Origin: Pedobacter frigiditerrae
Lineage (GTDB): Bacteria > Bacteroidota > Bacteroidia > Sphingobacteriales > Sphingobacteriaceae
Direction of reading: 5' to 3'
Assembly: GCF_032678705.1 (NCBI RefSeq)
Contig: NZ_JAVTSS010000001.1
Coordinates: 1,798,001-1,862,000, forward strand
DNA length: 64,000 nt
The position numbers and the translations under genes were made by a program. Below are positions 1 to 64,000 of this stretch, piece after piece (position 1 is the stretch's first letter; each line of letters opens with the position of its first letter). The notes below the pieces were generated by a model. That model was not told the DNA's origin, searched no databases, and saw nothing but the letters and a program-made list of their open reading frames with translations.

Positions 1-1418
1 GTTGTTGCCGCATTGCGGATGTGAAGACCTTTTAAATCTTCGATAATAGCTTTATTTGATGAATTTTCTTTTCCTATAGGAACCCCACCTTTTACTTGTA
101 GGTAGCGAAAACCTGTGTACATAAATTTTGGTCGCCAAGTTTCTAAACCATTACCTTTTAAAATATAAGTAAAGTATGATGGACCACCAAAATTTTTCTG
201 CGTAACAGTTCCATCTGCTTTTAATAATTCGGCTGGCATAATACGAACAGTATCTCCCTTTTTACCTCGAACTTTCAGTTCAATAATTGCTGATGAATTT
301 TGGCCTAAATCATAAACCCATTCACCATTATTTACAGGCTGAATTGTTTTCGCACTAAAATTTTCGAAAATTTTAACTGGTTCTTCTTTTTGTGCATTTA
401 ATTTTGGTCCATCAACAAGCAAAGCTGATTTCCATTTACTATCATCGAATCTTGGTAAATCCCAACCCTTTTGCTCTAAATTGGCATTATAATCTTCGCC
501 ACCATAAATGCTTGAAAATGTAATTGGAGATGGAGTAGTTTTCCAAGAAGAGTTTGAAATAATGTTTGAGCTTGTACCGTCTGTATATTCTATCGCCAAA
601 CGGCAAATCATTTTTGGATAGCCAAACGCTGATTTTAATTTACGATATCTTGAGCTTACAGGAGGAACATAATAAAAACCATTGCCTAACATTACGCCAA
701 CTACGTTTTCTCCTGATTTCAATTGTTTTGTTAAATCATAGGTTACATATAAGGCTTCCTTGTTATATTTTGTCCAACCTGGCGCTAAAAAATCGTCTCC
801 AACTTTTTGCCCATTTAAGCTCATTTCAAAATGTCCTAAACCAGAAATAAAAACTGTTGCTTTTTTTATAGACTTAGTAACGCTAAAACTTTTGCGGAAC
901 ATTGGCAGGATGTTATTTTCCTTGAAAGTATCTTTCTTTCCATCTACCGGAAGATTGGTTTGATTTGAATCTGCAATTTTATCATAAGCAATCCATTGTG
1001 CGCCTTTCCAATCGGCAACAGCTAATAAACCCATCTGCCAAAAAGCTGGTTCGCCCCAAGCAGATGAGCCTTTGTTATCCCAAACCTTAACTTTCCAATA
1101 ATATTTTTTGGTTGACAAAAGCTTTAATCCGTTATATTTTATTTGAATAGACTGATTAGAAGCAAGTTTTTTAGAATCCCAAACATTGCCTTTGTTGTTC
1201 TTTAAGTCGACCAAATTATCTGCTACAATAATTTGATAGGCAGATTGAATAACATTGTATTGTGAAGATTGCAGTTTCCAGCTTAAGGATGGTTTAGCTA
1301 CATCAACCCCTAACGGATTTGTCCTGTATTCGCAAGTTAAATCAATAACTTTTAATTGCTGCCCATAACTGGGAATTGCAATTACAAAAAATAAGAAAGC
1401 GGCTAAAATTCTGTTCAT
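1..1418 (-). CDS. alpha-L-rhamnosidase, GH78 (partial, C-terminus off window)
   Basis: The 5' part of a secreted glycoside hydrolase whose 3' end lies beyond base 1, so about 472 residues are visible. The protein starts with a signal peptide ending near SYGQ (residues 17-20). Next comes an Fn3-like segment containing the pattern TNPLGVD followed by LSWKL, typical of GH78 N-termini. A Bac_rhamnosid_N jelly-roll follows (ISGLGHFEMSLNGQKVGDD, then GWTKYNKE), and then the region ending in FMYTGFRYLQV. The catalytic (alpha/alpha)6 domain has not yet been reached, so catalytic residues cannot be checked. GH78 enzymes release terminal alpha-L-rhamnose from pectin side chains or backbone. It shares its layout with the complete GH78 at 15492-18230. 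It diverges from the IclR gene at 1656, with 237 bp between them. Confidence 0.9.
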   Translation of the reverse strand, partial: MNRILAAFLFFVIAIPSYGQQLKVIDLTCEYRTNPLGVDVAKPSLSWKLQSSQYNVIQSAYQIIVADNLVDLKNNKGNVWDSKKLASNQSIQIKYNGLKLLSTKKYYWKVKVWDNKGSSAWGEPAFWQMGLLAVADWKGAQWIAYDKIADSNQTNLPVDGKKDTFKENNILPMFRKSFSVTKSIKKATVFISGLGHFEMSLNGQKVGDDFLAPGWTKYNKEALYVTYDLTKQLKSGENVVGVMLGNGFYYVPPVSSRYRKLKSAFGYPKMICRLAIEYTDGTSSNIISNSSWKTTPSPITFSSIYGGEDYNANLEQKGWDLPRFDDSKWKSALLVDGPKLNAQKEEPVKIFENFSAKTIQPVNNGEWVYDLGQNSSAIIELKVRGKKGDTVRIMPAELLKADGTVTQKNFGGPSYFTYILKGNGLETWRPKFMYTGFRYLQVKGGVPIGKENSSNKAIIEDLKGLHIRNAAT

Positions 1419-1429
1419 TTTTTAAATAA

Positions 1430-1536
1430 ATTAGCATTGGTTGTTGCTAATATTTAATCGCTATGCGATACAAATAGTATCTGTTTATAATTTGGTTGCT
1501 AATGCTTTAATTACAATAAGCTTCAATTCAAATATA
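1430..1536 (-). promoter_or_regulatory. candidate promoter/operator region of the GH78 gene
   Basis: In the 237-bp divergent spacer, the minus strand reads TATATTTG (bases 1529-1536), an exact match to the Bacteroidota -7 consensus TAnnTTTG. No convincing -33 box was found. Between it and the GH78 start are a perfect inverted repeat GATAC-AAATA-GTATC (1467-1481) and a looser one, ATTAGCA...TGCTAAT (1430-1451). IclR proteins usually bind short palindromes near their own gene, so the first is a plausible operator for the adjacent regulator. This is inference from position and symmetry only. Confidence 0.35.
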
Positions 1537-1616
1537 AATGTTTTTTTTAAATATGAAGCTTTTTATAGCTAAAAAAATTACCTACCTTGAAAAATAATAA
1601 ATTACAAAGCATTTTG

Positions 1617-1624
1617 TATGTTTG
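1617..1624 (+). promoter_or_regulatory. candidate -7 box of the IclR gene
   Basis: TATGTTTG matches the Bacteroidota -7 consensus TAnnTTTG and lies 32 bp before the IclR start codon. No TTTG-type -33 element sits at the usual distance, so the call rests on one short motif. Confidence 0.25.
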
Positions 1625-1655
1625 AAAAACTAACCATTAAAATTTATTTGGTACA

Positions 1656-2438
1656 ATGAACGAAAATGAATCAAAATATCAGGCTCCCGCTCTCGATAAA
1701 GGACTTGATATATTAGAATACCTTTCAGCCCAATCAATTCCTCTTTCTCAGTCGGAAATTGCCATCGGAATTGATAAAACTCCAAATGAAATTTACAGGA
1801 TGTTGATGAGCTTAGAGAGCCGTGGCTACATTTTAAGGGATGAAGTTTCGGGCAAATACCGTTTATCTTTAAAGCTTTTTTATCTTTCACATCGCCACTC
1901 TCCTGTAGATGAATTGAGAAAAGCTGCACAGTTTCCTTTAGAAGAATTGGCCGATACAGTTAGACAATCTTGCCACTTGAGCATTTTATACATGAATCAA
2001 GTGATGGTAATTATCCACGCAAAAAGTCCGGGTCCAATTGCACTTTCTATTGAAGAAGGAAACCTATTTCCATTGCCTTTAACTGCCTCTGGTAAAGTTT
2101 TATTGGCATATATGAATGAAGCAGAGCGAAGCACAGTTTTAAAAGCTAATCCGATTTACAAGAAATATCCAAAACCTAAAAGGGATGAATTTTTGGCATC
2201 TTTAGCCAATATCAAAGAAACTGGAGCTTATTTTAAACCCAGTGATTTAGCAGAAGGTGTTTCAGATATTTCACTTCCTATAGGAAAACACAGTACAAAT
2301 GGTATTATTGCTTGTTTAACCATCTCCATGCTAAGCACTTTAAATATTAACAAGAATATAAAGAACGATGAGATATTAGCTGAAGCTAATAAATGTGTTA
2401 AAAAAATTGAGCAAAGGATTGGGGTTTTAGGGTTGTAA
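1656..2438 (+). CDS. IclR family transcriptional regulator
   Basis: A 260-residue regulator, the usual size of the IclR family. Residues about 10-70 form the winged helix-turn-helix (ALDKGLDILEYL, then the recognition-helix region IYRMLMSLESRGYIL and the wing GKYRLSLKLF). Residues about 85-255 form the ligand-binding IclR domain, with the typical SGKVLLAYM segment. It is one of the few plus-strand genes in a minus-strand catabolic locus and is divergent from a GH78 rhamnosidase. A local role in sensing a pectin-derived sugar or sugar acid is likely by analogy with KdgR-type IclR proteins. The effector cannot be inferred. The ATG at 1656 was chosen because the HTH begins about 10 residues later and no upstream in-frame start fits better. 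Confidence 0.9.
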   Translation: MNENESKYQAPALDKGLDILEYLSAQSIPLSQSEIAIGIDKTPNEIYRMLMSLESRGYILRDEVSGKYRLSLKLFYLSHRHSPVDELRKAAQFPLEELADTVRQSCHLSILYMNQVMVIIHAKSPGPIALSIEEGNLFPLPLTASGKVLLAYMNEAERSTVLKANPIYKKYPKPKRDEFLASLANIKETGAYFKPSDLAEGVSDISLPIGKHSTNGIIACLTISMLSTLNINKNIKNDEILAEANKCVKKIEQRIGVLGL

Positions 2439-2456
2439 AATCCTTTCTTCCTTTCA

Positions 2457-2563
2457 CGTCATTTCGACCTTAGAAGAAATCTCCAAGCCTCTTGACCAGT
2501 AGCTCCAATTTAGCATAGCTCATTAGCTTGCAGATTTCTCCTCGTTCCTCGTTCGAAATGACG
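2457..2563. repeat. dispersed palindromic element, CGTCATTTCGA type
   Basis: Ends are CGTCATTTCGA and TCGAAATGACG, a perfect 11-bp inverted repeat about 107 bp apart. It lies between the convergent IclR and GH78 genes, so it may also act as a bidirectional transcript end. A relative occurs at 43846-43924. It resembles the CGTCATTGCGAG family found elsewhere in the window but has a different end sequence. Confidence 0.7.
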
Positions 2564-2577
2564 GTTTATTTTAAGTT

Positions 2578-4743
2578 CTACCCTTGATACTTCACCAAAT
2601 ACTCCACTCCTTTTTGTATCGTTACTTCGTACAAACCTTTTGAGATTTCTTTCACTTCTGTCCCGCTTACAATGGGTTTAATAGTGCTTTTAAATCTCAA
2701 TTTCCCAACACCATCTGCTGCTTTAACTTTTATTTCTTTCTTACTAACAGAAACAGCAATTTCTCCATTGTTGGTTGGAACCTTGCCTTCCATCCATTCT
2801 AAACCACCCAAATTTGGTTCTACAATATAAGTTTGATAAGCTGCTGAAGTTGGTTTAACTCCCAAATAATATTTACCTAATAAATAAATCGGACTAGCGC
2901 CCCAAGCATGGCATAAACTTTTACCAAATGGTCTACCATACATTGCTAAATGTTCTGTGTCTTTCTTTGCAGGATTATATTCTTCCCAAAATGAGGTTGC
3001 ACCTAGTTTTAACATTCCACCCCAATAATTTTTCATTTCTTTTAAAACATATGGTTGTTCACCCATTGCACAAAGGGCTTCAAGTTCATAAAAACGCATA
3101 TAAGGAGTTGTAATTTTTGCAACTTTATCATTCAACAACACATTCTTTTTTACTTCTAATTTTTGTGCTGGTGTAAAATAATCGAAGAAGATGCCGAACA
3201 TATTAGCATAACGAGTTACATTATCGGTCTGCTTTCCATTAATACGGCTATGAACCAAAGCTTGTTTAGTTGGGTTCCAGTACAAGGCAAATATTTTGGC
3301 CTTTAAAGCTGCTGCCTGTTTAGAATAGATAGCTGCACTTGCATTATCATTAGCCAATTTTGCACACAAAGCCATTGTTTCTAAACTTCTGCAATACAAT
3401 AACTGCTCAAAACTAACTTCTCCTTCTTTACTTAATTTATCTGCCCAATCGATAAAAATCCAATCTCCAGGCATCCATTCTAATAAACCATTTTTGTTTT
3501 TACGACCATCAATGTAAGTCATTAAGGTTTTCATCCTTGGATAAATATCTTCTACAAATTTCTTATCTCCAGAATATTGATAATAATCATAAATACCTAA
3601 AAACCAATAAAATGAATAATCCATAATGGTATTAATGTGAGCTGTAACAGGGTCCTTTCCACGCTGTGCCCACAAGGTTCTTTTAACTGTTGATGCATCA
3701 AAAAACGAATAATAATTCATTAAATAACTTTGGTAAGCATCACCACTCCAAACCCATCTGTCACGTTTAATTCCATCTATAAAAAATTCTCTGGTGTTAA
3801 GCTGGAAAGTGTATTTAGATACGTCATAAATCTTATTCAATTCAGCATCAGAGCTTTTAAAACTTCCACGTTCTGCCACAGGCGAATATTCATAAAGCAT
3901 GGAAACCGAATCAAGTGATACAGAACCTTCTGATTGAACATTTACATATCTAAATGCCTTAGAAAGTATCATTATTGAATCAGTCTTTTTCGATAAATCA
4001 AGTTCCAATAAATCTAATGTTTCGCATTTATCAACTGATAAAGCTTCTTCTTTCGATTCACCATAATAGATGTTTAATTTGCCTTTTCCTTTTAATCCAT
4101 GAACTTTAATAAAACCGAAAGTTTCTTTGCCAAAATCTGAAACAAAGCCTTTGTTTACTTTATCAGTTTTAACTGCAAACATTGGAGTTGTTGGCAGCTT
4201 AAATTTTGAAGGTGGTGTTAATGGGTCAGTTAAATTCCAAGTTCCTGCATTAACGAAGGTTGTTCCAGATTTATCTGAAGTTTTTCCGCTCGCATCAATC
4301 CATTCTTTATCTTCAAAAGTGGTTAACCAAGTCTCATCAGAAACCACAGTTTTTCCTTGTACAAAAATGGCTGGTACTTGAGCTGTGCTATAAACTTTTA
4401 AGCTTAATTTATGCTTACCTGCAGGGATGGTAATCGTTTTTGGAAAACCAGTTATCGCCTGTCCATCAATTTTAACATTATAAGTTCCCTCTACATAAAG
4501 TTTAACTTCTTCGGCCGTTGCCAAATTAAATTCCTTATGAAAATCTACTAAAACGAAGTGACTATCCATTTTCCAGAACACTGGGAAGAATGAACCTCTT
4601 TCTGTTCTTCGGTTTTGCATTACATTGCTCATGTAAATATCAAAATCTCCTGGATACCATATCCAACTCGCTTTTTGAGCGAAAATTGGAAGGGTTAAAA
4701 AACTTAAAATTACAAGAAGGGTTAATTTTTTAAAATTTTTCAT
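2578..4743 (-). CDS. alpha-L-rhamnosidase-like glycoside hydrolase, GH78
   Basis: A secreted 721-residue enzyme with a signal peptide ending near PIFAQ (residues 19-23). Residues about 25-290 form beta-sandwich domains. The (alpha/alpha)6 barrel starts near residue 300 and has the GH78-type motif DGIKRDRWVWSGD (323-335). The second catalytic-acid region is GATSFWEEYN (581-590). A C-terminal beta-sandwich (about 640-721) ends the protein. It is shorter than classical GH78 enzymes (about 900 residues) because the Fn3 and Bac_rhamnosid_N modules are reduced. GH78 removes alpha-L-rhamnose, and periplasmic action on pectic oligosaccharides is expected. The minus-strand neighbour upstream is an SSS transporter. 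The catalytic roles are assigned by family resemblance. Confidence 0.85.
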   Translation of the reverse strand: MKNFKKLTLLVILSFLTLPIFAQKASWIWYPGDFDIYMSNVMQNRRTERGSFFPVFWKMDSHFVLVDFHKEFNLATAEEVKLYVEGTYNVKIDGQAITGFPKTITIPAGKHKLSLKVYSTAQVPAIFVQGKTVVSDETWLTTFEDKEWIDASGKTSDKSGTTFVNAGTWNLTDPLTPPSKFKLPTTPMFAVKTDKVNKGFVSDFGKETFGFIKVHGLKGKGKLNIYYGESKEEALSVDKCETLDLLELDLSKKTDSIMILSKAFRYVNVQSEGSVSLDSVSMLYEYSPVAERGSFKSSDAELNKIYDVSKYTFQLNTREFFIDGIKRDRWVWSGDAYQSYLMNYYSFFDASTVKRTLWAQRGKDPVTAHINTIMDYSFYWFLGIYDYYQYSGDKKFVEDIYPRMKTLMTYIDGRKNKNGLLEWMPGDWIFIDWADKLSKEGEVSFEQLLYCRSLETMALCAKLANDNASAAIYSKQAAALKAKIFALYWNPTKQALVHSRINGKQTDNVTRYANMFGIFFDYFTPAQKLEVKKNVLLNDKVAKITTPYMRFYELEALCAMGEQPYVLKEMKNYWGGMLKLGATSFWEEYNPAKKDTEHLAMYGRPFGKSLCHAWGASPIYLLGKYYLGVKPTSAAYQTYIVEPNLGGLEWMEGKVPTNNGEIAVSVSKKEIKVKAADGVGKLRFKSTIKPIVSGTEVKEISKGLYEVTIQKGVEYLVKYQG

Positions 4744-4882
4744 ATTGTTACTTTTTAGTATTGACTAGGTTTAAATTTTGTTGCCTAGGAAGGAAATCCT
4801 CAACATAGGGCTTCTTCAGCCGTGACAATCTGTCTATGTATTGGTTTTATTCCACCCTTGCCTCTCCTCTCATTCCATTGCT

Positions 4883-4928
4883 CTAGCAGATTGCTTCGGG
4901 CGATGAAAAATCGACCCTCGCAATGACG
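4883..4928. repeat. partial copy of CGTCATTGCGAG repeat family
   Basis: Only the right half is clear: AGCAGATTGCTTCGGGCGAT, then GAAAAATCGACCCTCGCAATGACG. It lies in the 193-bp gap between the GH78 and SSS genes. Confidence 0.7.
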
Positions 4929-4936
4929 CTACTTAT

Positions 4937-6526
4937 TTAATGTCCGTTAAAGAAAATGTAAAGTAATATCATAATGATGGTTAATGCGCCAAAAGAAATC
5001 CAAACTCTACGAGTTGGTTTTTCAATATTGGCTTGGTGTTCTTCATTTATGGTATATACCGATGGTGATTTATCCGCTAGTGAAATAATTATAGATAGGA
5101 ATGCTAGTAGTGCGAAAATCAGGAAAGATAAAACCATATAATGTGGCCAAAAATCATACTTAGATGAAGGTAAAACCCATAAATAACAAACACCAATTCC
5201 TAAGCTGATGATAGAACCAATTGAAAGTGTAAAATTGACTGCTTTTTTTGTTGTTCTTTTCCAAAATACAGTTGATAAAAACACTACTGATAGTGGTGGA
5301 GCGATAAAACCAAGCACTGCTTGAAATACATCAAATAACTTAAGTCCTTTGATATTATCTATGGCTAAGGCTACAAAAATGGCAAAAAGGCAACCTGCAA
5401 TAACCGTTAATCTGCCCACTTTAATAATTTCTTTTGTAGTTGCTTTTGGATTGATTTTTTTCACATAAACATCCATTGTAAAAACCGTACTTAAAGAATT
5501 TAGGCAAGAGCCGATTGTACCTACCAAAACGGCAATAAGCACTACGATAACCAATCCGTTCATTCCAGGAGGAAATAAATTGGTTACCATCGTCATGTAA
5601 GCCATATCTGGGTTGGCTAAACCTGGATACAAAACATAACACAATATGCCTGTTATTATAAAAAGTGGTAATGATAATATTTTAAGCCATCCAATAAAAC
5701 TAACGCCTAATTGTCCCTGTTCTAGGTTTTTTGCACCCAAAACAGATTGAACCATCGATTGGTCGGTACAGAAAAAGGCTACAGCAGAGACTGGATAACC
5801 CAACAAAATTGCATACCATGGATATTGTGGGTCGCTAGCAGGTTGTGCTAAATTCCAAAAATGTTTAGGAGTTTTTTCATATAGCGCTGCTATTCCTCCT
5901 ACTTTTTCTAAACCTAAATAAGTCAACGCTAATGAGACGCAAATCAACAATATCATTTGGAAAACGTTTACTTTGGCAATAGCCTTTAATCCGCCAAAAA
6001 ACGCAAACAAGCCTGCAAAAGCTACTAAAACAGTAACTGATTGCCACATCGGAATGCCTAAAATTTGTCTAACTAAAACCCCGCCTGCAAATAAACCTAA
6101 TGACAACCAAGAAATTAAAATTTTTACTAATGCGTACCAAGCCAAGATGTTTTGGGTAGAATCTCCATATCTGTTTCCCATAAACTCGGGCATTGTACTC
6201 ACTTTTGCAGCTAAATATTTTGGTGCAAATACAATGGCTAAGAGGAATAGGAAAATAAACGCATACCATTCGAAGTTTACGGCAACAATACCTGTAGCAT
6301 AGCCGATACTTGCAAATGCAACTAACATAGACGGACCGACATTTGTGCCCCACATGTTAAAACCAATGCTACTCCAATTCAAGGACTTATTGGCTAGGAA
6401 TAGGCTTTCATCAGCTTTTTTGCCTTTTGAAAAGCTGGCTCGGTACCCGATAACCACTAAAATAACGAGATATGCAATTACAATGATGTAATCTAATGTC
6501 GTTAAACGTTCTACAATGTTGCCCAT
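4937..6526 (-). CDS. sodium:solute symporter (SSS family)
   Basis: A polytopic inner-membrane carrier of about 529 residues with roughly 13-14 hydrophobic segments. The N-terminal TLDYIIVIAYLVILVVIG segment and the later pattern AVLVGTIGSCLNSLSTVFTMD are typical of Na+/sugar symporters of the SSS family. It most likely imports a monosaccharide or uronate released by the locus enzymes; the substrate cannot be read from sequence. An in-frame ATG 15 codons upstream (6571) would add an unlikely hydrophilic tail, so the ATG at 6526 (MGNIVERL) is preferred. It lies between repeat elements and next to a GH78 and a Gfo/Idh/MocA oxidoreductase. A second, divergent SSS carrier lies at 44969-46525. Confidence 0.88.
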   Translation of the reverse strand: MGNIVERLTTLDYIIVIAYLVILVVIGYRASFSKGKKADESLFLANKSLNWSSIGFNMWGTNVGPSMLVAFASIGYATGIVAVNFEWYAFIFLFLLAIVFAPKYLAAKVSTMPEFMGNRYGDSTQNILAWYALVKILISWLSLGLFAGGVLVRQILGIPMWQSVTVLVAFAGLFAFFGGLKAIAKVNVFQMILLICVSLALTYLGLEKVGGIAALYEKTPKHFWNLAQPASDPQYPWYAILLGYPVSAVAFFCTDQSMVQSVLGAKNLEQGQLGVSFIGWLKILSLPLFIITGILCYVLYPGLANPDMAYMTMVTNLFPPGMNGLVIVVLIAVLVGTIGSCLNSLSTVFTMDVYVKKINPKATTKEIIKVGRLTVIAGCLFAIFVALAIDNIKGLKLFDVFQAVLGFIAPPLSVVFLSTVFWKRTTKKAVNFTLSIGSIISLGIGVCYLWVLPSSKYDFWPHYMVLSFLIFALLAFLSIIISLADKSPSVYTINEEHQANIEKPTRRVWISFGALTIIMILLYIFFNGH

Positions 6527-6591
6527 ATTTGGTTTGTTAATTTTGATTTCCTTGGTTGGTGTCCCCACCAACCAATCATATTATTCTTTTC

Positions 6592-6701
6592 TTCATTGCG
6601 AGGAGAAACGCCTAAGCAATCTGCTAGTGGGTAGGGAAAAGTTACCCATCACACAAAGCAGATTGTTTCGTCCCGATGAAAAATCGGGACTCGCAATGAC
6701 G
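6592..6701. repeat. CGTCATTGCGAG family repeat, full copy
   Basis: The left arm has TTCATTGCGAGG and AAGCAATCTGCTAGTG. The right arm has AAGCAGATTG and ends in CTCGCAATGACG. Nested inside is a second stem, TCCCGAT-GAAAA-ATCGGGA. It fills most of the gap between the SSS and oxidoreductase genes. Confidence 0.8.
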
Positions 6702-6710
6702 ACACCTCTT

Positions 6711-7799
6711 TTACAATCCTATCTCCTCTTTCGAAATATTATATTCTTTTAAAATATCATCAATCTTTACTGGCAAACCAGTTTCTAGCGACCTATCCAT
6801 CGCTTGTAGTAAAGCAACTGTACCAATTCCTTCTTTTAAATCTGGATAGGCAACTGTGTTATTGTTGATGCTATCTGCAAAGTATTCTAAGTAATTTTGG
6901 TACTCACCAGCGTGATGACTTTGCCCTTCGAAACGAAAATAATGTTTTAAAGTCGCATCACCCCAAACCACAATTTTTTCTTCCCCAGTTTTATCGGTTA
7001 CTGCATAACGCAATTCATGGTAATCTGCCTGACTAGCACCCTCTGTGCATCTTAAAATGGTACTCATTCCGCTATCGCGATAAGCAGGTTGTGTTGGGCC
7101 AGTATAAGCTCCACTTACACGGGCAATTCTTCCATCTTTTGCCTTAAAAATGAAATGCATGGTATCTTGATTTTTCAATCCAGCCTTGCTGCCATTACTG
7201 CTCAGCATTCCATAACCCATTACTTCTTCGATATTTGGCAAGTACCAACGTATAAAATCCACAGGATGACTTAAACCACCATACAACCATTTAAAAGATT
7301 GTTTTAGCGACCAGCCTTTTTCTAAAAACCATCTGTGGTCTGCGTGATATTGCGCTTCAATAGTTATTAATTCACCTATTAATCCCTCTTCAAAATCTTT
7401 TCTCTGGCGTTTTGCAGGTTCAAAAAAACGTGAACTTTGTCCAACAAAAATTTTCTTTCCAGATTGCTTACTGATTTCTAATAATTCTTTTGCTTTAGCT
7501 AAATCATCAATAAAAGGTTTAGTGCAAATAACGTGTTTACCGTGAAGCAAAGCTTGTTTAATATGTTCGGCGTGTAAATGGTCTGGGGTATAAATAGCAA
7601 TTACATCAATTTCTTTATTATCCAGCATTTGCTGATAATTGGTAGTGTAATGATGAAAATCGAATTCTTTTGCTCTTGCTTTACAGGCTTCTTCACTTAA
7701 ATCGGACATGGTGACAAGCTCATAAGATTTACTAGCTAATGCTGCAGAAATCGTACTTCTTCCTTCTCCTAAACCTAAAATTCCTAGTTTTAATTTCAT
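6711..7799 (-). CDS. Gfo/Idh/MocA family oxidoreductase
   Basis: About 362 residues, normal for the family. The N-terminal Rossmann fold shows GILGLGEG (residues 6-13), and the family's catalytic-lysine motif appears as TKPF (93-96; usually EKP). The C-terminal alpha/beta substrate domain includes WLYGGLSHPVDFIRWYLP. There is no signal peptide, so it is cytoplasmic. Members oxidise or reduce sugars or sugar derivatives with NAD(P). Here it probably processes a sugar released by the locus, near a sugar epimerase-like gene (10646) and an SSS importer. The ATG at 7799 (MKLKLGILG) puts the nucleotide-binding strand at the N-terminus. The upstream in-frame ATG at 7820 lies inside the repeat element and is disfavoured. 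Confidence 0.88.
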   Translation of the reverse strand: MKLKLGILGLGEGRSTISAALASKSYELVTMSDLSEEACKARAKEFDFHHYTTNYQQMLDNKEIDVIAIYTPDHLHAEHIKQALLHGKHVICTKPFIDDLAKAKELLEISKQSGKKIFVGQSSRFFEPAKRQRKDFEEGLIGELITIEAQYHADHRWFLEKGWSLKQSFKWLYGGLSHPVDFIRWYLPNIEEVMGYGMLSSNGSKAGLKNQDTMHFIFKAKDGRIARVSGAYTGPTQPAYRDSGMSTILRCTEGASQADYHELRYAVTDKTGEEKIVVWGDATLKHYFRFEGQSHHAGEYQNYLEYFADSINNNTVAYPDLKEGIGTVALLQAMDRSLETGLPVKIDDILKEYNISKEEIGL

Positions 7800-7814
7800 T
7801 TTAATTACGTTTTT

Positions 7815-7943
7815 CGTCATTGCGAGGGTCGATTTTTCATCGCCCGAAGCAATCTCCTTTGTTTAATGGACTTTACAAACCCTAAACAGTTATTTAATAA
7901 TTTTCCCTCGCTCTAGCAGATAGCTTCGTGCCTCGCAATGACG
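7815..7943. repeat. CGTCATTGCGAG family repeat, full copy
   Basis: Starts CGTCATTGCGAGGG and ends CTCGCAATGACG. Internal arms are AAGCAATCT and AGCAGATAGCTTCG. It overlaps the discarded upstream start of the oxidoreductase at 7820. Confidence 0.8.
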
Positions 7944-7947
7944 CTCT

Positions 7948-10551
7948 TTAATTTATCTTTTTAAAGAAAACCCACACTTCATCCTTTTTTGTTCCTTCAA
8001 TTCCTTCTTGGTATTTTTTCATTAAAGCATTCCATTCATCAACTCTTGGATTATTTAACGTTGTTTTCGGGTTTAACTCATCTAAATTTGCTCCTTTTGG
8101 AATACTGATGACCAACATTAATTGGCGACCGTTTCTGTAAATAACCAATTGCTGAAAATCAGCATTGCAAAAGCCTTTTGACAACTCTGGCCATTTATCA
8201 AATTGCGTAGCATGCTCATCCAAATATTCCTTTTGCATCTTTTCATCTTTCACTAAGTTGGCTGATAAAATGATGTGGTCCCATTCCTTTGCAGGTTCCA
8301 ACAAACAATTCCTTTGCCTTGTAAAATCGTAAAACATATTGTCGTAGAGTTTTACTTCGGCATTGCTGAATTGCTTTTGAAACTTGTTTTGTAATGCTGC
8401 AGGTGTTTGTGTGGCGAAATAAATTACCACACGATTTTCCCATTGGTAAATTGAGGAAGCAGGAATCTGATTTGCCTTTAAAAATGAGTTTAATACTGCT
8501 TCTGTTGGTTTTGTTCCAGATTTAAAAACCAATTCTAATATCACTTGCTGATTTGCTAAATTGATTGGCTGAGCTGATTTATTTACAAATTTACCCTTCA
8601 ATAAATATTGGTATTTCTTTTGTAAACCAGCATTTAACTTGATGCTATCTGCTACCAAATTGCCATTATTTTGCCAAATGTTTCCAGGTCCATTTGCATT
8701 TTGAAGATACTTTTGTGCTGGTGTCCAATTGTCTCTTATGGTGTAATAAGCTGTGCCTTCATCTGTATAAATGTAAAACCAATGACTTGGAATATGGGCA
8801 TAAGGTGCTTTGTAAATGCTATCGATGTAATTCTTTGTGATAAACGATTCAGGTTGGGCTGACAAAGTATAAATCCCAGCAACATCATACATTCTTTTAC
8901 CGTAATGATGGATTTTATTGCCACTGATTACATTATTTCTCATTGCATTAACAGTTGGTGTCCAACCCCAACCTACGCTAATTGCAGAATAGGAAACTTC
9001 ATTAATCTCGTTATTCAATATCTTGATTCCTTTCACATAACCAGCTCCTAATCCAACTGTGCCCCAATCTTCATTGGTTACATTGCTAATCAGGTTGTTT
9101 TCAATTCTATCATTTGTAGAAATCTCTCTTTGGTCTTTCGGATTATAAGGCAAATGTGCCTCCATCGCTTCATCAGAAAAAGTTCCGATTAATATTCCAG
9201 AGCCACCGATATCTTTAAAGAGATTCCCTCTGATTAAATTATTTAGTGTACCTTTTTTATAATCCAATCCTGTTGATGCCAAATGCTCAAATTTGCAAGA
9301 ATCAAAACTCGTGCTTGTTGCATAACTCACTTCAACAGCCGCAGGTGGTCGGCCAACCCAAGCCTGATTTTCTAATTCTTTCTTATCAGGAGTTCCTGCA
9401 ATTTGAAGCTTGTAGGCATCCAACATAAACATTCCTGTTTGTAATGGAACGTGTCCTTGTTTAGCTGGCCTTAACCAAGTAGAATGCTCAAACGAAATAC
9501 CTTTAAACGAAACATTTGCTACAGGATGGTCTATCGTTCCTTCAATTTTAAGCAATGTTTCTAAATGTGGTACAACAACATCTACATTTTGCATCTGCTC
9601 ATTTTTTGCAGCCCAATAGTATATTTTATGATTTCGCAAGTCTTCAAACCATTCGCCTTGCTCATCTAAAAACTGAATAGAATTAGTTAGATAAAAAGCA
9701 GAGTTGCCGTCTTTTGAAATCCAAGGTGCAGGCCAAGGATGCTCAGATTGAATTCTACTTTCTGGTTGCATAAAAGTTAATTCTACAGCGTTTCCAATCA
9801 CCTTTGCCAACTTAATCCTCAGATTTGCAATTGCCCACCATTGATGAATAACCATTTCCATTCCTTCAATGTTTTTTGGATTGAAGTTCTTAGGAATTGG
9901 TATTCTGCAAGTCTGATTTTTGAAATCCCAAGATAAAATCCGGTTCATTATTTCGCCATTTCTATCTCTAGCCCTAGTAGCTTTATTTCCGTTCACCCAA
10001 AGTTGTCTAAACTCTAAAGTTCTGCCAGCTGGCGATGGTGCTTCGGCAACCCAAACGTTCCCAATCGCTTCTTTTGGCAAACCAACAATGGGAGTTGACA
10101 CCTTTCTCCAACCTTTAATTGAAAGCCCGCCACTAAAAATCACTTTAGCATTTTGAGCAGAAATAATTTGCGTCGGACTATCTTTTGTGCCTGAATCTTC
10201 AGGTTTTAGAATAATGGTTTCATCAAGTTTGTAAACTCCATTTTCAATTATAATTCGAATTCCTCCTTTTACAGCAACATCATTTAAACGGCGTAGTTCT
10301 CTTGCTTTACGCAAAGCGGAATGTAGTGTTGCGAAAGGTTTTTCTTTGCTTCCAACATTATTATCTGAACCTTTTAAGGAAACATAAATATCAGCTGCGC
10401 TGGATGTTAAGCAATACATTATAAGAAATAGCGTAGAGATAAAATTTTTGGTTCGTGGAGATACGAACCAAGGATGCCCGCCGTGGTTCGTGTCTCCACG
10501 AACTACTAGATGTTGAATCCTTGTTTTTAAACTGTTTCTAATTTCTTTCAT
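7948..10551 (-). CDS. secreted parallel beta-helix hydrolase (GH141-like) fused to L-rhamnose mutarotase-like domain
   Basis: About 867 residues from the ATG at 10551. The mature N-terminus DIYVSLKGSDNNVG...KPFATLHSAL, followed by the GGxxIKGW and VNGNKATRARDRNG patterns, is typical of right-handed parallel beta-helix carbohydrate enzymes. It resembles the GH141 group, which includes an RG-II alpha-L-fucosidase. Helix turns with N/D-rich coils occupy about residues 60-600. The last 110 residues match the L-rhamnose mutarotase family: the WPEL motif preceded by a His (YLDEHATQFDKWPEL, from about residue 776), then QLVIYRNGRQLMLVI and RVDEWNALMKKY. The preceding 75 residues look like another ferredoxin-like unit. 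The signal region is odd: an n-region (MKEIRNSLKTRIQHL) is separated from the hydrophobic core (ISTLFLIMYCLTSS) by residues encoded by an inserted palindrome. An in-frame TTG at 10629 lies inside a repeat and is disfavoured. GH141 membership is by resemblance only. Confidence 0.8.
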   Translation of the reverse strand: MKEIRNSLKTRIQHLVVRGDTNHGGHPWFVSPRTKNFISTLFLIMYCLTSSAADIYVSLKGSDNNVGSKEKPFATLHSALRKARELRRLNDVAVKGGIRIIIENGVYKLDETIILKPEDSGTKDSPTQIISAQNAKVIFSGGLSIKGWRKVSTPIVGLPKEAIGNVWVAEAPSPAGRTLEFRQLWVNGNKATRARDRNGEIMNRILSWDFKNQTCRIPIPKNFNPKNIEGMEMVIHQWWAIANLRIKLAKVIGNAVELTFMQPESRIQSEHPWPAPWISKDGNSAFYLTNSIQFLDEQGEWFEDLRNHKIYYWAAKNEQMQNVDVVVPHLETLLKIEGTIDHPVANVSFKGISFEHSTWLRPAKQGHVPLQTGMFMLDAYKLQIAGTPDKKELENQAWVGRPPAAVEVSYATSTSFDSCKFEHLASTGLDYKKGTLNNLIRGNLFKDIGGSGILIGTFSDEAMEAHLPYNPKDQREISTNDRIENNLISNVTNEDWGTVGLGAGYVKGIKILNNEINEVSYSAISVGWGWTPTVNAMRNNVISGNKIHHYGKRMYDVAGIYTLSAQPESFITKNYIDSIYKAPYAHIPSHWFYIYTDEGTAYYTIRDNWTPAQKYLQNANGPGNIWQNNGNLVADSIKLNAGLQKKYQYLLKGKFVNKSAQPINLANQQVILELVFKSGTKPTEAVLNSFLKANQIPASSIYQWENRVVIYFATQTPAALQNKFQKQFSNAEVKLYDNMFYDFTRQRNCLLEPAKEWDHIILSANLVKDEKMQKEYLDEHATQFDKWPELSKGFCNADFQQLVIYRNGRQLMLVISIPKGANLDELNPKTTLNNPRVDEWNALMKKYQEGIEGTKKDEVWVFFKKIN
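10450..10504. repeat. 55-bp palindrome inside a coding region
   Basis: Arms GTTCGTGGAGATACGAACCA and TGGTTCGTGTCTCCACGAAC are inverted with one mismatch around a 13-base loop. The element is read in frame on the minus strand (VVRGDTNHGG...) and sits between the charged n-region and the hydrophobic core of the signal peptide of the 7948-10551 gene. Removing about 57 bp would restore an ordinary signal peptide. Confidence 0.8.
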
Positions 10552-10596
10552 ATTATTCTTAGCTCCCCCAACTTGCCAACCTTCCCAGTCCATCGC

Positions 10597-10634
10597 ACTA
10601 GCAGATTGCTTCGTCGTACCTCCTCGCAATGACG
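10597..10634. repeat. partial CGTCATTGCGAG family repeat (right half)
   Basis: Reads CTAGCAGATTGCTTCGTCGT, then ACCTCCTCGCAATGACG. It lies between the beta-helix/mutarotase gene and the upstream epimerase-like gene. Confidence 0.7.
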
Positions 10635-10645
10635 CACTGACGATG

Positions 10646-11542
10646 TTAACTAGGCTGAAATATCTTTTTTAAATAAGCTGTATTTGCACTGAAGTTGTAC
10701 TTTACATTTGTAGGTTGCTTTGCATCACGAGAACGTTCAACAACTAACCAGCCGCACCAACCCATATCATCTAAAGTTTCTTTCACTTTAACCAAATCTA
10801 TCTTAGGGTCGTTTTCTAACCACACACCATCTTCATTTGTAGCGTGTATTTGAATGATATTTTTCCTGCCTAAAATCCTTAGTTCTTGATGTAAATCTCT
10901 TCCATTCTTTATTGCATTAGAAAAATTGAAATAACTTTTGATAGCTTTTGAATCAATTTCATTCAGCAATGCTAACTCACCTTTTGCATCTAATGAAGTT
11001 TCAATACCAATCACAACACCGGCTTTTTTAGCCATTTTGCCAACAATTTTCAATCGTTCTACTATTGGTTGTCGTAACTCTGGATTTTTAACCAAATCGC
11101 CCTGCACGCCTAAAGGCAAAAAGCCAACTTTTACATTCATTGCCTTCATCGTATCCAAGCAATCCTGTATCATTTTCACATAAGTCGGTCGTTTTGCGAA
11201 TGATTGCGCATAAAAACCAGTCATTGCCAAAGCGCAGATTTCTAAATTCAATTCTTTGGCTTTGTCTAAATATTCTTGCCTAATTTTAGGGTCGGCCAAT
11301 TTGTTATCGAAGGTTTCTCTATCACCCAAACCGCCCATATCAATTTCTAAACCATCTGCACCAATTTCTTTTGTCAGTTGCAGTGCGCTCAACTTTTGCC
11401 GTTTTAAAATCATTAAATCAATTACAGCAATCTTATATTTTGATTTTTTTGCTGCCGCAAATAGAAATCCACTAGGCAACACCAGGCTTCCTGTTAGCAA
11501 AGCCAATGAATTGATGAATGTTCTTCTATCCTGCACTTGCAT
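10646..11542 (-). CDS. sugar phosphate isomerase/epimerase-like TIM barrel, exported (Tat-type signal)
   Basis: A 298-residue protein of the xylose-isomerase-like AP-endonuclease-2 superfamily. The N-terminus QDRRTFINSLALLTGSLVLP has a twin-arginine and a moderately hydrophobic core, as in Tat signals of Bacteroidota epimerase-like proteins. Barrel strands include GADGLEIDMGG, VGFLPLGVQ, VVIGIETSLD and IIQIHATNEDG, and it ends with GWCGWLVVERS. The acidic and His residues in these strands are the likely metal ligands. Its exact substrate is unknown; a carbohydrate isomerisation or related lyase step is expected. The start codon lies 1 bp after the stop codon of the upstream esterase gene, which implies translational coupling and one transcript. 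Confidence 0.82.
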   Translation of the reverse strand: MQVQDRRTFINSLALLTGSLVLPSGFLFAAAKKSKYKIAVIDLMILKRQKLSALQLTKEIGADGLEIDMGGLGDRETFDNKLADPKIRQEYLDKAKELNLEICALAMTGFYAQSFAKRPTYVKMIQDCLDTMKAMNVKVGFLPLGVQGDLVKNPELRQPIVERLKIVGKMAKKAGVVIGIETSLDAKGELALLNEIDSKAIKSYFNFSNAIKNGRDLHQELRILGRKNIIQIHATNEDGVWLENDPKIDLVKVKETLDDMGWCGWLVVERSRDAKQPTNVKYNFSANTAYLKKIFQPS

Positions 11543-11543
11543 C

Positions 11544-12974
11544 TTAATCTTTAAAATTTGGGAATAATTTCTTTAGGTTTTCGAAACCTATTATTGCATT
11601 TTTAGGCAAGTTCTGACCTTTATCTCCAAATACATACAATGCAGTTTCTGGTTCGATGGTTACTTTACTTTCATCATATTTACCAGTTTTATCTTTTACT
11701 GCAACTGCATTTAGCTTGAAGTTTTTGATTAAAAAATCGTATAATGCAATACGTTTATTTATTCCGAAATCGTGTTTTTCAATTGGCAGATGAACATTTT
11801 CAACTTTGTTGCTAACTCCATAATAACCGTACATTTTTTGTAGGTAAGGAAAATCGTGTTGAGGAGTTTCTGCTGTCCAATCGCCACCATCTGACACAAT
11901 TAGTTGTGGTCTTGGAGCTGCCATAGCTGCTAATTCCACATTATCTGTTCCGCCAGCACAAAAATGAATTGGCATTCCGCTTTCGCAAGGGCAACCGCCA
12001 TAAAAGTAAGATGACATAGCCACAACTGGTGCGCTTAACTTAATTCTTGTATCCATCGCCGTCATTAATATAGAATGACTTCCTGCCCCTGAACCGCCAC
12101 TAATGCCAATTCTGGCTGTATCAGTTTCTTTTAACGAAGTGAAATAATCTAAAATCCTTATTCCTCCTAAAGTTTGTACAGTTTGTGCTAAAGCTTTTCT
12201 GTGGTCTTCATATTTAAATTGTAGCATAGATTCGCCCCAAGCAAACAAATCGTAACTAAATGCCATTGCTCCCATCTTGGCAATCATGGCACAACGAGTC
12301 TGGCAATCTGCACGAAAACGTTGTTTTTCCCAATGCCCATCTGGACTTAAAACCACTGGAATTTTACCTTTATAGTTTAGCGGTTTATACAATGAACCAT
12401 TGATATACAAACCAGGCATAATTTCGATAGCGATATTCTCGACCGTGTAACCATCAAAAACTCTTTTAGGTGTAATAATTGGTTTTGAATTTGGTTTGGC
12501 TGGCAATGGCGATAATAATAATGCTTCATATAATTGAGGCTTAATTAATGCTTTACGTTTTTCCCAGCTTGCTACATCATTGTATTTCGTTGCCAAAGTA
12601 TCTAAATAAGCCCAGCCATCCTTTACATCCCATCGGTTATATTCATATTCCTTAAGCTTATAAACCTTATCTTTTTCTTTGTTAACCTTCATATCTAAAG
12701 GTTTTAACACATTATCTAAAGTTTGGTCTACATCAGTTCTAAAGCGCCAATCGGCATAATTAACCCATTTGTCTTTTACTTGTGGGTCGCTGTATTTAAT
12801 CTTAACACCAAATTTTGTCTCAATATCTTTGAGCACTTGTAAAAGTGGCTTTCTATACTGATTGTCTGTATTTCCACTTTGTGCGGAGAGTTGGTTTATA
12901 GATAATAAATTAAGTATTATAAACAGTGCAAAATACAATGCCCTACTCGTCATTGCGAGTTTTCGATTTTTCAT
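11544..12974 (-). CDS. secreted STN domain - alpha/beta hydrolase fusion (acetylxylan-esterase-like)
   Basis: About 476 residues from the ATG at 12974. The signal peptide runs MKNRKLAMTSRALYFALFII and ends near QLSAQ. Residues about 41-109 look like an STN (secretin/TonB short N-terminal) domain (LLQVLKDIETKFGVKIKY, then TLDNVLKPLDMKV). Residues about 180-470 form an alpha/beta hydrolase with nucleophile elbow GISGGSG (Ser about 292) and a catalytic His in EKHDFG (about 401). Family context suggests removal of acetyl or other ester groups from pectin. The open frame continues upstream through three tandem 150-bp repeat units to a GTG at 13403, but that would add a repetitive 143-residue tail before the signal peptide. 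The start at 12974 or at 12953 (MTSRALYF) lies in the repeat itself. The stop is 1 bp from the next gene's ATG. Confidence 0.78.
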   Translation of the reverse strand: MKNRKLAMTSRALYFALFIILNLLSINQLSAQSGNTDNQYRKPLLQVLKDIETKFGVKIKYSDPQVKDKWVNYADWRFRTDVDQTLDNVLKPLDMKVNKEKDKVYKLKEYEYNRWDVKDGWAYLDTLATKYNDVASWEKRKALIKPQLYEALLLSPLPAKPNSKPIITPKRVFDGYTVENIAIEIMPGLYINGSLYKPLNYKGKIPVVLSPDGHWEKQRFRADCQTRCAMIAKMGAMAFSYDLFAWGESMLQFKYEDHRKALAQTVQTLGGIRILDYFTSLKETDTARIGISGGSGAGSHSILMTAMDTRIKLSAPVVAMSSYFYGGCPCESGMPIHFCAGGTDNVELAAMAAPRPQLIVSDGGDWTAETPQHDFPYLQKMYGYYGVSNKVENVHLPIEKHDFGINKRIALYDFLIKNFKLNAVAVKDKTGKYDESKVTIEPETALYVFGDKGQNLPKNAIIGFENLKKLFPNFKD

Positions 12975-13377
12975 CGAAACGAAACAATCTGCCAAGAGTG
13001 ATGGGAAATTACAAATACCCAACACACTAGCAGATTGCTTCGCCTTTGAAGAAAAGGCTCGCAATGACGCACTTAGGGCAAAATACAATGCCTTGCTCGT
13101 CATTGCGAGTTTTCGATTTTTCATCGAAACGAAACAATCTGCCAAGAGCGATGGGAAATTACAAATACCCAACACACTAGCAGATTGCTTCGCCTTTGAA
13201 GAAAAGGCTCGCAATGACGCACTTAGGGCAAAATACAATGCCCTACTCGTCATTGCGAGTTTTCGATTTTTCATCGAAACGAAACAATCTGCCAAGAGCG
13301 ATGGGAAATTACAAATACCCAACACACTAGCAGATTGCTTCGCCTTTGAAGAAAAGGCTCGCAATGACGGACTTAGT
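12928..13377. repeat. three tandem 150-bp units, each carrying a CGTCATTGCGAG repeat
   Basis: GCAAAATACAATGCC recurs at 12928, 13078 and 13228, giving an exact period of 150 bp over three units. Each unit carries a full palindromic element (CGTCATTGCGAG ... CTCGCAATGACG) plus about 25 bp copied from the 5' end of the esterase gene (encoding ALYFAL). The units differ at only a few bases (for example CCCTACTCGT versus CCTTGCTCGT), so the amplification looks recent. Because 150 is a multiple of three, reading frames stay open on both strands. Confidence 0.92.
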
Positions 13378-13399
13378 TTAATATAATTTACTATTTTTC

Positions 13400-14536
13400 T
13401 CACGGTTCTTCGTTTTTTGTTTCAGTTAAAACTGGTGCTTTATAACCTTTCATATTAGGCCAAACTCCATTTTCAATCTTCTTCAATTTTAACTTTGAAG
13501 GGTCGACAACTACGTGTTTTATTTTCTCTCTTCTCCAAGTATAAATGAAGTGAAGCATTCCATCTGAAGTTTGAATTACAGCCGGATAAGAATATTGGCT
13601 GATTGGAGAATCTTCCAAAATCAATGCTGCATACCATTGTTTGCCATCTTTAGAAATGGAAACATTTAATGGTGTTCTTGGTCCTTTTGCTAATTCTCCG
13701 GGAGGCAAAACGTGGTTATAAACCAAAACTTGTCTCCCATCCTTCATCGTTACAGCATCAGTTCCTGAGTTGTTATTTGGTAAGTTAGTTTTTGCCAATG
13801 GCGACCAAGTTTCTCCATTGTCAGTTGACCAAGATTCAACTAAACTTCTATTCCTTGACCTTGCTAAAATTTGAAGTTTTCCATCTTTATGTTGTAAAAT
13901 ACTAGGCTGAATGGCATCCATACCATTGCTATCAATGGGACCAATGGTACGCCAAGTTTTACCGTTGTCTTTTGTTACTTCGAAATGAATTCTCCAACCT
14001 TTACCTTCCTTGCTTGATGGAGCAAAAAGATTTCCATTACTTAATAAAACAGGTTTATTCTTTACTGGGCCAATGTTATCATTAGGTAATTTAGTTGCTT
14101 CAGACCAAGTTATACCCCCATCTTTTGAAGTTCTCATCATTCCCCACCATTCAGATGGTTTTGGTCCGATTTTGTAAAACAAGATTAAATCGCCACCGGG
14201 AACTTGATATAAAACAGGGTTCCAAGTTGGTAATCTTTTGCCATCTGGCTGAATACCATTTGCCGCAGAAACTGGAGCCAACCACTTGCCATCAACAAAA
14301 CGACTAATATAAATTTCCACATCTGGGTCGCGTTCTTTTGTTCCGCCGAAGTAAGATGCGACTAATCCGGTTGGTGTTTCTACAATTGTTGCAGAGTGAC
14401 AAGATGGAAAAGGAGCTTTGTCATATAAATACTCTTGTTTTACAATTCCTTTTTGCCATTTTTCTAATTGTGCATTTGCTCCTATCGCTACCGCGAAAAC
14501 GAGGGTTAGTGTGATGTATATTTTTCTTTTTAGCAT
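13400..14536 (-). CDS. exo-alpha-sialidase-like BNR/Asp-box beta-propeller
   Basis: About 378 residues from the ATG at 14536 (MLKRKIYITL), with a signal peptide ending near GANAQ. The mature protein starts with the BNR_2-type segment PFPSCHSATIVETPTG and FGGTKERDPDVEIY. Asp-box turns follow: SKDGGITWSE, TKDNGKTWRT and STDNGETWSP. This is the six-bladed sialidase-superfamily fold. In pectin loci such proteins need not act on sialic acid; relatives may handle Kdo/Dha-like or uronic residues, so the true substrate is open. In-frame ATGs at 14557 and 14623 lie in or beyond the upstream repeat element and would place unrelated residues before the signal peptide. Confidence 0.8.
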   Translation of the reverse strand: MLKRKIYITLTLVFAVAIGANAQLEKWQKGIVKQEYLYDKAPFPSCHSATIVETPTGLVASYFGGTKERDPDVEIYISRFVDGKWLAPVSAANGIQPDGKRLPTWNPVLYQVPGGDLILFYKIGPKPSEWWGMMRTSKDGGITWSEATKLPNDNIGPVKNKPVLLSNGNLFAPSSKEGKGWRIHFEVTKDNGKTWRTIGPIDSNGMDAIQPSILQHKDGKLQILARSRNRSLVESWSTDNGETWSPLAKTNLPNNNSGTDAVTMKDGRQVLVYNHVLPPGELAKGPRTPLNVSISKDGKQWYAALILEDSPISQYSYPAVIQTSDGMLHFIYTWRREKIKHVVVDPSKLKLKKIENGVWPNMKGYKAPVLTETKNEEP

Positions 14537-14551
14537 AATCTTATGAGTTTT

Positions 14552-14659
14552 CGTCATTGCGAGGTTTGATTTTTCATCAACCGAAGCAATCTGCCTTGTG
14601 TGTTTGGTATTTATTATCCCCATCGCTCTGAGCAGATTGCGTCGTGCCTCACAATGACG
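14552..14659. repeat. CGTCATTGCGAG family repeat, full copy
   Basis: Starts CGTCATTGCGAGG and ends CACAATGACG. The arms AAGCAATCTGC and GCAGATTGCGTCG pair across a central region. Its left end supplies an in-frame ATG (14557) just ahead of the sialidase-like gene. Confidence 0.8.
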
Positions 14660-14667
14660 ATTAAGTT

Positions 14668-15321
14668 TTACTGTTTAGCTTTTTTCTCTTTCTCAGCCTT
14701 AATCTTTTTAGTGTAATCGCTATACATTGTTCTCCAATTGCGACCATTGTTATTTAAAAATTGCTCTGATTTAGTTTTATAGATTTCGAAAATCGCCGAA
14801 ATCTGTTTCATATTTTTATAGTCAACTGCTTGTTCACGAGCTTGTTTTAAAAATCCTAGAATTTTAGCTTCTTCATCAGCTGTTAAATTTGGAACGATAG
14901 ATTTGTAACCATTCATTGTAAAAGCAACTTTTCCGATGGTGTATTTATCTAAGATTGCTTCCACTTGCTCTGGTGTTAAATCTTTCTTTAAACCATCCAT
15001 TAAAGCTGTATGAACTGTTGTAGGCATTGCGCTATCTGCAATTATTTCCCTGTCCAAATCACTTAGTTTATTTCCAGTAACTGGATTTATCCCTGCTGGA
15101 ACAGTAGAAGCTGGATGTGCATTATGCCAATTTCTAATAGTAGTTAAATGAGTTGCCACAACTTCTTTTACACGAGCTTCTTTTTGAGCATCGCCTAAAT
15201 TTAAGGACGCAACCCATTCAGCAGCTTTTTTACTGTTCTCTTCGTCAGCAGTGGCTGATGTCTGTGCTTTTGCAAATGTGATTGCTAAGGCTAGAAATGT
15301 GAATACAAATATTTTTTTCAT
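14668..15321 (-). CDS. DUF3826 family protein, secreted
   Basis: About 217 residues from the ATG at 15321 (MKKIFVFTFL), with a signal peptide ending near TFAKA. The mature part is mostly alpha-helical and charged. It carries AAEWVASLNLGDAQKEARV and a central LTPEQVEAILDKYTIGKV segment that match the DUF3826 family, which is often found in pectin/rhamnose PULs of Bacteroidota. Its function is unknown. A paralogue (40390-41055) precedes SusC. The repeated 'DLTPEQVEAIL / LTADEEAKIL' helices resemble a periplasmic helical chaperone or sensor more than an enzyme, but that is speculation. The in-frame ATG at 15348 belongs to the adjacent repeat element. Confidence 0.8.
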   Translation of the reverse strand: MKKIFVFTFLALAITFAKAQTSATADEENSKKAAEWVASLNLGDAQKEARVKEVVATHLTTIRNWHNAHPASTVPAGINPVTGNKLSDLDREIIADSAMPTTVHTALMDGLKKDLTPEQVEAILDKYTIGKVAFTMNGYKSIVPNLTADEEAKILGFLKQAREQAVDYKNMKQISAIFEIYKTKSEQFLNNNGRNWRTMYSDYTKKIKAEKEKKAKQ

Positions 15322-15342
15322 AGTTGTTATTTTTAAACTGTT

Positions 15343-15384
15343 CGTCATTGCGAGGATTGATTTTTCATCAACCGAAGCAATCTT
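15343..15384. repeat. partial CGTCATTGCGAG family repeat (left half)
   Basis: CGTCATTGCGAGGATTGA, then CATCAACCGAAGCAATCT. The right half is missing and another repeat family begins about 17 bp further on. Confidence 0.7.
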
Positions 15385-15400
15385 TCTTAATTATTATATT

Positions 15401-15510
15401 CAACCACCCCGTCAGCAAGCTGACACCCATCCAAAGGAGGGGAATTTCCCCTCATAGTTTTTTATGCATTTCGCAATTCCCCCTTTGGGGGTTAGGGGGC
15501 TTTTTTCTTC
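15401..15510. repeat. G/C-tract palindromic repeat, family 2
   Basis: Contains CAACCACCCCGTCAGC, then GAGGGGAATTTCCCC, CATAGTTTT, and AATTCCCCCTTTGGGGG followed by TAGGGGGC. A second copy lies at 25748-25863 and shares GAGGGGAATTTCCCCnCATAG. The GC content is well above the local background. It overlaps the last codons of the GH78 gene downstream. Confidence 0.7.
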
Positions 15511-18230
15511 ACTATAAACGAATAATCTCCCGAGCCAATCTCATAAACTGCTCTTCCATTTTCATTCTTAATTAGTTTTAAATCTTTAATATTTTGCTCT
15601 GCAACCACATCACCTTCATTTGCCGGTAAATAAACTAACGCAGTTGTATTTGGCGGAACAGTAATTGTCCAGTTAAACTGTTTTGCAGATTTTTTCCAAC
15701 TGCTTTTAATCAATCCATGAACAGATTGATAAGATGCATTTACATGATCTAATCCAGCAATCATTTCAGGTTTCATCACTATCTTTTTAAATCCTGGTGA
15801 AGCCGCTTTTATTCCTGCCAAATTCTCATAGTACCATGTTAACAAATCGCCTAACATCATCACATGATTTTGAGAGTTCATTTTTGGGTCAGAGGTGTTT
15901 CCATTCCATAATTCCCAAATGGTTGTTGCGCCATTCTCAATCATATATCCCCAAGATGGGTAAGTCTTTTTAGTAGCGACTGTATAAGCTAAATCTGGTC
16001 TGCCGTAATCGTTTAAACAACGCATTAACCATTGAATACCTACCAAACCGTTGCTCAAATGTCCTTTGTTGGTTACTTCAATAGTGTAAACAATATTTTT
16101 AAAAACCTTATCCACTTGTTTCTCAGGCACCATTTTAAAATACAGCGGAATGATGTTATCAGTTAGCACATTAGTTCCATAATAGCCTTTTTCGTTATAA
16201 TATTTTTGATTAAAAGCCTCCTTGATTTTTTGACCAAGCACTTCAAATGTTGCCACATCGCTTTCATTACCCGAAACTTTGGCAAACTGAATCATCAATT
16301 GCATAAAATGATAATAGTAAGCAGTTGAAATTAATTCTGAGGGATATTTTTTATCTGCACTTTTACCTCTTCCAGCCTCAATGGTTACAGGTGGCATACA
16401 CCAATCGCCATAGCTATCTTTGGTTAAGATATAATCTTTCATATATCTCTCCTTCATGTAGCTTAACCATTTTTTCATGGCAGGATAATTATCTTTAACA
16501 GCATTTACATCTCCAGTTTGATTGTAAACCATTTCGGTGATGAGCAAAATTGTTCCTGGCCAAGTCATATTATCGCTGTAATAACGCCAAAAAGCAGGTG
16601 CAACATCAGGAATAGCGCCATCTTCTTTTTGAGAATTTCTGATGTCTTGCAACCATTTGGTGTAAAATCTGCCATTGTCAAACACAAAACTCTCGCCAAA
16701 TGCAACTGCTCCTCTATCACCCAACCAAGGTTGGCGCTCATTTCTTTGCGGACAATCTATCGGGATACCTTTGTAGTTACCAGCAATTCCCCACCAAGCA
16801 TTTTTAAAAATCTGATTGGTCAAAGCATCCGATGTTTCAAATGTTCCAACTGTTTTGATGTTATCATAAATCATCTTGCCAGTAAAATCGGCTAATGCTG
16901 GTTGATAAGTATAACCGGTTAATTCTACATATCTAAATCCACGATAAACAAATGTTGGCTCCCAAGTTTCTTGTTCAGTGCCTTTAATTGTATATAAATC
17001 GGTGTTTTTCGCATTGCGAAGATTGGCTGTAAAAAGTTCCCCATTGTCTTGCAATGATTCTGCGAAACGAAGTTTAATTTGTTTTCCTTTTGAACCTTTT
17101 ACTTTGATTTGCAACCAACCCACCATATTCTGACCCATATCGAGAATAAACCTTCCACCTGATAATTTCTTTATAGAAACAGGCTTTAAGGTATTCATTA
17201 CCTTGATATTCTCATTCATTTGAGCTTCGATAGTTCCAGTAGGCTCTTGTACAAATTCTGCTTTTAACCATTTACTATCGTCAAAACCAACATTGTTCCA
17301 TCCAGCAAATTCTTTGGTGGCGTCATATTCTTCACCATCATATTCATTGTTGGTTCTAATTGGTCCATCGGCCGTGCCTTTCCAACTATCATCTGTATCG
17401 ATATTAGTTGTTGTGCCATCCGTATAAACAATATTGATGTTCATTAGCATTTTAGGGAAACCAAATGTTTTGATTTTATAAGGTTTTTCATTTTGGCGCA
17501 TGGCGAAGAAACGACCATTGCCTAATATCGCTCCGATAGCATTTTTGCCACTTTTAAGGTGTTCAGTTACATCGTAAGTATTGTACTTCACATTCTTAGT
17601 ATAATCTGTTGGTGTTGGTGTTAAAACGTCATTACCTACCTTTTTACCATTGATATAAAGCTCATACAAACCTAAACCAACAATAGATGCAGTTGCATAT
17701 TTAACTTGTTTAGCACTTTGAAATTCCTTTCTATAATATCTTGCCGACAATCGTGAATCAGTTTTCATATTATCCCAAGGAAAAGCCCTATCAAATCCAA
17801 TCCATCCTTTTGGCCAATCTTTATAATAAAGCAAACCCATTGTAAACGAATTATTTGCCGACCATTCGCTTTGTCCATTGTTTGTCCATACTTTAACTTT
17901 CCAATAACAGCGCATTCTGCTTTTTAACTCTGCTCCTTTATAAGCGACTAGTATTGATTCTTGTTCATTTACTTTACCCGAATCCCATAAATCACCTTCG
18001 TTGGCATTTAATTTCTCAGCAGATGACGCAACCAAAATCTGATAAGCAGTTTGCATAACATTACGTTCCGTTGAAACAATGTTCCAACCAAACCTTGGCT
18101 TAACCACATCAATACCCATCGGGTTGACCAACATTTCGACATTGGTATTTTGCAAACTCACCTGTGGTGCCATCTTTTGAAACGGCAACAGGAGAATGCT
18201 AAACAGTACGATATATATTTTTAGGTTCAT
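15492..18230 (-). CDS. alpha-L-rhamnosidase, GH78 (complete)
   Basis: A 912-residue secreted enzyme with full GH78 architecture. After the signal peptide come an Fn3-like module (residues about 25-130, with NPMGIDVVKPRFGW), the Bac_rhamnosid_N jelly-roll (about 170-330), a concanavalin-like domain ending in FVYRGFRYVELTGY (about 350-440), the (alpha/alpha)6 catalytic barrel (about 460-800) and a C-terminal beta-sandwich. The hallmark DCPQRNERQPWLGD is at 492-505, and the second acidic motif GATTIWELWNG is at 767-777 (Glu773). It hydrolyses terminal alpha-L-rhamnose, here expected from rhamnogalacturonan side chains or unsaturated oligosaccharides. It has the same domain order as the truncated gene at 1-1418, suggesting different linkage specificities within one locus. 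Confidence 0.93.
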   Translation of the reverse strand: MNLKIYIVLFSILLLPFQKMAPQVSLQNTNVEMLVNPMGIDVVKPRFGWNIVSTERNVMQTAYQILVASSAEKLNANEGDLWDSGKVNEQESILVAYKGAELKSRMRCYWKVKVWTNNGQSEWSANNSFTMGLLYYKDWPKGWIGFDRAFPWDNMKTDSRLSARYYRKEFQSAKQVKYATASIVGLGLYELYINGKKVGNDVLTPTPTDYTKNVKYNTYDVTEHLKSGKNAIGAILGNGRFFAMRQNEKPYKIKTFGFPKMLMNINIVYTDGTTTNIDTDDSWKGTADGPIRTNNEYDGEEYDATKEFAGWNNVGFDDSKWLKAEFVQEPTGTIEAQMNENIKVMNTLKPVSIKKLSGGRFILDMGQNMVGWLQIKVKGSKGKQIKLRFAESLQDNGELFTANLRNAKNTDLYTIKGTEQETWEPTFVYRGFRYVELTGYTYQPALADFTGKMIYDNIKTVGTFETSDALTNQIFKNAWWGIAGNYKGIPIDCPQRNERQPWLGDRGAVAFGESFVFDNGRFYTKWLQDIRNSQKEDGAIPDVAPAFWRYYSDNMTWPGTILLITEMVYNQTGDVNAVKDNYPAMKKWLSYMKERYMKDYILTKDSYGDWCMPPVTIEAGRGKSADKKYPSELISTAYYYHFMQLMIQFAKVSGNESDVATFEVLGQKIKEAFNQKYYNEKGYYGTNVLTDNIIPLYFKMVPEKQVDKVFKNIVYTIEVTNKGHLSNGLVGIQWLMRCLNDYGRPDLAYTVATKKTYPSWGYMIENGATTIWELWNGNTSDPKMNSQNHVMMLGDLLTWYYENLAGIKAASPGFKKIVMKPEMIAGLDHVNASYQSVHGLIKSSWKKSAKQFNWTITVPPNTTALVYLPANEGDVVAEQNIKDLKLIKNENGRAVYEIGSGDYSFIVKKKAP

Positions 18231-18381
18231 TTTTTAATTGTTGTAATGTTTTAAGGTTGAAAGGTTGTAATGTTTCTAAAGCAACTAAAACTTTGCAGCA
18301 TTCAAGCACTATTTCTTTGCGTTCTTATAGTTTCTTTGCGGTTATTATCCCAACGCTTTCCACCTCGCTACCTTTCCCACA

Positions 18382-18410
18382 AGCAGATTGCTTCGTGCCT
18401 CGCAATGACG
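18382..18410. repeat. partial CGTCATTGCGAG family repeat (right end)
   Basis: AGCAGATTGCTTCGTGCC followed by TCGCAATGACG. Only the right end is kept, 3 bp before the GH2 stop codon region. Confidence 0.65.
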
Positions 18411-18413
18411 CAC

Positions 18414-21173
18414 TTAGTTCCCGCTAAAATCAAAATACAAAGTCATATCCAATGCCCTTGCTGGTTCTTTCTCAAAATCATAAAATACGTGTTTCATTCC
18501 CATCGGACCAGTTGTTTCAGGTTTTTGGGTTTTCGTTCCAATAGCTGATATTCCGTTTAAAAATGAAATATCCCCATTAGGGAAAGTTGGGTTCATATTA
18601 TCCCACTCGGTATCCTTTGATTTTTTTGGTGTAAATAACCTAAAGAAAATATCTTCTTGGTCAGTATAAACTTTAAACGAATTAGACTTTCCAATAAATT
18701 TACACCAATACATATTCGAATAATAACCTTTAAACTCTGGATATAAAAATGGAGGTTCGCCAGTTGCAGAAGTATTATAGCTTTTATTCCAAACCCCAAA
18801 CTGATTTCCTTTCATCCTGTTTTTCCAAACGCGATTAGGACCGTTTCCTTTATATTCAACACCTTTTATCTCAGTTTCTGGATAAGAAAAATTCATTCCC
18901 ACAAATGTGGTGAAGTAAGCTAATGGAAAATATTTAACCTGCATTTTAACGATTCCAGAAGGATAAATTGTCCACTCCAGTGTATTAAAGTTCTCCTTAC
19001 GTTCAAAAGTTGATGAAATGACTACAGTATCTCCAATTATTTTATGAGTGAAGTTTTTGAAGTTATTTACCCCTTCTTGTAAAATCGGCCCATTTGTAAA
19101 TGGAACTTCGCCATTTGCATTTTTAACTTTTTGCAATAAACCGGTGGTTTTATCGAAAACCACATCAATTCCATTTGCCGAAACGGCATAAGTTGATGTA
19201 TTATTTACAACGTTAACTTTTGATTTTCCCGTTTTAACTACCAATTTATTTATCTCTTCTTTAGGTAACGTGATTGGGAAACTCCAAGTAAAAATGGTTT
19301 CACCACTGGGCGATTTAGCTGTAACATATAAAACCTCAAAATTTCTCCAACTTTTTGGAAGATTAATTTTTAAAATACCTTTTTCTAATGGTTTTATAGT
19401 AGGTGCTTCAATTGCGCCTTCAGTCTCTATCCTATCTGTAGAATTAAAACTTGATAGCTTATAACTAAATGTACACTGATTTAAATTTGTGAATGCATAT
19501 CGGTTTTCCACATTAAATGAACCATCAAAACCTCCTGTCATTTCTCTATGCTCAAAATAGATTGGGCTCCAAACTTCTTTTATCGTGTAAAAACTTCCTT
19601 CTTTTTCGTGGTAAGGCCCAACAATTCCATCTGGTCCGTGATTTCCATCTGTATCGATGAAACCATTTTTATCCACTCTCACTACACCTTGGTCTGCAAA
19701 ATCCCATAGAAAACCACCAGCAGATAATGGATTGTTCCACATTGCCTTCCAGTAATCTTCTAAACCTGCACCGTGACCGCCATCCCACATTCCATGTAAA
19801 AACTCAGTTGGCATTAAAATATTGTGTCCGTAATCGTAATTTCCAATTCCGTAATTGTAATCACGATAATGAGTAGTTTCAAAGCCATTAAAAACTTCCC
19901 AAGGATGAATTAATGGGCGTTTCTGAATATCTTGTTCATCAAATAAATGGTCTAATTCCCTATTATGACCACCTTCATTTCCATTTGCCCAAAATACAAT
20001 TGACGGATGATTTTCATCGTTTTCCATCATTTCTCCTAATAATTTTGTCCCAGTTTTTGTATCGTAGTTGCCGTGCCAGCCTGCTAATTCGTCCATTACA
20101 AATAAACCAAGTGAGTCACAAACATCTAAAAAGTGGCCATCTGGAGGATAATGAGCCATCCGAACAGCATTCATATTCATTTCCTTCATCAACTTCACAT
20201 CAGCAATGCTGATAGATTTACTCGTAGTTCTGCCAGATGATGGATAAAATGAATGACGATTTACACCTTTAAACTTCATTTTCACTCCATTGATGTAAAC
20301 ACCATCGCGTTCTTTTACTTCAACCGTTCTAAAGCCAATTTTTTTAGAAATGGTATGGACGATTTGATTTCCTTTATACAAAGTAAATTTTGCCGTGTAT
20401 AAATTCGGGAACTCCGTTGACCATAATTGAGGGTTCACAAAATCGCGTTGAATTCTGATTTGATTTTCAATTTCAGCATCAATAACTTCTCCGTATGCTG
20501 CTCCAAGATTATCATATAGTTGAATTGAAACTTTGTCAGCTCCTTTTGTGGCATATATATTTGCTTCGAAAAAGCCATCTGTTTTTGCATTTAGCTGAAC
20601 TCTTTGGATATGGGCTTTTGGCAATGCTTCTAAATAAACAGGTCTAAAAATACCGCCGAAAATCCAAAAATCAGCTTTGCGCTCTGCATTGTTAACCGAT
20701 TGATTGGAAGAGTGTTTAGATACTTTTACTTCAAGCAAATTATCTCCTGTTTTTAAAAGTTTAGAGATATCATACTTAAAAACATAAAACGAACCTTGAT
20801 GAATAGCTCCTGCAGATTTACCATTAATCTTAACCTCGGTATCTGTCATCGAACCCTCAAAAACAATATTGATTTGTTTGCCTTTCCATCCGGTAGGAAC
20901 AGCAAATTTGTATTTGTATAGACCTTGCTCTTTTCCCCTTAACGTATCTTTATCGAAACCATAATTATATTTACCAAAACCCTGTAATTCCCAATTTGAA
21001 GGCACAGGAATGGTTGTCCATTTACCAGAATTTGCACCTGCTGTACAGAAAAAATCCCAGTTAACGGTTTTGTCATTACCAGTTCCAGATAACATTAATC
21101 GTTCTGTTTCCTGTGCATTTGCAACGAAAATCATTGATATTAAACACAAGAAAATGATGAATCTGCTTTTCAT
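18414..21173 (-). CDS. glycoside hydrolase family 2 (beta-galactosidase-like)
   Basis: A 919-residue secreted enzyme with a signal peptide ending at VANAQ (residue 21). Sugar-binding jelly-roll domain at about 45-190 (IPVPSNWELQGFG, WIFGGIFRPVYLE), immunoglobulin-like domain about 190-290, TIM barrel about 290-580. The GH2 acid/base motif is NGNEGGHN (Glu400), and PTEFLHGMWDGG (Glu457) is the probable nucleophile. A C-terminal beta-galactosidase small-chain-like region completes the protein. It likely removes beta-linked galactose or another hexose/uronate from pectic side chains. The ATG overlaps the stop codon of the upstream esterase gene by one base (TAATG), so the two are translationally coupled. 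Confidence 0.92.
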   Translation of the reverse strand: MKSRFIIFLCLISMIFVANAQETERLMLSGTGNDKTVNWDFFCTAGANSGKWTTIPVPSNWELQGFGKYNYGFDKDTLRGKEQGLYKYKFAVPTGWKGKQINIVFEGSMTDTEVKINGKSAGAIHQGSFYVFKYDISKLLKTGDNLLEVKVSKHSSNQSVNNAERKADFWIFGGIFRPVYLEALPKAHIQRVQLNAKTDGFFEANIYATKGADKVSIQLYDNLGAAYGEVIDAEIENQIRIQRDFVNPQLWSTEFPNLYTAKFTLYKGNQIVHTISKKIGFRTVEVKERDGVYINGVKMKFKGVNRHSFYPSSGRTTSKSISIADVKLMKEMNMNAVRMAHYPPDGHFLDVCDSLGLFVMDELAGWHGNYDTKTGTKLLGEMMENDENHPSIVFWANGNEGGHNRELDHLFDEQDIQKRPLIHPWEVFNGFETTHYRDYNYGIGNYDYGHNILMPTEFLHGMWDGGHGAGLEDYWKAMWNNPLSAGGFLWDFADQGVVRVDKNGFIDTDGNHGPDGIVGPYHEKEGSFYTIKEVWSPIYFEHREMTGGFDGSFNVENRYAFTNLNQCTFSYKLSSFNSTDRIETEGAIEAPTIKPLEKGILKINLPKSWRNFEVLYVTAKSPSGETIFTWSFPITLPKEEINKLVVKTGKSKVNVVNNTSTYAVSANGIDVVFDKTTGLLQKVKNANGEVPFTNGPILQEGVNNFKNFTHKIIGDTVVISSTFERKENFNTLEWTIYPSGIVKMQVKYFPLAYFTTFVGMNFSYPETEIKGVEYKGNGPNRVWKNRMKGNQFGVWNKSYNTSATGEPPFLYPEFKGYYSNMYWCKFIGKSNSFKVYTDQEDIFFRLFTPKKSKDTEWDNMNPTFPNGDISFLNGISAIGTKTQKPETTGPMGMKHVFYDFEKEPARALDMTLYFDFSGN

Positions 21174-22606
21174 TAATTGGTTTTAAATTGATTGGTTAAT
21201 GGATTATTTGTTCTAAAAGGTAATGCAGGTAAACCGTTACTATAAAAATTACCTGATGGATTTTCTGTCCAGTTATACCTAACTGCTATTGGTTTCTTAA
21301 CATTAGATGAGCTTAACCATATCTGGGTTGCACTGTTTTCCATTGGAAATCCATCAGCAGGATAAAATTTACCGTCCATTCCAGCAACTTCAAATCCACT
21401 ATATACTCGTTTATGATTATCTGATTTCACAGTCAAATTTATTTGGTCGAATGTTAGAGTTGCAATATCATTTTTAAAACTAACGGATTTATAAATCGGA
21501 CCAGAATAATCAATCTTTTGATTGTATGTTTTTGCCAAAGCCCAAAGCGATAACCTTCTTCCAACCTCCCATTTATAAGTTGGGTGCAAATCTCCTCCAT
21601 TATCATTTAAATCAGAAGTTGATATCATTCCAGTATTCGGCAAACGTAAAAGTTGTGTTTGCGCTTCCCAAAAATTTGGTTCTGTATCAGCAGTAAGTAT
21701 AACCTTATCACTTTTTTGCTTGCTATAATCGAATGGCGCAATTTGCACATAGTAAAATGGCATATTTTCATCTTTCCAAGCTTTTCTCCAACTCGTTATT
21801 AAAGCCTTCATTTTATACGAATAGGATATAGTTTCATTCAAAAAGCAGTTCGTTTCGCCTTGGTACCATAAAACTCCTCTCAAAGCGAATTTGGTTAAAG
21901 GCTCAACCATTGGTATATAAAACTTACCTGGGTCGTTGCCAACCTTCTGTTCTTTAAAAAATGGTTCATTAGCGAAGGCTTCATTAGAAATCCAAGGTTC
22001 AATAGCACTTCCTGGCACAGCCGATGAAATTACACCGATAGGAATACCTAATTTTTCTTGTAATTCTTTAGCGAAAAAATAGCCTACGGCAGAAAAATTT
22101 CGCAAGGCTGAATCTTCCGCCAATGCCCAACTTTTATGAACTGAATCTGGCTTAATTAAAGCTTTTCTATTCACCAAGAATATTCTGATTTGAGTGTTTT
22201 TTGCCTTTACCACCGCATCTGATGGAAAACCTAGCTTTTCATTTTTCGGTTTCGGGATTTTGGCCAATTTCCGCATCGCGTACTCCATATTAGATTGACC
22301 AGAGCATAACCAAACTTCGCCAACTAGAATATTTGTCAATTCAATTTTATTACTACCAGATATAGTCATTTTTTGTGGCGTAGCTGATGTTTTCAATGGA
22401 GATAAAACAACAATCCAATTTCCTTTATCATCTGTAACCGTAGTTTTTGTTTGTCCGGCAAAACTTACTGTTACTTTTTCTCCAACAGCTCCAAATCCCC
22501 AAATATTGATGGGTTTATCTCGTTGCAAAACCATATCATTTCCTAAAATTTGAGGTAATAATATTTTCGCATTGGCGGAGAACGAGAATAAAGTAATTAA
22601 CAACAT
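21173..22606 (-). CDS. sialate O-acetylesterase-type (SASA) SGNH carbohydrate esterase
   Basis: About 477 residues from the ATG at 22606. SGNH-hydrolase motifs are visible: CSGQSNMEY with the nucleophile Ser, GVLWYQGETN, and the Asp-His pair in GGDLHPTYKWEVGRR. Family members remove O-acetyl groups from carbohydrates; here acetylated pectin is the logical target. The start is uncertain. MLLITLFSFSANA is a short hydrophobic core without a basic n-region. The open frame runs upstream through one partial and one full repeat element to 22831, where the residues are repeat-derived. A TTG inside the repeat would give MRGGTTKQSALWAG plus the core, which looks like a better signal peptide. The 3' end overlaps the GH2 start by one base. 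Confidence 0.83.
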   Translation of the reverse strand: MLLITLFSFSANAKILLPQILGNDMVLQRDKPINIWGFGAVGEKVTVSFAGQTKTTVTDDKGNWIVVLSPLKTSATPQKMTISGSNKIELTNILVGEVWLCSGQSNMEYAMRKLAKIPKPKNEKLGFPSDAVVKAKNTQIRIFLVNRKALIKPDSVHKSWALAEDSALRNFSAVGYFFAKELQEKLGIPIGVISSAVPGSAIEPWISNEAFANEPFFKEQKVGNDPGKFYIPMVEPLTKFALRGVLWYQGETNCFLNETISYSYKMKALITSWRKAWKDENMPFYYVQIAPFDYSKQKSDKVILTADTEPNFWEAQTQLLRLPNTGMISTSDLNDNGGDLHPTYKWEVGRRLSLWALAKTYNQKIDYSGPIYKSVSFKNDIATLTFDQINLTVKSDNHKRVYSGFEVAGMDGKFYPADGFPMENSATQIWLSSSNVKKPIAVRYNWTENPSGNFYSNGLPALPFRTNNPLTNQFKTN

Positions 22607-22620
22607 AAGTCCAGCCCACA

Positions 22621-22656
22621 AAGCAGATTGCTTCGTCGTTCCTCCTCGCAATGACG
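22621..22656. repeat. partial CGTCATTGCGAG family repeat (right half)
   Basis: AAGCAGATTGCTTCGTCGTT followed by CCTCCTCGCAATGACG. It ends only 15 bp from the preferred start of the SASA esterase. On the minus strand it contains AGGAGG, which could act as a ribosome-binding site for a start inside or just after the repeat. Confidence 0.7.
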
Positions 22657-22686
22657 AAAACTTCTGTGAGATTGCTTCATCCAGTG

Positions 22687-22808
22687 CGTCATTGCGAGGC
22701 TTTTTTTCAAAGCCGAAGCAATCTGCTGGTGTGTTGGGTTTCTGTGATTTCCCATCGCTCATAGCAGATTGCTTCGCTTCGATGAAAAATCGAAAACTCG
22801 CAATGACG
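22687..22808. repeat. CGTCATTGCGAG family repeat, full copy
   Basis: Full element with outer ends CGTCATTGCGAGGC and CTCGCAATGACG and inner arms GAAGCAATCTGCTGGTG and AGCAGATTGCTTCG. A second nested stem (TTCGAT-GAAAA-ATCGAA) occupies the right arm. Confidence 0.85.
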
Positions 22809-22824
22809 CACTTTTTTAGATTCA

Positions 22825-24654
22825 CTACCATTTCCCCGTTTTTAAATATTTAATAGCATAAGCTGCTTCATTCTTTTCGCTCTCGCCAGCTTTTGGCAAA
22901 TCATAAGTTTGGTCGGCAGGTGTATCAACATCAGGAAAACGACGAACCTCTCCTGTTCTAAATACAATTCTTGAAACTTCAGCTACGGGTTGAAAAGCCA
23001 AACTCGTTAACACGTCTTTTCCATTTACTGTAATGGTGTAAAATCTGGTAAAAGCATCAAGCTTGATTTTAATATCATAACTTTCTCCAGCTTTGTATGT
23101 CATAAAGTTTTTGTAACGAGCGCCAGCTTTTGCACTTAAAGTTCCAGTAGAATCAAATGTTAAACGAACAGCGGCCATTCCTTTTGCATCTTGCAATTCA
23201 ATTTCCATTTGTCCGAAACTATCTTGTTTGGGTGTTATTGAAAATTGAGTAACAACCTTTGAAGCAGCAGGAAAAACTCTTTCCGCTTTTGCGTAATCAA
23301 ATGGGTCTTTATCTTTTAGAACCAATGTTTTGTTTTCTACTTTTACTGGTGCCCAAAGCGGACTGTAAATATTCCACAATTCCAATTCCTTTCCTGCCAG
23401 AAGTTTTGAAAAATCATCATCAACTTGTTGCTTAACAATTTCTGAAACTGGCAATGGAATTGACGAAACCCAAATATCTTCCTTGTTCATGCTATAAGTA
23501 ACCCATAATTTACCATCTGCAGGCTTACCATTTCCTTCAATAATTCCACGTACATATTGTGGACCGTAAGATTTGTAGTTACCACCGTAACGCATAGGCG
23601 ATACTTCACCATTAACCAATAATAGATTAGTATACTCCAGTCCGTTTTTACTAGTAGAAATTGCCAATGGCCATCTGTATTCTGAGGGATTGTAGACCGT
23701 TGCAAAGTTTCCATCAGCTGTTCTTTGCCCCCAAAATTTTGCATTACTATTTACAAAGCCAGGTGCTCTACTTGCATTTTCCGGCCAAGTTTTACCATTG
23801 TCTGTACTAATTGCCGTTAATGCATTTTTCCATAAACCAACTACTCTGCCATCATTTAAATGATAATAATTGAAGGCTTTATATTGCTTTTGTAAAGTAA
23901 TTAATGGGTCTTTTCTATCGGCTTCTTCATTCCACTGCTGTGTCATTAATTGATTAGTCAGCAATTCGTTACAAGCTTCAACAAAAGCTTTATTTTTGCT
24001 TTTGGTGTATAATGGATATAATGTGTTTTTCTCCGACCAATTTGGATTATAATGTATAAAATAGATAGGTCCGTATTTGCCATCTGACTGAATTTCTCTT
24101 ACAGCTCTACCAATTCCATTGCCATCATTTGGGTCGTCTTTTGCATCAAAGCTGATGGCATAAAAACCTAAAACCAGAAACACGTTTTTTGTAGAAACAT
24201 AAAATCCCATTCTTTGGTGCATAACGGCATCTAAATCTTTTGCTACATCATCTCTTCCAGCTTTTTTAGTTCCATCTGTAATTCGGTAAATAGGAAAAAT
24301 CACTTCTGGTTTTGTCCAAGTATAACCATCAGCACTGCTTTGTAATAAAGTTTGTCCTGGCGGGATACTTTCTCCAACTTTATCACTCAAATATTCTACA
24401 TAAAATTTATTGTTCCAATAAGCTAACATCGGAGCGTGGTTGTAAGTCCAACCAAAGTTTTCTGCCAATTCTGGATGCTCACGATTTGCTCTAAAAGTTT
24501 GAATGCTATGTACGCCAACCACAGGTGTAAGCTGCCCATGATGATAATCTGCATTAACCAAGGTTTTGCCAGTATAACGTATAGTATCTTGCGCCTGCGA
24601 ACTTTGTATCGCAAAAACGAAGAATAAGATGATATATATTTTATTCAATTTCAT
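22825..24654 (-). CDS. secreted beta-propeller protein with C-terminal jelly-roll, unassigned glycosidase candidate
   Basis: A 609-residue protein with a signal peptide ending near QSSQAQ. Residues about 25-420 have repeated aromatic/Asp-box-like turns (SSADGYTWTKP, STDNGKTWPEN, STSKNGLEYTN), consistent with a sialidase-superfamily beta-propeller. The early patterns HHGQLTPVVGVHS and HAPMLAYWNNKFYVEY look conserved and active-site-like. Residues about 430-590 resemble a concanavalin-type jelly roll (FSITPKQDSFGQMEIELQD, VRLTFDSTG). I do not recognise a CAZy family with certainty. Location between a GH43-like lipoprotein and a SASA esterase makes a pectin-side-chain hydrolase likely, but this is inference. 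Confidence 0.7.
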   Translation of the reverse strand: MKLNKIYIILFFVFAIQSSQAQDTIRYTGKTLVNADYHHGQLTPVVGVHSIQTFRANREHPELAENFGWTYNHAPMLAYWNNKFYVEYLSDKVGESIPPGQTLLQSSADGYTWTKPEVIFPIYRITDGTKKAGRDDVAKDLDAVMHQRMGFYVSTKNVFLVLGFYAISFDAKDDPNDGNGIGRAVREIQSDGKYGPIYFIHYNPNWSEKNTLYPLYTKSKNKAFVEACNELLTNQLMTQQWNEEADRKDPLITLQKQYKAFNYYHLNDGRVVGLWKNALTAISTDNGKTWPENASRAPGFVNSNAKFWGQRTADGNFATVYNPSEYRWPLAISTSKNGLEYTNLLLVNGEVSPMRYGGNYKSYGPQYVRGIIEGNGKPADGKLWVTYSMNKEDIWVSSIPLPVSEIVKQQVDDDFSKLLAGKELELWNIYSPLWAPVKVENKTLVLKDKDPFDYAKAERVFPAASKVVTQFSITPKQDSFGQMEIELQDAKGMAAVRLTFDSTGTLSAKAGARYKNFMTYKAGESYDIKIKLDAFTRFYTITVNGKDVLTSLAFQPVAEVSRIVFRTGEVRRFPDVDTPADQTYDLPKAGESEKNEAAYAIKYLKTGKW

Positions 24655-24670
24655 TCTTTTTTAGTTAAAT

Positions 24671-24794
24671 CGTCATTGCGAGGGTTGGTTCTTCACCACC
24701 CGAAGCAATCTGCTAGTGTGGTGGACTAATTGCATTCTTCACTTTGTTCCCAACGCACTAGCAGATTGCTTCGTCGTACCTCCTCGCAATGACG
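24671..24794. repeat. CGTCATTGCGAG family repeat, full copy
   Basis: Ends CGTCATTGCGAGGG and CTCGCAATGACG. Arms GAAGCAATCTGCTAGTG and CACTAGCAGATTGCTTCG form a near-perfect palindrome. It fills the gap between the propeller gene and the GH43-like gene. Confidence 0.85.
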
Positions 24795-24799
24795 CGTTT

Positions 24800-25726
24800 T
24801 TATTTCTTCAAGTTCCTCAAAATCTTCTTCTCTACCCTCATTACCGTTCCGTGTTTATGTCCTTCTGGAATGGTGGTTGATGAACTGATGTCTTCAAAAT
24901 TCTTAAAATCGTATGTTTTTAATGTCGTATATTTTTTATCGCCATAAGCATCATAATAAATCAAATACTTATTTCCTTGTCTTAAAACTGTTGGTCCTTC
25001 TGTTAATTTCGGACTAAAACTCTCTGAAATGTTAGTGTAAGGACCTAAAGCATGATCACTAAAGGCAATCTTTAAATTTCTATTTGGGCGGGTGTTATCC
25101 TTTAAAACCAACACATAATCCTTTACTGCCCTTTTTACGATTACAGCATCTATTACACTAAAACCAAGGTCTAGGAATAACTTAGGCTCAGAGAAGGTTT
25201 TAAAATCTTTTGTTGTAATAGAATACATCCTATGGTTATTATCCTCATCTTCAATCCCCTTTGGAAAACGAAAAGGAATTGTTGAAGCCCAAATGATAAT
25301 AAATTGTGAATTTTCATCATCATAAAAAATCTCTGGTGCCCAAACATTAACCGTTGTAGGTTCTTTTTGCATAACAGGAATGAATTTTTGCTCACTCCAA
25401 TTTTTCAAGTCTTTAGAACTAGCATAACCAAATCCATTATCGCCTTTCCAACTGCAAGTCCAAACCAAATGAAAAGTACCATCTGGCCCTTGAACAATAG
25501 ATGGGTCACGCATAATTTTTTGTGTACCAACGGCTGGTTTTAGAAATATTTTGTTCAAATCGGTCCAGTGCAAACCATCCTTAGCATATAAAAGTCTTAA
25601 CCCTTCATTCGCTGGTTCGTGGAATGAAGTAAAAACGTAAGCATATTTAGAGCAAGAAGTTAATGCACAACAAACCAAGCCGATTATGGCTATATGAAAT
25701 GATGATATGAACTTTGTTTTTGACAC
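24800..25726 (-). CDS. GH43-like five-bladed beta-propeller lipoprotein
   Basis: A 308-residue lipoprotein; the lipobox is ALTSC within the first 25 residues. The pattern YVFTSFHEPANEGLRLLYAKDGLHW, then MRDPSIVQGPDGTFHLVWT and VWAPEIFYDDENSQFIIIWAS, is typical of GH43/GH117-type propellers. Catalytic Asp/Glu candidates lie in RDPS, in IDAVIV and in LTEGPTVL. Such enzymes release arabinose, galactose or related sugars from pectic side chains. The start is a GTG (25724-25726); no in-frame ATG precedes the lipobox at a sensible distance. It lies between the propeller and GH140-like genes. Confidence 0.82.
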   Translation of the reverse strand: MSKTKFISSFHIAIIGLVCCALTSCSKYAYVFTSFHEPANEGLRLLYAKDGLHWTDLNKIFLKPAVGTQKIMRDPSIVQGPDGTFHLVWTCSWKGDNGFGYASSKDLKNWSEQKFIPVMQKEPTTVNVWAPEIFYDDENSQFIIIWASTIPFRFPKGIEDEDNNHRMYSITTKDFKTFSEPKLFLDLGFSVIDAVIVKRAVKDYVLVLKDNTRPNRNLKIAFSDHALGPYTNISESFSPKLTEGPTVLRQGNKYLIYYDAYGDKKYTTLKTYDFKNFEDISSSTTIPEGHKHGTVMRVEKKILRNLKK

Positions 25727-25747
25727 TATTATTTACATCTTTTTAAA

Positions 25748-25863
25748 CACCCCGGTCTTCGACCACCCCTCTAAAAGAGGGGAATTTCCCCACATAGTTT
25801 TGCAACACGCTTTATGCAACATCCATTCTCCTCCTCTGGAGGGGTGCCTAAAAGGCGGGGTGG
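25748..25863. repeat. G/C-tract palindromic repeat, family 2
   Basis: Starts CACCCCGGTCTTCGACCACC, contains GAGGGGAATTTCCCC and CATAGTTTT, and ends GGGGTGCCTAAAAGGCGGGG. It shares its core with the element at 15401-15510 and lies between the GH43-like and GH140-like genes. Confidence 0.72.
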
Positions 25864-25906
25864 TTATTTTATCAAATTTAAACCCTCAACCTTCCAACCC
25901 TCTACC

Positions 25907-27322
25907 TTATATTTTATCCAATATTAAAACCCAATCATTACCATCTTTTGGTTCTGCTGGCGGATTGAAATTATGCACACCTATATTTTCTATTTCGCCA
26001 ATAACTGTAGATTTACCAGTTCTTGGGTCGTACCATGATGCCTTAACTTTAGCCCCATCTATTTTACCCATATTAACACTGAAATCTCTTCCAGTATAAG
26101 TATAAGCCATTACATAATCTTTTCCTCTTGTGGCAATCACTCTTTCATATCTTTCGCCATTTGTACCAGCAATTACAGTTTGATCTGGAACTCTGTCAAA
26201 GAAAGAACGAGATAACATCAAATTTTTTAAATGAATCATTTGTTTTGCGCCAGGAGAATTGATAGCTACAAACCACTCGTCATGGGGGCCATAAGCTGGT
26301 TTTGGGTCAGTCTTTTTATAGAACTGCATGATAGAGTTATGTCCGTAAGTGTAGCCAAATGCACCAGCAAAAACCGACCAATAACCATATCTTCTTACAT
26401 CGCTGTCATTCCATCTTGGTTTACTTGGGTCATGCAATCCATAAGGAATGTCCTCATAAGATGGCTCTCCATCAATTGTTGGTTTGATAGGTTTTAAGTT
26501 ATAATCAACATCAATGTATTTCCAGTTATCTGGTCCAAAATGATTTTTCTCACTCTTAATCGTATCTTGAATGTAGTTTCTATGTCCTGATTGCACCATA
26601 TTAAAATCCATCCAACTTGCATTGTGAAACCAATCAGATGAAGCCGTTCTTCCCCTTGGGTGGAAAGTAATTAAATGATTGGGGTCATTTGCCCTTAGGT
26701 TTTCGCCGATTGCTTTCCAAACCTTCATTTGATCACTACCTCTAATATCTCCACCGTTTAACCAAATGATATTCCATTTATCTTTATATCTGGTAGCCAA
26801 AAATTTAGCATATGGACCAGCTTGAGCTTCTTTTACTCTTTTATCCTTAACATTTGTACCCCACACAGGAACCATCGCCATATAAATCCCTCTTTTTGCA
26901 GCCTCATCAACTATATAATCGATATGGTCCCAATAATCGTATTGCAATGAATCTTTAAAATCATTGCCTTCGGTAATTGCTGGTTTTGAAACATCTGCAT
27001 GCACCAACGAAGAATCTAAGTAAACATTTCTAGAAGGCACGTCATGCAAAACCATTGCTTGTACAACATTAAAGCCCTTTTGCTTACGGTCTTCTAAATA
27101 TTTAACGGCTTCTTCCCTAGTTAACCTATTGAACAATAACCAACCAGTGTCTCCTAACCAGAAAAAAGGTTTACCATCTCCAGTCATTATATACCTCTTA
27201 TTTTCAGATATCTGTAGACTTTTAGGGTCTTTAGAAATTATTCTTTCTACTTTCTTTTCTTGGGTGCAACTATAAATAGTAAGTGCAATTACAAGGACTA
27301 AAATTATCTGTCTTAGCTTCAT
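25907..27322 (-). CDS. GH140-like (DUF4038) glycoside hydrolase lipoprotein, apiosidase candidate
   Basis: A 471-residue lipoprotein (lipobox IYSC near residue 20). The DUF4038 barrel has the diagnostic N-terminal block YIMTGDGKPFFWLGDTGWLL, followed by EEAVKYLEDRKQKGFNVVQ. The barrel continues with NIIWLNGGDIRGSDQ and with IDGEPSYEDIPYG, whose Asp/Glu are the probable catalytic acids. A C-terminal collagen-binding-like beta domain (about 390-470) ends the protein. Characterised GH140 enzymes cleave the apiose-galacturonate linkage of rhamnogalacturonan II, so this gene is one of the best pointers to RG-II. It is followed after 3 bp by its upstream neighbour's stop codon, implying one transcript. 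Confidence 0.87.
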   Translation of the reverse strand: MKLRQIILVLVIALTIYSCTQEKKVERIISKDPKSLQISENKRYIMTGDGKPFFWLGDTGWLLFNRLTREEAVKYLEDRKQKGFNVVQAMVLHDVPSRNVYLDSSLVHADVSKPAITEGNDFKDSLQYDYWDHIDYIVDEAAKRGIYMAMVPVWGTNVKDKRVKEAQAGPYAKFLATRYKDKWNIIWLNGGDIRGSDQMKVWKAIGENLRANDPNHLITFHPRGRTASSDWFHNASWMDFNMVQSGHRNYIQDTIKSEKNHFGPDNWKYIDVDYNLKPIKPTIDGEPSYEDIPYGLHDPSKPRWNDSDVRRYGYWSVFAGAFGYTYGHNSIMQFYKKTDPKPAYGPHDEWFVAINSPGAKQMIHLKNLMLSRSFFDRVPDQTVIAGTNGERYERVIATRGKDYVMAYTYTGRDFSVNMGKIDGAKVKASWYDPRTGKSTVIGEIENIGVHNFNPPAEPKDGNDWVLILDKI

Positions 27323-27325
27323 AAG

Positions 27326-30300
27326 TTAAATTTTATTAAGGATGATGACTTCATCACCATTACCAACTTTATTTATTTTGATGATTGAGCCTGCATTTAC
27401 CTTCTCTTCTTTTAAAATTGAGCCATTTCTTGTACTCTGAATTTTTAAGGTAAAAGTTCCTGTGGCTTTAGTTAAATCTAGGTTTATGGCATCCGCCGAT
27501 GCATTGTACAAAATGTAGGCTTTACCAGCATTTGCCAATCCGTATTGCTTGGTTGTTCCAAGTAAAAATGGTTTCATTGTTGCCGCTAATGTTAGGTTAT
27601 CAGAGCTGATGCCCGAAACATTCGACAAAGAACCTCCAGCCATTAAAATTTCCCAGCCATAGCTATCAAAATTATCGCCAGAATAAATTACCGCTTTGTT
27701 AGGGAATTTTGTTTTGTATTCCGCAACTGCGTGATAAACTTGTTCAAAAGAAGTCTTTTTAGGTTTTAACAAACGAGCATGTTGTCTAGGTGCTAAATTC
27801 TGTCCACCTTGTGGCGCATAAGCAGTTCCATCTTCTTGATAATGCCAGTACCTGATATCAATTAAATCTACAACGCTTGCTCTATTTGGGTCTGCTAGGA
27901 TTGCATCTTGAACATCTTTAGTAACACTTAAACCAATAATTGGATGTTTGCCAGTTTCCTTTTCCCATTCTTTAATTGTGTCAATCCAAAATTGTACAAA
28001 ATGTAAAGGCCCTGTAAATTCTGCTCCAATTAATTGGATAACGCCATTATTACCCTTAAAATTTTCTAAACATTTGTAGATATATGCCTTATGAATTTTT
28101 CTTCTAAATGGGTCAGTTACATCATAAAACTGCTCTGCCATAAATATGCGTTTATCGCCAGCGTAAGGAACCGGTTCAGGGAAACCAGTATTGTTAATGT
28201 TATTTGCTGTACGCCAAGGAAAGTCTGCATAATGCGCACCTGCTTCAATTATATTATGCTGAAAATAGTTTTCGTGAATTAAAACCAAACCTTTTTGGTC
28301 GGCCAGATTGGCAAAAGTTTTTAGCCTATCCCAATACCAAAGGTTATATTTTGTGATATCGTACTTACTTAGACCATCCCAAGCTTTATCTTGTCCGCTA
28401 CGTGCAAATGGCAGTTCATAAAATGGAGCCCAAACATCTCCATCCATACGACGAATGCGTTCATGGTCATCTCTTCTTCTATCGTACCAAAGCCCATAAT
28501 TATGTTCCAATATTTTAACAGAACCATTTTTCATCGAATCTGTCATTGCATCTAAATCATCGGTTAACCCTTTTCCAGAACGACCAGGAACAAAACGAGT
28601 GATATGGGCTTTGCTATTTTTTATACCATGAGGTCTTGCACTACCACTCCACCATTGTACATCTTGTCTGTTACCTATTACAAGTTCATCACCACGAACT
28701 AACCAACCATTTTTAATAGACATTACAGCAGCCATTGTTGGCTTTACAATTGTGTTAATTTGATAAGTCTCAGTGGGCTTTATATTTTCAGCAACAGGAA
28801 TTGGGTTTCTAGTCGAAGCTTTATCTATAAACTCCACTAGAGTTAAAGCAGGTATAACAGCAAGTTTGGTTAGTTTTTGAGCTACGTCTACAGGCGGACT
28901 ACTTGAAGCCTCGGTTTCTACAGGGAGTACGATATTACGTGCATCTGCGTCATTTCCAATTCTATCTTTTAATTGGGCATAATAAAAACTTCTAGGTTGA
29001 ATCTGCTCGTTAGACATATCCCAATAACCATCTCCAGCAAACTGTGCCCAAGTTCCAAAAGCCCAATTTTGAGCTGTTGGTGGTTGATAATTATCTACTC
29101 TTGCAGCACTGCATTGCCAAAAAACAGAATTTGCAGCTGCCCAACCTGCTCCTTGTCCATCTTGCCCCCTGTTCATGAAGCTTAAAGCCTGACCATCAAC
29201 ATTTACAATGTCAAATAAAATACCTGATGCCCAACTGTCTATTGCACCGCTAAAACTAAATGGTAATGTAGATTGACATTGTACAAAAGCATTTGGTCCT
29301 GGTGCACAAAAACCTACAGCAAAATCATGCATCCCATATTCAGCATAAATTCTTTGGAAAAGTGTTTGCTGACCAGCAGTGAAAAATGTATTTCTTCTTT
29401 CGCCACCAATTTCAGAGATTGGCGCCAATGATTTACAATCCTCAACTGTAATTCTTTTAGCAGTTTCTAAAATGTTAACTGCAGAACCCGCAAAATGCTC
29501 AAATACAACTTGACGAACCCAAGCATCTTGCACATTTTCTAAGGAAATGGCATTCCAACGATGGTATTCGTCCTTTAAATTTTCTTTATGGTAATCTGAT
29601 TGGATTTTTAAATTCTCAACCCCAACTTGACTTATTCTTCCATCCCATTTGTACTTTGAAATAGTAGCGCCTCCGTATTTTGCATCTAAAGCAGTTGTTA
29701 TTGGTGCATCAATAGTAATTTCATTTTCAGCAATGCTGATGATTTTTCTATCCCAGTGAATATCCCTTGTATTAGGTTTCCAACCCAATGCACTTTCACC
29801 ACCTCCAAATTCTGCAGTTTTTAAAATCTCAATCCAGTTTTTTGTAGATGGACGATGTATGAATATATTATCTCCAACTTTAAGACTGCCTGCATTGGCA
29901 ACAGAAAACTTCATTGCGTTAACAGGAACATATTCATCTGGTATTGCAATTTGAGTTTCTTCTATTTTATCGGCTGTGCCTAAAATTCTAATTACACCTA
30001 ACCTGTCTAAACCAGAAGCTTGAATTAATGTGCCATTTGCTCCCATTCCGCTACCACGAAGAATAACGCCAGAAGCTTTGATTTTCAGAATCCCTGCAAC
30101 TTTATAAATACCTTTTTCTAACAAAACGGCACCACGAATTCCATTTTTTCCCATTGGGAGATTCGAAACGTAATCTAAGGCAGATTGAATATGATTTGTT
30201 GCATCGCCAGTAATTAAAGGAACTTTAGCTTTGATAATCGCATTTGGAATAGCTTGTTCTCCTGCCATGTAACCACTGTAAGAAAAATCTACAATTCTAT

Positions 30301-30481
30301 TTCCTTGAGCATCTTGAGTGTATGCTAATTTGCCATCTTTACCTTTAAAGATTGGTTTTGGAGGCAATTCTACTTTTTTGTTTTGAGCAGTTGCAGAGAA
30401 GGTTAACGCAACAAAAAACAAAACCAAATACAGATTTAGCTTAAAAAGTTTTAGTTTATATGTTTGGTTATTATTTAACAT
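27326..30481 (-). CDS. large secreted two-domain protein: parallel beta-helix plus C-terminal barrel-like region
   Basis: A 1051-residue protein with a signal peptide ending near FSATAQ. The first half (about 50-500) is a pectate-lyase-superfamily beta-helix: IQSALDYVSNLPMGKNGIRG, GVILRGSGMGANGT, then many short N/D-rich turns such as VEDCKSLAPISEIGG. The second half (about 600-970) has TIM-barrel-like strand signatures: VKILEHNYGLWYDRRRDDH, LVLIHENYFQHNII, GVIQLIGAEFTG, VVDLIDIRYWHYQEDG and VIYSGDNFDSYGWE, followed by a small C-terminal beta domain. The acidic residues in HEN, GAE and IDIRYW could be catalytic. I cannot assign a CAZy family; it resembles a Bacteroidota DUF family seen in pectin loci. 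It may be a bifunctional lyase/hydrolase, which is inference. Its 3' neighbour starts 4 bp away. Confidence 0.8.
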   Translation of the reverse strand: MLNNNQTYKLKLFKLNLYLVLFFVALTFSATAQNKKVELPPKPIFKGKDGKLAYTQDAQGNRIVDFSYSGYMAGEQAIPNAIIKAKVPLITGDATNHIQSALDYVSNLPMGKNGIRGAVLLEKGIYKVAGILKIKASGVILRGSGMGANGTLIQASGLDRLGVIRILGTADKIEETQIAIPDEYVPVNAMKFSVANAGSLKVGDNIFIHRPSTKNWIEILKTAEFGGGESALGWKPNTRDIHWDRKIISIAENEITIDAPITTALDAKYGGATISKYKWDGRISQVGVENLKIQSDYHKENLKDEYHRWNAISLENVQDAWVRQVVFEHFAGSAVNILETAKRITVEDCKSLAPISEIGGERRNTFFTAGQQTLFQRIYAEYGMHDFAVGFCAPGPNAFVQCQSTLPFSFSGAIDSWASGILFDIVNVDGQALSFMNRGQDGQGAGWAAANSVFWQCSAARVDNYQPPTAQNWAFGTWAQFAGDGYWDMSNEQIQPRSFYYAQLKDRIGNDADARNIVLPVETEASSSPPVDVAQKLTKLAVIPALTLVEFIDKASTRNPIPVAENIKPTETYQINTIVKPTMAAVMSIKNGWLVRGDELVIGNRQDVQWWSGSARPHGIKNSKAHITRFVPGRSGKGLTDDLDAMTDSMKNGSVKILEHNYGLWYDRRRDDHERIRRMDGDVWAPFYELPFARSGQDKAWDGLSKYDITKYNLWYWDRLKTFANLADQKGLVLIHENYFQHNIIEAGAHYADFPWRTANNINNTGFPEPVPYAGDKRIFMAEQFYDVTDPFRRKIHKAYIYKCLENFKGNNGVIQLIGAEFTGPLHFVQFWIDTIKEWEKETGKHPIIGLSVTKDVQDAILADPNRASVVDLIDIRYWHYQEDGTAYAPQGGQNLAPRQHARLLKPKKTSFEQVYHAVAEYKTKFPNKAVIYSGDNFDSYGWEILMAGGSLSNVSGISSDNLTLAATMKPFLLGTTKQYGLANAGKAYILYNASADAINLDLTKATGTFTLKIQSTRNGSILKEEKVNAGSIIKINKVGNGDEVIILNKI

Positions 30482-30512
30482 CTGTTTTTAATTCTTTTTG
30501 TCAATCGCTTTA

Positions 30513-30559
30513 AGATTGCTTTCCCGAAAAGTCGAGACAGGCTGTGACTCGCAATGACG
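30513..30559. repeat. degenerate partial CGTCATTGCGAG family repeat
   Basis: AGATTGCTTTCCCG followed by ACTCGCAATGACG. The inner arm is degraded. It lies in the 120-bp gap upstream of the 1051-residue gene. Confidence 0.5.
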
Positions 30560-30601
30560 AGTAAATTTAGAGATTCTTCGTTCCTCAGAATTACAAAAGC
30601 A

Positions 30602-32233
30602 TCAAGGTTTAACTTTTCCAATCTCAACCAAACTGTTTAGATAAACTTCGATATTAGCATAACCATTTTTTGAAATTTTAACAGCATCGGTTGCATCTTT
30701 AGGATTTAAACCATTTTTAGTTTCCCAAGCATCTGGCATTCCATCTTTATCAGTATCAATATAAGGAGTTCCTTTGTATTCAGGATAACCACCAACTTGA
30801 GCAATGTCTGAAATGATACCTTTTTTGTAAGAATCGTCTGCTAAACGGCGCTTTACATAGTTTTGCTTTGCAGGTAATTTTCCATCCTCAACGTGTTGTA
30901 TTTTACCTGTTTTAACTTGTTCAACAATCCTTAAATCTACAGGATCTCTCTTAGGTAAAGTAGCTCCGGCATTTGCCAAAACATAAGTATAAGCTTGTTT
31001 CGCATCAACTAAACTCACTTTCGCCATTGGCAAAGGTGTGCTTGTTCTGATTGAGTCTAATAATTTTTGTTTATCACCTTTAGCTTCTGGTTGCACGCCA
31101 CCATCCCAATTGTCCTTGGTAACCCTTGCATTACCTTCAACAATGTTTCCAGTAATGTAAGCTTTGCCAAAAGTTGTTGTATATCTTTTATCACGACCAG
31201 ATTCTGGCTTTAAAATTCTGTATGAAATTGGTTCACCAGCTGGAGTAATTGGCCCAGGTTTGTAATAATTATTGATAAAACTATAAAACGATGCATTATC
31301 CCCACCATCCGCACTACGATTCCACCAATTGAAAACTACGTTATTTACGAAGCCAAAATCGCCATACATGCCAACAGAAGGATTTCTACTGATATTTGAA
31401 GCCCAAAGGTTACGCATAAACGTACTGTTTAGACCACCAATTGTACTACCAAATGCATGGTTATAGGTATCTAAAGCTTCAGAAAATATTGAATTTTGAA
31501 TGGTAACGTTAACGGTTGGTAATTTTTCTGGTTTTGAACCATCTTTTGGGTCGTAAACGTGGCGATAAATTGACATATTTTCATCTAATCCCCAACTTGC
31601 AGAAACATGGTCGATGATGATATTACCTACTGGATTACCGCCAATGGCATCATCTCTACGAGTTACATCAGTTACTCCTCTACGGAAACGCATAAAGCGG
31701 ATAACCACATCATGTGTATTTAGCCAAACAGATTCTCCTGCCACACAAATTCCATCACCCGGTGCACTTTGTCCAGCAATGGTTATGTATGGAGCTCTAA
31801 TGATTAAAGGCGTTTTCAATTTGATGATTCCAGAAACGTTGAAAACAACAATCCTTGCTCCACCTTGCTCACAAGCTTCTCTTAAACTACCAGGGCCAGC
31901 ATCTGCTAAAGTGGTAACTACATAAACTTTTCCACCTCTACCACCAAAAGTATAAGCACCACCACCTTCTGCACCTGGAAATGCCAACAGTTTTGACTGA
32001 GGTAAATCGCTAGGTTTTGCTGCCCAAGGAATATAAGGCTTCCCTAATTTTGCCTCAGCATCAACAATGGGTTTAACTTTAAGAAACTGAAGTTCAGAAA
32101 GTCTTTCGATTTCTTTAAGTAAAGAATCAGCTTTCTTTTCCATCGCCTCTGGTATAACTGGATATTGAGCAAAAGCTAAATTAACAGAGCTGATTATACC
32201 CATCAGCATTGCTGCAGAAAATATTTTACGCAT
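30602..32233 (-). CDS. PL1-type pectate lyase (paralogue A)
   Basis: A 543-residue secreted protein with signal peptide ending at LAFAQ (residue 23). After a helical linker, the PL1-like block FPGAEGGGAYTFGGRGGKVY begins near residue 87. It is followed by LADAGPGSLREACEQGGARI and the beta-helix. The catalytic region includes RRDDAIGG, IIIDHVSASWGLDEN and RFMRFRRG. A C-terminal calcium-type tail (DTDKDGMPDAWETKNGLNP) precedes a short helix. It is expected to cleave polygalacturonate by beta-elimination outside the inner membrane. The gene is 4 bp from its paralogue (32238-33890), with which it shares most motifs, indicating local duplication and co-translation. Confidence 0.88.
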   Translation of the reverse strand: MRKIFSAAMLMGIISSVNLAFAQYPVIPEAMEKKADSLLKEIERLSELQFLKVKPIVDAEAKLGKPYIPWAAKPSDLPQSKLLAFPGAEGGGAYTFGGRGGKVYVVTTLADAGPGSLREACEQGGARIVVFNVSGIIKLKTPLIIRAPYITIAGQSAPGDGICVAGESVWLNTHDVVIRFMRFRRGVTDVTRRDDAIGGNPVGNIIIDHVSASWGLDENMSIYRHVYDPKDGSKPEKLPTVNVTIQNSIFSEALDTYNHAFGSTIGGLNSTFMRNLWASNISRNPSVGMYGDFGFVNNVVFNWWNRSADGGDNASFYSFINNYYKPGPITPAGEPISYRILKPESGRDKRYTTTFGKAYITGNIVEGNARVTKDNWDGGVQPEAKGDKQKLLDSIRTSTPLPMAKVSLVDAKQAYTYVLANAGATLPKRDPVDLRIVEQVKTGKIQHVEDGKLPAKQNYVKRRLADDSYKKGIISDIAQVGGYPEYKGTPYIDTDKDGMPDAWETKNGLNPKDATDAVKISKNGYANIEVYLNSLVEIGKVKP

Positions 32234-32237
32234 CCTA

Positions 32238-33890
32238 TTATGGTTTTACTATACTTACAGGAACTACACTATTTAAGTAAATTTCGATGTTTGAATAACC
32301 ACTTGCAGTAATTTTAGTTGCATCTGAAGCATCTTTTGGATTAAGGCCAGCTTTAGTTTCATAAGCATCTGGCATTCCATCATCATCCGAATCTTTATAA
32401 GGAGTACCTTTGTATTCCGGATAACCACCAACTTGACTAATGTCTGTAATGATACCTTGTTTGTATGAATCTTTTGGCAAACGGCGATGTTCGAAATCTT
32501 TCTCAGGTAATTTCACCCCTTCAATATAATCGATTTTACCAGTTTGAACTTGTTTAATTACACGGGTATCAACCGGGTCTCTTTTTGGCAAATTCGCTCC
32601 AACATTAGTTAGCACATAAGTCTTAGCAGCTAAAGTTGGCAATAGGGTAATTTTTGCCATTGGGAAAGGCTTTTTAACACGCATAGCTGCAAAATAAGGT
32701 TGAGCTTGCTCGTAAGTCATTAAATTTCCTTTTTTATCTTCCACTTGCACACCACCATTCCAATTGTCTTTGGTTACTTTTTCATTACCCTCAATGATGT
32801 TTCCATCTACATAAGCACGGCCAAACACCACATAAGGCAATTTGCTACGTCCAGATTCTGGCTTTAAAATCCTGTAGCTAATTGGGTCTTTTAAATCGGT
32901 TACTGGTCCTGGTTTATAGTAATTGTTAATGATGTTATATAAAGCAGTGTAATCACCACCATCTGTTGACCTATTGTTCCAGTTAAAAATTACGTTATTA
33001 GCAAAATTGAAAATACCATTCCATCCAATGGATGGGTTTCTAGCTCCATTATCAGCCCAAAGGTTACGCATGAACGTACAATTCTCTCCACCTAATGTGC
33101 TACCGAAAGCATGGTTCCATGTATCTAAAGCCTCAGAAAAAATAGAGTTTTGAATAGTAATATTTACTGTAGCTAATTTATCTTCAATTTTACCTGTGCT
33201 ATCGTTATACATATGGCGATACATAGACATATTTTCATCTAAGCCCCAACTTGCGGAAACGTGATCGATCATGATATTACCTACCGGATTACCACCAATG
33301 GCATCATCTCTTCTGCCAACATAAGTTTCGCCTCTTCTAAAGCGCATGAAACGAACTATTACATCATGTGTATTTATCCATACTGATTCCCCAGCAACAC
33401 AAACACCATCGCCTGGCGCCGTTTGACCAGCAATTGTAATATAAGGTGCACGAATAATTAGAGGCGTTTTAATGCGGATGATACCAGCGACATTGAAAAC
33501 AACAATTCTTGCTCCGCCTTGTTCACATGCATCACGCAAAGAACCTGGACCACTATCATTTAAGTTTTTAACAACGATAACCCTACCGCCTCTACCACCA
33601 AAACTATAAGCGCCACCACCTTCTGCACCTGGAAAGGCAATAATTTCTGATTGAGGTAAATCTGTTGGACGACCAGCAAAAGGAATATAAGGCTTTCCTT
33701 GTTTAGCTTCTTTTTCGATAATCACTTTTGCTTTTTCCCATGCAATATCAGATTGCCTAGTTGCTTCCTTCATCATATCTGAAGAGGCTTTCTGAACATC
33801 GGCAGGAATTTTAGGATATTGGGCAAAAGAATAATTTGCTGAGAGCATCAACAAAGCAAAAAACGCTAGGTTTAATAATTTCTTTTTCAT
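32238..33890 (-). CDS. PL1-type pectate lyase (paralogue B)
   Basis: About 550 residues from the ATG at 33890 (MKKKLLNLAF), with signal peptide ending near NYSFAQ. It has the same order as paralogue A: helical linker, FPGAEGGGAYSFGGRGGRVI, NDSGPGSLRDACEQGGARI, VGRRDDAIGGNPVGNIMIDH, SASWGLDENMS, and the C-terminal DSDDDGMPDAYETKAGLNP tail. The two copies have clearly drifted apart (for example linker sequence and KGNLMTYEQAQPY insertion), so the duplication is not recent. Different chain-length or methylation preferences are likely but cannot be shown. In-frame upstream ATGs at 33926 would add a non-signal extension. A -7-like TATTTTTG lies about 110 bp upstream on the minus strand. Confidence 0.88.
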   Translation of the reverse strand: MKKKLLNLAFFALLMLSANYSFAQYPKIPADVQKASSDMMKEATRQSDIAWEKAKVIIEKEAKQGKPYIPFAGRPTDLPQSEIIAFPGAEGGGAYSFGGRGGRVIVVKNLNDSGPGSLRDACEQGGARIVVFNVAGIIRIKTPLIIRAPYITIAGQTAPGDGVCVAGESVWINTHDVIVRFMRFRRGETYVGRRDDAIGGNPVGNIMIDHVSASWGLDENMSMYRHMYNDSTGKIEDKLATVNITIQNSIFSEALDTWNHAFGSTLGGENCTFMRNLWADNGARNPSIGWNGIFNFANNVIFNWNNRSTDGGDYTALYNIINNYYKPGPVTDLKDPISYRILKPESGRSKLPYVVFGRAYVDGNIIEGNEKVTKDNWNGGVQVEDKKGNLMTYEQAQPYFAAMRVKKPFPMAKITLLPTLAAKTYVLTNVGANLPKRDPVDTRVIKQVQTGKIDYIEGVKLPEKDFEHRRLPKDSYKQGIITDISQVGGYPEYKGTPYKDSDDDGMPDAYETKAGLNPKDASDATKITASGYSNIEIYLNSVVPVSIVKP

Positions 33891-34172
33891 TTGTGTTTTG
33901 TTCATTAGAGACCAAAAAGTACGCATTTAATTTAAATTCGTTAATCTTAATTGGTTGTCCAGGTAAATTTATTTTGGTTAGAAAGTATATTATATATCAA
34001 AAATAAGGGGTTCGAGCTACTAATTTATCTATTATATTCTCAAAAGAGTATAACATCTTATCATTAGGCTATTTACCACGTAACAATCTTAATCCATTCT
34101 ATGTTGCAAGATAAACATTAACAAGAATAAAATTCATATATAAATGTAACATTTCCAAATAAAAATAAACAT
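33891..34172 (-). promoter_or_regulatory. spacer with candidate promoter for the downstream PL1/GH series
   Basis: No gene is seen in this AT-rich spacer between a terminator and the PL1 paralogues. On the minus strand, TATTTTTG (bases 33998-34005) matches the TAnnTTTG -7 box. No -33 box is convincing. Because the terminator at 34173-34199 ends the SusCD transcript, a promoter must lie here for the lyase and hydrolase genes further along the minus strand. Confidence 0.4.
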
Positions 34173-34199
34173 AAAAAAAGGGACACTTTCGTGTCCCTT
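34173..34199 (-). terminator. rho-independent terminator of the SusCD operon
   Basis: On the minus strand, AAGGGACAC-GAAA-GTGTCCCTT forms a perfect 9-bp stem with a tetraloop, followed directly by a run of T residues. It lies about 100 bp after the stop codon of the 34298-35254 lipoprotein gene, so it closes that operon. Confidence 0.9.
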
Positions 34200-34297
34200 C
34201 TAACCAAATATGCTAAAAACCGAGCTACAATGCCATCACTCTTAATTGGATCTAGCAATATTTTAATGGAGAAGCAATGTTTAGCTTCTACAAGATT

Positions 34298-35254
34298 TTA
34301 TTTCTGCATTTTAACACTTACGTTACAATAAGGTTTTTTATCAATATCAGAGGTAAAGAAGAAGAAATATAACATCCCATATTTTCCTTCTGGTGTTTGA
34401 AAAAACACTGCACTTGTTGATGTAATACCAGTTGTTGTAGCGTTTAGGTTAATCGTTCTCGCTTTAGCCAATGTTTCTATTGTTGACCCAGAAAACGCAC
34501 TATTTGTAAATATTGTACCCTGACTAGCAACTGGCGCACTAAACTTTGTTAATCTTTTTGTCCAAGTACTTACATCATAAATAGGGAATGTAGTAGCCGG
34601 AGCACTGGTATTATAGATATTATGCACATATCCTGTAATAATTCCCTGACCATCTCTTACTGCGGTTCTGTAAATCCCAAAATCTATTTTTGCGGCATTG
34701 GTAGCCCCATTAGTATAACTATAAGTTGTACCATCACTTAGTGAAAAGAATGACGGTAAAACTTTAGCAACAGTATCTGGCATATAAATGTCTCTATTTG
34801 CAAGAATTACATAACTTGGATTTTGTTCAACTGTTACTTTTTTGTATCCATCTCCCATATAAACTCCTTTTTCATTTAATGGATAAACACGGAAGCTTTG
34901 TAATCCATCACGCATTTGAGTTACTGGAATTTTGTAAACGAATGAAAAGCTTCTTCTTTTAGTGCCGTCTGTAATCGGTGTAGTGATCCGCGATGGAGTA
35001 GCTGTGCCTGCAGATGTTTCAATTACATAAGAATACATATCTTCCTTATCAGAAGTAATTGTAAAATCAATCCAGACTTCTTCTTTATCATTAATTAATT
35101 TATAATCAGTAACACAACGCGGATCGCTACTGTTGTATGTCACCGAAACATTGGTGAACATATTAAATATGTTTGGAGCCTCCTTGCTACAAGACGTAAA
35201 GAGCAAAACGCTCAATGCTAGAAGGCATAACTTTTGAATATTTTTAGTTTTCAT
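34298..35254 (-). CDS. surface lipoprotein of the SusCD system, putative glycan-binding protein
   Basis: A 318-residue lipoprotein (lipobox LFTSC, then SKEAPN). It is rich in beta-strand and Thr/Ser and shows no catalytic motif. Residues about 25-140 look like an Ig-like beta-sandwich, and residues about 150-315 form a second beta-rich domain ending in FQTPEGKYGMLYFFFF. Its position as the last gene after SusC and SusD is that of SusE/F-type or surface-glycan-binding proteins, which help capture the polysaccharide. The family was not recognised by name. The gene is followed by the terminator at 34173-34199. Confidence 0.7.
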   Translation of the reverse strand: MKTKNIQKLCLLALSVLLFTSCSKEAPNIFNMFTNVSVTYNSSDPRCVTDYKLINDKEEVWIDFTITSDKEDMYSYVIETSAGTATPSRITTPITDGTKRRSFSFVYKIPVTQMRDGLQSFRVYPLNEKGVYMGDGYKKVTVEQNPSYVILANRDIYMPDTVAKVLPSFFSLSDGTTYSYTNGATNAAKIDFGIYRTAVRDGQGIITGYVHNIYNTSAPATTFPIYDVSTWTKRLTKFSAPVASQGTIFTNSAFSGSTIETLAKARTINLNATTTGITSTSAVFFQTPEGKYGMLYFFFFTSDIDKKPYCNVSVKMQK

Positions 35255-35300
35255 TTTTAATATTTTTTAATCAGACAAACTGAGTTTATATTTCTAAATC

Positions 35301-37160
35301 TTAATCAAGTGGGTCAAAGGTTCCACCTGGCCATCCCACTGTCGTGAAAATGTTCGCACCAAAATTTACAAAATCGTTATGAAAAGTATAGAAATAATGA
35401 AATTCAGGAATTGAGTAGCCATTAAAGACTGGGGTGATAGTTACGTTTCTGAAATATTTCGTATAAACCGTTTTGTCATTAACATTTAAATTATCTCTAA
35501 ACATTACACCGCCTGTAACTGCTTCAAGAACTGCCCTATCCGACGAACTAACTAATTGGATTTCCAATTTCTGTAGATTTCCAGTAAGTAAGTGCATGGT
35601 GCGAGACCTTCTCAAATCTGCATTACGCTTATTTTCAAATGCAAATTCAATTTGTCTTTCACCAATAATCAATGTACGTAAATCTGCAGTACTATTTGCT
35701 AATCCTAATCCATAATCGGAGTCGCCTACAACAACACCAGCTCTTACTCTAATTTGTCTAACCAAATCTTTTGCTGCCGCAATACTTCCTGTTTCATTTA
35801 AGCAATCAGCATAGTTTAACATAACTTCAGCAAATCTCAAATCGATCCAATCCATTCCACTTCCACCCAAACCATTTGTATAGTTTACCGAACCAGCAGC
35901 TAATGTAGGCGTGGTAAAACGTTTCACATAAACTGCATTACCACTTGACTCTGAAACAGCATTATTATAAGTCCATTGTTTTCTAGTCAAATTACCACTC
36001 AAAGGATAAACACTTCCATTTGTAGCAAAAGTTGCTTCAAATCTTGGGTCTCTATTTTGCCAAAACATTACCGCATCATAAGGGAAAGCTGTAGAAGTAC
36101 CACGTGGTTTTCCATCTTTCATTGGGTAAGCATCTAACATTTTGATAGTTGGCACATACATTGCATTATATGATCCACTTTCAGATGTAGGCCTATTGCG
36201 TTGTTCGCCTTGATGTCCTCTGTTAGCAATTGCATTTGAATAAGTTCTCACCAAAATGGCCTCAGTATTTGCAGTACCTTCTGTACGGAAAATATCAATG
36301 TAATTAGGCATCAACCTTTTTCCAGCCGCCATACATAAATCATATGCTTCCTTATTTGCAGTTAACGCTTCTGTCCACCTAGCTGCCACATAAGGATGCT
36401 TAGGATCATTGGTTGGGTTAAATTGTGGGCTTGCCCAGTAGAATAATACTTTTGCCTTAATACAAGCTGCAATTAACTTAGTTATTTTACCTCTGCCATT
36501 ACTGTCATCAGGAGCAAAACCCTCAAGTTCAGTCATTGCTGTATTTAGGTCATTGATAATTGCCGCAAAACACTCCTTTGCACTTTTTCTACCCTCTGTG
36601 TAAACACTATTTGCCAATTGTTGCCTCAAGATTAACGGCACACCACCATAAACTTTAACCAATTCAAAATAGGTCATTGCTCTTAGTGTACGGTATTGTC
36701 CCAATAGAACACGTTGTTTTTCTAGAGGCATTGTGCCTAATGGAATATTGTCGATTGCATCATTACACCTAGCAATATCCCAATATTTATTATCCCCAGG
36801 ATTACCACGGTATTGATTTCCAACTAATCCCCTCACATCGTTTACACCTAACACACCTTGCAAACCTAACGCAGCTTGGGCATTTGCATCACCATTAGGA
36901 AAATAATTCTCATCACTGGCAATGTGTGTTCCATAACGATCTGGTACTACCTGTAAAGGAAATGCAGGAATTGCAACATCATACACCCTATTCAAATGTA
37001 ACTGAACAGAGCCCTCATTATCCCATATTGCCGCATCTATACCTTCTGTATCAGGTAATTGAAAAAATTCATCGTTATTTACTTTACAAGCTGGCACAAC
37101 TACCACTAGCGATAGAATAAGTGCAGCTATTTTTATATTGTTTTTAAATTGCTTAATCAT
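35301..37160 (-). CDS. susD-like: SusD/RagB family nutrient-binding outer-membrane lipoprotein
   Basis: A 619-residue lipoprotein (lipobox VVPAC followed by KVNNDEFF). The helical TPR-like first half includes LLGQYRTLRAMTYFELVKVYGGVPLIL, a strong SusD signature. The C-terminal half contains DLRFAEVMLNYADCLNETG, VRQIRVRAGV and IIGERQIEFAFENKRNADLRR, also classical. It forms the lid of the SusC transporter and selects oligosaccharides at the cell surface. The gene follows SusC with a 10-bp gap. Confidence 0.95.
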   Translation of the reverse strand: MIKQFKNNIKIAALILSLVVVVPACKVNNDEFFQLPDTEGIDAAIWDNEGSVQLHLNRVYDVAIPAFPLQVVPDRYGTHIASDENYFPNGDANAQAALGLQGVLGVNDVRGLVGNQYRGNPGDNKYWDIARCNDAIDNIPLGTMPLEKQRVLLGQYRTLRAMTYFELVKVYGGVPLILRQQLANSVYTEGRKSAKECFAAIINDLNTAMTELEGFAPDDSNGRGKITKLIAACIKAKVLFYWASPQFNPTNDPKHPYVAARWTEALTANKEAYDLCMAAGKRLMPNYIDIFRTEGTANTEAILVRTYSNAIANRGHQGEQRNRPTSESGSYNAMYVPTIKMLDAYPMKDGKPRGTSTAFPYDAVMFWQNRDPRFEATFATNGSVYPLSGNLTRKQWTYNNAVSESSGNAVYVKRFTTPTLAAGSVNYTNGLGGSGMDWIDLRFAEVMLNYADCLNETGSIAAAKDLVRQIRVRAGVVVGDSDYGLGLANSTADLRTLIIGERQIEFAFENKRNADLRRSRTMHLLTGNLQKLEIQLVSSSDRAVLEAVTGGVMFRDNLNVNDKTVYTKYFRNVTITPVFNGYSIPEFHYFYTFHNDFVNFGANIFTTVGWPGGTFDPLD

Positions 37161-37170
37161 CTTTCAAAAA

Positions 37171-40100
37171 TTATAAGTTAACACTTAATCCCAAAGAAAT
37201 TGTTCTTAACATCGGATAATCGTATGCACTTGAGGTATACGGATCTTTGTAAGGAAGTGGATTTACGATTGTCCACAGGTTATTTCCTGTTAGCAATAAA
37301 CGTGCACCACCCAATCCTAATCTTCTAGCAAATTCTGCAGGTGCTTTGTAACTCAATGTCATCGTATTGATACGGATCATTGTCCCACTAACAGCCCAGA
37401 AATCAGATTGTCTAGTAAGCGATGGATCATCAAAGCGTGGAAGCCAACCTTCATTCGGATTGGCCAATGTCCAACGATCTTGCCATATTGACGAAACATT
37501 TCTTGTTGATGATGGAGCAATTCTTGCTCTACCATCATAGAAAACTTTACCACCAAATTGAGCATTGATATTTGTGTTTAAACTAAAGTTTTTATAGCTT
37601 AAATTTAGTGAAATACCAGATGCCAACCATGGGTTGGTTCCGTTTTTATACATTGGTTGCATATCACTAGCAGAAATTACACCGTCTTTATTGATATCTT
37701 CAAAATATAACCATCCTGCTTGCGGAACCCTATCGAATATCCTATAATTAGGGTATTTTGCCATCCAAGCATCAACCTCGCCTTGAGTTCTGAACATTCC
37801 AATATTTTTTAAGCCGATATTACTAGAGTTATATACTTGAGGATCTGTACCAAAACCAATCAACCAATCTTCAGCAACATTGTTAAATAAATTACCAGGT
37901 GCATATAGAGTCTTAGTCACGATTGAATTACCATAAGAGAAATTCATACTGGCGCTAAGATTTAAATCTGTAGTCAACTTAGCTTTATAACCAATGGTAA
38001 ATTCAGAACCCCAGTTATAAGTTTCTCTATAGTTGATTACCGGTGCACCGGTACCGAAATATTGTGGGTACAAGTTATTTCCACCTAAATCGAACTGATC
38101 ATAAACACGATTTTGGAAAACTTCAACACCAAAATCTAATTTATTATCAAACATAGAAGCCTCTAATCCAAGGTTGAAGGTTCTTTTTTTCTCCCATGTA
38201 ATATCTGGATTTGCTAAAAGAGATCGGTTTAAGCTATTTTGAGTTGAGCTACCATAAAGATAACCATTGGTTACATCGATCAAGAACCTATCTTGCCATA
38301 AGCGTGCTCCAACCCTATCATCTCCAGTAACACCAACGTTCACCTTCAATTTTAAGAAATTTACGAAACTTAGGAATTTGGCATTTTTAAAGAAATTTTC
38401 CTGACTAACTACCCATCCAATACCTGCAGTCGGTGAAATACCCCATCGGTTTCCAGTAGCAAACTGAGATGAAGCATCAACACGTGCAATCATTTCAAAA
38501 AGGTATTTTTTGTCGAAATCATAGTCAAATCTTCCAAAAAATGATCTTTTTGATGAAGTAGATCTACTAAAATTTTGACGAGCCAATGTAGACGCATCAA
38601 ATGCCCAATATTGATCAATATCCGGAATTAATTGATTTGTATAACGTACAGCGGAAGTTGAAGAATTACCTTCGCTTTGCTCAGCTCCAACCAATAAATT
38701 TGTGTAGTGCTTGCCAAAAGTTTTAGCGTATTGTAGAGTGAAAAATCCTTGGTAGTTATTAAATTCTGAGATACCAGGTGTAATTGTTGCAGCGGCTGCA
38801 CTTGTAGGCTCACTAAAAGATGCATTTGGATTTGCTGTTGTACCAGGTACTAACTGATCAGTGAACAATTGCCCATTATTTCCAGATCTTATATAGTTAT
38901 AAAGTTTATAAGGAGGAATATACTGTGTAGATTTAGAAGCGCCACTAGATTGTGAAATTTGAAATCTGGCGGTAAGTCCTTTTAAAAATGTAGGTTCATA
39001 ACTTAAACTTGCATTAATGCGATAACTTTTGCTATTGCTATTATCATAATAACCAGACTCTGCTATAGCTTTTGGATTTAGCGTACTGGCATTAGCATTG
39101 TAATTAACATAATTACCATTTATACTAATTGGCACCCATCTTGGAATACTAATGATGCGTTCAAAAAACGTATTATCTTGATCATTTGCATTGTGGTGTT
39201 GCTCTCTAGTGCCATAATCAACATTAAAGTTTACATCTGCTTTTAAGCCATTAGCAATGTTTGCAACAACACCGCTTCTAAAACCGTATTTATCGAATTT
39301 CATACCAGCATAGTTGGCATTTTCACTTTGATAGCTACCGCCAGCAAAAAAAGTAATCTTTTCTGTACCACCTTGGATACCGATATTATGTCTTTGGGTT
39401 AATGATGCCTGCCAAAGCTCATCGTACCAACTTTTATAGTTAAGGTTTTTGATGGTTTCTAAATCTTCTGGCAAAAAGAAACTATTTAGCGATGCATTCT
39501 GAATACGATAGGTGTCGTTTAACAATAATGCGTGTTCATAGCCTGATAGCATCTCAGGTTCTTTTGCTGCATCTGAAACACCCACATAGCCATTGTAAGT
39601 GATGCTAGGTTTACCGATTTTACCTTTTTTAGTAGTTACTAAAACTACACCTTTAGCACCAGATGCACCATAAATTGCTGCAGAAGCATCTTTCAAAAAA
39701 GACATACTTTCAACCATAGAAGCATCGATATTATCAAATGCATCTCTTGATACAGTGATACCATCCACAATATAAAGTGGTTCATCGGTACCTGCAGCAG
39801 GATTACCTACCAAAGATGGAGAAGTTGCAGAATTCCTGATGTTCAACTTAATAGTTGTACCAGGACGACCAGATGCAACGCTAACACCAACACCCGCAAT
39901 CCTGTTCCTCATAGCTGCTGCAAGATTTGGAGCAGGTATATCCTGAAGTTCTTCTCCTGAAATTACGGCTACAGACCCTAAGGCTTCATTCTTTTTCTTT
40001 GTACCATAACCAACATTAATCACAACTTCATTTAGTGTAGTGTTATCAGAGGATAAAGTTACATCGATAGTGCTCCTATTTCCTACCGGAATTTGTTGAC

Positions 40101-40350
40101 GTACATATCCTACGTAAGAAAACACAAGCACATCTTGATCAGAGGACACCTGAATGGTATACACCCCTTGTGCATTTGTACTTACGTTACTAGGAACGCC
40201 TCGAAGCGCAACGTTTACACCAGGAATTGGCGATCCGTCGGCCTCAATTACTTTACCCGTAACCTTTCGGCCTTGAGCAAAGATGACTGAACTTGCCAAC
40301 AGCATAAGCAGCAAGGACAATGAAAATTTACGTAAAATTTTTGAGTTCAT
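37171..40350 (-). CDS. susC-like: SusC/RagA family TonB-linked outer-membrane transporter
   Basis: A 1059-residue protein with signal peptide ending near VIFAQG. It has a carboxypeptidase-regulatory-like domain (residues about 27-105, VTGKVIEADGSPIPGVNVALRG), a TonB box region, a plug (EALGSVAVISGEEL, LYIVDGITV, SFLKDASAAIYGASGAKGVVLVTTKKG) and a 22-stranded-type barrel ending in aromatic residues (RTISLGLSVNL). It imports oligosaccharides across the outer membrane using proton motive force through TonB. There are only 39 bp between its start and the preceding DUF3826 gene, so it is likely co-transcribed with the isomerase-like and DUF3826 genes. No anti-sigma-interacting extra N-terminal domain is visible. 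Confidence 0.96.
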   Translation of the reverse strand: MNSKILRKFSLSLLLMLLASSVIFAQGRKVTGKVIEADGSPIPGVNVALRGVPSNVSTNAQGVYTIQVSSDQDVLVFSYVGYVRQQIPVGNRSTIDVTLSSDNTTLNEVVINVGYGTKKKNEALGSVAVISGEELQDIPAPNLAAAMRNRIAGVGVSVASGRPGTTIKLNIRNSATSPSLVGNPAAGTDEPLYIVDGITVSRDAFDNIDASMVESMSFLKDASAAIYGASGAKGVVLVTTKKGKIGKPSITYNGYVGVSDAAKEPEMLSGYEHALLLNDTYRIQNASLNSFFLPEDLETIKNLNYKSWYDELWQASLTQRHNIGIQGGTEKITFFAGGSYQSENANYAGMKFDKYGFRSGVVANIANGLKADVNFNVDYGTREQHHNANDQDNTFFERIISIPRWVPISINGNYVNYNANASTLNPKAIAESGYYDNSNSKSYRINASLSYEPTFLKGLTARFQISQSSGASKSTQYIPPYKLYNYIRSGNNGQLFTDQLVPGTTANPNASFSEPTSAAAATITPGISEFNNYQGFFTLQYAKTFGKHYTNLLVGAEQSEGNSSTSAVRYTNQLIPDIDQYWAFDASTLARQNFSRSTSSKRSFFGRFDYDFDKKYLFEMIARVDASSQFATGNRWGISPTAGIGWVVSQENFFKNAKFLSFVNFLKLKVNVGVTGDDRVGARLWQDRFLIDVTNGYLYGSSTQNSLNRSLLANPDITWEKKRTFNLGLEASMFDNKLDFGVEVFQNRVYDQFDLGGNNLYPQYFGTGAPVINYRETYNWGSEFTIGYKAKLTTDLNLSASMNFSYGNSIVTKTLYAPGNLFNNVAEDWLIGFGTDPQVYNSSNIGLKNIGMFRTQGEVDAWMAKYPNYRIFDRVPQAGWLYFEDINKDGVISASDMQPMYKNGTNPWLASGISLNLSYKNFSLNTNINAQFGGKVFYDGRARIAPSSTRNVSSIWQDRWTLANPNEGWLPRFDDPSLTRQSDFWAVSGTMIRINTMTLSYKAPAEFARRLGLGGARLLLTGNNLWTIVNPLPYKDPYTSSAYDYPMLRTISLGLSVNL

Positions 40351-40389
40351 ATTATATTATTTGGTTAGTTTGTATTTATTTTTTTGCTT

Positions 40390-41055
40390 TTAATTCACTT
40401 TAGCTGCCTTTATTCTCTTTTGCCATTCTTCGCCCTCCTTTTTTAAATCATATCCAGCTGCAGACAAATAGTTGTTTATCCTGCCTTTATATTTACCAAA
40501 CCAAGCATGCTTTTTATCAGATGATTCTGCATCCATTGCTTTTTCCCTTGCTTCGATTAACCAAACCAAAATTTGTTTTTTTTGATCTTCTGTAAGGGTT
40601 AATATCTGTTCTTGGTAAGCTCTGTAAGTAAGTGGCACAACTCCATAAGTCATTCCGTCTTTAACTTGCTCAACTTGTTTGTCGTTTAAATGAGCTGATA
40701 AATTCTTTAAATATTTTTTATGGAGTTTGGTTAGGGAAGCATCAACAGCTCTATTTTCTTTAGCTAATACTGTATCTCTTTCAGCTTTATCCTCTTTGTA
40801 TTTTTCTTTAATGGTTTTGATATTCAAATCCCTTGCGGCATAAATATCATTCAAATTACTGTACTGATCTCTAATTACATTAGTAACTTTTTCTACTTTA
40901 GCCTTATCATCAATGCCCAAAACCGCAGTAATTTTTGCAGCACGTTCAGTAATTACTTTTACATAGGCAGCCTTATCTTCCTCAGCAGTTTTTTGTGCAA
41001 ACGTATTATTAACGTTTATCAAAACAAAAAATAATATCCCCAATAACCTCATCAT
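40390..41055 (-). CDS. DUF3826 family protein, secreted (paralogue 2)
   Basis: About 221 residues from the ATG at 41055, with signal peptide ending near NTFAQ. It is helical and charged, with LTKLHKKYLKNLSAHLNDKQVEQVKDGM and a central TYRAYQEQILTLTEDQKKQIL pattern, parallel to LTPEQ/LTADEE helices in the paralogue at 14668. The function is unknown. It sits between the isomerase-like gene and SusC. A TTG-started frame at 41062-41064 is possible, but tandem ATGs follow at once. The isomerase stop codon is 5 bp upstream of the ATG, so translation is probably coupled. Confidence 0.78.
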   Translation of the reverse strand: MMRLLGILFFVLINVNNTFAQKTAEEDKAAYVKVITERAAKITAVLGIDDKAKVEKVTNVIRDQYSNLNDIYAARDLNIKTIKEKYKEDKAERDTVLAKENRAVDASLTKLHKKYLKNLSAHLNDKQVEQVKDGMTYGVVPLTYRAYQEQILTLTEDQKKQILVWLIEAREKAMDAESSDKKHAWFGKYKGRINNYLSAAGYDLKKEGEEWQKRIKAAKVN

Positions 41056-41060
41056 GTTAA

Positions 41061-42692
41061 TCAATTTCTTTTTTTAATCAAATTCACATCACCGCAAAAG
41101 TGTACGGTTATTCCTAATTCATCCATCGCGGCAGCTTTAACCCTACAAGCTTCATGAGCACTTGCTTCGTAATTTGCATAAACTACTTGAATATGGTTTG
41201 CCTTATGTCTAGCCATCATCTGGTCGCGACTAACGCCTTTTAAAACAGCATGCATAATTGGCCATTCTGATGTTGTTTCTTTCCAGCGTCTGTTTGTTTC
41301 TTCAATTGGTAAAGCTACAACTTCTCCAACACCTAAATCGCAATGTAAGGCGTTATCACAAACATATACCCTGCTCCAAACTATAAAACCTGGTTTGCTT
41401 ATTCCTTTAAGTGTTCCGCCTCCCAGTCTGAAATACATTGCTGGCTGTCTATCGCTACTTGCACCTTTATAACCATCTATAAAATGAGCTGCTGGTGCTG
41501 CGCCAGAAATTAAGAAAAGCCAAACAAATTCATTGATGCCTTCTACTTTGTAATTTTCTCCCCAACGGATATCATGCAAGGTATTTTCACCTGTCATTCC
41601 CAATTCTTTCCATAACTTATAGGTTACCAAAGAATCTAATCCTGCACATTCATCAACTTCATTGAAATGAGGTAAAGCCTGTTTAGCATATAATTCCTTT
41701 CCTTCTAGTGAGAAAACTGGTGGCCTATCTTCGTTGTTTAACAAACCTTCTACTAAATCGCTGGCTACAGTTAAATCTTTTAATCCTTGTTGATATTGAA
41801 TTCCTATGGTATCGCAACTAAATTCATCCGCTATGCGAACCGCTGCGATGTACATTTTGCACTGCTCTAAAGTTTGAGCTTGGGTTAACTCAGTTTGTTC
41901 ATTGGTTCCCCAATTAAACTTCATCCCTTTTTTTAACAACCAATTTAAAACGGCCTCAGCTTCCTTTTCAGTTACTTGAAGCATTGCTGCATAAAGTGCC
42001 GATTGACTTAATCTCTCTTTAAAGAATCCAGTTTTATGCAAAAGTTCATCAGGGATAATGGCATTGTACATTCCCATGCAGCCTTCATCAAAAACACCCA
42101 TGATGGCTTTTCTGTTCTTTAAGGAACGAGCAAAGGTCCTACCCTTTTTTTCATCGGCTAAAGGAATTTTACTGAGCGCAAAGCTTTTAACGTGACTTTG
42201 ATCGTAACTGATTTTACCAGTAGACAACCATTCTTGTAAACCATCGGTAAAAAAGTCATCATCAAAGTTCTCACTCCATAATGTGCTATAATTAATTCCG
42301 GCTTTAGTTAAGCAGCCATTTAAATTTAGCATACCTACTAACCCTGGCCACTGACCGCTCCAATTTGCAACTGTTAATATTGGACCTTTATGCGTGGTAA
42401 GTCCGGCTAGTACATGATGTGAATATTGCCAAACACTTTCGGCTACAATCAAGGGCTGATTTGGGTCGATATCATGGAACACATCCATCCCCATTCTTTG
42501 AGAATCTATGAAGCCATGCTTTTTTGTAGAATTGTAAGGGTGAGCACGTTTAACAGTCCAGCCAAATTTCTCAATTGCGGTTGTTAAATTACCTTCCATT
42601 TGAAGTTGAGCAGCCCAGCAATTTTGATTTGCCGAGAGCCTTAAATCTCCACTAGAAACTAATACGATTTGCTTTAGTACACCCTGTTTCAT
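41061..42692 (-). CDS. L-fucose/L-arabinose isomerase-fold protein
   Basis: A 543-residue cytoplasmic protein without signal peptide. It resembles the fucose/arabinose isomerase superfamily. The first domain has VANWSGQWPGLVGMLNLNGC and a MGVFDEGCMGMYNAIIPDEL block comparable to the FucI segment around its catalytic acid. A middle domain has the ADEFSCDTIGIQYQQGL pattern. A C-terminal beta-barrel-like domain has FRLGGGTLKGISKPGFIVWSRVY. It likely interconverts a deoxy-aldose and ketose or acts on a related sugar, but substrate and metal ligands are not certain. It is the first gene of the SusCD transcript and is divergent from an AraC regulator, with 228 bp between them. Confidence 0.75.
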   Translation of the reverse strand: MKQGVLKQIVLVSSGDLRLSANQNCWAAQLQMEGNLTTAIEKFGWTVKRAHPYNSTKKHGFIDSQRMGMDVFHDIDPNQPLIVAESVWQYSHHVLAGLTTHKGPILTVANWSGQWPGLVGMLNLNGCLTKAGINYSTLWSENFDDDFFTDGLQEWLSTGKISYDQSHVKSFALSKIPLADEKKGRTFARSLKNRKAIMGVFDEGCMGMYNAIIPDELLHKTGFFKERLSQSALYAAMLQVTEKEAEAVLNWLLKKGMKFNWGTNEQTELTQAQTLEQCKMYIAAVRIADEFSCDTIGIQYQQGLKDLTVASDLVEGLLNNEDRPPVFSLEGKELYAKQALPHFNEVDECAGLDSLVTYKLWKELGMTGENTLHDIRWGENYKVEGINEFVWLFLISGAAPAAHFIDGYKGASSDRQPAMYFRLGGGTLKGISKPGFIVWSRVYVCDNALHCDLGVGEVVALPIEETNRRWKETTSEWPIMHAVLKGVSRDQMMARHKANHIQVVYANYEASAHEACRVKAAAMDELGITVHFCGDVNLIKKRN

Positions 42693-42920
42693 AATTCATT
42701 ACTGAACAAACAATTTATATAAAAAGAGTTTGTCGGTTTATATTTTGGTTATAGCCAAAGAGGCCATATACAAAACTCCACAAAGAAAAACACTATTTTA
42801 TCTAAGTTTTTACCAAATTAATATAGGATGTTATCATAAAAGCACCTATCTTTAGCTTTTAAGCATATATGATTTGCAAAATTTAGAACCGCTAAAAAAA
42901 CCAAATATTTATTTTTTACG
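42693..42920. promoter_or_regulatory. divergent intergenic region, isomerase-SusCD operon / AraC gene
   Basis: An AT-rich 228-bp spacer. Promoters for both directions must lie here, but no exact TAnnTTTG box was found on either strand. Near-matches such as TATATTTTG are one base off. No strong palindrome stands out. Confidence 0.3.
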
Positions 42921-43790
42921 ATGAAACCTCATTTTCACAAAGTTCCAATTACTTTACAAAGTTCGTTCAGTATTCGACATGATATCAAACCAGATTTTGG
43001 CAATGTGTGGCACTACCATCCGGAGTTAGAATTGCACTATAACATGAAGGGTGAAGGTGTTCGGTTTATTGGAGATAACATAAGCAATTTTGTGTCTGAT
43101 GAGATGGTATTATTAGGTGAAAATTTACCTCATACTTGGCGTTGTAAGGAAGAATATTTTCAGAATAATCCGGACTTGAAAGTTGAAGCCATGGTTATCC
43201 ATTTTTTACCAGATTGCTTGGGTAAACATTTGTTGAATTTACCTGAAGCTTACCTTATCCCTAAGTTATTTGAAAAAGCTAAAAGTGGGATGATAATTCA
43301 TGGTAAGGCTAAGGAAAAATTAGCAAAGCTGATGGAAGATGCGATTCACGCTACCAACCTAGAGCGTATTATCATTTTATTAACCATTTTAAAAACTTTA
43401 GCCGAAACAGACGAATTTGAATTAATTACCAGCAAAAATACATTTTACCAATCTAATGAGTCTGAAACACTAAGGATTAATAAAATCTGTACCTACACCC
43501 TATCTAACTACAAAAAAGATATCACTTTAGAAGAAGTTGCTTCCTTAAGTAATTTAAGTATTACCTCTTTCTGTCGCTATTTTAAATTGATGACTAAAAA
43601 GACTTATTATGATTTTCTAATTGAGATTAGGGTAAGTCATGCTTGTAGGTTTCTGATAGAGAATAAATTACCCACAGAAATGATTTGTTTTAACTGTGGT
43701 TTTAATAACGTTTCTAACTTCTATAGGCATTTTAAAAAGGTTACGGGAATGACACCGTTGGATTATAAGCGGAAGTATTTGAACGAATAG
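42921..43790 (+). CDS. AraC family transcriptional regulator (cupin sensor)
   Basis: A 289-residue regulator. The N-terminal cupin domain (about 1-160) has VWHYHPELELHYNMKGEGVRFIGDN and LLGENLPHTW, typical of AraC sugar sensors. The C-terminal double HTH (about 190-285) includes ITLEEVASLSNLSITSFCRYFKLMTKKTYYDFL, read in two segments, and the second helix-turn-helix ICFNCGFNNVSNFYRHFKKVTGMTPLDY. It is divergent from the isomerase-SusCD operon, so it is the prime candidate activator for this part of the locus. The ligand is probably a monosaccharide or sugar acid from pectin, by inference. Confidence 0.92.
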   Translation: MKPHFHKVPITLQSSFSIRHDIKPDFGNVWHYHPELELHYNMKGEGVRFIGDNISNFVSDEMVLLGENLPHTWRCKEEYFQNNPDLKVEAMVIHFLPDCLGKHLLNLPEAYLIPKLFEKAKSGMIIHGKAKEKLAKLMEDAIHATNLERIIILLTILKTLAETDEFELITSKNTFYQSNESETLRINKICTYTLSNYKKDITLEEVASLSNLSITSFCRYFKLMTKKTYYDFLIEIRVSHACRFLIENKLPTEMICFNCGFNNVSNFYRHFKKVTGMTPLDYKRKYLNE

Positions 43791-43845
43791 CTTATTGGTT
43801 CATTTGTATCATTGGTTCATTAGTTCATTGGTAAATTGACGTCGG

Positions 43846-43924
43846 CGTCATTTCGACGATAGGAGAAATCTTTGAGATAAGTAAACTAGTAGCTATCTCG
43901 TCGCTGCGCTCTGTCGATATGACG
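43846..43924. repeat. dispersed palindromic element, CGTCATTTCGA type
   Basis: Starts CGTCATTTCGACGATAGG and ends CTGTCGATATGACG. It resembles the element at 2457-2563 and, like it, lies between convergent genes. Confidence 0.6.
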
Positions 43925-43930
43925 AGATCT

Positions 43931-44863
43931 CTAAATAATCACTTTAATATTAAAGTCATTCAGCAATGCTGTGTAATCCTTAAACAAACTTTCTACTTCT
44001 TTAATAACTTGAGGGGTAAACAAACCAACTTCTCTTCTTGTATAAGTTGAAATATTCAATCCTCTTTTTTGAAGGAAATACTTTGATACAATTGGATAAA
44101 CATTGTGCATGACATCCATATTATCGATGATAAATTGCTGAACCACATCAACTTCTTCAACTAAACTTTCATCATTATAATGGTCGCAAAGCCAAACAAT
44201 TAATTCTGGAAAGTAATTACCTTGTATACAAGATAAACCTGCAGAGCCAGCTTTTAAGGATTCGACGGCGTGAACCATATAGGCATCATACAAACCAAAT
44301 TTATGGCCTTGAGTTAGGGCTAATTTCTCTTTGATTTGATTAAGGTCTAAACTTGTGTCTTTGTGATAGATTAATCTATCTGTTGCTACAAATTGTTGCA
44401 GCTGACTTGGTTTTAAAACTCTTTTATAAGGAACAGGGCATTCATAAAATCCTAATGGGATGTTATCAGTTTGGCTCAGTAAGTCAAAAACATTGGCATT
44501 AAAAACTTCATCGCTATCATTTTCATCTGCTAACAAACTGGTAATTGCAATTACAGCTTCTACCCCTGTATCGTTTACACTTTTCACAAAATCTGCTTGT
44601 TTGGTAATTGGCCCACCAAAAGTTCCAGTAGCAATTACCGGCACTTCACCAGCTACCACATTTATCACGTGTTTTATGGCTTGAATTCTTTCCTCATCCG
44701 TTAGCTCGAACATCTCGCTCGATAAACAATTGGCAAATAAACCAGCGGCACCAGCCTGTAAATAAACTTCTGTTAATTGTGTAAGTGCAGGATAATCAAT
44801 ATTTCCATTGTTTGAAAAAGGTGTAAGCATTACTGGGATAAATCCTTTTTGTGAGTTTTCCAT
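43931..44863 (-). CDS. DapA/NanA family class I aldolase
   Basis: A 310-residue TIM-barrel protein of the dihydrodipicolinate synthase family. The Schiff-base lysine is in YHKDTS (Lys168), and the conserved tyrosine is in LGFYECPVPYKR (Tyr140). The N-terminal PVMLTPFSNNGNIDYPAL matches the family start. Such aldolases split 2-keto-3-deoxy sugar acids or N-acetylneuraminate-like acids into pyruvate plus an aldehyde. With a pectin locus and an SSS transporter directly upstream, a keto-deoxy acid substrate (for example from rhamnonate, galacturonate or Kdo/Dha) is plausible but unproven. It is cytoplasmic. Confidence 0.87.
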   Translation of the reverse strand: MENSQKGFIPVMLTPFSNNGNIDYPALTQLTEVYLQAGAAGLFANCLSSEMFELTDEERIQAIKHVINVVAGEVPVIATGTFGGPITKQADFVKSVNDTGVEAVIAITSLLADENDSDEVFNANVFDLLSQTDNIPLGFYECPVPYKRVLKPSQLQQFVATDRLIYHKDTSLDLNQIKEKLALTQGHKFGLYDAYMVHAVESLKAGSAGLSCIQGNYFPELIVWLCDHYNDESLVEEVDVVQQFIIDNMDVMHNVYPIVSKYFLQKRGLNISTYTRREVGLFTPQVIKEVESLFKDYTALLNDFNIKVII

Positions 44864-44968
44864 TCTCTATTTATATTATTTAATGCCTTGAGATAAGCGT
44901 CTGAACAACGATTAATTATCAGGGCAAAAATTGTTTAATTTGTTATATACTTAGCATTTAACTTAGTG

Positions 44969-46525
44969 TTAAGCGCTCTTTTTCTTTATTCTAGTTAAAA
45001 TTATTCCTGTTAAGAAAATGGTTAAAGTACCAACCACGATAATCATATTCTTATGCAGCGGATTTCTGAAGCTCTCGAACTCTGGCGGTAGTAGATGAGA
45101 AAAAGTCATCCAAATAATTACTGCTATCCCAATCATCGTAGCTGTAATTGCTTCGTGATTTTTGGTTTGTCTACTTACAATTCCTAGTAAGAATAAACCC
45201 AACATTCCTGCTGCAAAAATCCCTGAAAGCTCCCACCATACATCCAAAATGCTTTTTACTCCTATCATGGCAATTCCTGCTATCATCCCCAACAAACCGA
45301 AAACAACTGTTGCGATATGTAAAACCGATAAATTTTGCTTTTCGTTGATATCCTTTTTGAAATATCTTTTATAAATATCTACTGTAAATACTGTTGCAGA
45401 AGCATTCATTCCTGAACTTATGGTACTCATTGCAGCAGATAAAATAGCTGAAACAATTAGTCCAACTAAGCCAACAGGAATTTTATTTACCATAAAATGA
45501 GGCATGATCTTATCGCCATAATCTGCCGGAACCAATGCATTTTGCACTTTCAATATTTCTGCTGCTGATGCATTTAAAGGCAATCTCTCCACTGCAACTT
45601 GGTGTTTAATGGCTAAAATTAAATCTGGATTAACTTGGTAATAAGCATAAAGAGCCGAACCTATCACAAAAAACAACAACGAAGCAGGCACATACAGCCA
45701 AACACATAACCAAATTGATTTAGACGCCGCCTTGCTAGATGATGCAGTATGATAACGTTGGATATAATTTTGGTCCATCCCGAAGTTGTTGAGATTGATA
45801 AAAAAACCATAAAGCAAAACCACCCAAAAGGAAGAACTGAAAAAGTCTGGAGAAAAATTCCCAAGACTAAACTTATGGTCGGCTTTGCCAATTTCTATCA
45901 CTTTTGCTACACCACCTGGCATATTTGTAATGATAAGATATAAGATTAAAAGCGCTCCAAAAGTTTTAACCACTGCTTGTACAACTTCAGTCCAAATTAC
46001 GGCCTCAATACCTCCCATTACCGTGTAGATAATGATACAAATCCCCATCACAATCATGATCATTTGCATTGAATAACCAGTTAAGGCTTGCAAGCTCAAC
46101 GCAATTCCAAAAAATATAGAACCCATTCTTGCCAATTGCGTTAACAAGAAACAGATTACAGCATAAGCTCTAGCCCAAGGTCCAAACCTATTTTCTAAAT
46201 GAGTATAAGCTGATATCTCTCCTGTACTTCTGTAAAACGGAACAAAGTATTTTGAGGCAATCCAAGCTGCTAATGGCATTGAAATGCTAAAAACAAATGC
46301 ATTCCAATTAGTTCCAAATGCTTTTCCGGGTACGCCCAAAAAAGTATTGCTACTTAAAAACGTTGCATAAATTGATAACCCTATCGCCCATCCAGGGATA
46401 AGTCCAGAAGCTTTTGTAAACTGTTCTGAATTTTTATTCTTTCGCGAAAAATAAACGCCAACCAATATCATCCCTACGAGATAAATTACGATTATTGCTA
46501 AATCTAGAATCGGGAGACCCTTCAT
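44969..46525 (-). CDS. sodium:solute symporter (SSS family), second carrier
   Basis: A 518-residue polytopic carrier with about 13 hydrophobic segments. The first segment LDLAIIVIYLVGMILVGVYF and the pattern STISSGMNASATVFTVDIY are typical of SSS transporters; the STISSGMNA segment is the usual Na+-site-adjacent helix. It is clearly different in sequence from the carrier at 4937-6526. Position directly upstream of the DapA-type aldolase suggests it imports the acid or sugar that this enzyme degrades. The gap between the two genes is 105 bp. Confidence 0.9.
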   Translation of the reverse strand: MKGLPILDLAIIVIYLVGMILVGVYFSRKNKNSEQFTKASGLIPGWAIGLSIYATFLSSNTFLGVPGKAFGTNWNAFVFSISMPLAAWIASKYFVPFYRSTGEISAYTHLENRFGPWARAYAVICFLLTQLARMGSIFFGIALSLQALTGYSMQMIMIVMGICIIIYTVMGGIEAVIWTEVVQAVVKTFGALLILYLIITNMPGGVAKVIEIGKADHKFSLGNFSPDFFSSSFWVVLLYGFFINLNNFGMDQNYIQRYHTASSSKAASKSIWLCVWLYVPASLLFFVIGSALYAYYQVNPDLILAIKHQVAVERLPLNASAAEILKVQNALVPADYGDKIMPHFMVNKIPVGLVGLIVSAILSAAMSTISSGMNASATVFTVDIYKRYFKKDINEKQNLSVLHIATVVFGLLGMIAGIAMIGVKSILDVWWELSGIFAAGMLGLFLLGIVSRQTKNHEAITATMIGIAVIIWMTFSHLLPPEFESFRNPLHKNMIIVVGTLTIFLTGIILTRIKKKSA

Positions 46526-46660
46526 TTCTGGTTGTTCGTTTATAATTGGTTAAAACAAATATCACTGCATAAGTAGCAGTTTTCATATCGAATTTTACCT
46601 AGGTATTGTAGTATATTATCTTGTTGGGATTTAGTTCAAGATGCAAAATATTTAAATAGC

Positions 46661-46726
46661 CGTCACCCTGAATTTATTTCAGGGTCTTACTTGCAAGGCA
46701 GATGCTGAAATAAATTCAGCATGACG
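46661..46726. repeat. palindromic repeat, GTCACCCTGAATTTATTTCAG type
   Basis: Starts CGTCACCCTGAATTTATTTC and ends GAAATAAATTCAGCATGACG. A long inverted repeat with a central spacer, in the gap between the SSS carrier and the large GH2 gene. It could also act as a transcript-end hairpin. Confidence 0.65.
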
Positions 46727-46739
46727 AACTTTCTAGAAA

Positions 46740-49700
46740 TCACTGCACATCAAGCGCATCTACAAACAAACCTTTAGTTTCTGTTGCGATAATCCGTAAT
46801 AAATAAGCACCTGCATTAATCATACTCCCAGTATTGGTGTTTAAATAATTCCACTTACCTTCTTTTGTTGGGGTAAATTCTACTAGTTCTGTTTTCATCA
46901 ATGTGCCATCTGCTGATAAAAATTCAAGCTTTGCTTTAAGATTTTGTTCAAATGGATTATGATATTTGATGGTAAGTGAATAAATATCAGCAACTCCTGT
47001 GTTTATTTTCCATTCTAAAACATTGCTTTCATTAGCTTTAAAAACAACTCTAGGTTTGCCCATTAAATCTTCTTTTGCTAAGCCATTGCCTTTTAAGGTA
47101 GCGTCTGTTGCTTTATAAGTTGTTACTGATTTTAAATCGTAAGCTGGTTCTAAATTAGTTGGAGGCACAACCGCAACTGAATACATTTGAGTATTTAAAC
47201 CTTTTTGACCGAGTTTAATTTCATCGCCCTTGGCAAACCTTTTACGAAATACATTGAATTTTGTACCCGTACTGTTAATTACGATTGATTTGGTGTCTTC
47301 ATAGTCAGCAAACCAACCTAGCTTCGCTTTTTCATCAGCAATTACAAAAACATCAGCCGATGCTGTAATTTTAAATGAGATGTTTTTATTAACTCTATTT
47401 GAAGTTTTTACATATTCTGAACCAAATAAGTTAGATGGTAACGAAGTAAATTCGATGAGTTCATCGTTGTATTGTTTATCTCCAATATCTAACCAAGTTG
47501 ATTTTTCAATATCGTTTGAGTATTCAATAATCGAATTATCCTGTGGACCTAATTTGATTTTACCATTTGTTGTTGCTAGAGCAATTGCCGAAATTACAGC
47601 TTGCCCTACTTTAACTTGCGGAAAAGAAACAACTAATTGTCTAGCCTTGCAAAATACCTTAACTGTCTTTTTTAAAACTTTATTGGTTCCAACTTCTGCC
47701 CAAATGTCTAAATCTTTAATAACCGTTTTATCATTGATAGCTACATCAAATAAGCGCATTCCTTTTGCATCTATTCCCCCTCCAATACCTAACCAAGGCT
47801 CAACAAAGTACAATTCGACTAAATATTCTCCATCTGCAGGAATTGGGAATTGAAATTTCAGCTGGTCCCTTCCATACCTAAAGGTTTGAAATAATTTCCA
47901 ATCTGATGTTCCTTTTATTGGGTCAAAAGTTCGTCGCTGACTAGCAAAAAAAGAAGGAACGCCAGGGAAATTGGCCGTCCAAGATGTTGAACCATACGCA
48001 CCTATTTTGGTGTCTGCTTGCTGGTCATCAATCCATATCTTCCCAAACTGGTCTGTATAACTTGGTCCACCAGCATTTAAGCGATATAAATAATGATAGC
48101 CTTTTGCAGGTTCGGCAATGTTTGAATTACTTATTAAACTTTTAAAATTCGGTGCTTTTGGCAAGTTGTTTAACACGATATAATCCTCTGCAACAACCTT
48201 TCCATTTACATAACCTACAGCGTAAAGTACATTGTATTGGATATTTGGCTTGTTCCATTGAAAATGAGAGCCAATTCCTTTTCTAGTTCTTTTACCTAGC
48301 GATTGCTGATTAACATCATTAAACAATTCAACTTCATCGCAGTTCGAATAAACCGTAATGCTATCTTTTATGCCTGTTGTTGACCAGCGATTTGGCCAAG
48401 TATGCGAAACAATATAAACCATTGGGTCGGTTTGTTTAGGTGCATAATTTGCCCTGAACATATAATAAACATCAGTGGGTTCTTCCCAAGGCGTGTACAT
48501 TCCTTTGTAATTTACCGGACCAACCCTATCCAAATCCCTCAAACCTTCGCCTCCTTGTATCCTACCTGGATTATCATGAGAACTGTACAACCAGAAGTAA
48601 TGACCAGCCGTTTTATCCTTTACACTTTCTGCCAATCGAACTTTGGTTTCCATTAGCTCGGCCATGTAATTTTCGGTATGCGTTGGGTTTTTAATTTGAA
48701 GGTCTGATGTATGTAAATCCAACGTTCTCCAAGCGCCATATTCGCCTACCAAAACTTGTTTTTGCAAATCATCGCCATAGGTTAAAGGATTACCCCCGTA
48801 AGTGCCTGTCCAGTTTTGCGGCACGTCCCAATCGGTTCCCTTACCACCATTACAAGTAGTTACTTTACGTTGTGATGAGGCTGTAGGGTCTAATTCCCTA
48901 ATCAACTCAGTGCATTCTTTTGCAAAATCTTCGGGTAATGTACTTTCATTTTCTAAGCCCCATAACACAACTGACGGACTATTTCTTCGTTCCTTAACCC
49001 AATCTGTTAATAAGGCTTTAAAGTTTTTCCTAAACTCAGGTGTGTCATACCAAATGTGGGCCGCCATTTGAGTCCAACTTAAGATGCCCAATTTATCCCA
49101 ATATGTTTGGTAAAGTAAATTATGTGGTTGGTGCGCATCGCGGAAGGCATTAAAACCTGCAGATTTAATTTGCATTACACGAGAACGAATTTGCTCGTTA
49201 CTAAAAGCGTGACTTTGACCAATTAAATGTTCATATTCTGCAATTCCATTAATAAAAACTGGCTTTCCATTCAGTAGAAATACTTTCTGATTGGCTTTAT
49301 CGCCTATTGGCCAACTGACCCATCTTATGCCATAAGGTGTTTTCAATTCGTCTACAAACTTTCCCTTTTCTATAATTTTAGTTTTAACTGTATACAAATA
49401 TGGATTTTCTATCGACCACAATTTAGGATTGAGCAGCTTATCAGATTGTTGATTTATCACTAAATCCTTTCCAGCAGCAATCTTTTCAATACGTTTTAAC
49501 TCTTTTACTACTTTACCATTTGCATCTACCAACTGGTTGATGATTGTTATGTTTTTAGAAGAACTACCGTAGTTTTTTACCGTAGTTTCAAAATTTAGCA
49601 CAGCTGATTTTTCTGAAATTTTATCATCATTCCAAATGTGCACACCAAAAGGCTCAATCCTTACATCATTTGTAACGATGAGATGCACTGGTCTAAAAAT

Positions 49701-50252
49701 TCCCATCGGTTGTGAGCCTTCAGAAAAACCTCTTTCTGTTGAGCAACCGCCATCCACCCAAGGTAAATCTTGAATATTTGCAGGATGGTCTGCTCGAACA
49801 GCCAATAAATTTTCTTTGTTATTGAGTTTGATAATTGAAGTTACATCCAGGGTGAAAGTTGTTCTTCCACCTGCGTGATAGCCAACTTTTTTACCATTTA
49901 GCCAAACTGTAGCATAAGAACCTACGCCTTCAAAATATAGAAAGAAGCGCTTTCCTGTTTTAACATCGTTGCTTTTAAAGGTTTTTCTGTACCACGCATA
50001 ACCGTGTTTATTGCCGTGTAGTTTTCTTTGGTAACCTTCGTATTGGTCCCAATTATGTGGAACATTTACTGTTTTCCAACTGGCTAATTTATATGTGCTA
50101 TTTTCAAATCCATTATAAGCATTGATGTTTTTTTCATCAGCTATGCTTAGCCAATTTGCATTGAGCAAAATATCTTTACGGATGTTTTGTGCAAATGCTT
50201 TTGGAGCAAATGACAGGAGAAGAATAACTATTGATACTTTTATATTTTTCAT
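46740..50252 (-). CDS. multidomain GH2 enzyme with malectin and CBM-like domains
   Basis: A 1170-residue secreted enzyme (signal peptide to AFAQ, residue 22). GH2 order: jelly-roll sugar-binding domain (about 30-195, VNVPHNWDQYEGY, MGIFRPVHLIV), Ig-like domain, TIM barrel (about 320-600). The acid/base is in WGLENES (Glu436) and the nucleophile candidate in LVGEYGAWR (Glu504). C-terminal additions are a malectin-like domain (about 715-890; LNAGGPSYTDQFG, YLVELYFVEPW) and a CBM6/35-like beta-sandwich at the end (about 1040-1170). Likely beta-galactosidase or beta-glucuronidase on pectic side chains. The extra binding modules suggest action on a longer or branched substrate. Confidence 0.9.
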   Translation of the reverse strand: MKNIKVSIVILLLSFAPKAFAQNIRKDILLNANWLSIADEKNINAYNGFENSTYKLASWKTVNVPHNWDQYEGYQRKLHGNKHGYAWYRKTFKSNDVKTGKRFFLYFEGVGSYATVWLNGKKVGYHAGGRTTFTLDVTSIIKLNNKENLLAVRADHPANIQDLPWVDGGCSTERGFSEGSQPMGIFRPVHLIVTNDVRIEPFGVHIWNDDKISEKSAVLNFETTVKNYGSSSKNITIINQLVDANGKVVKELKRIEKIAAGKDLVINQQSDKLLNPKLWSIENPYLYTVKTKIIEKGKFVDELKTPYGIRWVSWPIGDKANQKVFLLNGKPVFINGIAEYEHLIGQSHAFSNEQIRSRVMQIKSAGFNAFRDAHQPHNLLYQTYWDKLGILSWTQMAAHIWYDTPEFRKNFKALLTDWVKERRNSPSVVLWGLENESTLPEDFAKECTELIRELDPTASSQRKVTTCNGGKGTDWDVPQNWTGTYGGNPLTYGDDLQKQVLVGEYGAWRTLDLHTSDLQIKNPTHTENYMAELMETKVRLAESVKDKTAGHYFWLYSSHDNPGRIQGGEGLRDLDRVGPVNYKGMYTPWEEPTDVYYMFRANYAPKQTDPMVYIVSHTWPNRWSTTGIKDSITVYSNCDEVELFNDVNQQSLGKRTRKGIGSHFQWNKPNIQYNVLYAVGYVNGKVVAEDYIVLNNLPKAPNFKSLISNSNIAEPAKGYHYLYRLNAGGPSYTDQFGKIWIDDQQADTKIGAYGSTSWTANFPGVPSFFASQRRTFDPIKGTSDWKLFQTFRYGRDQLKFQFPIPADGEYLVELYFVEPWLGIGGGIDAKGMRLFDVAINDKTVIKDLDIWAEVGTNKVLKKTVKVFCKARQLVVSFPQVKVGQAVISAIALATTNGKIKLGPQDNSIIEYSNDIEKSTWLDIGDKQYNDELIEFTSLPSNLFGSEYVKTSNRVNKNISFKITASADVFVIADEKAKLGWFADYEDTKSIVINSTGTKFNVFRKRFAKGDEIKLGQKGLNTQMYSVAVVPPTNLEPAYDLKSVTTYKATDATLKGNGLAKEDLMGKPRVVFKANESNVLEWKINTGVADIYSLTIKYHNPFEQNLKAKLEFLSADGTLMKTELVEFTPTKEGKWNYLNTNTGSMINAGAYLLRIIATETKGLFVDALDVQ

Positions 50253-50266
50253 AAATAAACATTATG

Positions 50267-50395
50267 CGTCATTGCGAGCTTTCGATTCTTTATCGAAGCG
50301 AAGCAATCTGCTCTGTGCATTGGACCAAAGTATGCCTTGCTTGCAGAGCTCTTCATCCTGCCCACTAGCAGATTGCTTCGTACCTCGCAATGACG
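50267..50395. repeat. CGTCATTGCGAG family repeat, full copy
   Basis: First of two elements 12 bp apart. Starts CGTCATTGCGAG and ends CTCGCAATGACG, with arms GAAGCAATCTGCT and CTAGCAGATTGCTTCG. Confidence 0.85.
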
Positions 50396-50407
50396 GCTAT
50401 GTTTGTG

Positions 50408-50531
50408 CGTCATTGCGAGGCTCCTTCAGCCAAAGCAATCTGCTGGTGTGGTGGGAAATTAATTAATCCCCTTACTTGCCCCCCGCTCTTATCCCGCCCA
50501 ATAGCAGATTGCTTCGTTCCTCGCAATGACG
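50408..50531. repeat. CGTCATTGCGAG family repeat, second adjacent copy
   Basis: Starts CGTCATTGCGAGGC and ends CTCGCAATGACG. Together with the preceding copy it fills nearly all of the 313-bp gap between the GH2 and GH95 genes; nothing else is seen in that gap. Confidence 0.85.
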
Positions 50532-50565
50532 CTCTTTAGTCATCGTGCATTCTCGTAATGACGAT

Positions 50566-53394
50566 TTATTTTATAGCCTTTAAATCTCCATTCAACTTAT
50601 AAACCTCTCCCTCTTTTGTAGCTATGCTAATGGCTTGATTTTTATAGCGAAGCTTACAAGTTCCACCGACCTTAGATTTCACTTCAACATTTTCCAGTTT
50701 TCCATTATTCCATTTTAAATTCAGCTCAAATCCGCCTCTTGCTATAATTCCTTTAACTTCTCCAAACGGAATGGCATCTGGTAATGCTGGCAATAAATCA
50801 ACATATCCTTGGTGACTTTGCACTATCATTTCAGCAATCCCAGCAGGAGCTCCGAAATTTCCATCAATTTGAAATGGAGGATGCGCATCAAAAAGATTAA
50901 CATAAGAACCAGAAACTCCTTCACCTGCTGGCTTCAATAACATTTTAACTAAGGTCATGGCGTGATTACCGTCCTTAAATCTAGCCCAATAGTTAATTTT
51001 CCAAGCTAAACTCCAACCCGTGGCATCATCTCCGCGATATAAAAGTGATTGCTTAGCCGCTTCCATCATCTTTGCATCTTTATCCCAAGTCACATCGTTA
51101 CCTGGATAAACACCCCACAAATGCGAAACGTGGCGATGTTTGTTCGTTGTATCATCTTTATCGGTTAACCACTCTTGCAACTGCCCATATTTACCAATTT
51201 GATTGGGTGCTATTTGTTTCACCTTTGTTTGTAATGACTTCCTAAAAGCATCATCAACTGCTAAGTTTTCTGAAGCAGTTATACAATTATTAAACAATGT
51301 TCTAATAATCTGATGGTCCATTGTTGGTCCTGCAACTAAACCACCATTTTCTGGCGAATTGGATGGCGTACTAATTAACCAGCCAGTTTTTGGGTCTTTT
51401 ACCAAGAAATCTTCAAAAAATTGAGCAGACTTTTTCATTACTGGATAAGCTTCTTCTTTTAGGAACTTTTTATCTCCAGTATACAAATAGTGTTCCCACA
51501 AATGCTGACTTAGCCATGCTGCACCTGTTACCCAAATTCCGTGATTGGATGCGTTGATTGGCGCCGTACCATTCCACAAATCTGTATTGTGATGTAGAAC
51601 CCAACCATTTGCATTATAATACTCCTTTGCTGTTTCGGTTCCTTTAATGGTTAATGCTTTTATTTTACTAAACAAAGGCTCGTTTAAAGCAGTTAAGTTT
51701 AACATCTCCGTTGGCCAATAATTCATTTCTAAATTGATATTGGTGGTGTATTTACTTCCCCATGGTGGAGACAATAAATCATTCCAAATGCCTTGTAAGT
51801 TTGCTGGCTGACCTCCTGGCCTCGAACTAGAGATTAACAAATACCTGCCATATTGCATATACAAAGCCATAAATGCTGGGTCGTTGGCTTTTGCAAACTT
51901 TACTAAGCGCTCATCAGTTGGTAGCTTTGCATTTTCAGATGTTCCAAAATTAACATCTAAGGTTTTATAATAGCTTTGATATTCTTTGATGTGAGCTTGT
52001 TTAACGGACTCAAAAGGAGCCCCTAACAACCCAATTTCACGAACTGAGTTAAACAATTCGGGATTACCCGAGACATCGTCTGCATTTACAAAATTAGTTC
52101 CAGCAGTTAAGTACAAAGTCACTTCATCAGCATTGCTTATACTTAATTTTTGATTAACGATTTTCAGCGTTCCATTTTTAACCATAGCTGTTAAACGGCT
52201 TTCTCCTTTTAAAGCACCATCTTTAACTTGTACTGAAATGGAGATGGTATTTTTATTTACAACCCTTACAATTGAATGTAAATGTGGACTAGACAAACCT
52301 GCATCAAAACTGATAGATTTTGGTTTACTAGCTGATAATTTAATAACTACAGCTTGATTTGGCTGACTGGCAAAGTATTCCCTTTTATAATCTACTTTGT
52401 TTAAAGTATAGGTTGTGGTTGAGATAGCAGTTGTTAAATCAAGTGTTCTTTTATAGTTTGAAACCGCAGATTTAACATTTTTGAAATACAAATTTAAATC
52501 GCCAAATGGCTGATAACTGGCTTGGTATTGAGGCGTTGCTGGTGGCTCTTCATTCTGAATTTTATACTTCCATTTTTTTACCAATGAAACTCCATTTTCA
52601 ATAGTAGAACCAACTGGATAAACTCCAATATGCCTTGTAGTGTCTTTGTAACCCGAGATTCCGCCTTTATCGTAATAGTTTAAAACCTGTATGGCGATGG
52701 TGTTTTTTCCAGTTTTTATCAGCTTTGCTGGAATAGTATATTTTCTAGGCTCTAAATTATCGGTGTTACCAACCAATTGACCGTTGATGTAAGTGAAATC
52801 TTGGTCGCGAATTCTGTTTAAATCTAACACCAAGTCTTTTCCTGCCCAATTTTCAGGCACATCAAAAGTAGTTCTGAACCAAACAGCGCCATCCAAATTA
52901 TTTAATCCTACAGTTTCCCAACCTTCATAAGATGGAACTTGTAGCGTTTTCCAAAGTTTATCATCGTAATTTTCTAAAGCTGGATTTCCTGTAATTCCTT
53001 TTCCAGCTTTCATTTCTGACACCCATTTTGCCTTATCTCCAGCTTCACTTCTTAAGCCCATAAATTCAGCTCCCGCTAAAGCCTCCGCTTCTTTTTGTTT
53101 ACCTTCAAAAAGCAATCTTCTTATTTCTGCAAGGTACTTTGATGCTCCTTTTTTATTGTAATTTCTAGGTTTACCCGACCATAACGTTTCTTCATTAAAT
53201 TGGATACGGTCTTGAGCAACCCCAGCGAAAATCATTGCTCCTATTCTTCCATTTCCAATCGGTAAAGCATCAGTCCATTTTTCTGCAGGTTTATTATACC
53301 AAAGGTGATGGTCGGTTTGGCCGAATACTTGAATGTTGCTTAAGGTGATAAGCAAGAATAATGTGAAGAAAATACGTTTGGTATGATTGTTCAT
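50566..53394 (-). CDS. GH95 alpha-L-fucosidase/alpha-L-galactosidase with inserted GH2-type jelly-roll
   Basis: A 942-residue secreted enzyme with signal peptide ending near VFGQ. The GH95 N-terminal beta domain begins with WYNKPAEKWTDALPIGNGRIG and RIQFNEETLWSG. At about residues 105-285 it is interrupted by a GH2/SASA-type sugar-binding jelly-roll (VPSYEGWETVGLNNLDGAVW, DQDFTYINGQLVGN). It resumes at YQPFGDLNLYF. The (alpha/alpha)6 catalytic domain includes NINLEMNYWPTEMLNL and SYVNLFDAHPPFQIDGNFG, both hallmarks. It removes terminal alpha-L-fucose or alpha-L-galactose; in RG-II side chain A both occur. Specificity within GH95 cannot be told here. Confidence 0.9.
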   Translation of the reverse strand: MNNHTKRIFFTLFLLITLSNIQVFGQTDHHLWYNKPAEKWTDALPIGNGRIGAMIFAGVAQDRIQFNEETLWSGKPRNYNKKGASKYLAEIRRLLFEGKQKEAEALAGAEFMGLRSEAGDKAKWVSEMKAGKGITGNPALENYDDKLWKTLQVPSYEGWETVGLNNLDGAVWFRTTFDVPENWAGKDLVLDLNRIRDQDFTYINGQLVGNTDNLEPRKYTIPAKLIKTGKNTIAIQVLNYYDKGGISGYKDTTRHIGVYPVGSTIENGVSLVKKWKYKIQNEEPPATPQYQASYQPFGDLNLYFKNVKSAVSNYKRTLDLTTAISTTTYTLNKVDYKREYFASQPNQAVVIKLSASKPKSISFDAGLSSPHLHSIVRVVNKNTISISVQVKDGALKGESRLTAMVKNGTLKIVNQKLSISNADEVTLYLTAGTNFVNADDVSGNPELFNSVREIGLLGAPFESVKQAHIKEYQSYYKTLDVNFGTSENAKLPTDERLVKFAKANDPAFMALYMQYGRYLLISSSRPGGQPANLQGIWNDLLSPPWGSKYTTNINLEMNYWPTEMLNLTALNEPLFSKIKALTIKGTETAKEYYNANGWVLHHNTDLWNGTAPINASNHGIWVTGAAWLSQHLWEHYLYTGDKKFLKEEAYPVMKKSAQFFEDFLVKDPKTGWLISTPSNSPENGGLVAGPTMDHQIIRTLFNNCITASENLAVDDAFRKSLQTKVKQIAPNQIGKYGQLQEWLTDKDDTTNKHRHVSHLWGVYPGNDVTWDKDAKMMEAAKQSLLYRGDDATGWSLAWKINYWARFKDGNHAMTLVKMLLKPAGEGVSGSYVNLFDAHPPFQIDGNFGAPAGIAEMIVQSHQGYVDLLPALPDAIPFGEVKGIIARGGFELNLKWNNGKLENVEVKSKVGGTCKLRYKNQAISIATKEGEVYKLNGDLKAIK

Positions 53395-53411
53395 TTTTTA
53401 TTAATGTTTAT

Positions 53412-53555
53412 CATCATTGCGAGAGCTTGCTCCGATATTTCAGAGGTCGATTTTTCATCGCCCGAAGCCTGCCTACTGGCAGGCAATCCGCTTTGTGTTA
53501 GGTTTTCTAATTTGCCATCGCTCAAAATCAGATTGCTTCGTTCCTCGCAATGACG
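53412..53555. repeat. CGTCATTGCGAG family repeat, full copy with extra insert
   Basis: Starts CATCATTGCGAGAGC and ends CTCGCAATGACG. The left arm contains an additional segment (TGCTCCGATATTTCAG) and a small stem GCCTGCC-TACT-GGCAGGC, making it longer (144 bp) than its relatives. Confidence 0.75.
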
Positions 53556-53566
53556 CACAATTGTCA

Positions 53567-55153
53567 TTATTTATCTCCAGAAATAACAGTAATTTCTTCC
53601 TTCACCTCAGCCTCTTTTTTAACAGGGGTTTTAGCATTTCTAAAATTGTTATTGCCCAAGCTGATATTCTTTGTTTCTGCACCACTTAAACGTAAATAAG
53701 TGGTTGTTCCTACAAATGGGTTAGCATTATAAATAAAAGCATCGTTTACATTTCTCAAATCTAAAATTGGTGAATTTGCTAAAGGTGTGTAACTTTTTAC
53801 ATTATCAATGGTAAGGTAGTTTACTTTACTAGCTTTAATAGGTGCACCAATTTCTGTATTAATTTGCACATTGTGAAATTCAATTCTACTTGAATTCGTG
53901 ATATCAAAACCAGATTTTGCATCTAAATTGATATCGCTAAATGTGATGTTTTCAATCGGCATTTCTTCCAATCCATTTAAATAAGCGGCTTGATTTACTT
54001 GCCCAGTGATATTGCTAAAATGTATATTTCTAAATCTAGGCGTACGTTCAGAAACAGGCTCAACCGTTGTTTTTGCATATTGCAAATCTAAAACGATGGC
54101 TTGGTCTCTAATGTTTTTCATCACAATGTTACTGACCCTTATTTCCTCCACAATTCCACCTCTACCCCTCGCAGATTTAATTCTGATACCTCTGTCAGTA
54201 CCATCAAAAACACAGTTAGCAATGGTGATTTTCCTCACATCGCCACTCATTTCACTGCCAATTACCACACCTCCGTGACCAGATAACATGGTACAGTTAG
54301 TGATAGTGTGATTTTCTGCTGGAGTAGCCATTTTTCTACCCGGTCCATCCTTACCAGATTTAATGGTAATACAATCATCTCCTACACTAATATGGCAGTC
54401 TGAAATATGAACATTTTTACAGGATTCTGGATTGATACCATCCGTGTTTGGTGCATTTTTAGCAGGATTAAAAATAGTTACACCATATATTTTTATATTT
54501 TCACAGAACTCTGGATTAACTGTCCAAAATGGGGAGTTTTGAATAGTTATGCCTTCTATAATAATATTTTTGCTGTACATGAACTGAATAAAAGGTGGAC
54601 GTAAAAACCCTCTTTTCATTTGTTTGGGGTCATCTGGCAAAAGAATATCCTTGTTTAATTCATCAAATTTCAGTTGCCATTTAGAACGAGCTTGACCCTC
54701 TTTATAACCTTCTACGAAATCCCACCATTTTTTACCATGTCCATCAATAATTCCTCGTCCCTTAATAGCGATGTTCTCGGCTTTGTAAGCATAAAAAAGT
54801 GGCGAAAAGCTAGTTACATCAACACCTTCGTACCTACTTTTAACCATTGGTAAATATTGGTCAAAATCATCGCTAAAATGTAGTTCGGCGCCTGCATCAA
54901 TTAAAATGGTAATGTTACTTTTTAAATGAATTGGTCCGGTTAAGTACTTACCTGCCGGGAAATAAATTGTACCACCTCCTTTTTTTACAGCAGCGTCAAT
55001 AGCGTTTTTGATGGCCGTTGTGGCGAGTTTACTGCTATCATTTTTTGCACCGTAAGTGAGCACATTGTAATAGTTTTGCGCATTTGCCGATATGCTCAAG
55101 CTTGTTATTAAAACAAAAAGGATAGTTTTTAATATGTTGATGTTTTTTTTCAT
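53567..55153 (-). CDS. GH28 polygalacturonase-family enzyme
   Basis: A 528-residue secreted protein with signal peptide ending near SANAQ (residue 26). The parallel beta-helix carries all GH28 hallmarks: NTDGI (Asp238 region, 236-240), GDDC (258-261), GHGG (292-295) and RIK (324-326). The N-terminal VLTYGAKNDSSKLATTAIKNAI is also typical. GH28 enzymes hydrolyse alpha-1,4-galacturonan or act as rhamnogalacturonan hydrolases/exo-galacturonidases. The about 60-residue charged C-terminal tail (EAEVKEEITV) is unusual but short. It lies between GH95 and the (alpha/alpha)6 hydrolase genes. Confidence 0.93.
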   Translation of the reverse strand: MKKNINILKTILFVLITSLSISANAQNYYNVLTYGAKNDSSKLATTAIKNAIDAAVKKGGGTIYFPAGKYLTGPIHLKSNITILIDAGAELHFSDDFDQYLPMVKSRYEGVDVTSFSPLFYAYKAENIAIKGRGIIDGHGKKWWDFVEGYKEGQARSKWQLKFDELNKDILLPDDPKQMKRGFLRPPFIQFMYSKNIIIEGITIQNSPFWTVNPEFCENIKIYGVTIFNPAKNAPNTDGINPESCKNVHISDCHISVGDDCITIKSGKDGPGRKMATPAENHTITNCTMLSGHGGVVIGSEMSGDVRKITIANCVFDGTDRGIRIKSARGRGGIVEEIRVSNIVMKNIRDQAIVLDLQYAKTTVEPVSERTPRFRNIHFSNITGQVNQAAYLNGLEEMPIENITFSDINLDAKSGFDITNSSRIEFHNVQINTEIGAPIKASKVNYLTIDNVKSYTPLANSPILDLRNVNDAFIYNANPFVGTTTYLRLSGAETKNISLGNNNFRNAKTPVKKEAEVKEEITVISGDK

Positions 55154-55173
55154 TTAATATTTGTAAAATTTGC

Positions 55174-55282
55174 CGTCATTGCGAGAACCAATTTTTCATT
55201 GGTTCGTGGCAATCTGCTGGTGTGATGGGCTTATCCTAGTTATCCTCCCCACTAGCAGATTGCTTCGTTCCTCGCAATGACG
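55174..55282. repeat. CGTCATTGCGAG family repeat, full copy
   Basis: Starts CGTCATTGCGAGAACC and ends CTCGCAATGACG, with inner arms GCAATCTGCTGGTG and CACTAGCAGATTGC. It fills the gap between the GH28 and (alpha/alpha)6 genes. Confidence 0.85.
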
Positions 55283-55292
55283 CACTTGGTTT

Positions 55293-56846
55293 TTACTTCA
55301 TTTTAATTTTAACAGGTTTCAAATCATCAGTTTTGTAAAGCAACTTGCCATTTACATAAATCTGAAATCCTTTTCCTTTATTATATTTCTTACCTGTTTT
55401 ATCCCAAAGTAAGGTAATCGTTTTATCATGATAAGAAATTCTATCCAACATGAACCAATCCCATTGTCCTTTCGGAATTAATGGATAAACTTCTAAAACA
55501 TTATCTTCACGAGGTTTAAAACCAATTAAATCATTAATTACTAAATCAGCAAAAGTAGAATGATTGTAAAAACTACTTCTCGGATTATCGCCTTTTAACC
55601 ACTCACCATTTTTCTCATCCTGATATTCACCAATATATGGTTTGCCGTTTTTGGTGTGTGATTTAGCATATAATTGCAATTCATTATAAAATACTTTTGG
55701 AGTCATCTTACCATGGTTTTTATAATTAACCAATAGGTTCGATAATCCTTTTAAAGTCTGCGAAGTTGCAAATGGCCATAAAGCGCCATCCCATTCGCAA
55801 CTATGCCCTGTACCACGAGTTCTAAAAGTGGGTTCTCTTCTTTCGGCTGTTGTTAATCCCCAAGGCGATTTAAATCCGCCAGTGTCTAATAATTGGTCCC
55901 AAGCTTTGGCGTAATTTGCATTATCATCTGGTAAATTAAAATCCCAAGGAATAAAACCAATTGCTTCTCTGGCTTTTGCCAATCCGCCTTTTGCATACCT
56001 AGTCTTAAAGAACGAAGTAGAAGCATCCCACAAACTATCTTGCACCAGTTTTTTCAATATGGCTTGTTTCGACTGGTATTTTTGTTTTAAAGCCTCATTC
56101 TTCAACAAGGTTGAAATATTGACTAAAGCCTTTGCATTAGCATACATGTAACTGTTAATGGTTGGACGATTGTTTTGGTCTTTTCTCGAACCACTCACAG
56201 ACTCTTCCATCCCATCTTTTACGTCGTGCTGCCAAAATAAACCATTTTTAACCTGTCTTTCTGTTTCCCATTTGGTGTAATCTGCATCCAAGGTGGGAAG
56301 AATACTTTTCAAAAACCCCACATCAGGTTTTACCAAATAATTCTGATAAACGGCATCATCTACCCAACTGCTAAATTGATGGAAACGTTGTTTCGTCTGA
56401 CCTACATCTGCTTTATACAACCAAAAATTGATATACTCTTTTAAATAGCTATTGTTTTTTAACCATCTACCCTCGTAAATATGGTGACCTAAAGCACAGC
56501 TGATGGAATTGTATTTCCCGGCGTGTTTTACTGGTTCAATAAATTCTGTGAAAATGAAACCTTCTGGTGTTTTAACCAAATGCTTTCTGAAAGTCCACCA
56601 ACGATAGTAATAATTTTGCTCAATAATTGGATCTGGACAATCTAACAAAGGCACATTTGCCGACAGCCAATCAAACGCTTGTGCATTAGGCACGAAGTTT
56701 TTAACAGCTTCTGTATCAATTTTATTAAAGTAAGTTACATACTTTTTCAGTTTAGCTGTACTTAGCAATTGTTTTTGCTGAGCGTAACTAGTTATTGTTA
56801 TAAAAAGCAATAACAAGGTTGATAATATTTTCTTCTCTTTATTCAT
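55293..56846 (-). CDS. (alpha/alpha)6-barrel glycoside hydrolase, MGH1/GH63-like
   Basis: A 517-residue secreted protein with signal peptide ending near SYAQ. The sequence is a helical barrel with motifs YYYRWWTFRKHL, GHHIYEGRWLKN, LFWQHDVKDGMEESVSGSR, YMYANAKALVNIS, WDFNLPDDN, and GHSCEWDGALWPFATSQT. These resemble the MGH1-like/GH63/trehalase-type fold. A short C-terminal beta domain follows (PRSSFYNHSTFADLVINDLIG, VYPLIPKGQW). Acidic residues in KDGMEES and CEWDG are catalytic candidates. Its substrate is unknown; alpha-linked side-chain residues of pectin are possible. ATG of the downstream gene in this strand order overlaps: this gene's start overlaps the stop of the preceding 916-residue gene by one base (TAATG). 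Confidence 0.77.
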   Translation of the reverse strand: MNKEKKILSTLLLLFITITSYAQQKQLLSTAKLKKYVTYFNKIDTEAVKNFVPNAQAFDWLSANVPLLDCPDPIIEQNYYYRWWTFRKHLVKTPEGFIFTEFIEPVKHAGKYNSISCALGHHIYEGRWLKNNSYLKEYINFWLYKADVGQTKQRFHQFSSWVDDAVYQNYLVKPDVGFLKSILPTLDADYTKWETERQVKNGLFWQHDVKDGMEESVSGSRKDQNNRPTINSYMYANAKALVNISTLLKNEALKQKYQSKQAILKKLVQDSLWDASTSFFKTRYAKGGLAKAREAIGFIPWDFNLPDDNANYAKAWDQLLDTGGFKSPWGLTTAERREPTFRTRGTGHSCEWDGALWPFATSQTLKGLSNLLVNYKNHGKMTPKVFYNELQLYAKSHTKNGKPYIGEYQDEKNGEWLKGDNPRSSFYNHSTFADLVINDLIGFKPREDNVLEVYPLIPKGQWDWFMLDRISYHDKTITLLWDKTGKKYNKGKGFQIYVNGKLLYKTDDLKPVKIKMK

Positions 56847-59596
56847 TATTCAAATAGCCAATCTATGTCTCTCCCACGACCATCGAGACCTGCATTAAAA
56901 ATTCTTAATTCTTGTTTATCGTCGATAAAACCTAAAACCAAACAAGCGCCTTTACTTAAGTTTAATGTGTGTGTACCAGCAGCAAATGAATAAGCGTGAA
57001 TATTTACTGGCGGAAAACCATTTACAATTATTCCATTAGAAATCTTGATTTCAGATTGTCCGTAGTTGTTTGCGCTTGCGTCTATCTCTAATTGTGGCGC
57101 AGGAGAATATTTAGGGTTTTTCTCATTAAAGAAACCAATCAATAACTTAACAGGAGTTTTTGTAGTAAACTTAATTTCTGTTCCACTAGTCATTTGTTGT
57201 TTCTTAGCAAACTGAATTCCTTTTAATCCAATTAACTTCTCAGTAACCTCTTTTATTTGAGAAATAGTATCAGAAAACACAACTGCAGATTTACCAATTT
57301 TATAAGTAGAATTGTTAGCAAGCAATTGTACATCAGCATTTTGGAATTGCACAATTGGCACAACCGGCCCAGGTTTAAGCGATTTTAATGAATCGATACT
57401 TTTTTTGAAATGGTTTAATTCTTTGGTGTAAACTGGCAACATTTCTTTCCAATGGATGAAAGTTTTATCGACCCCACGCATTGGAATTTTACGTTGTTTA
57501 GTTTGCATACTGTTCGCATATAAGTACTCATTTTCAGTCAGTTTAACCAATTCAGCATAATAATCAACACTCTTTTCTAGAGATGGTAAGGCTTTTTCCA
57601 AATCCTCGACTTTGTTAGAATATTTGAACCTTAAAATCCATAAGGCACTTTTAACCTTTTCTGCATAAAAATTTGCCATTGCATCATAACAATACATGTC
57701 ATTTTTAAGCCTTCTAAATCCTTCCTTATCTTTTGTAACAGCAGTTGATGCCTGATTAATTGATGCCAAAGCTTTTTTTCCGTGTTCTACAACTTCTTTT
57801 GCAATTTGAACAGGTGTTTCGCCAATGTGTGGTTGTTTATTCCAGTCTTTCTCAGCATATTCGATAATCATTTCTCCCTCAGGAGCTTCAGATTCATACA
57901 TTAAGGTAAATAAACCATAACGGAAAGGATTAATCAACTGTGTCATCAACATCCCTAAGGTTAAAGTCTGACGGTTACCATCGGTGATGCCATAACGCCT
58001 TAACAGTTTTGGAGAAATCTCACCAGCTTCTTCATAAGCGTTTAAAATCGCCTTTCCAGAACTTAGGTTAGTACCATATTTATTGGCTAACTGATTGCCC
58101 CAATAATTAATTTCATCGTTTCTATTGCGATTAGGATTCCAAGCATATCTTGCCCATTCTTTGTACCAAATCCAGTCTCTATCTACTTGTAATTGTCTTT
58201 TCGTGATTTTATCAGCAGTAAAAGGCCAATCCCAATAACCAGATTGTGGATATAAATGCAGACCTTTTGCTCCGTAGATTTTATCCATTGCCTGTACCGA
58301 TTTCTGGATGAAATCTGCCGAACCATATCTAAAAGGCTCCAAATTCGCTAGAATGTGTACGTTAGAAATATTCATTGTACCAATTCTGCTCAACGTTCTA
58401 TTTAGCTCTGCCCAAGCACCTCTTGGCCCATAAGTGGTTAAAGCTTCTCCATTAAATTTATTCTCGGTATATAAATTTTTGTAAATCGGTAATGCAGCTT
58501 TCATCACCGCTGGTGCGTCTGTGTCATGTGCACGTAAAACGATTGGCGGTTCTTCTTTTATGCCAGCAGCCTTTAAACCATCTTTTACACCAGGGATTAT
58601 GGTTTTTGTAAACCAATCAATATCATCCTGCCCAACACCTTCCATCGCTTCACCTAATGCCACCATTATACCCACATTTGGATATTTCTGTACAAAGGCA
58701 GCAATAGATTTTTGCGTATAATCTGCAATTAAAGGAATGATTGGGCGATTTCTATCTTGAGTTTTTAAGTTATGTTTTTCGGCAAAAGGTTTTGGGATGA
58801 TGATGTTATAAAACATTTGAATGACCCATATCCCACGTTTATCAGCCTCTGCCGTTAAAAAACGAAACATTTCTTCGTTCTTTTTGAATGTAGCTTCGTC
58901 AACCTCTAAAGCTTCAGGATAATCTTTTAGTTTTACTAAGGATGAAAAAGGATGGCCATTCCATAAATACAACGAGTTGAAACGGTTGTCAACCATCATA
59001 TCTAAATACTTAACCCATAAAGCTTTATCATAAAACCAAGGAAAAGATTCTGGTGTATATGGATATTCGTAAACATCCCTCCCAGGCAAATAATCTGGTT
59101 TTTGCAAACCGATACAAGTTCCCCTTAATACCATTTGCGGATGGTCAATTATGGCAAGCTGAGATGGAATTTTTCCGCCAGCTGCGATTTTCTCACTTAA
59201 ATCTATACAACCATACAAAGCACCTGAGTTATCTGCACCTATAATATATAACGTACCATCTTTATCATACGAAGTTAAAAAACCTTCTTTGCCTGCACTT
59301 ATAGCTTTATCTTTTAATGCTGATGGGTAGAGTTTTGCTAAAACCCTGTCTTCGGCTGTGCCAATTACTATGGCTAACTTACCTTTGGCTATCTTTTCGT
59401 TGTAGTTGATTGTTTTTAACTTAATCTCGTAACCAGCTTTTGTTAAAGCATTCACCAGCCTACCAACACCAAACTTTACACGTTGGGCATCTTGTAACGA
59501 AACATAAATTGTTTTGCTTTCCTTTAAAAGAGTTGCTGCTTCTGAAAAGAGCGGAGCGCAAAATAATAGGGAAATGAATATTAGAAAATTTCTCAT
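56846..59596 (-). CDS. large secreted glycosidase with GH67/GH20-type N-domain (alpha-uronidase candidate)
   Basis: A 916-residue protein with signal peptide ending near FSEAA. Residues about 20-150 match the small alpha/beta domain found ahead of GH20/GH67/GH84/GH115 barrels (VGRLVNALTKAGYEIKL, AIVIGTAEDR, GFLTSYDKDGTLYIIGADNSGALYG). The barrel follows (VLRGTCIGLQKPDYL, LDMMVDNRFNSLYLWNGHPF, GIMVALGEAMEGVGQDD, IVLRAHDTDAP). Acidic residues in LGEAMEG and RAHDTDAP are catalytic candidates. A helical segment (about 560-760) and a C-terminal beta domain complete it. An alpha-glucuronidase or alpha-galacturonidase role is plausible, not shown. It is the first gene of the minus-strand GH block and has an operator-rich leader. 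Confidence 0.75.
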   Translation of the reverse strand: MRNFLIFISLLFCAPLFSEAATLLKESKTIYVSLQDAQRVKFGVGRLVNALTKAGYEIKLKTINYNEKIAKGKLAIVIGTAEDRVLAKLYPSALKDKAISAGKEGFLTSYDKDGTLYIIGADNSGALYGCIDLSEKIAAGGKIPSQLAIIDHPQMVLRGTCIGLQKPDYLPGRDVYEYPYTPESFPWFYDKALWVKYLDMMVDNRFNSLYLWNGHPFSSLVKLKDYPEALEVDEATFKKNEEMFRFLTAEADKRGIWVIQMFYNIIIPKPFAEKHNLKTQDRNRPIIPLIADYTQKSIAAFVQKYPNVGIMVALGEAMEGVGQDDIDWFTKTIIPGVKDGLKAAGIKEEPPIVLRAHDTDAPAVMKAALPIYKNLYTENKFNGEALTTYGPRGAWAELNRTLSRIGTMNISNVHILANLEPFRYGSADFIQKSVQAMDKIYGAKGLHLYPQSGYWDWPFTADKITKRQLQVDRDWIWYKEWARYAWNPNRNRNDEINYWGNQLANKYGTNLSSGKAILNAYEEAGEISPKLLRRYGITDGNRQTLTLGMLMTQLINPFRYGLFTLMYESEAPEGEMIIEYAEKDWNKQPHIGETPVQIAKEVVEHGKKALASINQASTAVTKDKEGFRRLKNDMYCYDAMANFYAEKVKSALWILRFKYSNKVEDLEKALPSLEKSVDYYAELVKLTENEYLYANSMQTKQRKIPMRGVDKTFIHWKEMLPVYTKELNHFKKSIDSLKSLKPGPVVPIVQFQNADVQLLANNSTYKIGKSAVVFSDTISQIKEVTEKLIGLKGIQFAKKQQMTSGTEIKFTTKTPVKLLIGFFNEKNPKYSPAPQLEIDASANNYGQSEIKISNGIIVNGFPPVNIHAYSFAAGTHTLNLSKGACLVLGFIDDKQELRIFNAGLDGRGRDIDWLFE

Positions 59597-59600
59597 TCAA

Positions 59601-59686
59601 TTTGGTTCAAGCGCTTAAACTTTCAAAGTTTAAACTATATTTGGTTCAACAATATTGTTTAAATATAAAAACAACATTCAAATATA
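59601..59686 (-). promoter_or_regulatory. promoter and operator cluster ahead of the 59.6-43.9 kb operon
   Basis: On the minus strand TATATTTG (59679-59686) matches the -7 box. Between it and the start codon are a perfect palindrome AACAATATTGTT (59648-59659), a perfect 19-bp palindrome TTAAACTTTCAAAGTTTAA (59615-59633) and a LacI-type core AAGCGCTT (59608-59615) in the near-palindrome TTCAAGCGCTTAAA. A 10-bp direct repeat TTTGGTTCAA occurs at 59601 and 59640. The regulator that binds is not identifiable here. Confidence 0.45.
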
Positions 59687-59771
59687 AGTAAATCAATATT
59701 TTGTTTAATGTAATATTTCTGCAAGTTAATGTAGCATATTAGCATTTGAATTTTGCAATTTCAGAAAAACT

Positions 59772-59996
59772 TTAATTAAACATTAGATTAATTATTACGA
59801 CAATTACTATGATAGTTAAAACACCGACAAAACAGTTGCTATAATCTTCAGCATCAAACAAATCATATCGTTTCATTTTTTTTGGCTCATATTTTAACCC
59901 AAGAAAAAAACAAGAAACTTGTTTAATCCATTTGCCCAGATTTGCTAATAATAAGCTACCTAGTACGTAAATAATTATTTCACCTAAAAAAGCCAT
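59772..59996 (-). CDS. small two-helix membrane protein, hypothetical
   Basis: About 74 residues from the ATG at 59996. Two hydrophobic segments (FLGEIIIYVLGSLLLANLG, and VGVLTIIVIVVIINLMF at the C-terminus) flank a basic, Lys/Tyr-rich loop (LKYEPKKMKRYDLFD). No family is recognised. A TTG four codons upstream (60008) could also start it. It is unrelated in style to the neighbouring secreted enzymes and lies in the 700-bp gap between the GH operon and the deoxy-sugar oxidation operon. It may be real because the frame ends cleanly and codes for a plausible small membrane protein. Confidence 0.5.
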   Translation of the reverse strand: MAFLGEIIIYVLGSLLLANLGKWIKQVSCFFLGLKYEPKKMKRYDLFDAEDYSNCFVGVLTIIVIVVIINLMFN

Positions 59997-60008
59997 GAAA
60001 AATCTCAA

Positions 60009-60297
60009 CTTATGCCCTATAATAAATATGCCAATATAACATAATACTTAGGCAATAAAATACAATTAAAAATATCCAATTACTGTTTTATTTGTAAACT
60101 TGGATAATTATAAGCCGATATGATTAATATGTATTGACTATCCATCATATAGGCTTGAACGATTTGCTAGCGTTAACGATAGAAGCGGCATCCTTTTTGG
60201 CTGTCATCCTGAGCTTGTCGAAGGACAGCTAAAAAGATATAGCGGATAGCGTGTTAAAACGCCCAAATAATTTTAGAATATTAAACTAAATATAAAT
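60009..60297. promoter_or_regulatory. spacer before the deoxy-sugar oxidation operon
   Basis: No gene is seen. The spacer contains an inverted repeat GGCTGTC...GGACAGC (about 60199-60229) with flanking T/A runs, a sequence (CATCCTGAGCTTGTCGAAGG) that looks like a dispersed repeat. A short palindrome CGTTAACG lies near 60174. A promoter for the plus-strand operon is expected but no clear TAnnTTTG box was found. Confidence 0.35.
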
Positions 60298-61062
60298 ATG
60301 TTTTCATTACAAGGCAAAAAAGCAGTTGTAACAGGCGGAGGAAGTGGAATTGGGAAAGCAATTGCAACTATATTAGCTAAACAAGGTGCCGAAGTGCACA
60401 TTATAGAATTGGGTATTGAACAAGCTTCGGCTTCGCTAGAAGAAATTAAAAATGCAGGTGGAAAAGCTTTCAGCTATGCTTGCGATGTGGCTAATCACCA
60501 AGCTGTTGTTGATACTTTTAAAACAATTGGTGCGATAGACATTTTAATCAACAATGCAGGAATTGCACACGTAGGAAAAGTAGACACCACATCAGAAACT
60601 GATTTTGATAGGGTGATGAATGTAAACGTAAAAGGTGTTTACAACTGTTTACATGCTGTTATTCCTCAACTTCGTTTAGCTGGCGGAGGTGTAATTATCA
60701 ATATGGCATCAATAGCTGCTTTAATCGGATTGCCAGACCGTTTTGCTTATAGTGCCGCAAAAGGAGCTGTAAAAGCTATGACAATGAGTATTGCCAAGGA
60801 TTATATCAATGAAAATATCAGATGTAATTCCATTTCGCCAGCAAGGGTTCACACGCCATTTGTTGATGGGTTTTTACAGAAAAATTATCCAGATAACATT
60901 CCTGAAATGTTCGAGAAATTATCAAAATCACAACCAATTGGAAGAATGGGCAAGCCTGAAGAAGTTGGTGCTTTGGCTTTATTTTTATGTAGCGACGAAG
61001 CCTCTTTTATAACAGGATGCGATTACCCAATTGATGGTGGATTTACAACTTTAAATAATTAA
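60298..61062 (+). CDS. SDR-family dehydrogenase (2-keto-3-deoxy-L-fuconate/-rhamnonate dehydrogenase candidate)
   Basis: A 254-residue short-chain dehydrogenase with complete motifs: NAD-binding GGGSGIGK (residues 13-20), NNAG (85-88), and the Ser138-Tyr151-Lys155 catalytic set (YSAAKG). There is no signal peptide, so it is cytoplasmic. It is followed within 10 bp by an FAH-family hydrolase and then by mutarotase, lactonase and L-lactate dehydrogenase genes. That order fits oxidation of 2-keto-3-deoxy-L-fuconate (or L-rhamnonate) to the 2,4-diketo acid. A role as the initial sugar dehydrogenase is the main alternative. Confidence 0.88.
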   Translation: MFSLQGKKAVVTGGGSGIGKAIATILAKQGAEVHIIELGIEQASASLEEIKNAGGKAFSYACDVANHQAVVDTFKTIGAIDILINNAGIAHVGKVDTTSETDFDRVMNVNVKGVYNCLHAVIPQLRLAGGGVIINMASIAALIGLPDRFAYSAAKGAVKAMTMSIAKDYINENIRCNSISPARVHTPFVDGFLQKNYPDNIPEMFEKLSKSQPIGRMGKPEEVGALALFLCSDEASFITGCDYPIDGGFTTLNN

Positions 61063-61072
61063 ATTATACAGA

Positions 61073-61921
61073 ATGAAATTAATAAGATTTGGCGAAGCTG
61101 GAGCTGAAAAACCAGGCGTAATTATAGATGAGAAATATTACGATGTATCTAGTTTGGTAAGTGATTATGATGAAAAATTTTTCGCTGGTGATGCCATCAC
61201 AAAACTAGCTGAGGCTATTAAAACTGCTAATTTACCTGAAGTTGATAAAAGCGTAAGATTAGGTGCTGCTTTAGCTCGTCCTTCTAAAATAATTTGTGTT
61301 GGGTTAAATTATAAAGACCATGCTGCAGAAACAAATGCGGCAATTCCAACTGAACCTATTTTATTTTTTAAGGCAACTACTGCTATTGTTGGTCCGAATG
61401 ATGATTTGGAAATCCCTAAAAACAGTGTAAAAACTGATTGGGAAGTGGAACTGGCTATTGTTATTGGTAAAAAAGCTAAATATGTTGAAGAGGCTGATGC
61501 TTATGACCACATTGCCGGTTACGTTTTACATAACGATTATAGCGAACGTGAATTTCAATTAGAAAGAAACGGGCAATGGGTAAAAGGTAAAAGTGCTGAT
61601 ACTTTCGCTCCTATCGGACCATTTATTGCAACACCTGATGAAATTGCAGACGTACATAATCTTCGCCTTTGGCTAACCGTAAATGGAAAAACCTTGCAAG
61701 ACGGAAATACAAGCAACTTGATTTTTAATGTTCCTTTCATGATATCTTATATCAGTCAGTTCATGACTTTATTACCAGGAGATGTGATTACAACTGGAAC
61801 ACCAGCTGGAGTTGGATTAGGTCAGAAACCTACACCTTGGTACTTAAAACCTGGCGATGTTGTGGAGTTGGGAATAGATGGATTGGGAAGTAGTAAACAA
61901 AACGTTAAAGCATACCAATAA
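61073..61921 (+). CDS. FAH-family 2,4-diketo-3-deoxy-L-fuconate/-rhamnonate hydrolase candidate
   Basis: A 282-residue fumarylacetoacetate-hydrolase-family protein. The catalytic core shows GLNYKDHAAE (77-86), metal-ligand acids in DWEVELA (122-128; Glu124 and Glu126) and HNDYSERE (153-160; Asp155), and the late TTGTPAGVGLG loop. These are the usual residues for C-C bond hydrolysis of a diketo acid using a divalent metal. In the pathway it would split 2,4-diketo-3-deoxy-L-fuconate (or rhamnonate) into pyruvate and L-lactate. That matches the L-lactate dehydrogenase gene at the window edge. The start lies 10 bp after the SDR stop codon. Confidence 0.9.
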   Translation: MKLIRFGEAGAEKPGVIIDEKYYDVSSLVSDYDEKFFAGDAITKLAEAIKTANLPEVDKSVRLGAALARPSKIICVGLNYKDHAAETNAAIPTEPILFFKATTAIVGPNDDLEIPKNSVKTDWEVELAIVIGKKAKYVEEADAYDHIAGYVLHNDYSEREFQLERNGQWVKGKSADTFAPIGPFIATPDEIADVHNLRLWLTVNGKTLQDGNTSNLIFNVPFMISYISQFMTLLPGDVITTGTPAGVGLGQKPTPWYLKPGDVVELGIDGLGSSKQNVKAYQ

Positions 61922-61928
61922 AAATTGT

Positions 61929-61983
61929 CGTCATTGCGAGGGTCGATTTTTCATCGCCCAAAGCAATCTGCTGATGTGGTGGG
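61929..61983. repeat. partial CGTCATTGCGAG family repeat (left half)
   Basis: CGTCATTGCGAGGGTCGATT, then the arm AAGCAATCTGCTGATGTGGT. The right half is missing. It is the only member of the family found in the deoxy-sugar oxidation operon. Confidence 0.7.
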
Positions 61984-62115
61984 TTCTAATAAATATTTTT
62001 TGTAATTTAACAACCTAATCTGAGATGCAATGATAATTTTTGACAAATTCTATTAAACGTTGTTATATAGTTTTCAAAGTATCAAATTTCAAAATCGTAA
62101 ATCTAATATTAAATC

Positions 62116-62445
62116 ATGGATAGATACTGTTTTACCCTCGACCTTAAAGAAGACAAAAAATTAATTGAAACTTACAAACAGTACCATAGGTCTGTTTGGC
62201 CAGAAGTGAAAGATAGTTTAAAGGATGTTGGCGTTATAAACTTAGAAATCTATTTATTGGAGAATCGCCTTTTCATGATCATGGAAGTTGATGATGATTT
62301 CACTTTCGAACAAAAAAGGAAAGCCGATTTAGCAAACTCAAAAGTACAGGAATGGGAAAAATTGATGTGGAATTTTCAACAAGCATTACCATGGTCAAAA
62401 GCTGGAGAAAAATGGGTAATGATGGACCAAATATTTGAGTTATAA
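62116..62445 (+). CDS. L-rhamnose/L-fucose mutarotase (RhaM family)
   Basis: A 109-residue single-domain protein of the L-rhamnose mutarotase family (ferredoxin-like dimer). The expected residues are present: YKQYHRSVWPEV with His24, then NLEIYLLENRLFMIMEV and VQEWEKLMW. It interconverts alpha and beta anomers of a 6-deoxy-L-sugar so the dehydrogenase can use it. The next gene's ATG follows its stop codon directly, so they are co-translated. The neighbours favour L-fucose, but L-rhamnose remains possible. Compare the fused copy in the 7948-10551 gene. Confidence 0.88.
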   Translation: MDRYCFTLDLKEDKKLIETYKQYHRSVWPEVKDSLKDVGVINLEIYLLENRLFMIMEVDDDFTFEQKRKADLANSKVQEWEKLMWNFQQALPWSKAGEKWVMMDQIFEL

Positions 62446-63267
62446 ATGATTGATAGTCACGTTCATTTTTGGAATTTTGACCCGATTAGAGATAATTGGA
62501 TAACTGAAGACATGGGTATAATCAGAAATGATTTCATGCCAAAAGACATTTCAAAAACTTACAGCAAAATTGATGTAACAGGTTGTGTTGCCGTGCAAGC
62601 CAATCAGAGTGAAAGCGAAACCGAATTTTTACTTGGTCTAGCTAGTCAAAATTCGATTATAAAAGGCATAGTTGGCTGGACAGATTTAAAGGCTAACAAC
62701 CTAACCGAAAGGTTAACTCATTGGAAACAATTTTCATTAATAAAAGGTTGGCGACACGTTTTACAGGCAGAGCAAGATGATTTCATTTTAGATGACCAAT
62801 TTGCTAAAGGTGTTAAAATCTTAAATGAATTTGGTTACACTTATGATTTGTTGTGTTACCACACACAGTTAAATACCATAAATAAATTGGTAGACAAACT
62901 ATCCAACCAACCCTTAGTTTTAGACCATTGCGGCAAACCAGATGTAAAAACTCAAGCTTTAAAAACTTGGGATGATAACATTAAAATCTTGGCCCAGAAC
63001 CCAAATGTTTATTGCAAGATATCAGGCCTGTTAACAGAAGCTGATTGGTATAATTGGACAGAACCTGAGGTTTTTAATTGTTTTGATGTGATATTTAAAC
63101 ATTTTGGAACCAATAGAATTATGTATGGAAGCGATTGGCCTGTTGTTTTAGTCAGCAGACCATATACAGATTGGTTTAACTTGGTTAACAAATATGTTTC
63201 TCAATTTACCGAAGAAGAAAAGATGAAGATTTTTGAAGGGAATGCAGCAAAATTTTATAAAATATAA
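62446..63267 (+). CDS. L-fucono-lactonase-type amidohydrolase
   Basis: A 273-residue amidohydrolase-2 (COG3618) TIM barrel. Metal-site motifs are DSHVHFWN (residues 3-10), LDHCGKPD (about 157-164) and MYGSDWPV (about 225-232). Proteins of this type hydrolyse L-fucono- or related 1,5-lactones to the acid. In the predicted pathway it follows sugar oxidation to the lactone. It is cytoplasmic and directly follows the mutarotase gene. Confidence 0.88.
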   Translation: MIDSHVHFWNFDPIRDNWITEDMGIIRNDFMPKDISKTYSKIDVTGCVAVQANQSESETEFLLGLASQNSIIKGIVGWTDLKANNLTERLTHWKQFSLIKGWRHVLQAEQDDFILDDQFAKGVKILNEFGYTYDLLCYHTQLNTINKLVDKLSNQPLVLDHCGKPDVKTQALKTWDDNIKILAQNPNVYCKISGLLTEADWYNWTEPEVFNCFDVIFKHFGTNRIMYGSDWPVVLVSRPYTDWFNLVNKYVSQFTEEEKMKIFEGNAAKFYKI

Positions 63268-63294
63268 ATTTTTGAAAAATTGAATTTGAAGTAT

Positions 63295-63381
63295 CGTCAT
63301 TCCCACGAAGGTGGGAATCTTAAAGCGTAATAAATTTTAATAGTTAGCGCATTACGATGCCCAGTCAAGCTGAGCATGACG
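63295..63381. repeat. palindromic repeat, CGTCATTCCCACGAAGG type
   Basis: Starts CGTCATTCCCACGAAGGTGG and ends CAAGCTGAGCATGACG. The hairpin ATTCCCAC-GAAG-GTGGGAAT is perfect. It lies in the 214-bp gap before the L-lactate dehydrogenase gene. Confidence 0.65.
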
Positions 63382-63481
63382 AATACTAAAAACAGCAGAA
63401 TAGCACAGGACGGAAAATAAAATATAAAACATTAGTTTTCCGCTTTTAAAACAAGGTCTGATATAGACAACCAAATAAAAA

Positions 63482-64000
63482 ATGAGTAAAAAAATCACCT
63501 TCCCTTATCATTCACAATACCCATCAGTTGCCGATTTAAGACGTAAAGCAAAAAGCAGAATTCCTAAGTTTGCCTTTGACTACTTAGAGGGCGGTTGCAA
63601 TGAGGGACTTAATTTATCTCGTAACGAGAGTGATTTCGGCAATATTCTTTTAAAGCCAAACTATCTACGTGTGGGTGGAGAAATAGATATGTCTGTCGAA
63701 TTATTCGGACGTAAATACAGCGCTCCATTTGGTGTATCCCCTATTGGTTTACAAGGTTTAATGTGGCCGAATGCTCCCGAAATTTTAGCTAAAGCTGCCG
63801 CTAAACACGACATCCCATATACGTTAAGTACAGTTTCTACCAGCAGCATTGAGCGTATTGCAGAAGTATCTGAAGGAAAAGCATGGTTTCAATTATATCA
63901 TCCAACAGAAAACAGTTTAAGAGATGATATTTTAAACCGCTTAAAAGCAGTTGAGTGCCCAGTTTTGGTAGTTTTAGTAGATGTACCAGCATTTGGATTG
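63482..64000 (+). CDS. FMN-dependent alpha-hydroxy-acid (L-lactate) dehydrogenase, partial
   Basis: The first 173 codons of a gene that runs off the window. Family marks: KFAFDYLEGGCNEG near residue 29, the FMN-binding APFGVSPIGLQGL block (about 81), STVSTSSIE and WFQLYHP. It would oxidise L-lactate, released by the FAH-family enzyme, to pyruvate at the membrane. Its position closes the pathway logic of this operon. The catalytic His and Arg lie beyond the visible part. The 63482 ATG was taken as start because the family N-terminus begins within 10 residues. Confidence 0.9.
   Translation, partial: MSKKITFPYHSQYPSVADLRRKAKSRIPKFAFDYLEGGCNEGLNLSRNESDFGNILLKPNYLRVGGEIDMSVELFGRKYSAPFGVSPIGLQGLMWPNAPEILAKAAAKHDIPYTLSTVSTSSIERIAEVSEGKAWFQLYHPTENSLRDDILNRLKAVECPVLVVLVDVPAFGL

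Follow-up and report, generated by a model that had tools for sequence, protein, structure and literature searches.

A GH141 Enzyme With a Fused RhaM-Type Module

The gene at positions 7948–10551 on the minus strand of the window, i.e., the whole stretch of 64,000 nucleotides analyzed in this study, encodes a probably secreted GH141 enzyme of 867 amino acid residues with an export-type N-terminus and, at its C-terminus, a fused two-unit module of the RhaM type. This confirms the central observation of the original prediction, and the finding reaches further than first stated. The protein families involved are known ones. What is new here is a conserved, apparently exported and probably pseudo-dimeric RhaM-type module that goes together with GH141 and with a pair of genes of the import type. 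No description of a GH141-mutarotase fusion was found in the open-licence literature searched. By analogy to NanM, the module may be a periplasmic mutarotase, built as a pseudo-dimer in one chain, that equilibrates the anomers of an L-fucose-ended product for a symporter; we give this reading a probability of about 50%.

The open reading frame of this gene was uninterrupted and comprised 893 amino acid residues when counted from a TTG and 867 residues when counted from the ATG at 10551. Residues 1–51 (10399–10551, minus strand) were judged by sequence inspection to be an export signal with an unusually long n-region, in which a hydrophobic stretch precedes the presumed mature start ADIYVS. The GH141 catalytic part follows at residues 51–650 (8602–10401, minus strand), which matched BT1002 (5mqp) with an E-value of 9.3e-205. 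The match reached residue 622 of the 624 residues of BT1002, and BT1002 is thus without the module. The catalytic part includes the GH141_M insertion domain PF21231 at residues 164–313 (9613–10062, minus strand; Pfam, E 1.2e-63). The AlphaFold2 model of residues 52–867 had a pLDDT of 87.1 and a pTM of 0.78, and the full-length model superimposed on 5mqp with a Z score of 58.3 and an rmsd of 1.6 Å over 587 residues at 51% identity. Both the signal peptide and the GH141-like beta-helix that had been predicted for the N-terminal part are consistent with these results.

As reported in a 2023 review, BT1002 releases 2-O-methyl-xylosyl-alpha-1,3-L-fucose from chain A of RG-II, and its residues D523 and D564 are critical (PMC10154630). 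Judged from the YDVAG and TDEG motifs and a 5-residue numbering offset, D556 and D597 of the Pedobacter protein probably correspond to D523 and D564, respectively. Both columns were Asp in 40/40 rows of the full-length alignment A3, which consisted of the window protein and 39 of 68 full-length rows. Similar to BT1002 in its fold, its catalytic Asp pair and its RG-II-type neighbor genes, the Pedobacter protein differs from BT1002 in that the chain of the latter ends where the module begins. By comparison with BT1002 and from its gene neighborhood, the enzyme probably cuts a fucose-containing piece from RG-II, a pectin of plants.

Fold and Putative Sugar Site of the Module

The module is joined to GH141 by a short linker (8554–8601, minus strand) and consists of two units. 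Unit 1 (residues 667–744; 8320–8553, minus strand) was recognized as a ferredoxin-like partner unit from the AlphaFold2 model and structure comparison, and Pfam had no match in 8331–8553. Unit 2 (residues 752–867; 7951–8298, minus strand) is of the RhaM type and carries Y776, H780, W787-P788-E789, C795, and W840. A further Cys, C749, lies just before unit 2, between both units. The HMM check proposed for the RhaM assignment gave a PF05336 match over residues 768–863 (E 8.3e-11; 42.5 bits vs. a curated cut-off of 23.4). The extra ferredoxin-like unit suggested to precede this domain was also found, as a separate unit of the predicted structure. However, alignments of relatives showed that the conserved module spans about 201 residues (667–867) rather than 100, and its start had to be corrected to about residue 667 (base 8553).

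The AlphaFold2 model of the module, built with 81 sequences, had a pLDDT of 94.2 and a pTM of 0.89 and showed two ferredoxin-like units. The two units differed in their relation to RhaM. With hhalign, unit 2 matched a profile built from 24 free RhaM sequences with a probability of 99.4 (E 5.8e-22), whereas unit 1 matched the RhaM profile with a probability of 16.5 (E 0.0015) and unit 2 with a probability of 0.3; a RhaM identity of unit 1 was not recognizable by these sequence comparisons. After PDB matches had been re-ranked with VIA-align, the best one was L-fucose mutarotase 7byu on unit 2 (Z 11.8; 103 residues; 2.8 Å), followed on this unit by the RhaM structures 1x8d (Z 9.8), 6hhn (Z 9.1), and 2qlw (Z 9.0). 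The best single-domain matches on unit 2 were therefore mutarotases, and several two-unit proteins spanned the whole module with Z scores of 8–10. It was only after this re-ranking that RhaM/FucM led. In Foldseek's own order they were absent among the best 50 rows, and the list was headed by a decarboxylase and a putative monooxygenase, followed by many eIF4E and flavoenzyme chains. A search of PDB sequences with the module profile by hmmsearch gave nothing up to an E-value of 1. A PDB sequence search with the C-terminal 201 residues returned four aminotransferase matches with E-values of about 0.75.

PenE (9kdp) and HmoB (4jou) resemble the module in having two ferredoxin-like units per chain. 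The alpha-beta-barrel-type protein 9kdp, which has two domains, covered module residues 1–201 (Z 10.4), and 4jou aligned with residues 2–201 (Z 8.2). By their titles, however, they have other functions, and their identities to the module were 9 and 7%, respectively. Unit 2 shares with RhaM/FucM proteins (PF05336; 1x8d, 2qlw, 6hhn, and 7byu) the predicted fold and the positions of Tyr, His and Trp, while the module differs from them by its export-type N-terminus, the additional ferredoxin-like unit, a longer His-WPE loop and two Cys residues of its own that are invariant.

Y18, H22, and W76 of E. coli RhaM, which we take to be sugar-site residues, as we do the pattern of Tyr-x3-His, WPE and Trp, aligned with Y776, H780, and W840, respectively. 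These three were invariant in 34/34 and 81/81 module rows of two overlapping sets, of which the smaller, alignment A1, held 34 of 39 rows (38 loci and the window). From this alignment the His/Tyr/Trp site, whose completeness had been named as a point to check, appears to be complete. The Glu of WPE, at the position of E789, was Glu in 76/81 rows, and four Trp residues (W704, W787, W840, and W860) were invariant. So were C749 and C795, in both sets. The aligned free RhaM proteins lack a Cys at the position of C795, and C749 is not part of the RhaM domain, which makes a disulfide between these two residues plausible. The His-to-WPE loop was 3 residues longer than that of E. coli RhaM, with two extra residues in some free relatives, and the C-terminus of the module was shorter than that of E. 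coli RhaM.

Distribution of the Module

Among 151 genomes of the own family, the module, called at E < 1e-40, was present in 38 of the 39 with GH141 and in none of the 112 without it. The genome of the window itself had five PF05336 matches, which were four frames of 108–148 amino acid residues and the gene described here. A search of named genomes found 346 relatives, of which 80 were kept; among their sources were Pedobacter, Mucilaginibacter, Chitinophagaceae, Flavobacterium, Spirosoma, Fibrella, Hymenobacter, and others. Together with the 38 from the own family, 118 loci were read. Some genomes were included twice, and 109 loci were distinct by their last 180 residues.

The module was fused to GH141 in 94 of the 118 loci. 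In 15 loci it had a gene of its own that came right after the GH141 gene or overlapped with it, and in 9 it lay elsewhere. The distinct sequences comprised 86 fused and 23 separate modules. All separate modules had a hydrophobic stretch near the start (24/24), and 13 of 24 had a loose lipobox pattern. The E-values and the conservation in 109 distinct module sequences exclude a chance match. For an error of annotation or assembly, or a chance joining of adjacent genes, no support was found other than a single locus (L117), which was scored as fused though its GH141 gene is in several broken frames. As the fused state is conserved in 94/118 loci spread over several families of Bacteroidota, an artefact was rejected, with a negligible residual probability.

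In 395 genomes of the phylum, GH141_M matches with E < 1e-60 occurred in 18, and in 15 of these they lay in frames of 833–906 amino acid residues. The remaining three were G382 and G534, both of family f11, and G311 of family f9. Of 132 PF05336 matches in the 395 genomes, those in frames longer than 322 amino acid residues were found only in the same 15 genomes. The BT1002-type GH141 of family f11 has no fused module. GH141_M was found in 23 of the 151 genomes of f11, and the 21 strongest matches (E < 1e-60) lay in frames of 579–675 amino acid residues, which are too short for a fused module. Three further matches were in frames of 584–663 amino acid residues, and seven weaker ones (E 4e-42 to 4e-39) were in frames of 461–1782 amino acid residues. 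The f11 loci read were 20 of the 21 strongest; one of the strongest, the three of 584–663 amino acid residues and the seven weaker ones were left out. No RhaM-like ORF was present in the stretches read at these 20 loci and at L175 of f9.

Association With Gfo/Idh and SSF Genes

The module gene is followed downstream by two conserved partners, a Gfo/Idh/MocA oxidoreductase without visible export signal (6711–7820, minus strand) and an SSF sodium:solute symporter, a putative sugar carrier (4937–6571, minus strand). Gfo/Idh and SSF genes were found downstream of the module in 108 of 113 loci with at least 3.2 kb of sequence and, on the same strand, in 99 of 104 loci with distinct module sequences. 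They also follow in eight loci where the module is not directly behind GH141 (L061, L063, L064, L065, L121, L127, L134, and L151). The five of 113 loci without both were L048, L051, L054, L126, and L139.

In contrast, among 21 module-less GH141 loci (f11, 20; f9, 1), none had Gfo/Idh and 6 had SSF. As all of these controls came from other families, the contrast partly reflects lineage. The within-family control is L276 (G055), the sole own-family GH141 without the module, which had neither Gfo/Idh nor SSF within 18 kb. Thus, none of the 22 module-less loci had both genes. Since L048 and L054 share a genus code with G055, Gfo/Idh and SSF may have been lost before the module in that genus.

The Surrounding Locus and a Free Mutarotase Gene

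Upstream of the fused gene lies a common neighbor, a xylose-isomerase-like TIM barrel with a Tat-like N-terminus (10646–11542, minus strand). An alpha-L-rhamnosidase-like protein is encoded at 2578–4743 (minus strand), and a relative of it was also found beside 14/21 module-less GH141 loci. In the window, the neighbors include an apiosidase, a BT_1020-like propeller, two rhamnosidase-like proteins, GH95, GH2, and GH28 proteins, a SusD-like protein and a TonB-dependent receptor. This set fits an RG-II locus, as which we interpret the region.

The free RhaM-type copy noted in the original prediction at 62116–62445 (plus strand) was verified as a PF05336 protein (E 6.2e-32). Its score against TIGR02625, the equivalog of L-rhamnose mutarotase, was 37.7 bits, below the cut-off of 99.6, and for the fused protein no TIGR02625 match was listed up to an E-value of 0.01. 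The free copy is part of a cluster of genes for an SDR, a FAH-type hydrolase, the free mutarotase and an amidohydrolase_2 (60298–63267, plus strand). This cluster looks like the non-phosphorylating L-fucose route, which includes FucM (PMC11199699). With its neighbors considered, the free copy is probably a cytoplasmic L-fucose mutarotase of the FucM type. Given its place among genes of a probable L-fucose route, "rhamnose" is the name of the family and not the likely sugar. As the SDR, FAH and amidohydrolase genes fit the FucM route, it is plausible that this locus makes use of L-fucose.

The same holds for the module, whose assignment to the RhaM family stood. L-rhamnose, the sugar implied by the predicted name, is a less likely substrate than the L-fucose end of the product of RG-II chain A, as TIGR02625 fails, BT1002 acts at L-fucose and FucM scored best in the fold comparison.

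Proposed Function and Alternatives

In the proposed function, the module would be a mutarotase that has the fold of RhaM/FucM and is exported, in which unit 2 would bear the single active site and unit 1 would replace the second subunit of the usual homodimer, with both units perhaps locked by a C749–C795 disulfide. GH141 would free an L-fucose-ended product of RG-II chain A outside the cytoplasm. The site of action of the module would be the periplasm or the cell surface, and its target would be the reducing end of this product or L-fucose that is freed from it later. The equilibration of anomers would supply the form carried by the downstream SSF symporter and may also relieve product inhibition of GH141, and the Gfo/Idh enzyme would oxidize the imported sugar inside. 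This chain of conversion, uptake and oxidation is suggested by the anatomy of the protein and its gene linkage. The wide conservation of the module, its occurrence in some loci as a separate protein with an export-type start, and its linkage to Gfo/Idh and SSF genes make conversion ahead of uptake likelier than a role that is purely local. A similar role, the equilibration of freshly released sugar ahead of a transporter, is described in two papers for NanM, which is periplasmic and acts upstream of the transporter NanT (PMC10017367; PMC8141875). NanM, however, acts on sialic acid and has an unrelated fold, a six-bladed beta-propeller (PMC10017367).

The main rival to catalysis is binding. The mutarotase fold could have been reused as a carbohydrate-binding module that holds sugar, either released or as substrate, near GH141 and the membrane and catalyzes nothing. 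Fusion to a glycoside hydrolase, which is typical of binding modules, would agree with this, as would the invariant W704, W787, W840, and W860 and the loop that has changed relative to E. coli RhaM. Yet the Tyr-x3-His pair is invariant in 81/81 rows and the linkage to Gfo/Idh and SSF persists where the module is not beside GH141, and we regard a role in binding as rather unlikely. The changed His-WPE loop could also belong to a RhaM-like site that performs another isomerization or a lyase reaction on an unusual RG-II sugar and feeds the Gfo/Idh enzyme. The tight link to Gfo/Idh suits such a reaction, and the similar two-unit structures include, by title, a monooxygenase, a decarboxylase, and a heme protein. 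Because the Tyr, His and Trp positions match those of RhaM and the best single-domain matches on unit 2 are mutarotases, the chance of another reaction appears small.

A mutarotase could, moreover, have the sole task of taking away the anomer that is formed first, so that GH141 is less inhibited by its product. The module is fused or immediately adjacent to GH141 in 109/118 loci, and PMC8141875 describes sialidases as inhibited by alpha-Neu5Ac, an inhibition that NanM may lessen. Such a restricted role is nevertheless improbable in our view, given the separate module genes that precede Gfo/Idh and SSF away from GH141, the BT1002-type GH141 frames of f11 that are too short to carry a module, and a catalytic mechanism of GH141 that the 2023 review described as still undetermined (PMC10154630). 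As for the preferred reading, conversion of anomers before uptake, several observations speak against it: the BT1002-type GH141 of f11 manages without a fused module, five of 113 module loci are without the Gfo/Idh and SSF partners, neither the profile search of PDB sequences nor Foldseek's own 50 rows gave RhaM or FucM, unit 1 is not RhaM-like by sequence, the His-WPE loop is longer and the C-terminus is shorter. Mutarotation also occurs spontaneously.

To our knowledge, models of glycan uptake usually take no account of the anomers of sugar rings. A conserved, apparently exported module of the mutarotase type beside a symporter offers a direct way to test whether the uptake of enzymatically released sugar is limited by the conversion of its anomers. 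If the proposed function is true, it would add a missing function to the degradation of RG-II, which is among the most complex glycan pathways, and, for mechanistic work, would provide an enzyme with one chain and one site whose usual form is a dimer. More broadly, exported mutarotases of at least two forms, the GH141-tied pseudo-dimer and single-domain lipoproteins behind SSF genes, may have arisen in Bacteroidota from the cytoplasmic RhaM/FucM fold, by one or several origins. That these represent an unrecognized step of extracytoplasmic anomer conversion between cleavage and symport, comparable to NanM but with an unrelated fold, is a tentative proposal to which we give slightly less than even odds.

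Phylogeny of Exported and Free Forms

In the domain tree, 20 module sequences formed one clade (98/98), apart from 23 free mutarotases of Bacteroidota (100/99). The single-domain lipoproteins were placed between these clades and E. coli RhaM, which had a very long branch. A single clade of all exported forms had an AU p of 0.44 and was hence compatible with the tree, in which branches are long. The module tree was made from A1 and A2 pooled, with 107 distinct rows thinned to 69. It needed 8 changes between the fused and separate states, of which the well-supported branches force only 2.

In three loci (L170, L171, and L172), single-domain RhaM proteins with lipoprotein-like starts are encoded behind an SSF gene, and their gene order looks alike. 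Near these genes, Pfam matched an aldo-keto reductase in both L170 and L172 and, in L170, also a gene of the enolase superfamily. A fourth single-domain RhaM protein with a lipoprotein-like start was found in L232.

The n-region of the export signal of the GH141 enzyme with the C-terminal RhaM-type module (7948–10551, minus strand) is made longer by an inverted repeat at 10451–10503, which has arms of 20 bases with one mismatch and lies in frame within the signal-peptide coding region. In the close relative at locus L074, the start of the protein was shorter and lacked this inverted repeat. Partial copies of the repeat were found at six further sites of the genome, some of them on both strands.

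The GH141 gene of Niabella defluvii (L117:4049–6597) was seemingly split into several frames, with its module end intact. Single-domain RhaM proteins with a lipoprotein-like N-terminus were encoded at L170:4525–4965, L171:5879–6322, L172:7626–8057 and L232:231–644; those of L170, L171 and L172 stood behind the gene for an SSF symporter.

In the window, Pfam search gave no match for the ORFs at 30602–32233 (543 aa), 32238–33926 (562 aa) and 34298–35254 (318 aa), all of which were placed between a DUF6298 protein and a SusD-like protein. The same locus also contained two DUF3826 proteins, at 14668–15348 and 40390–41064.
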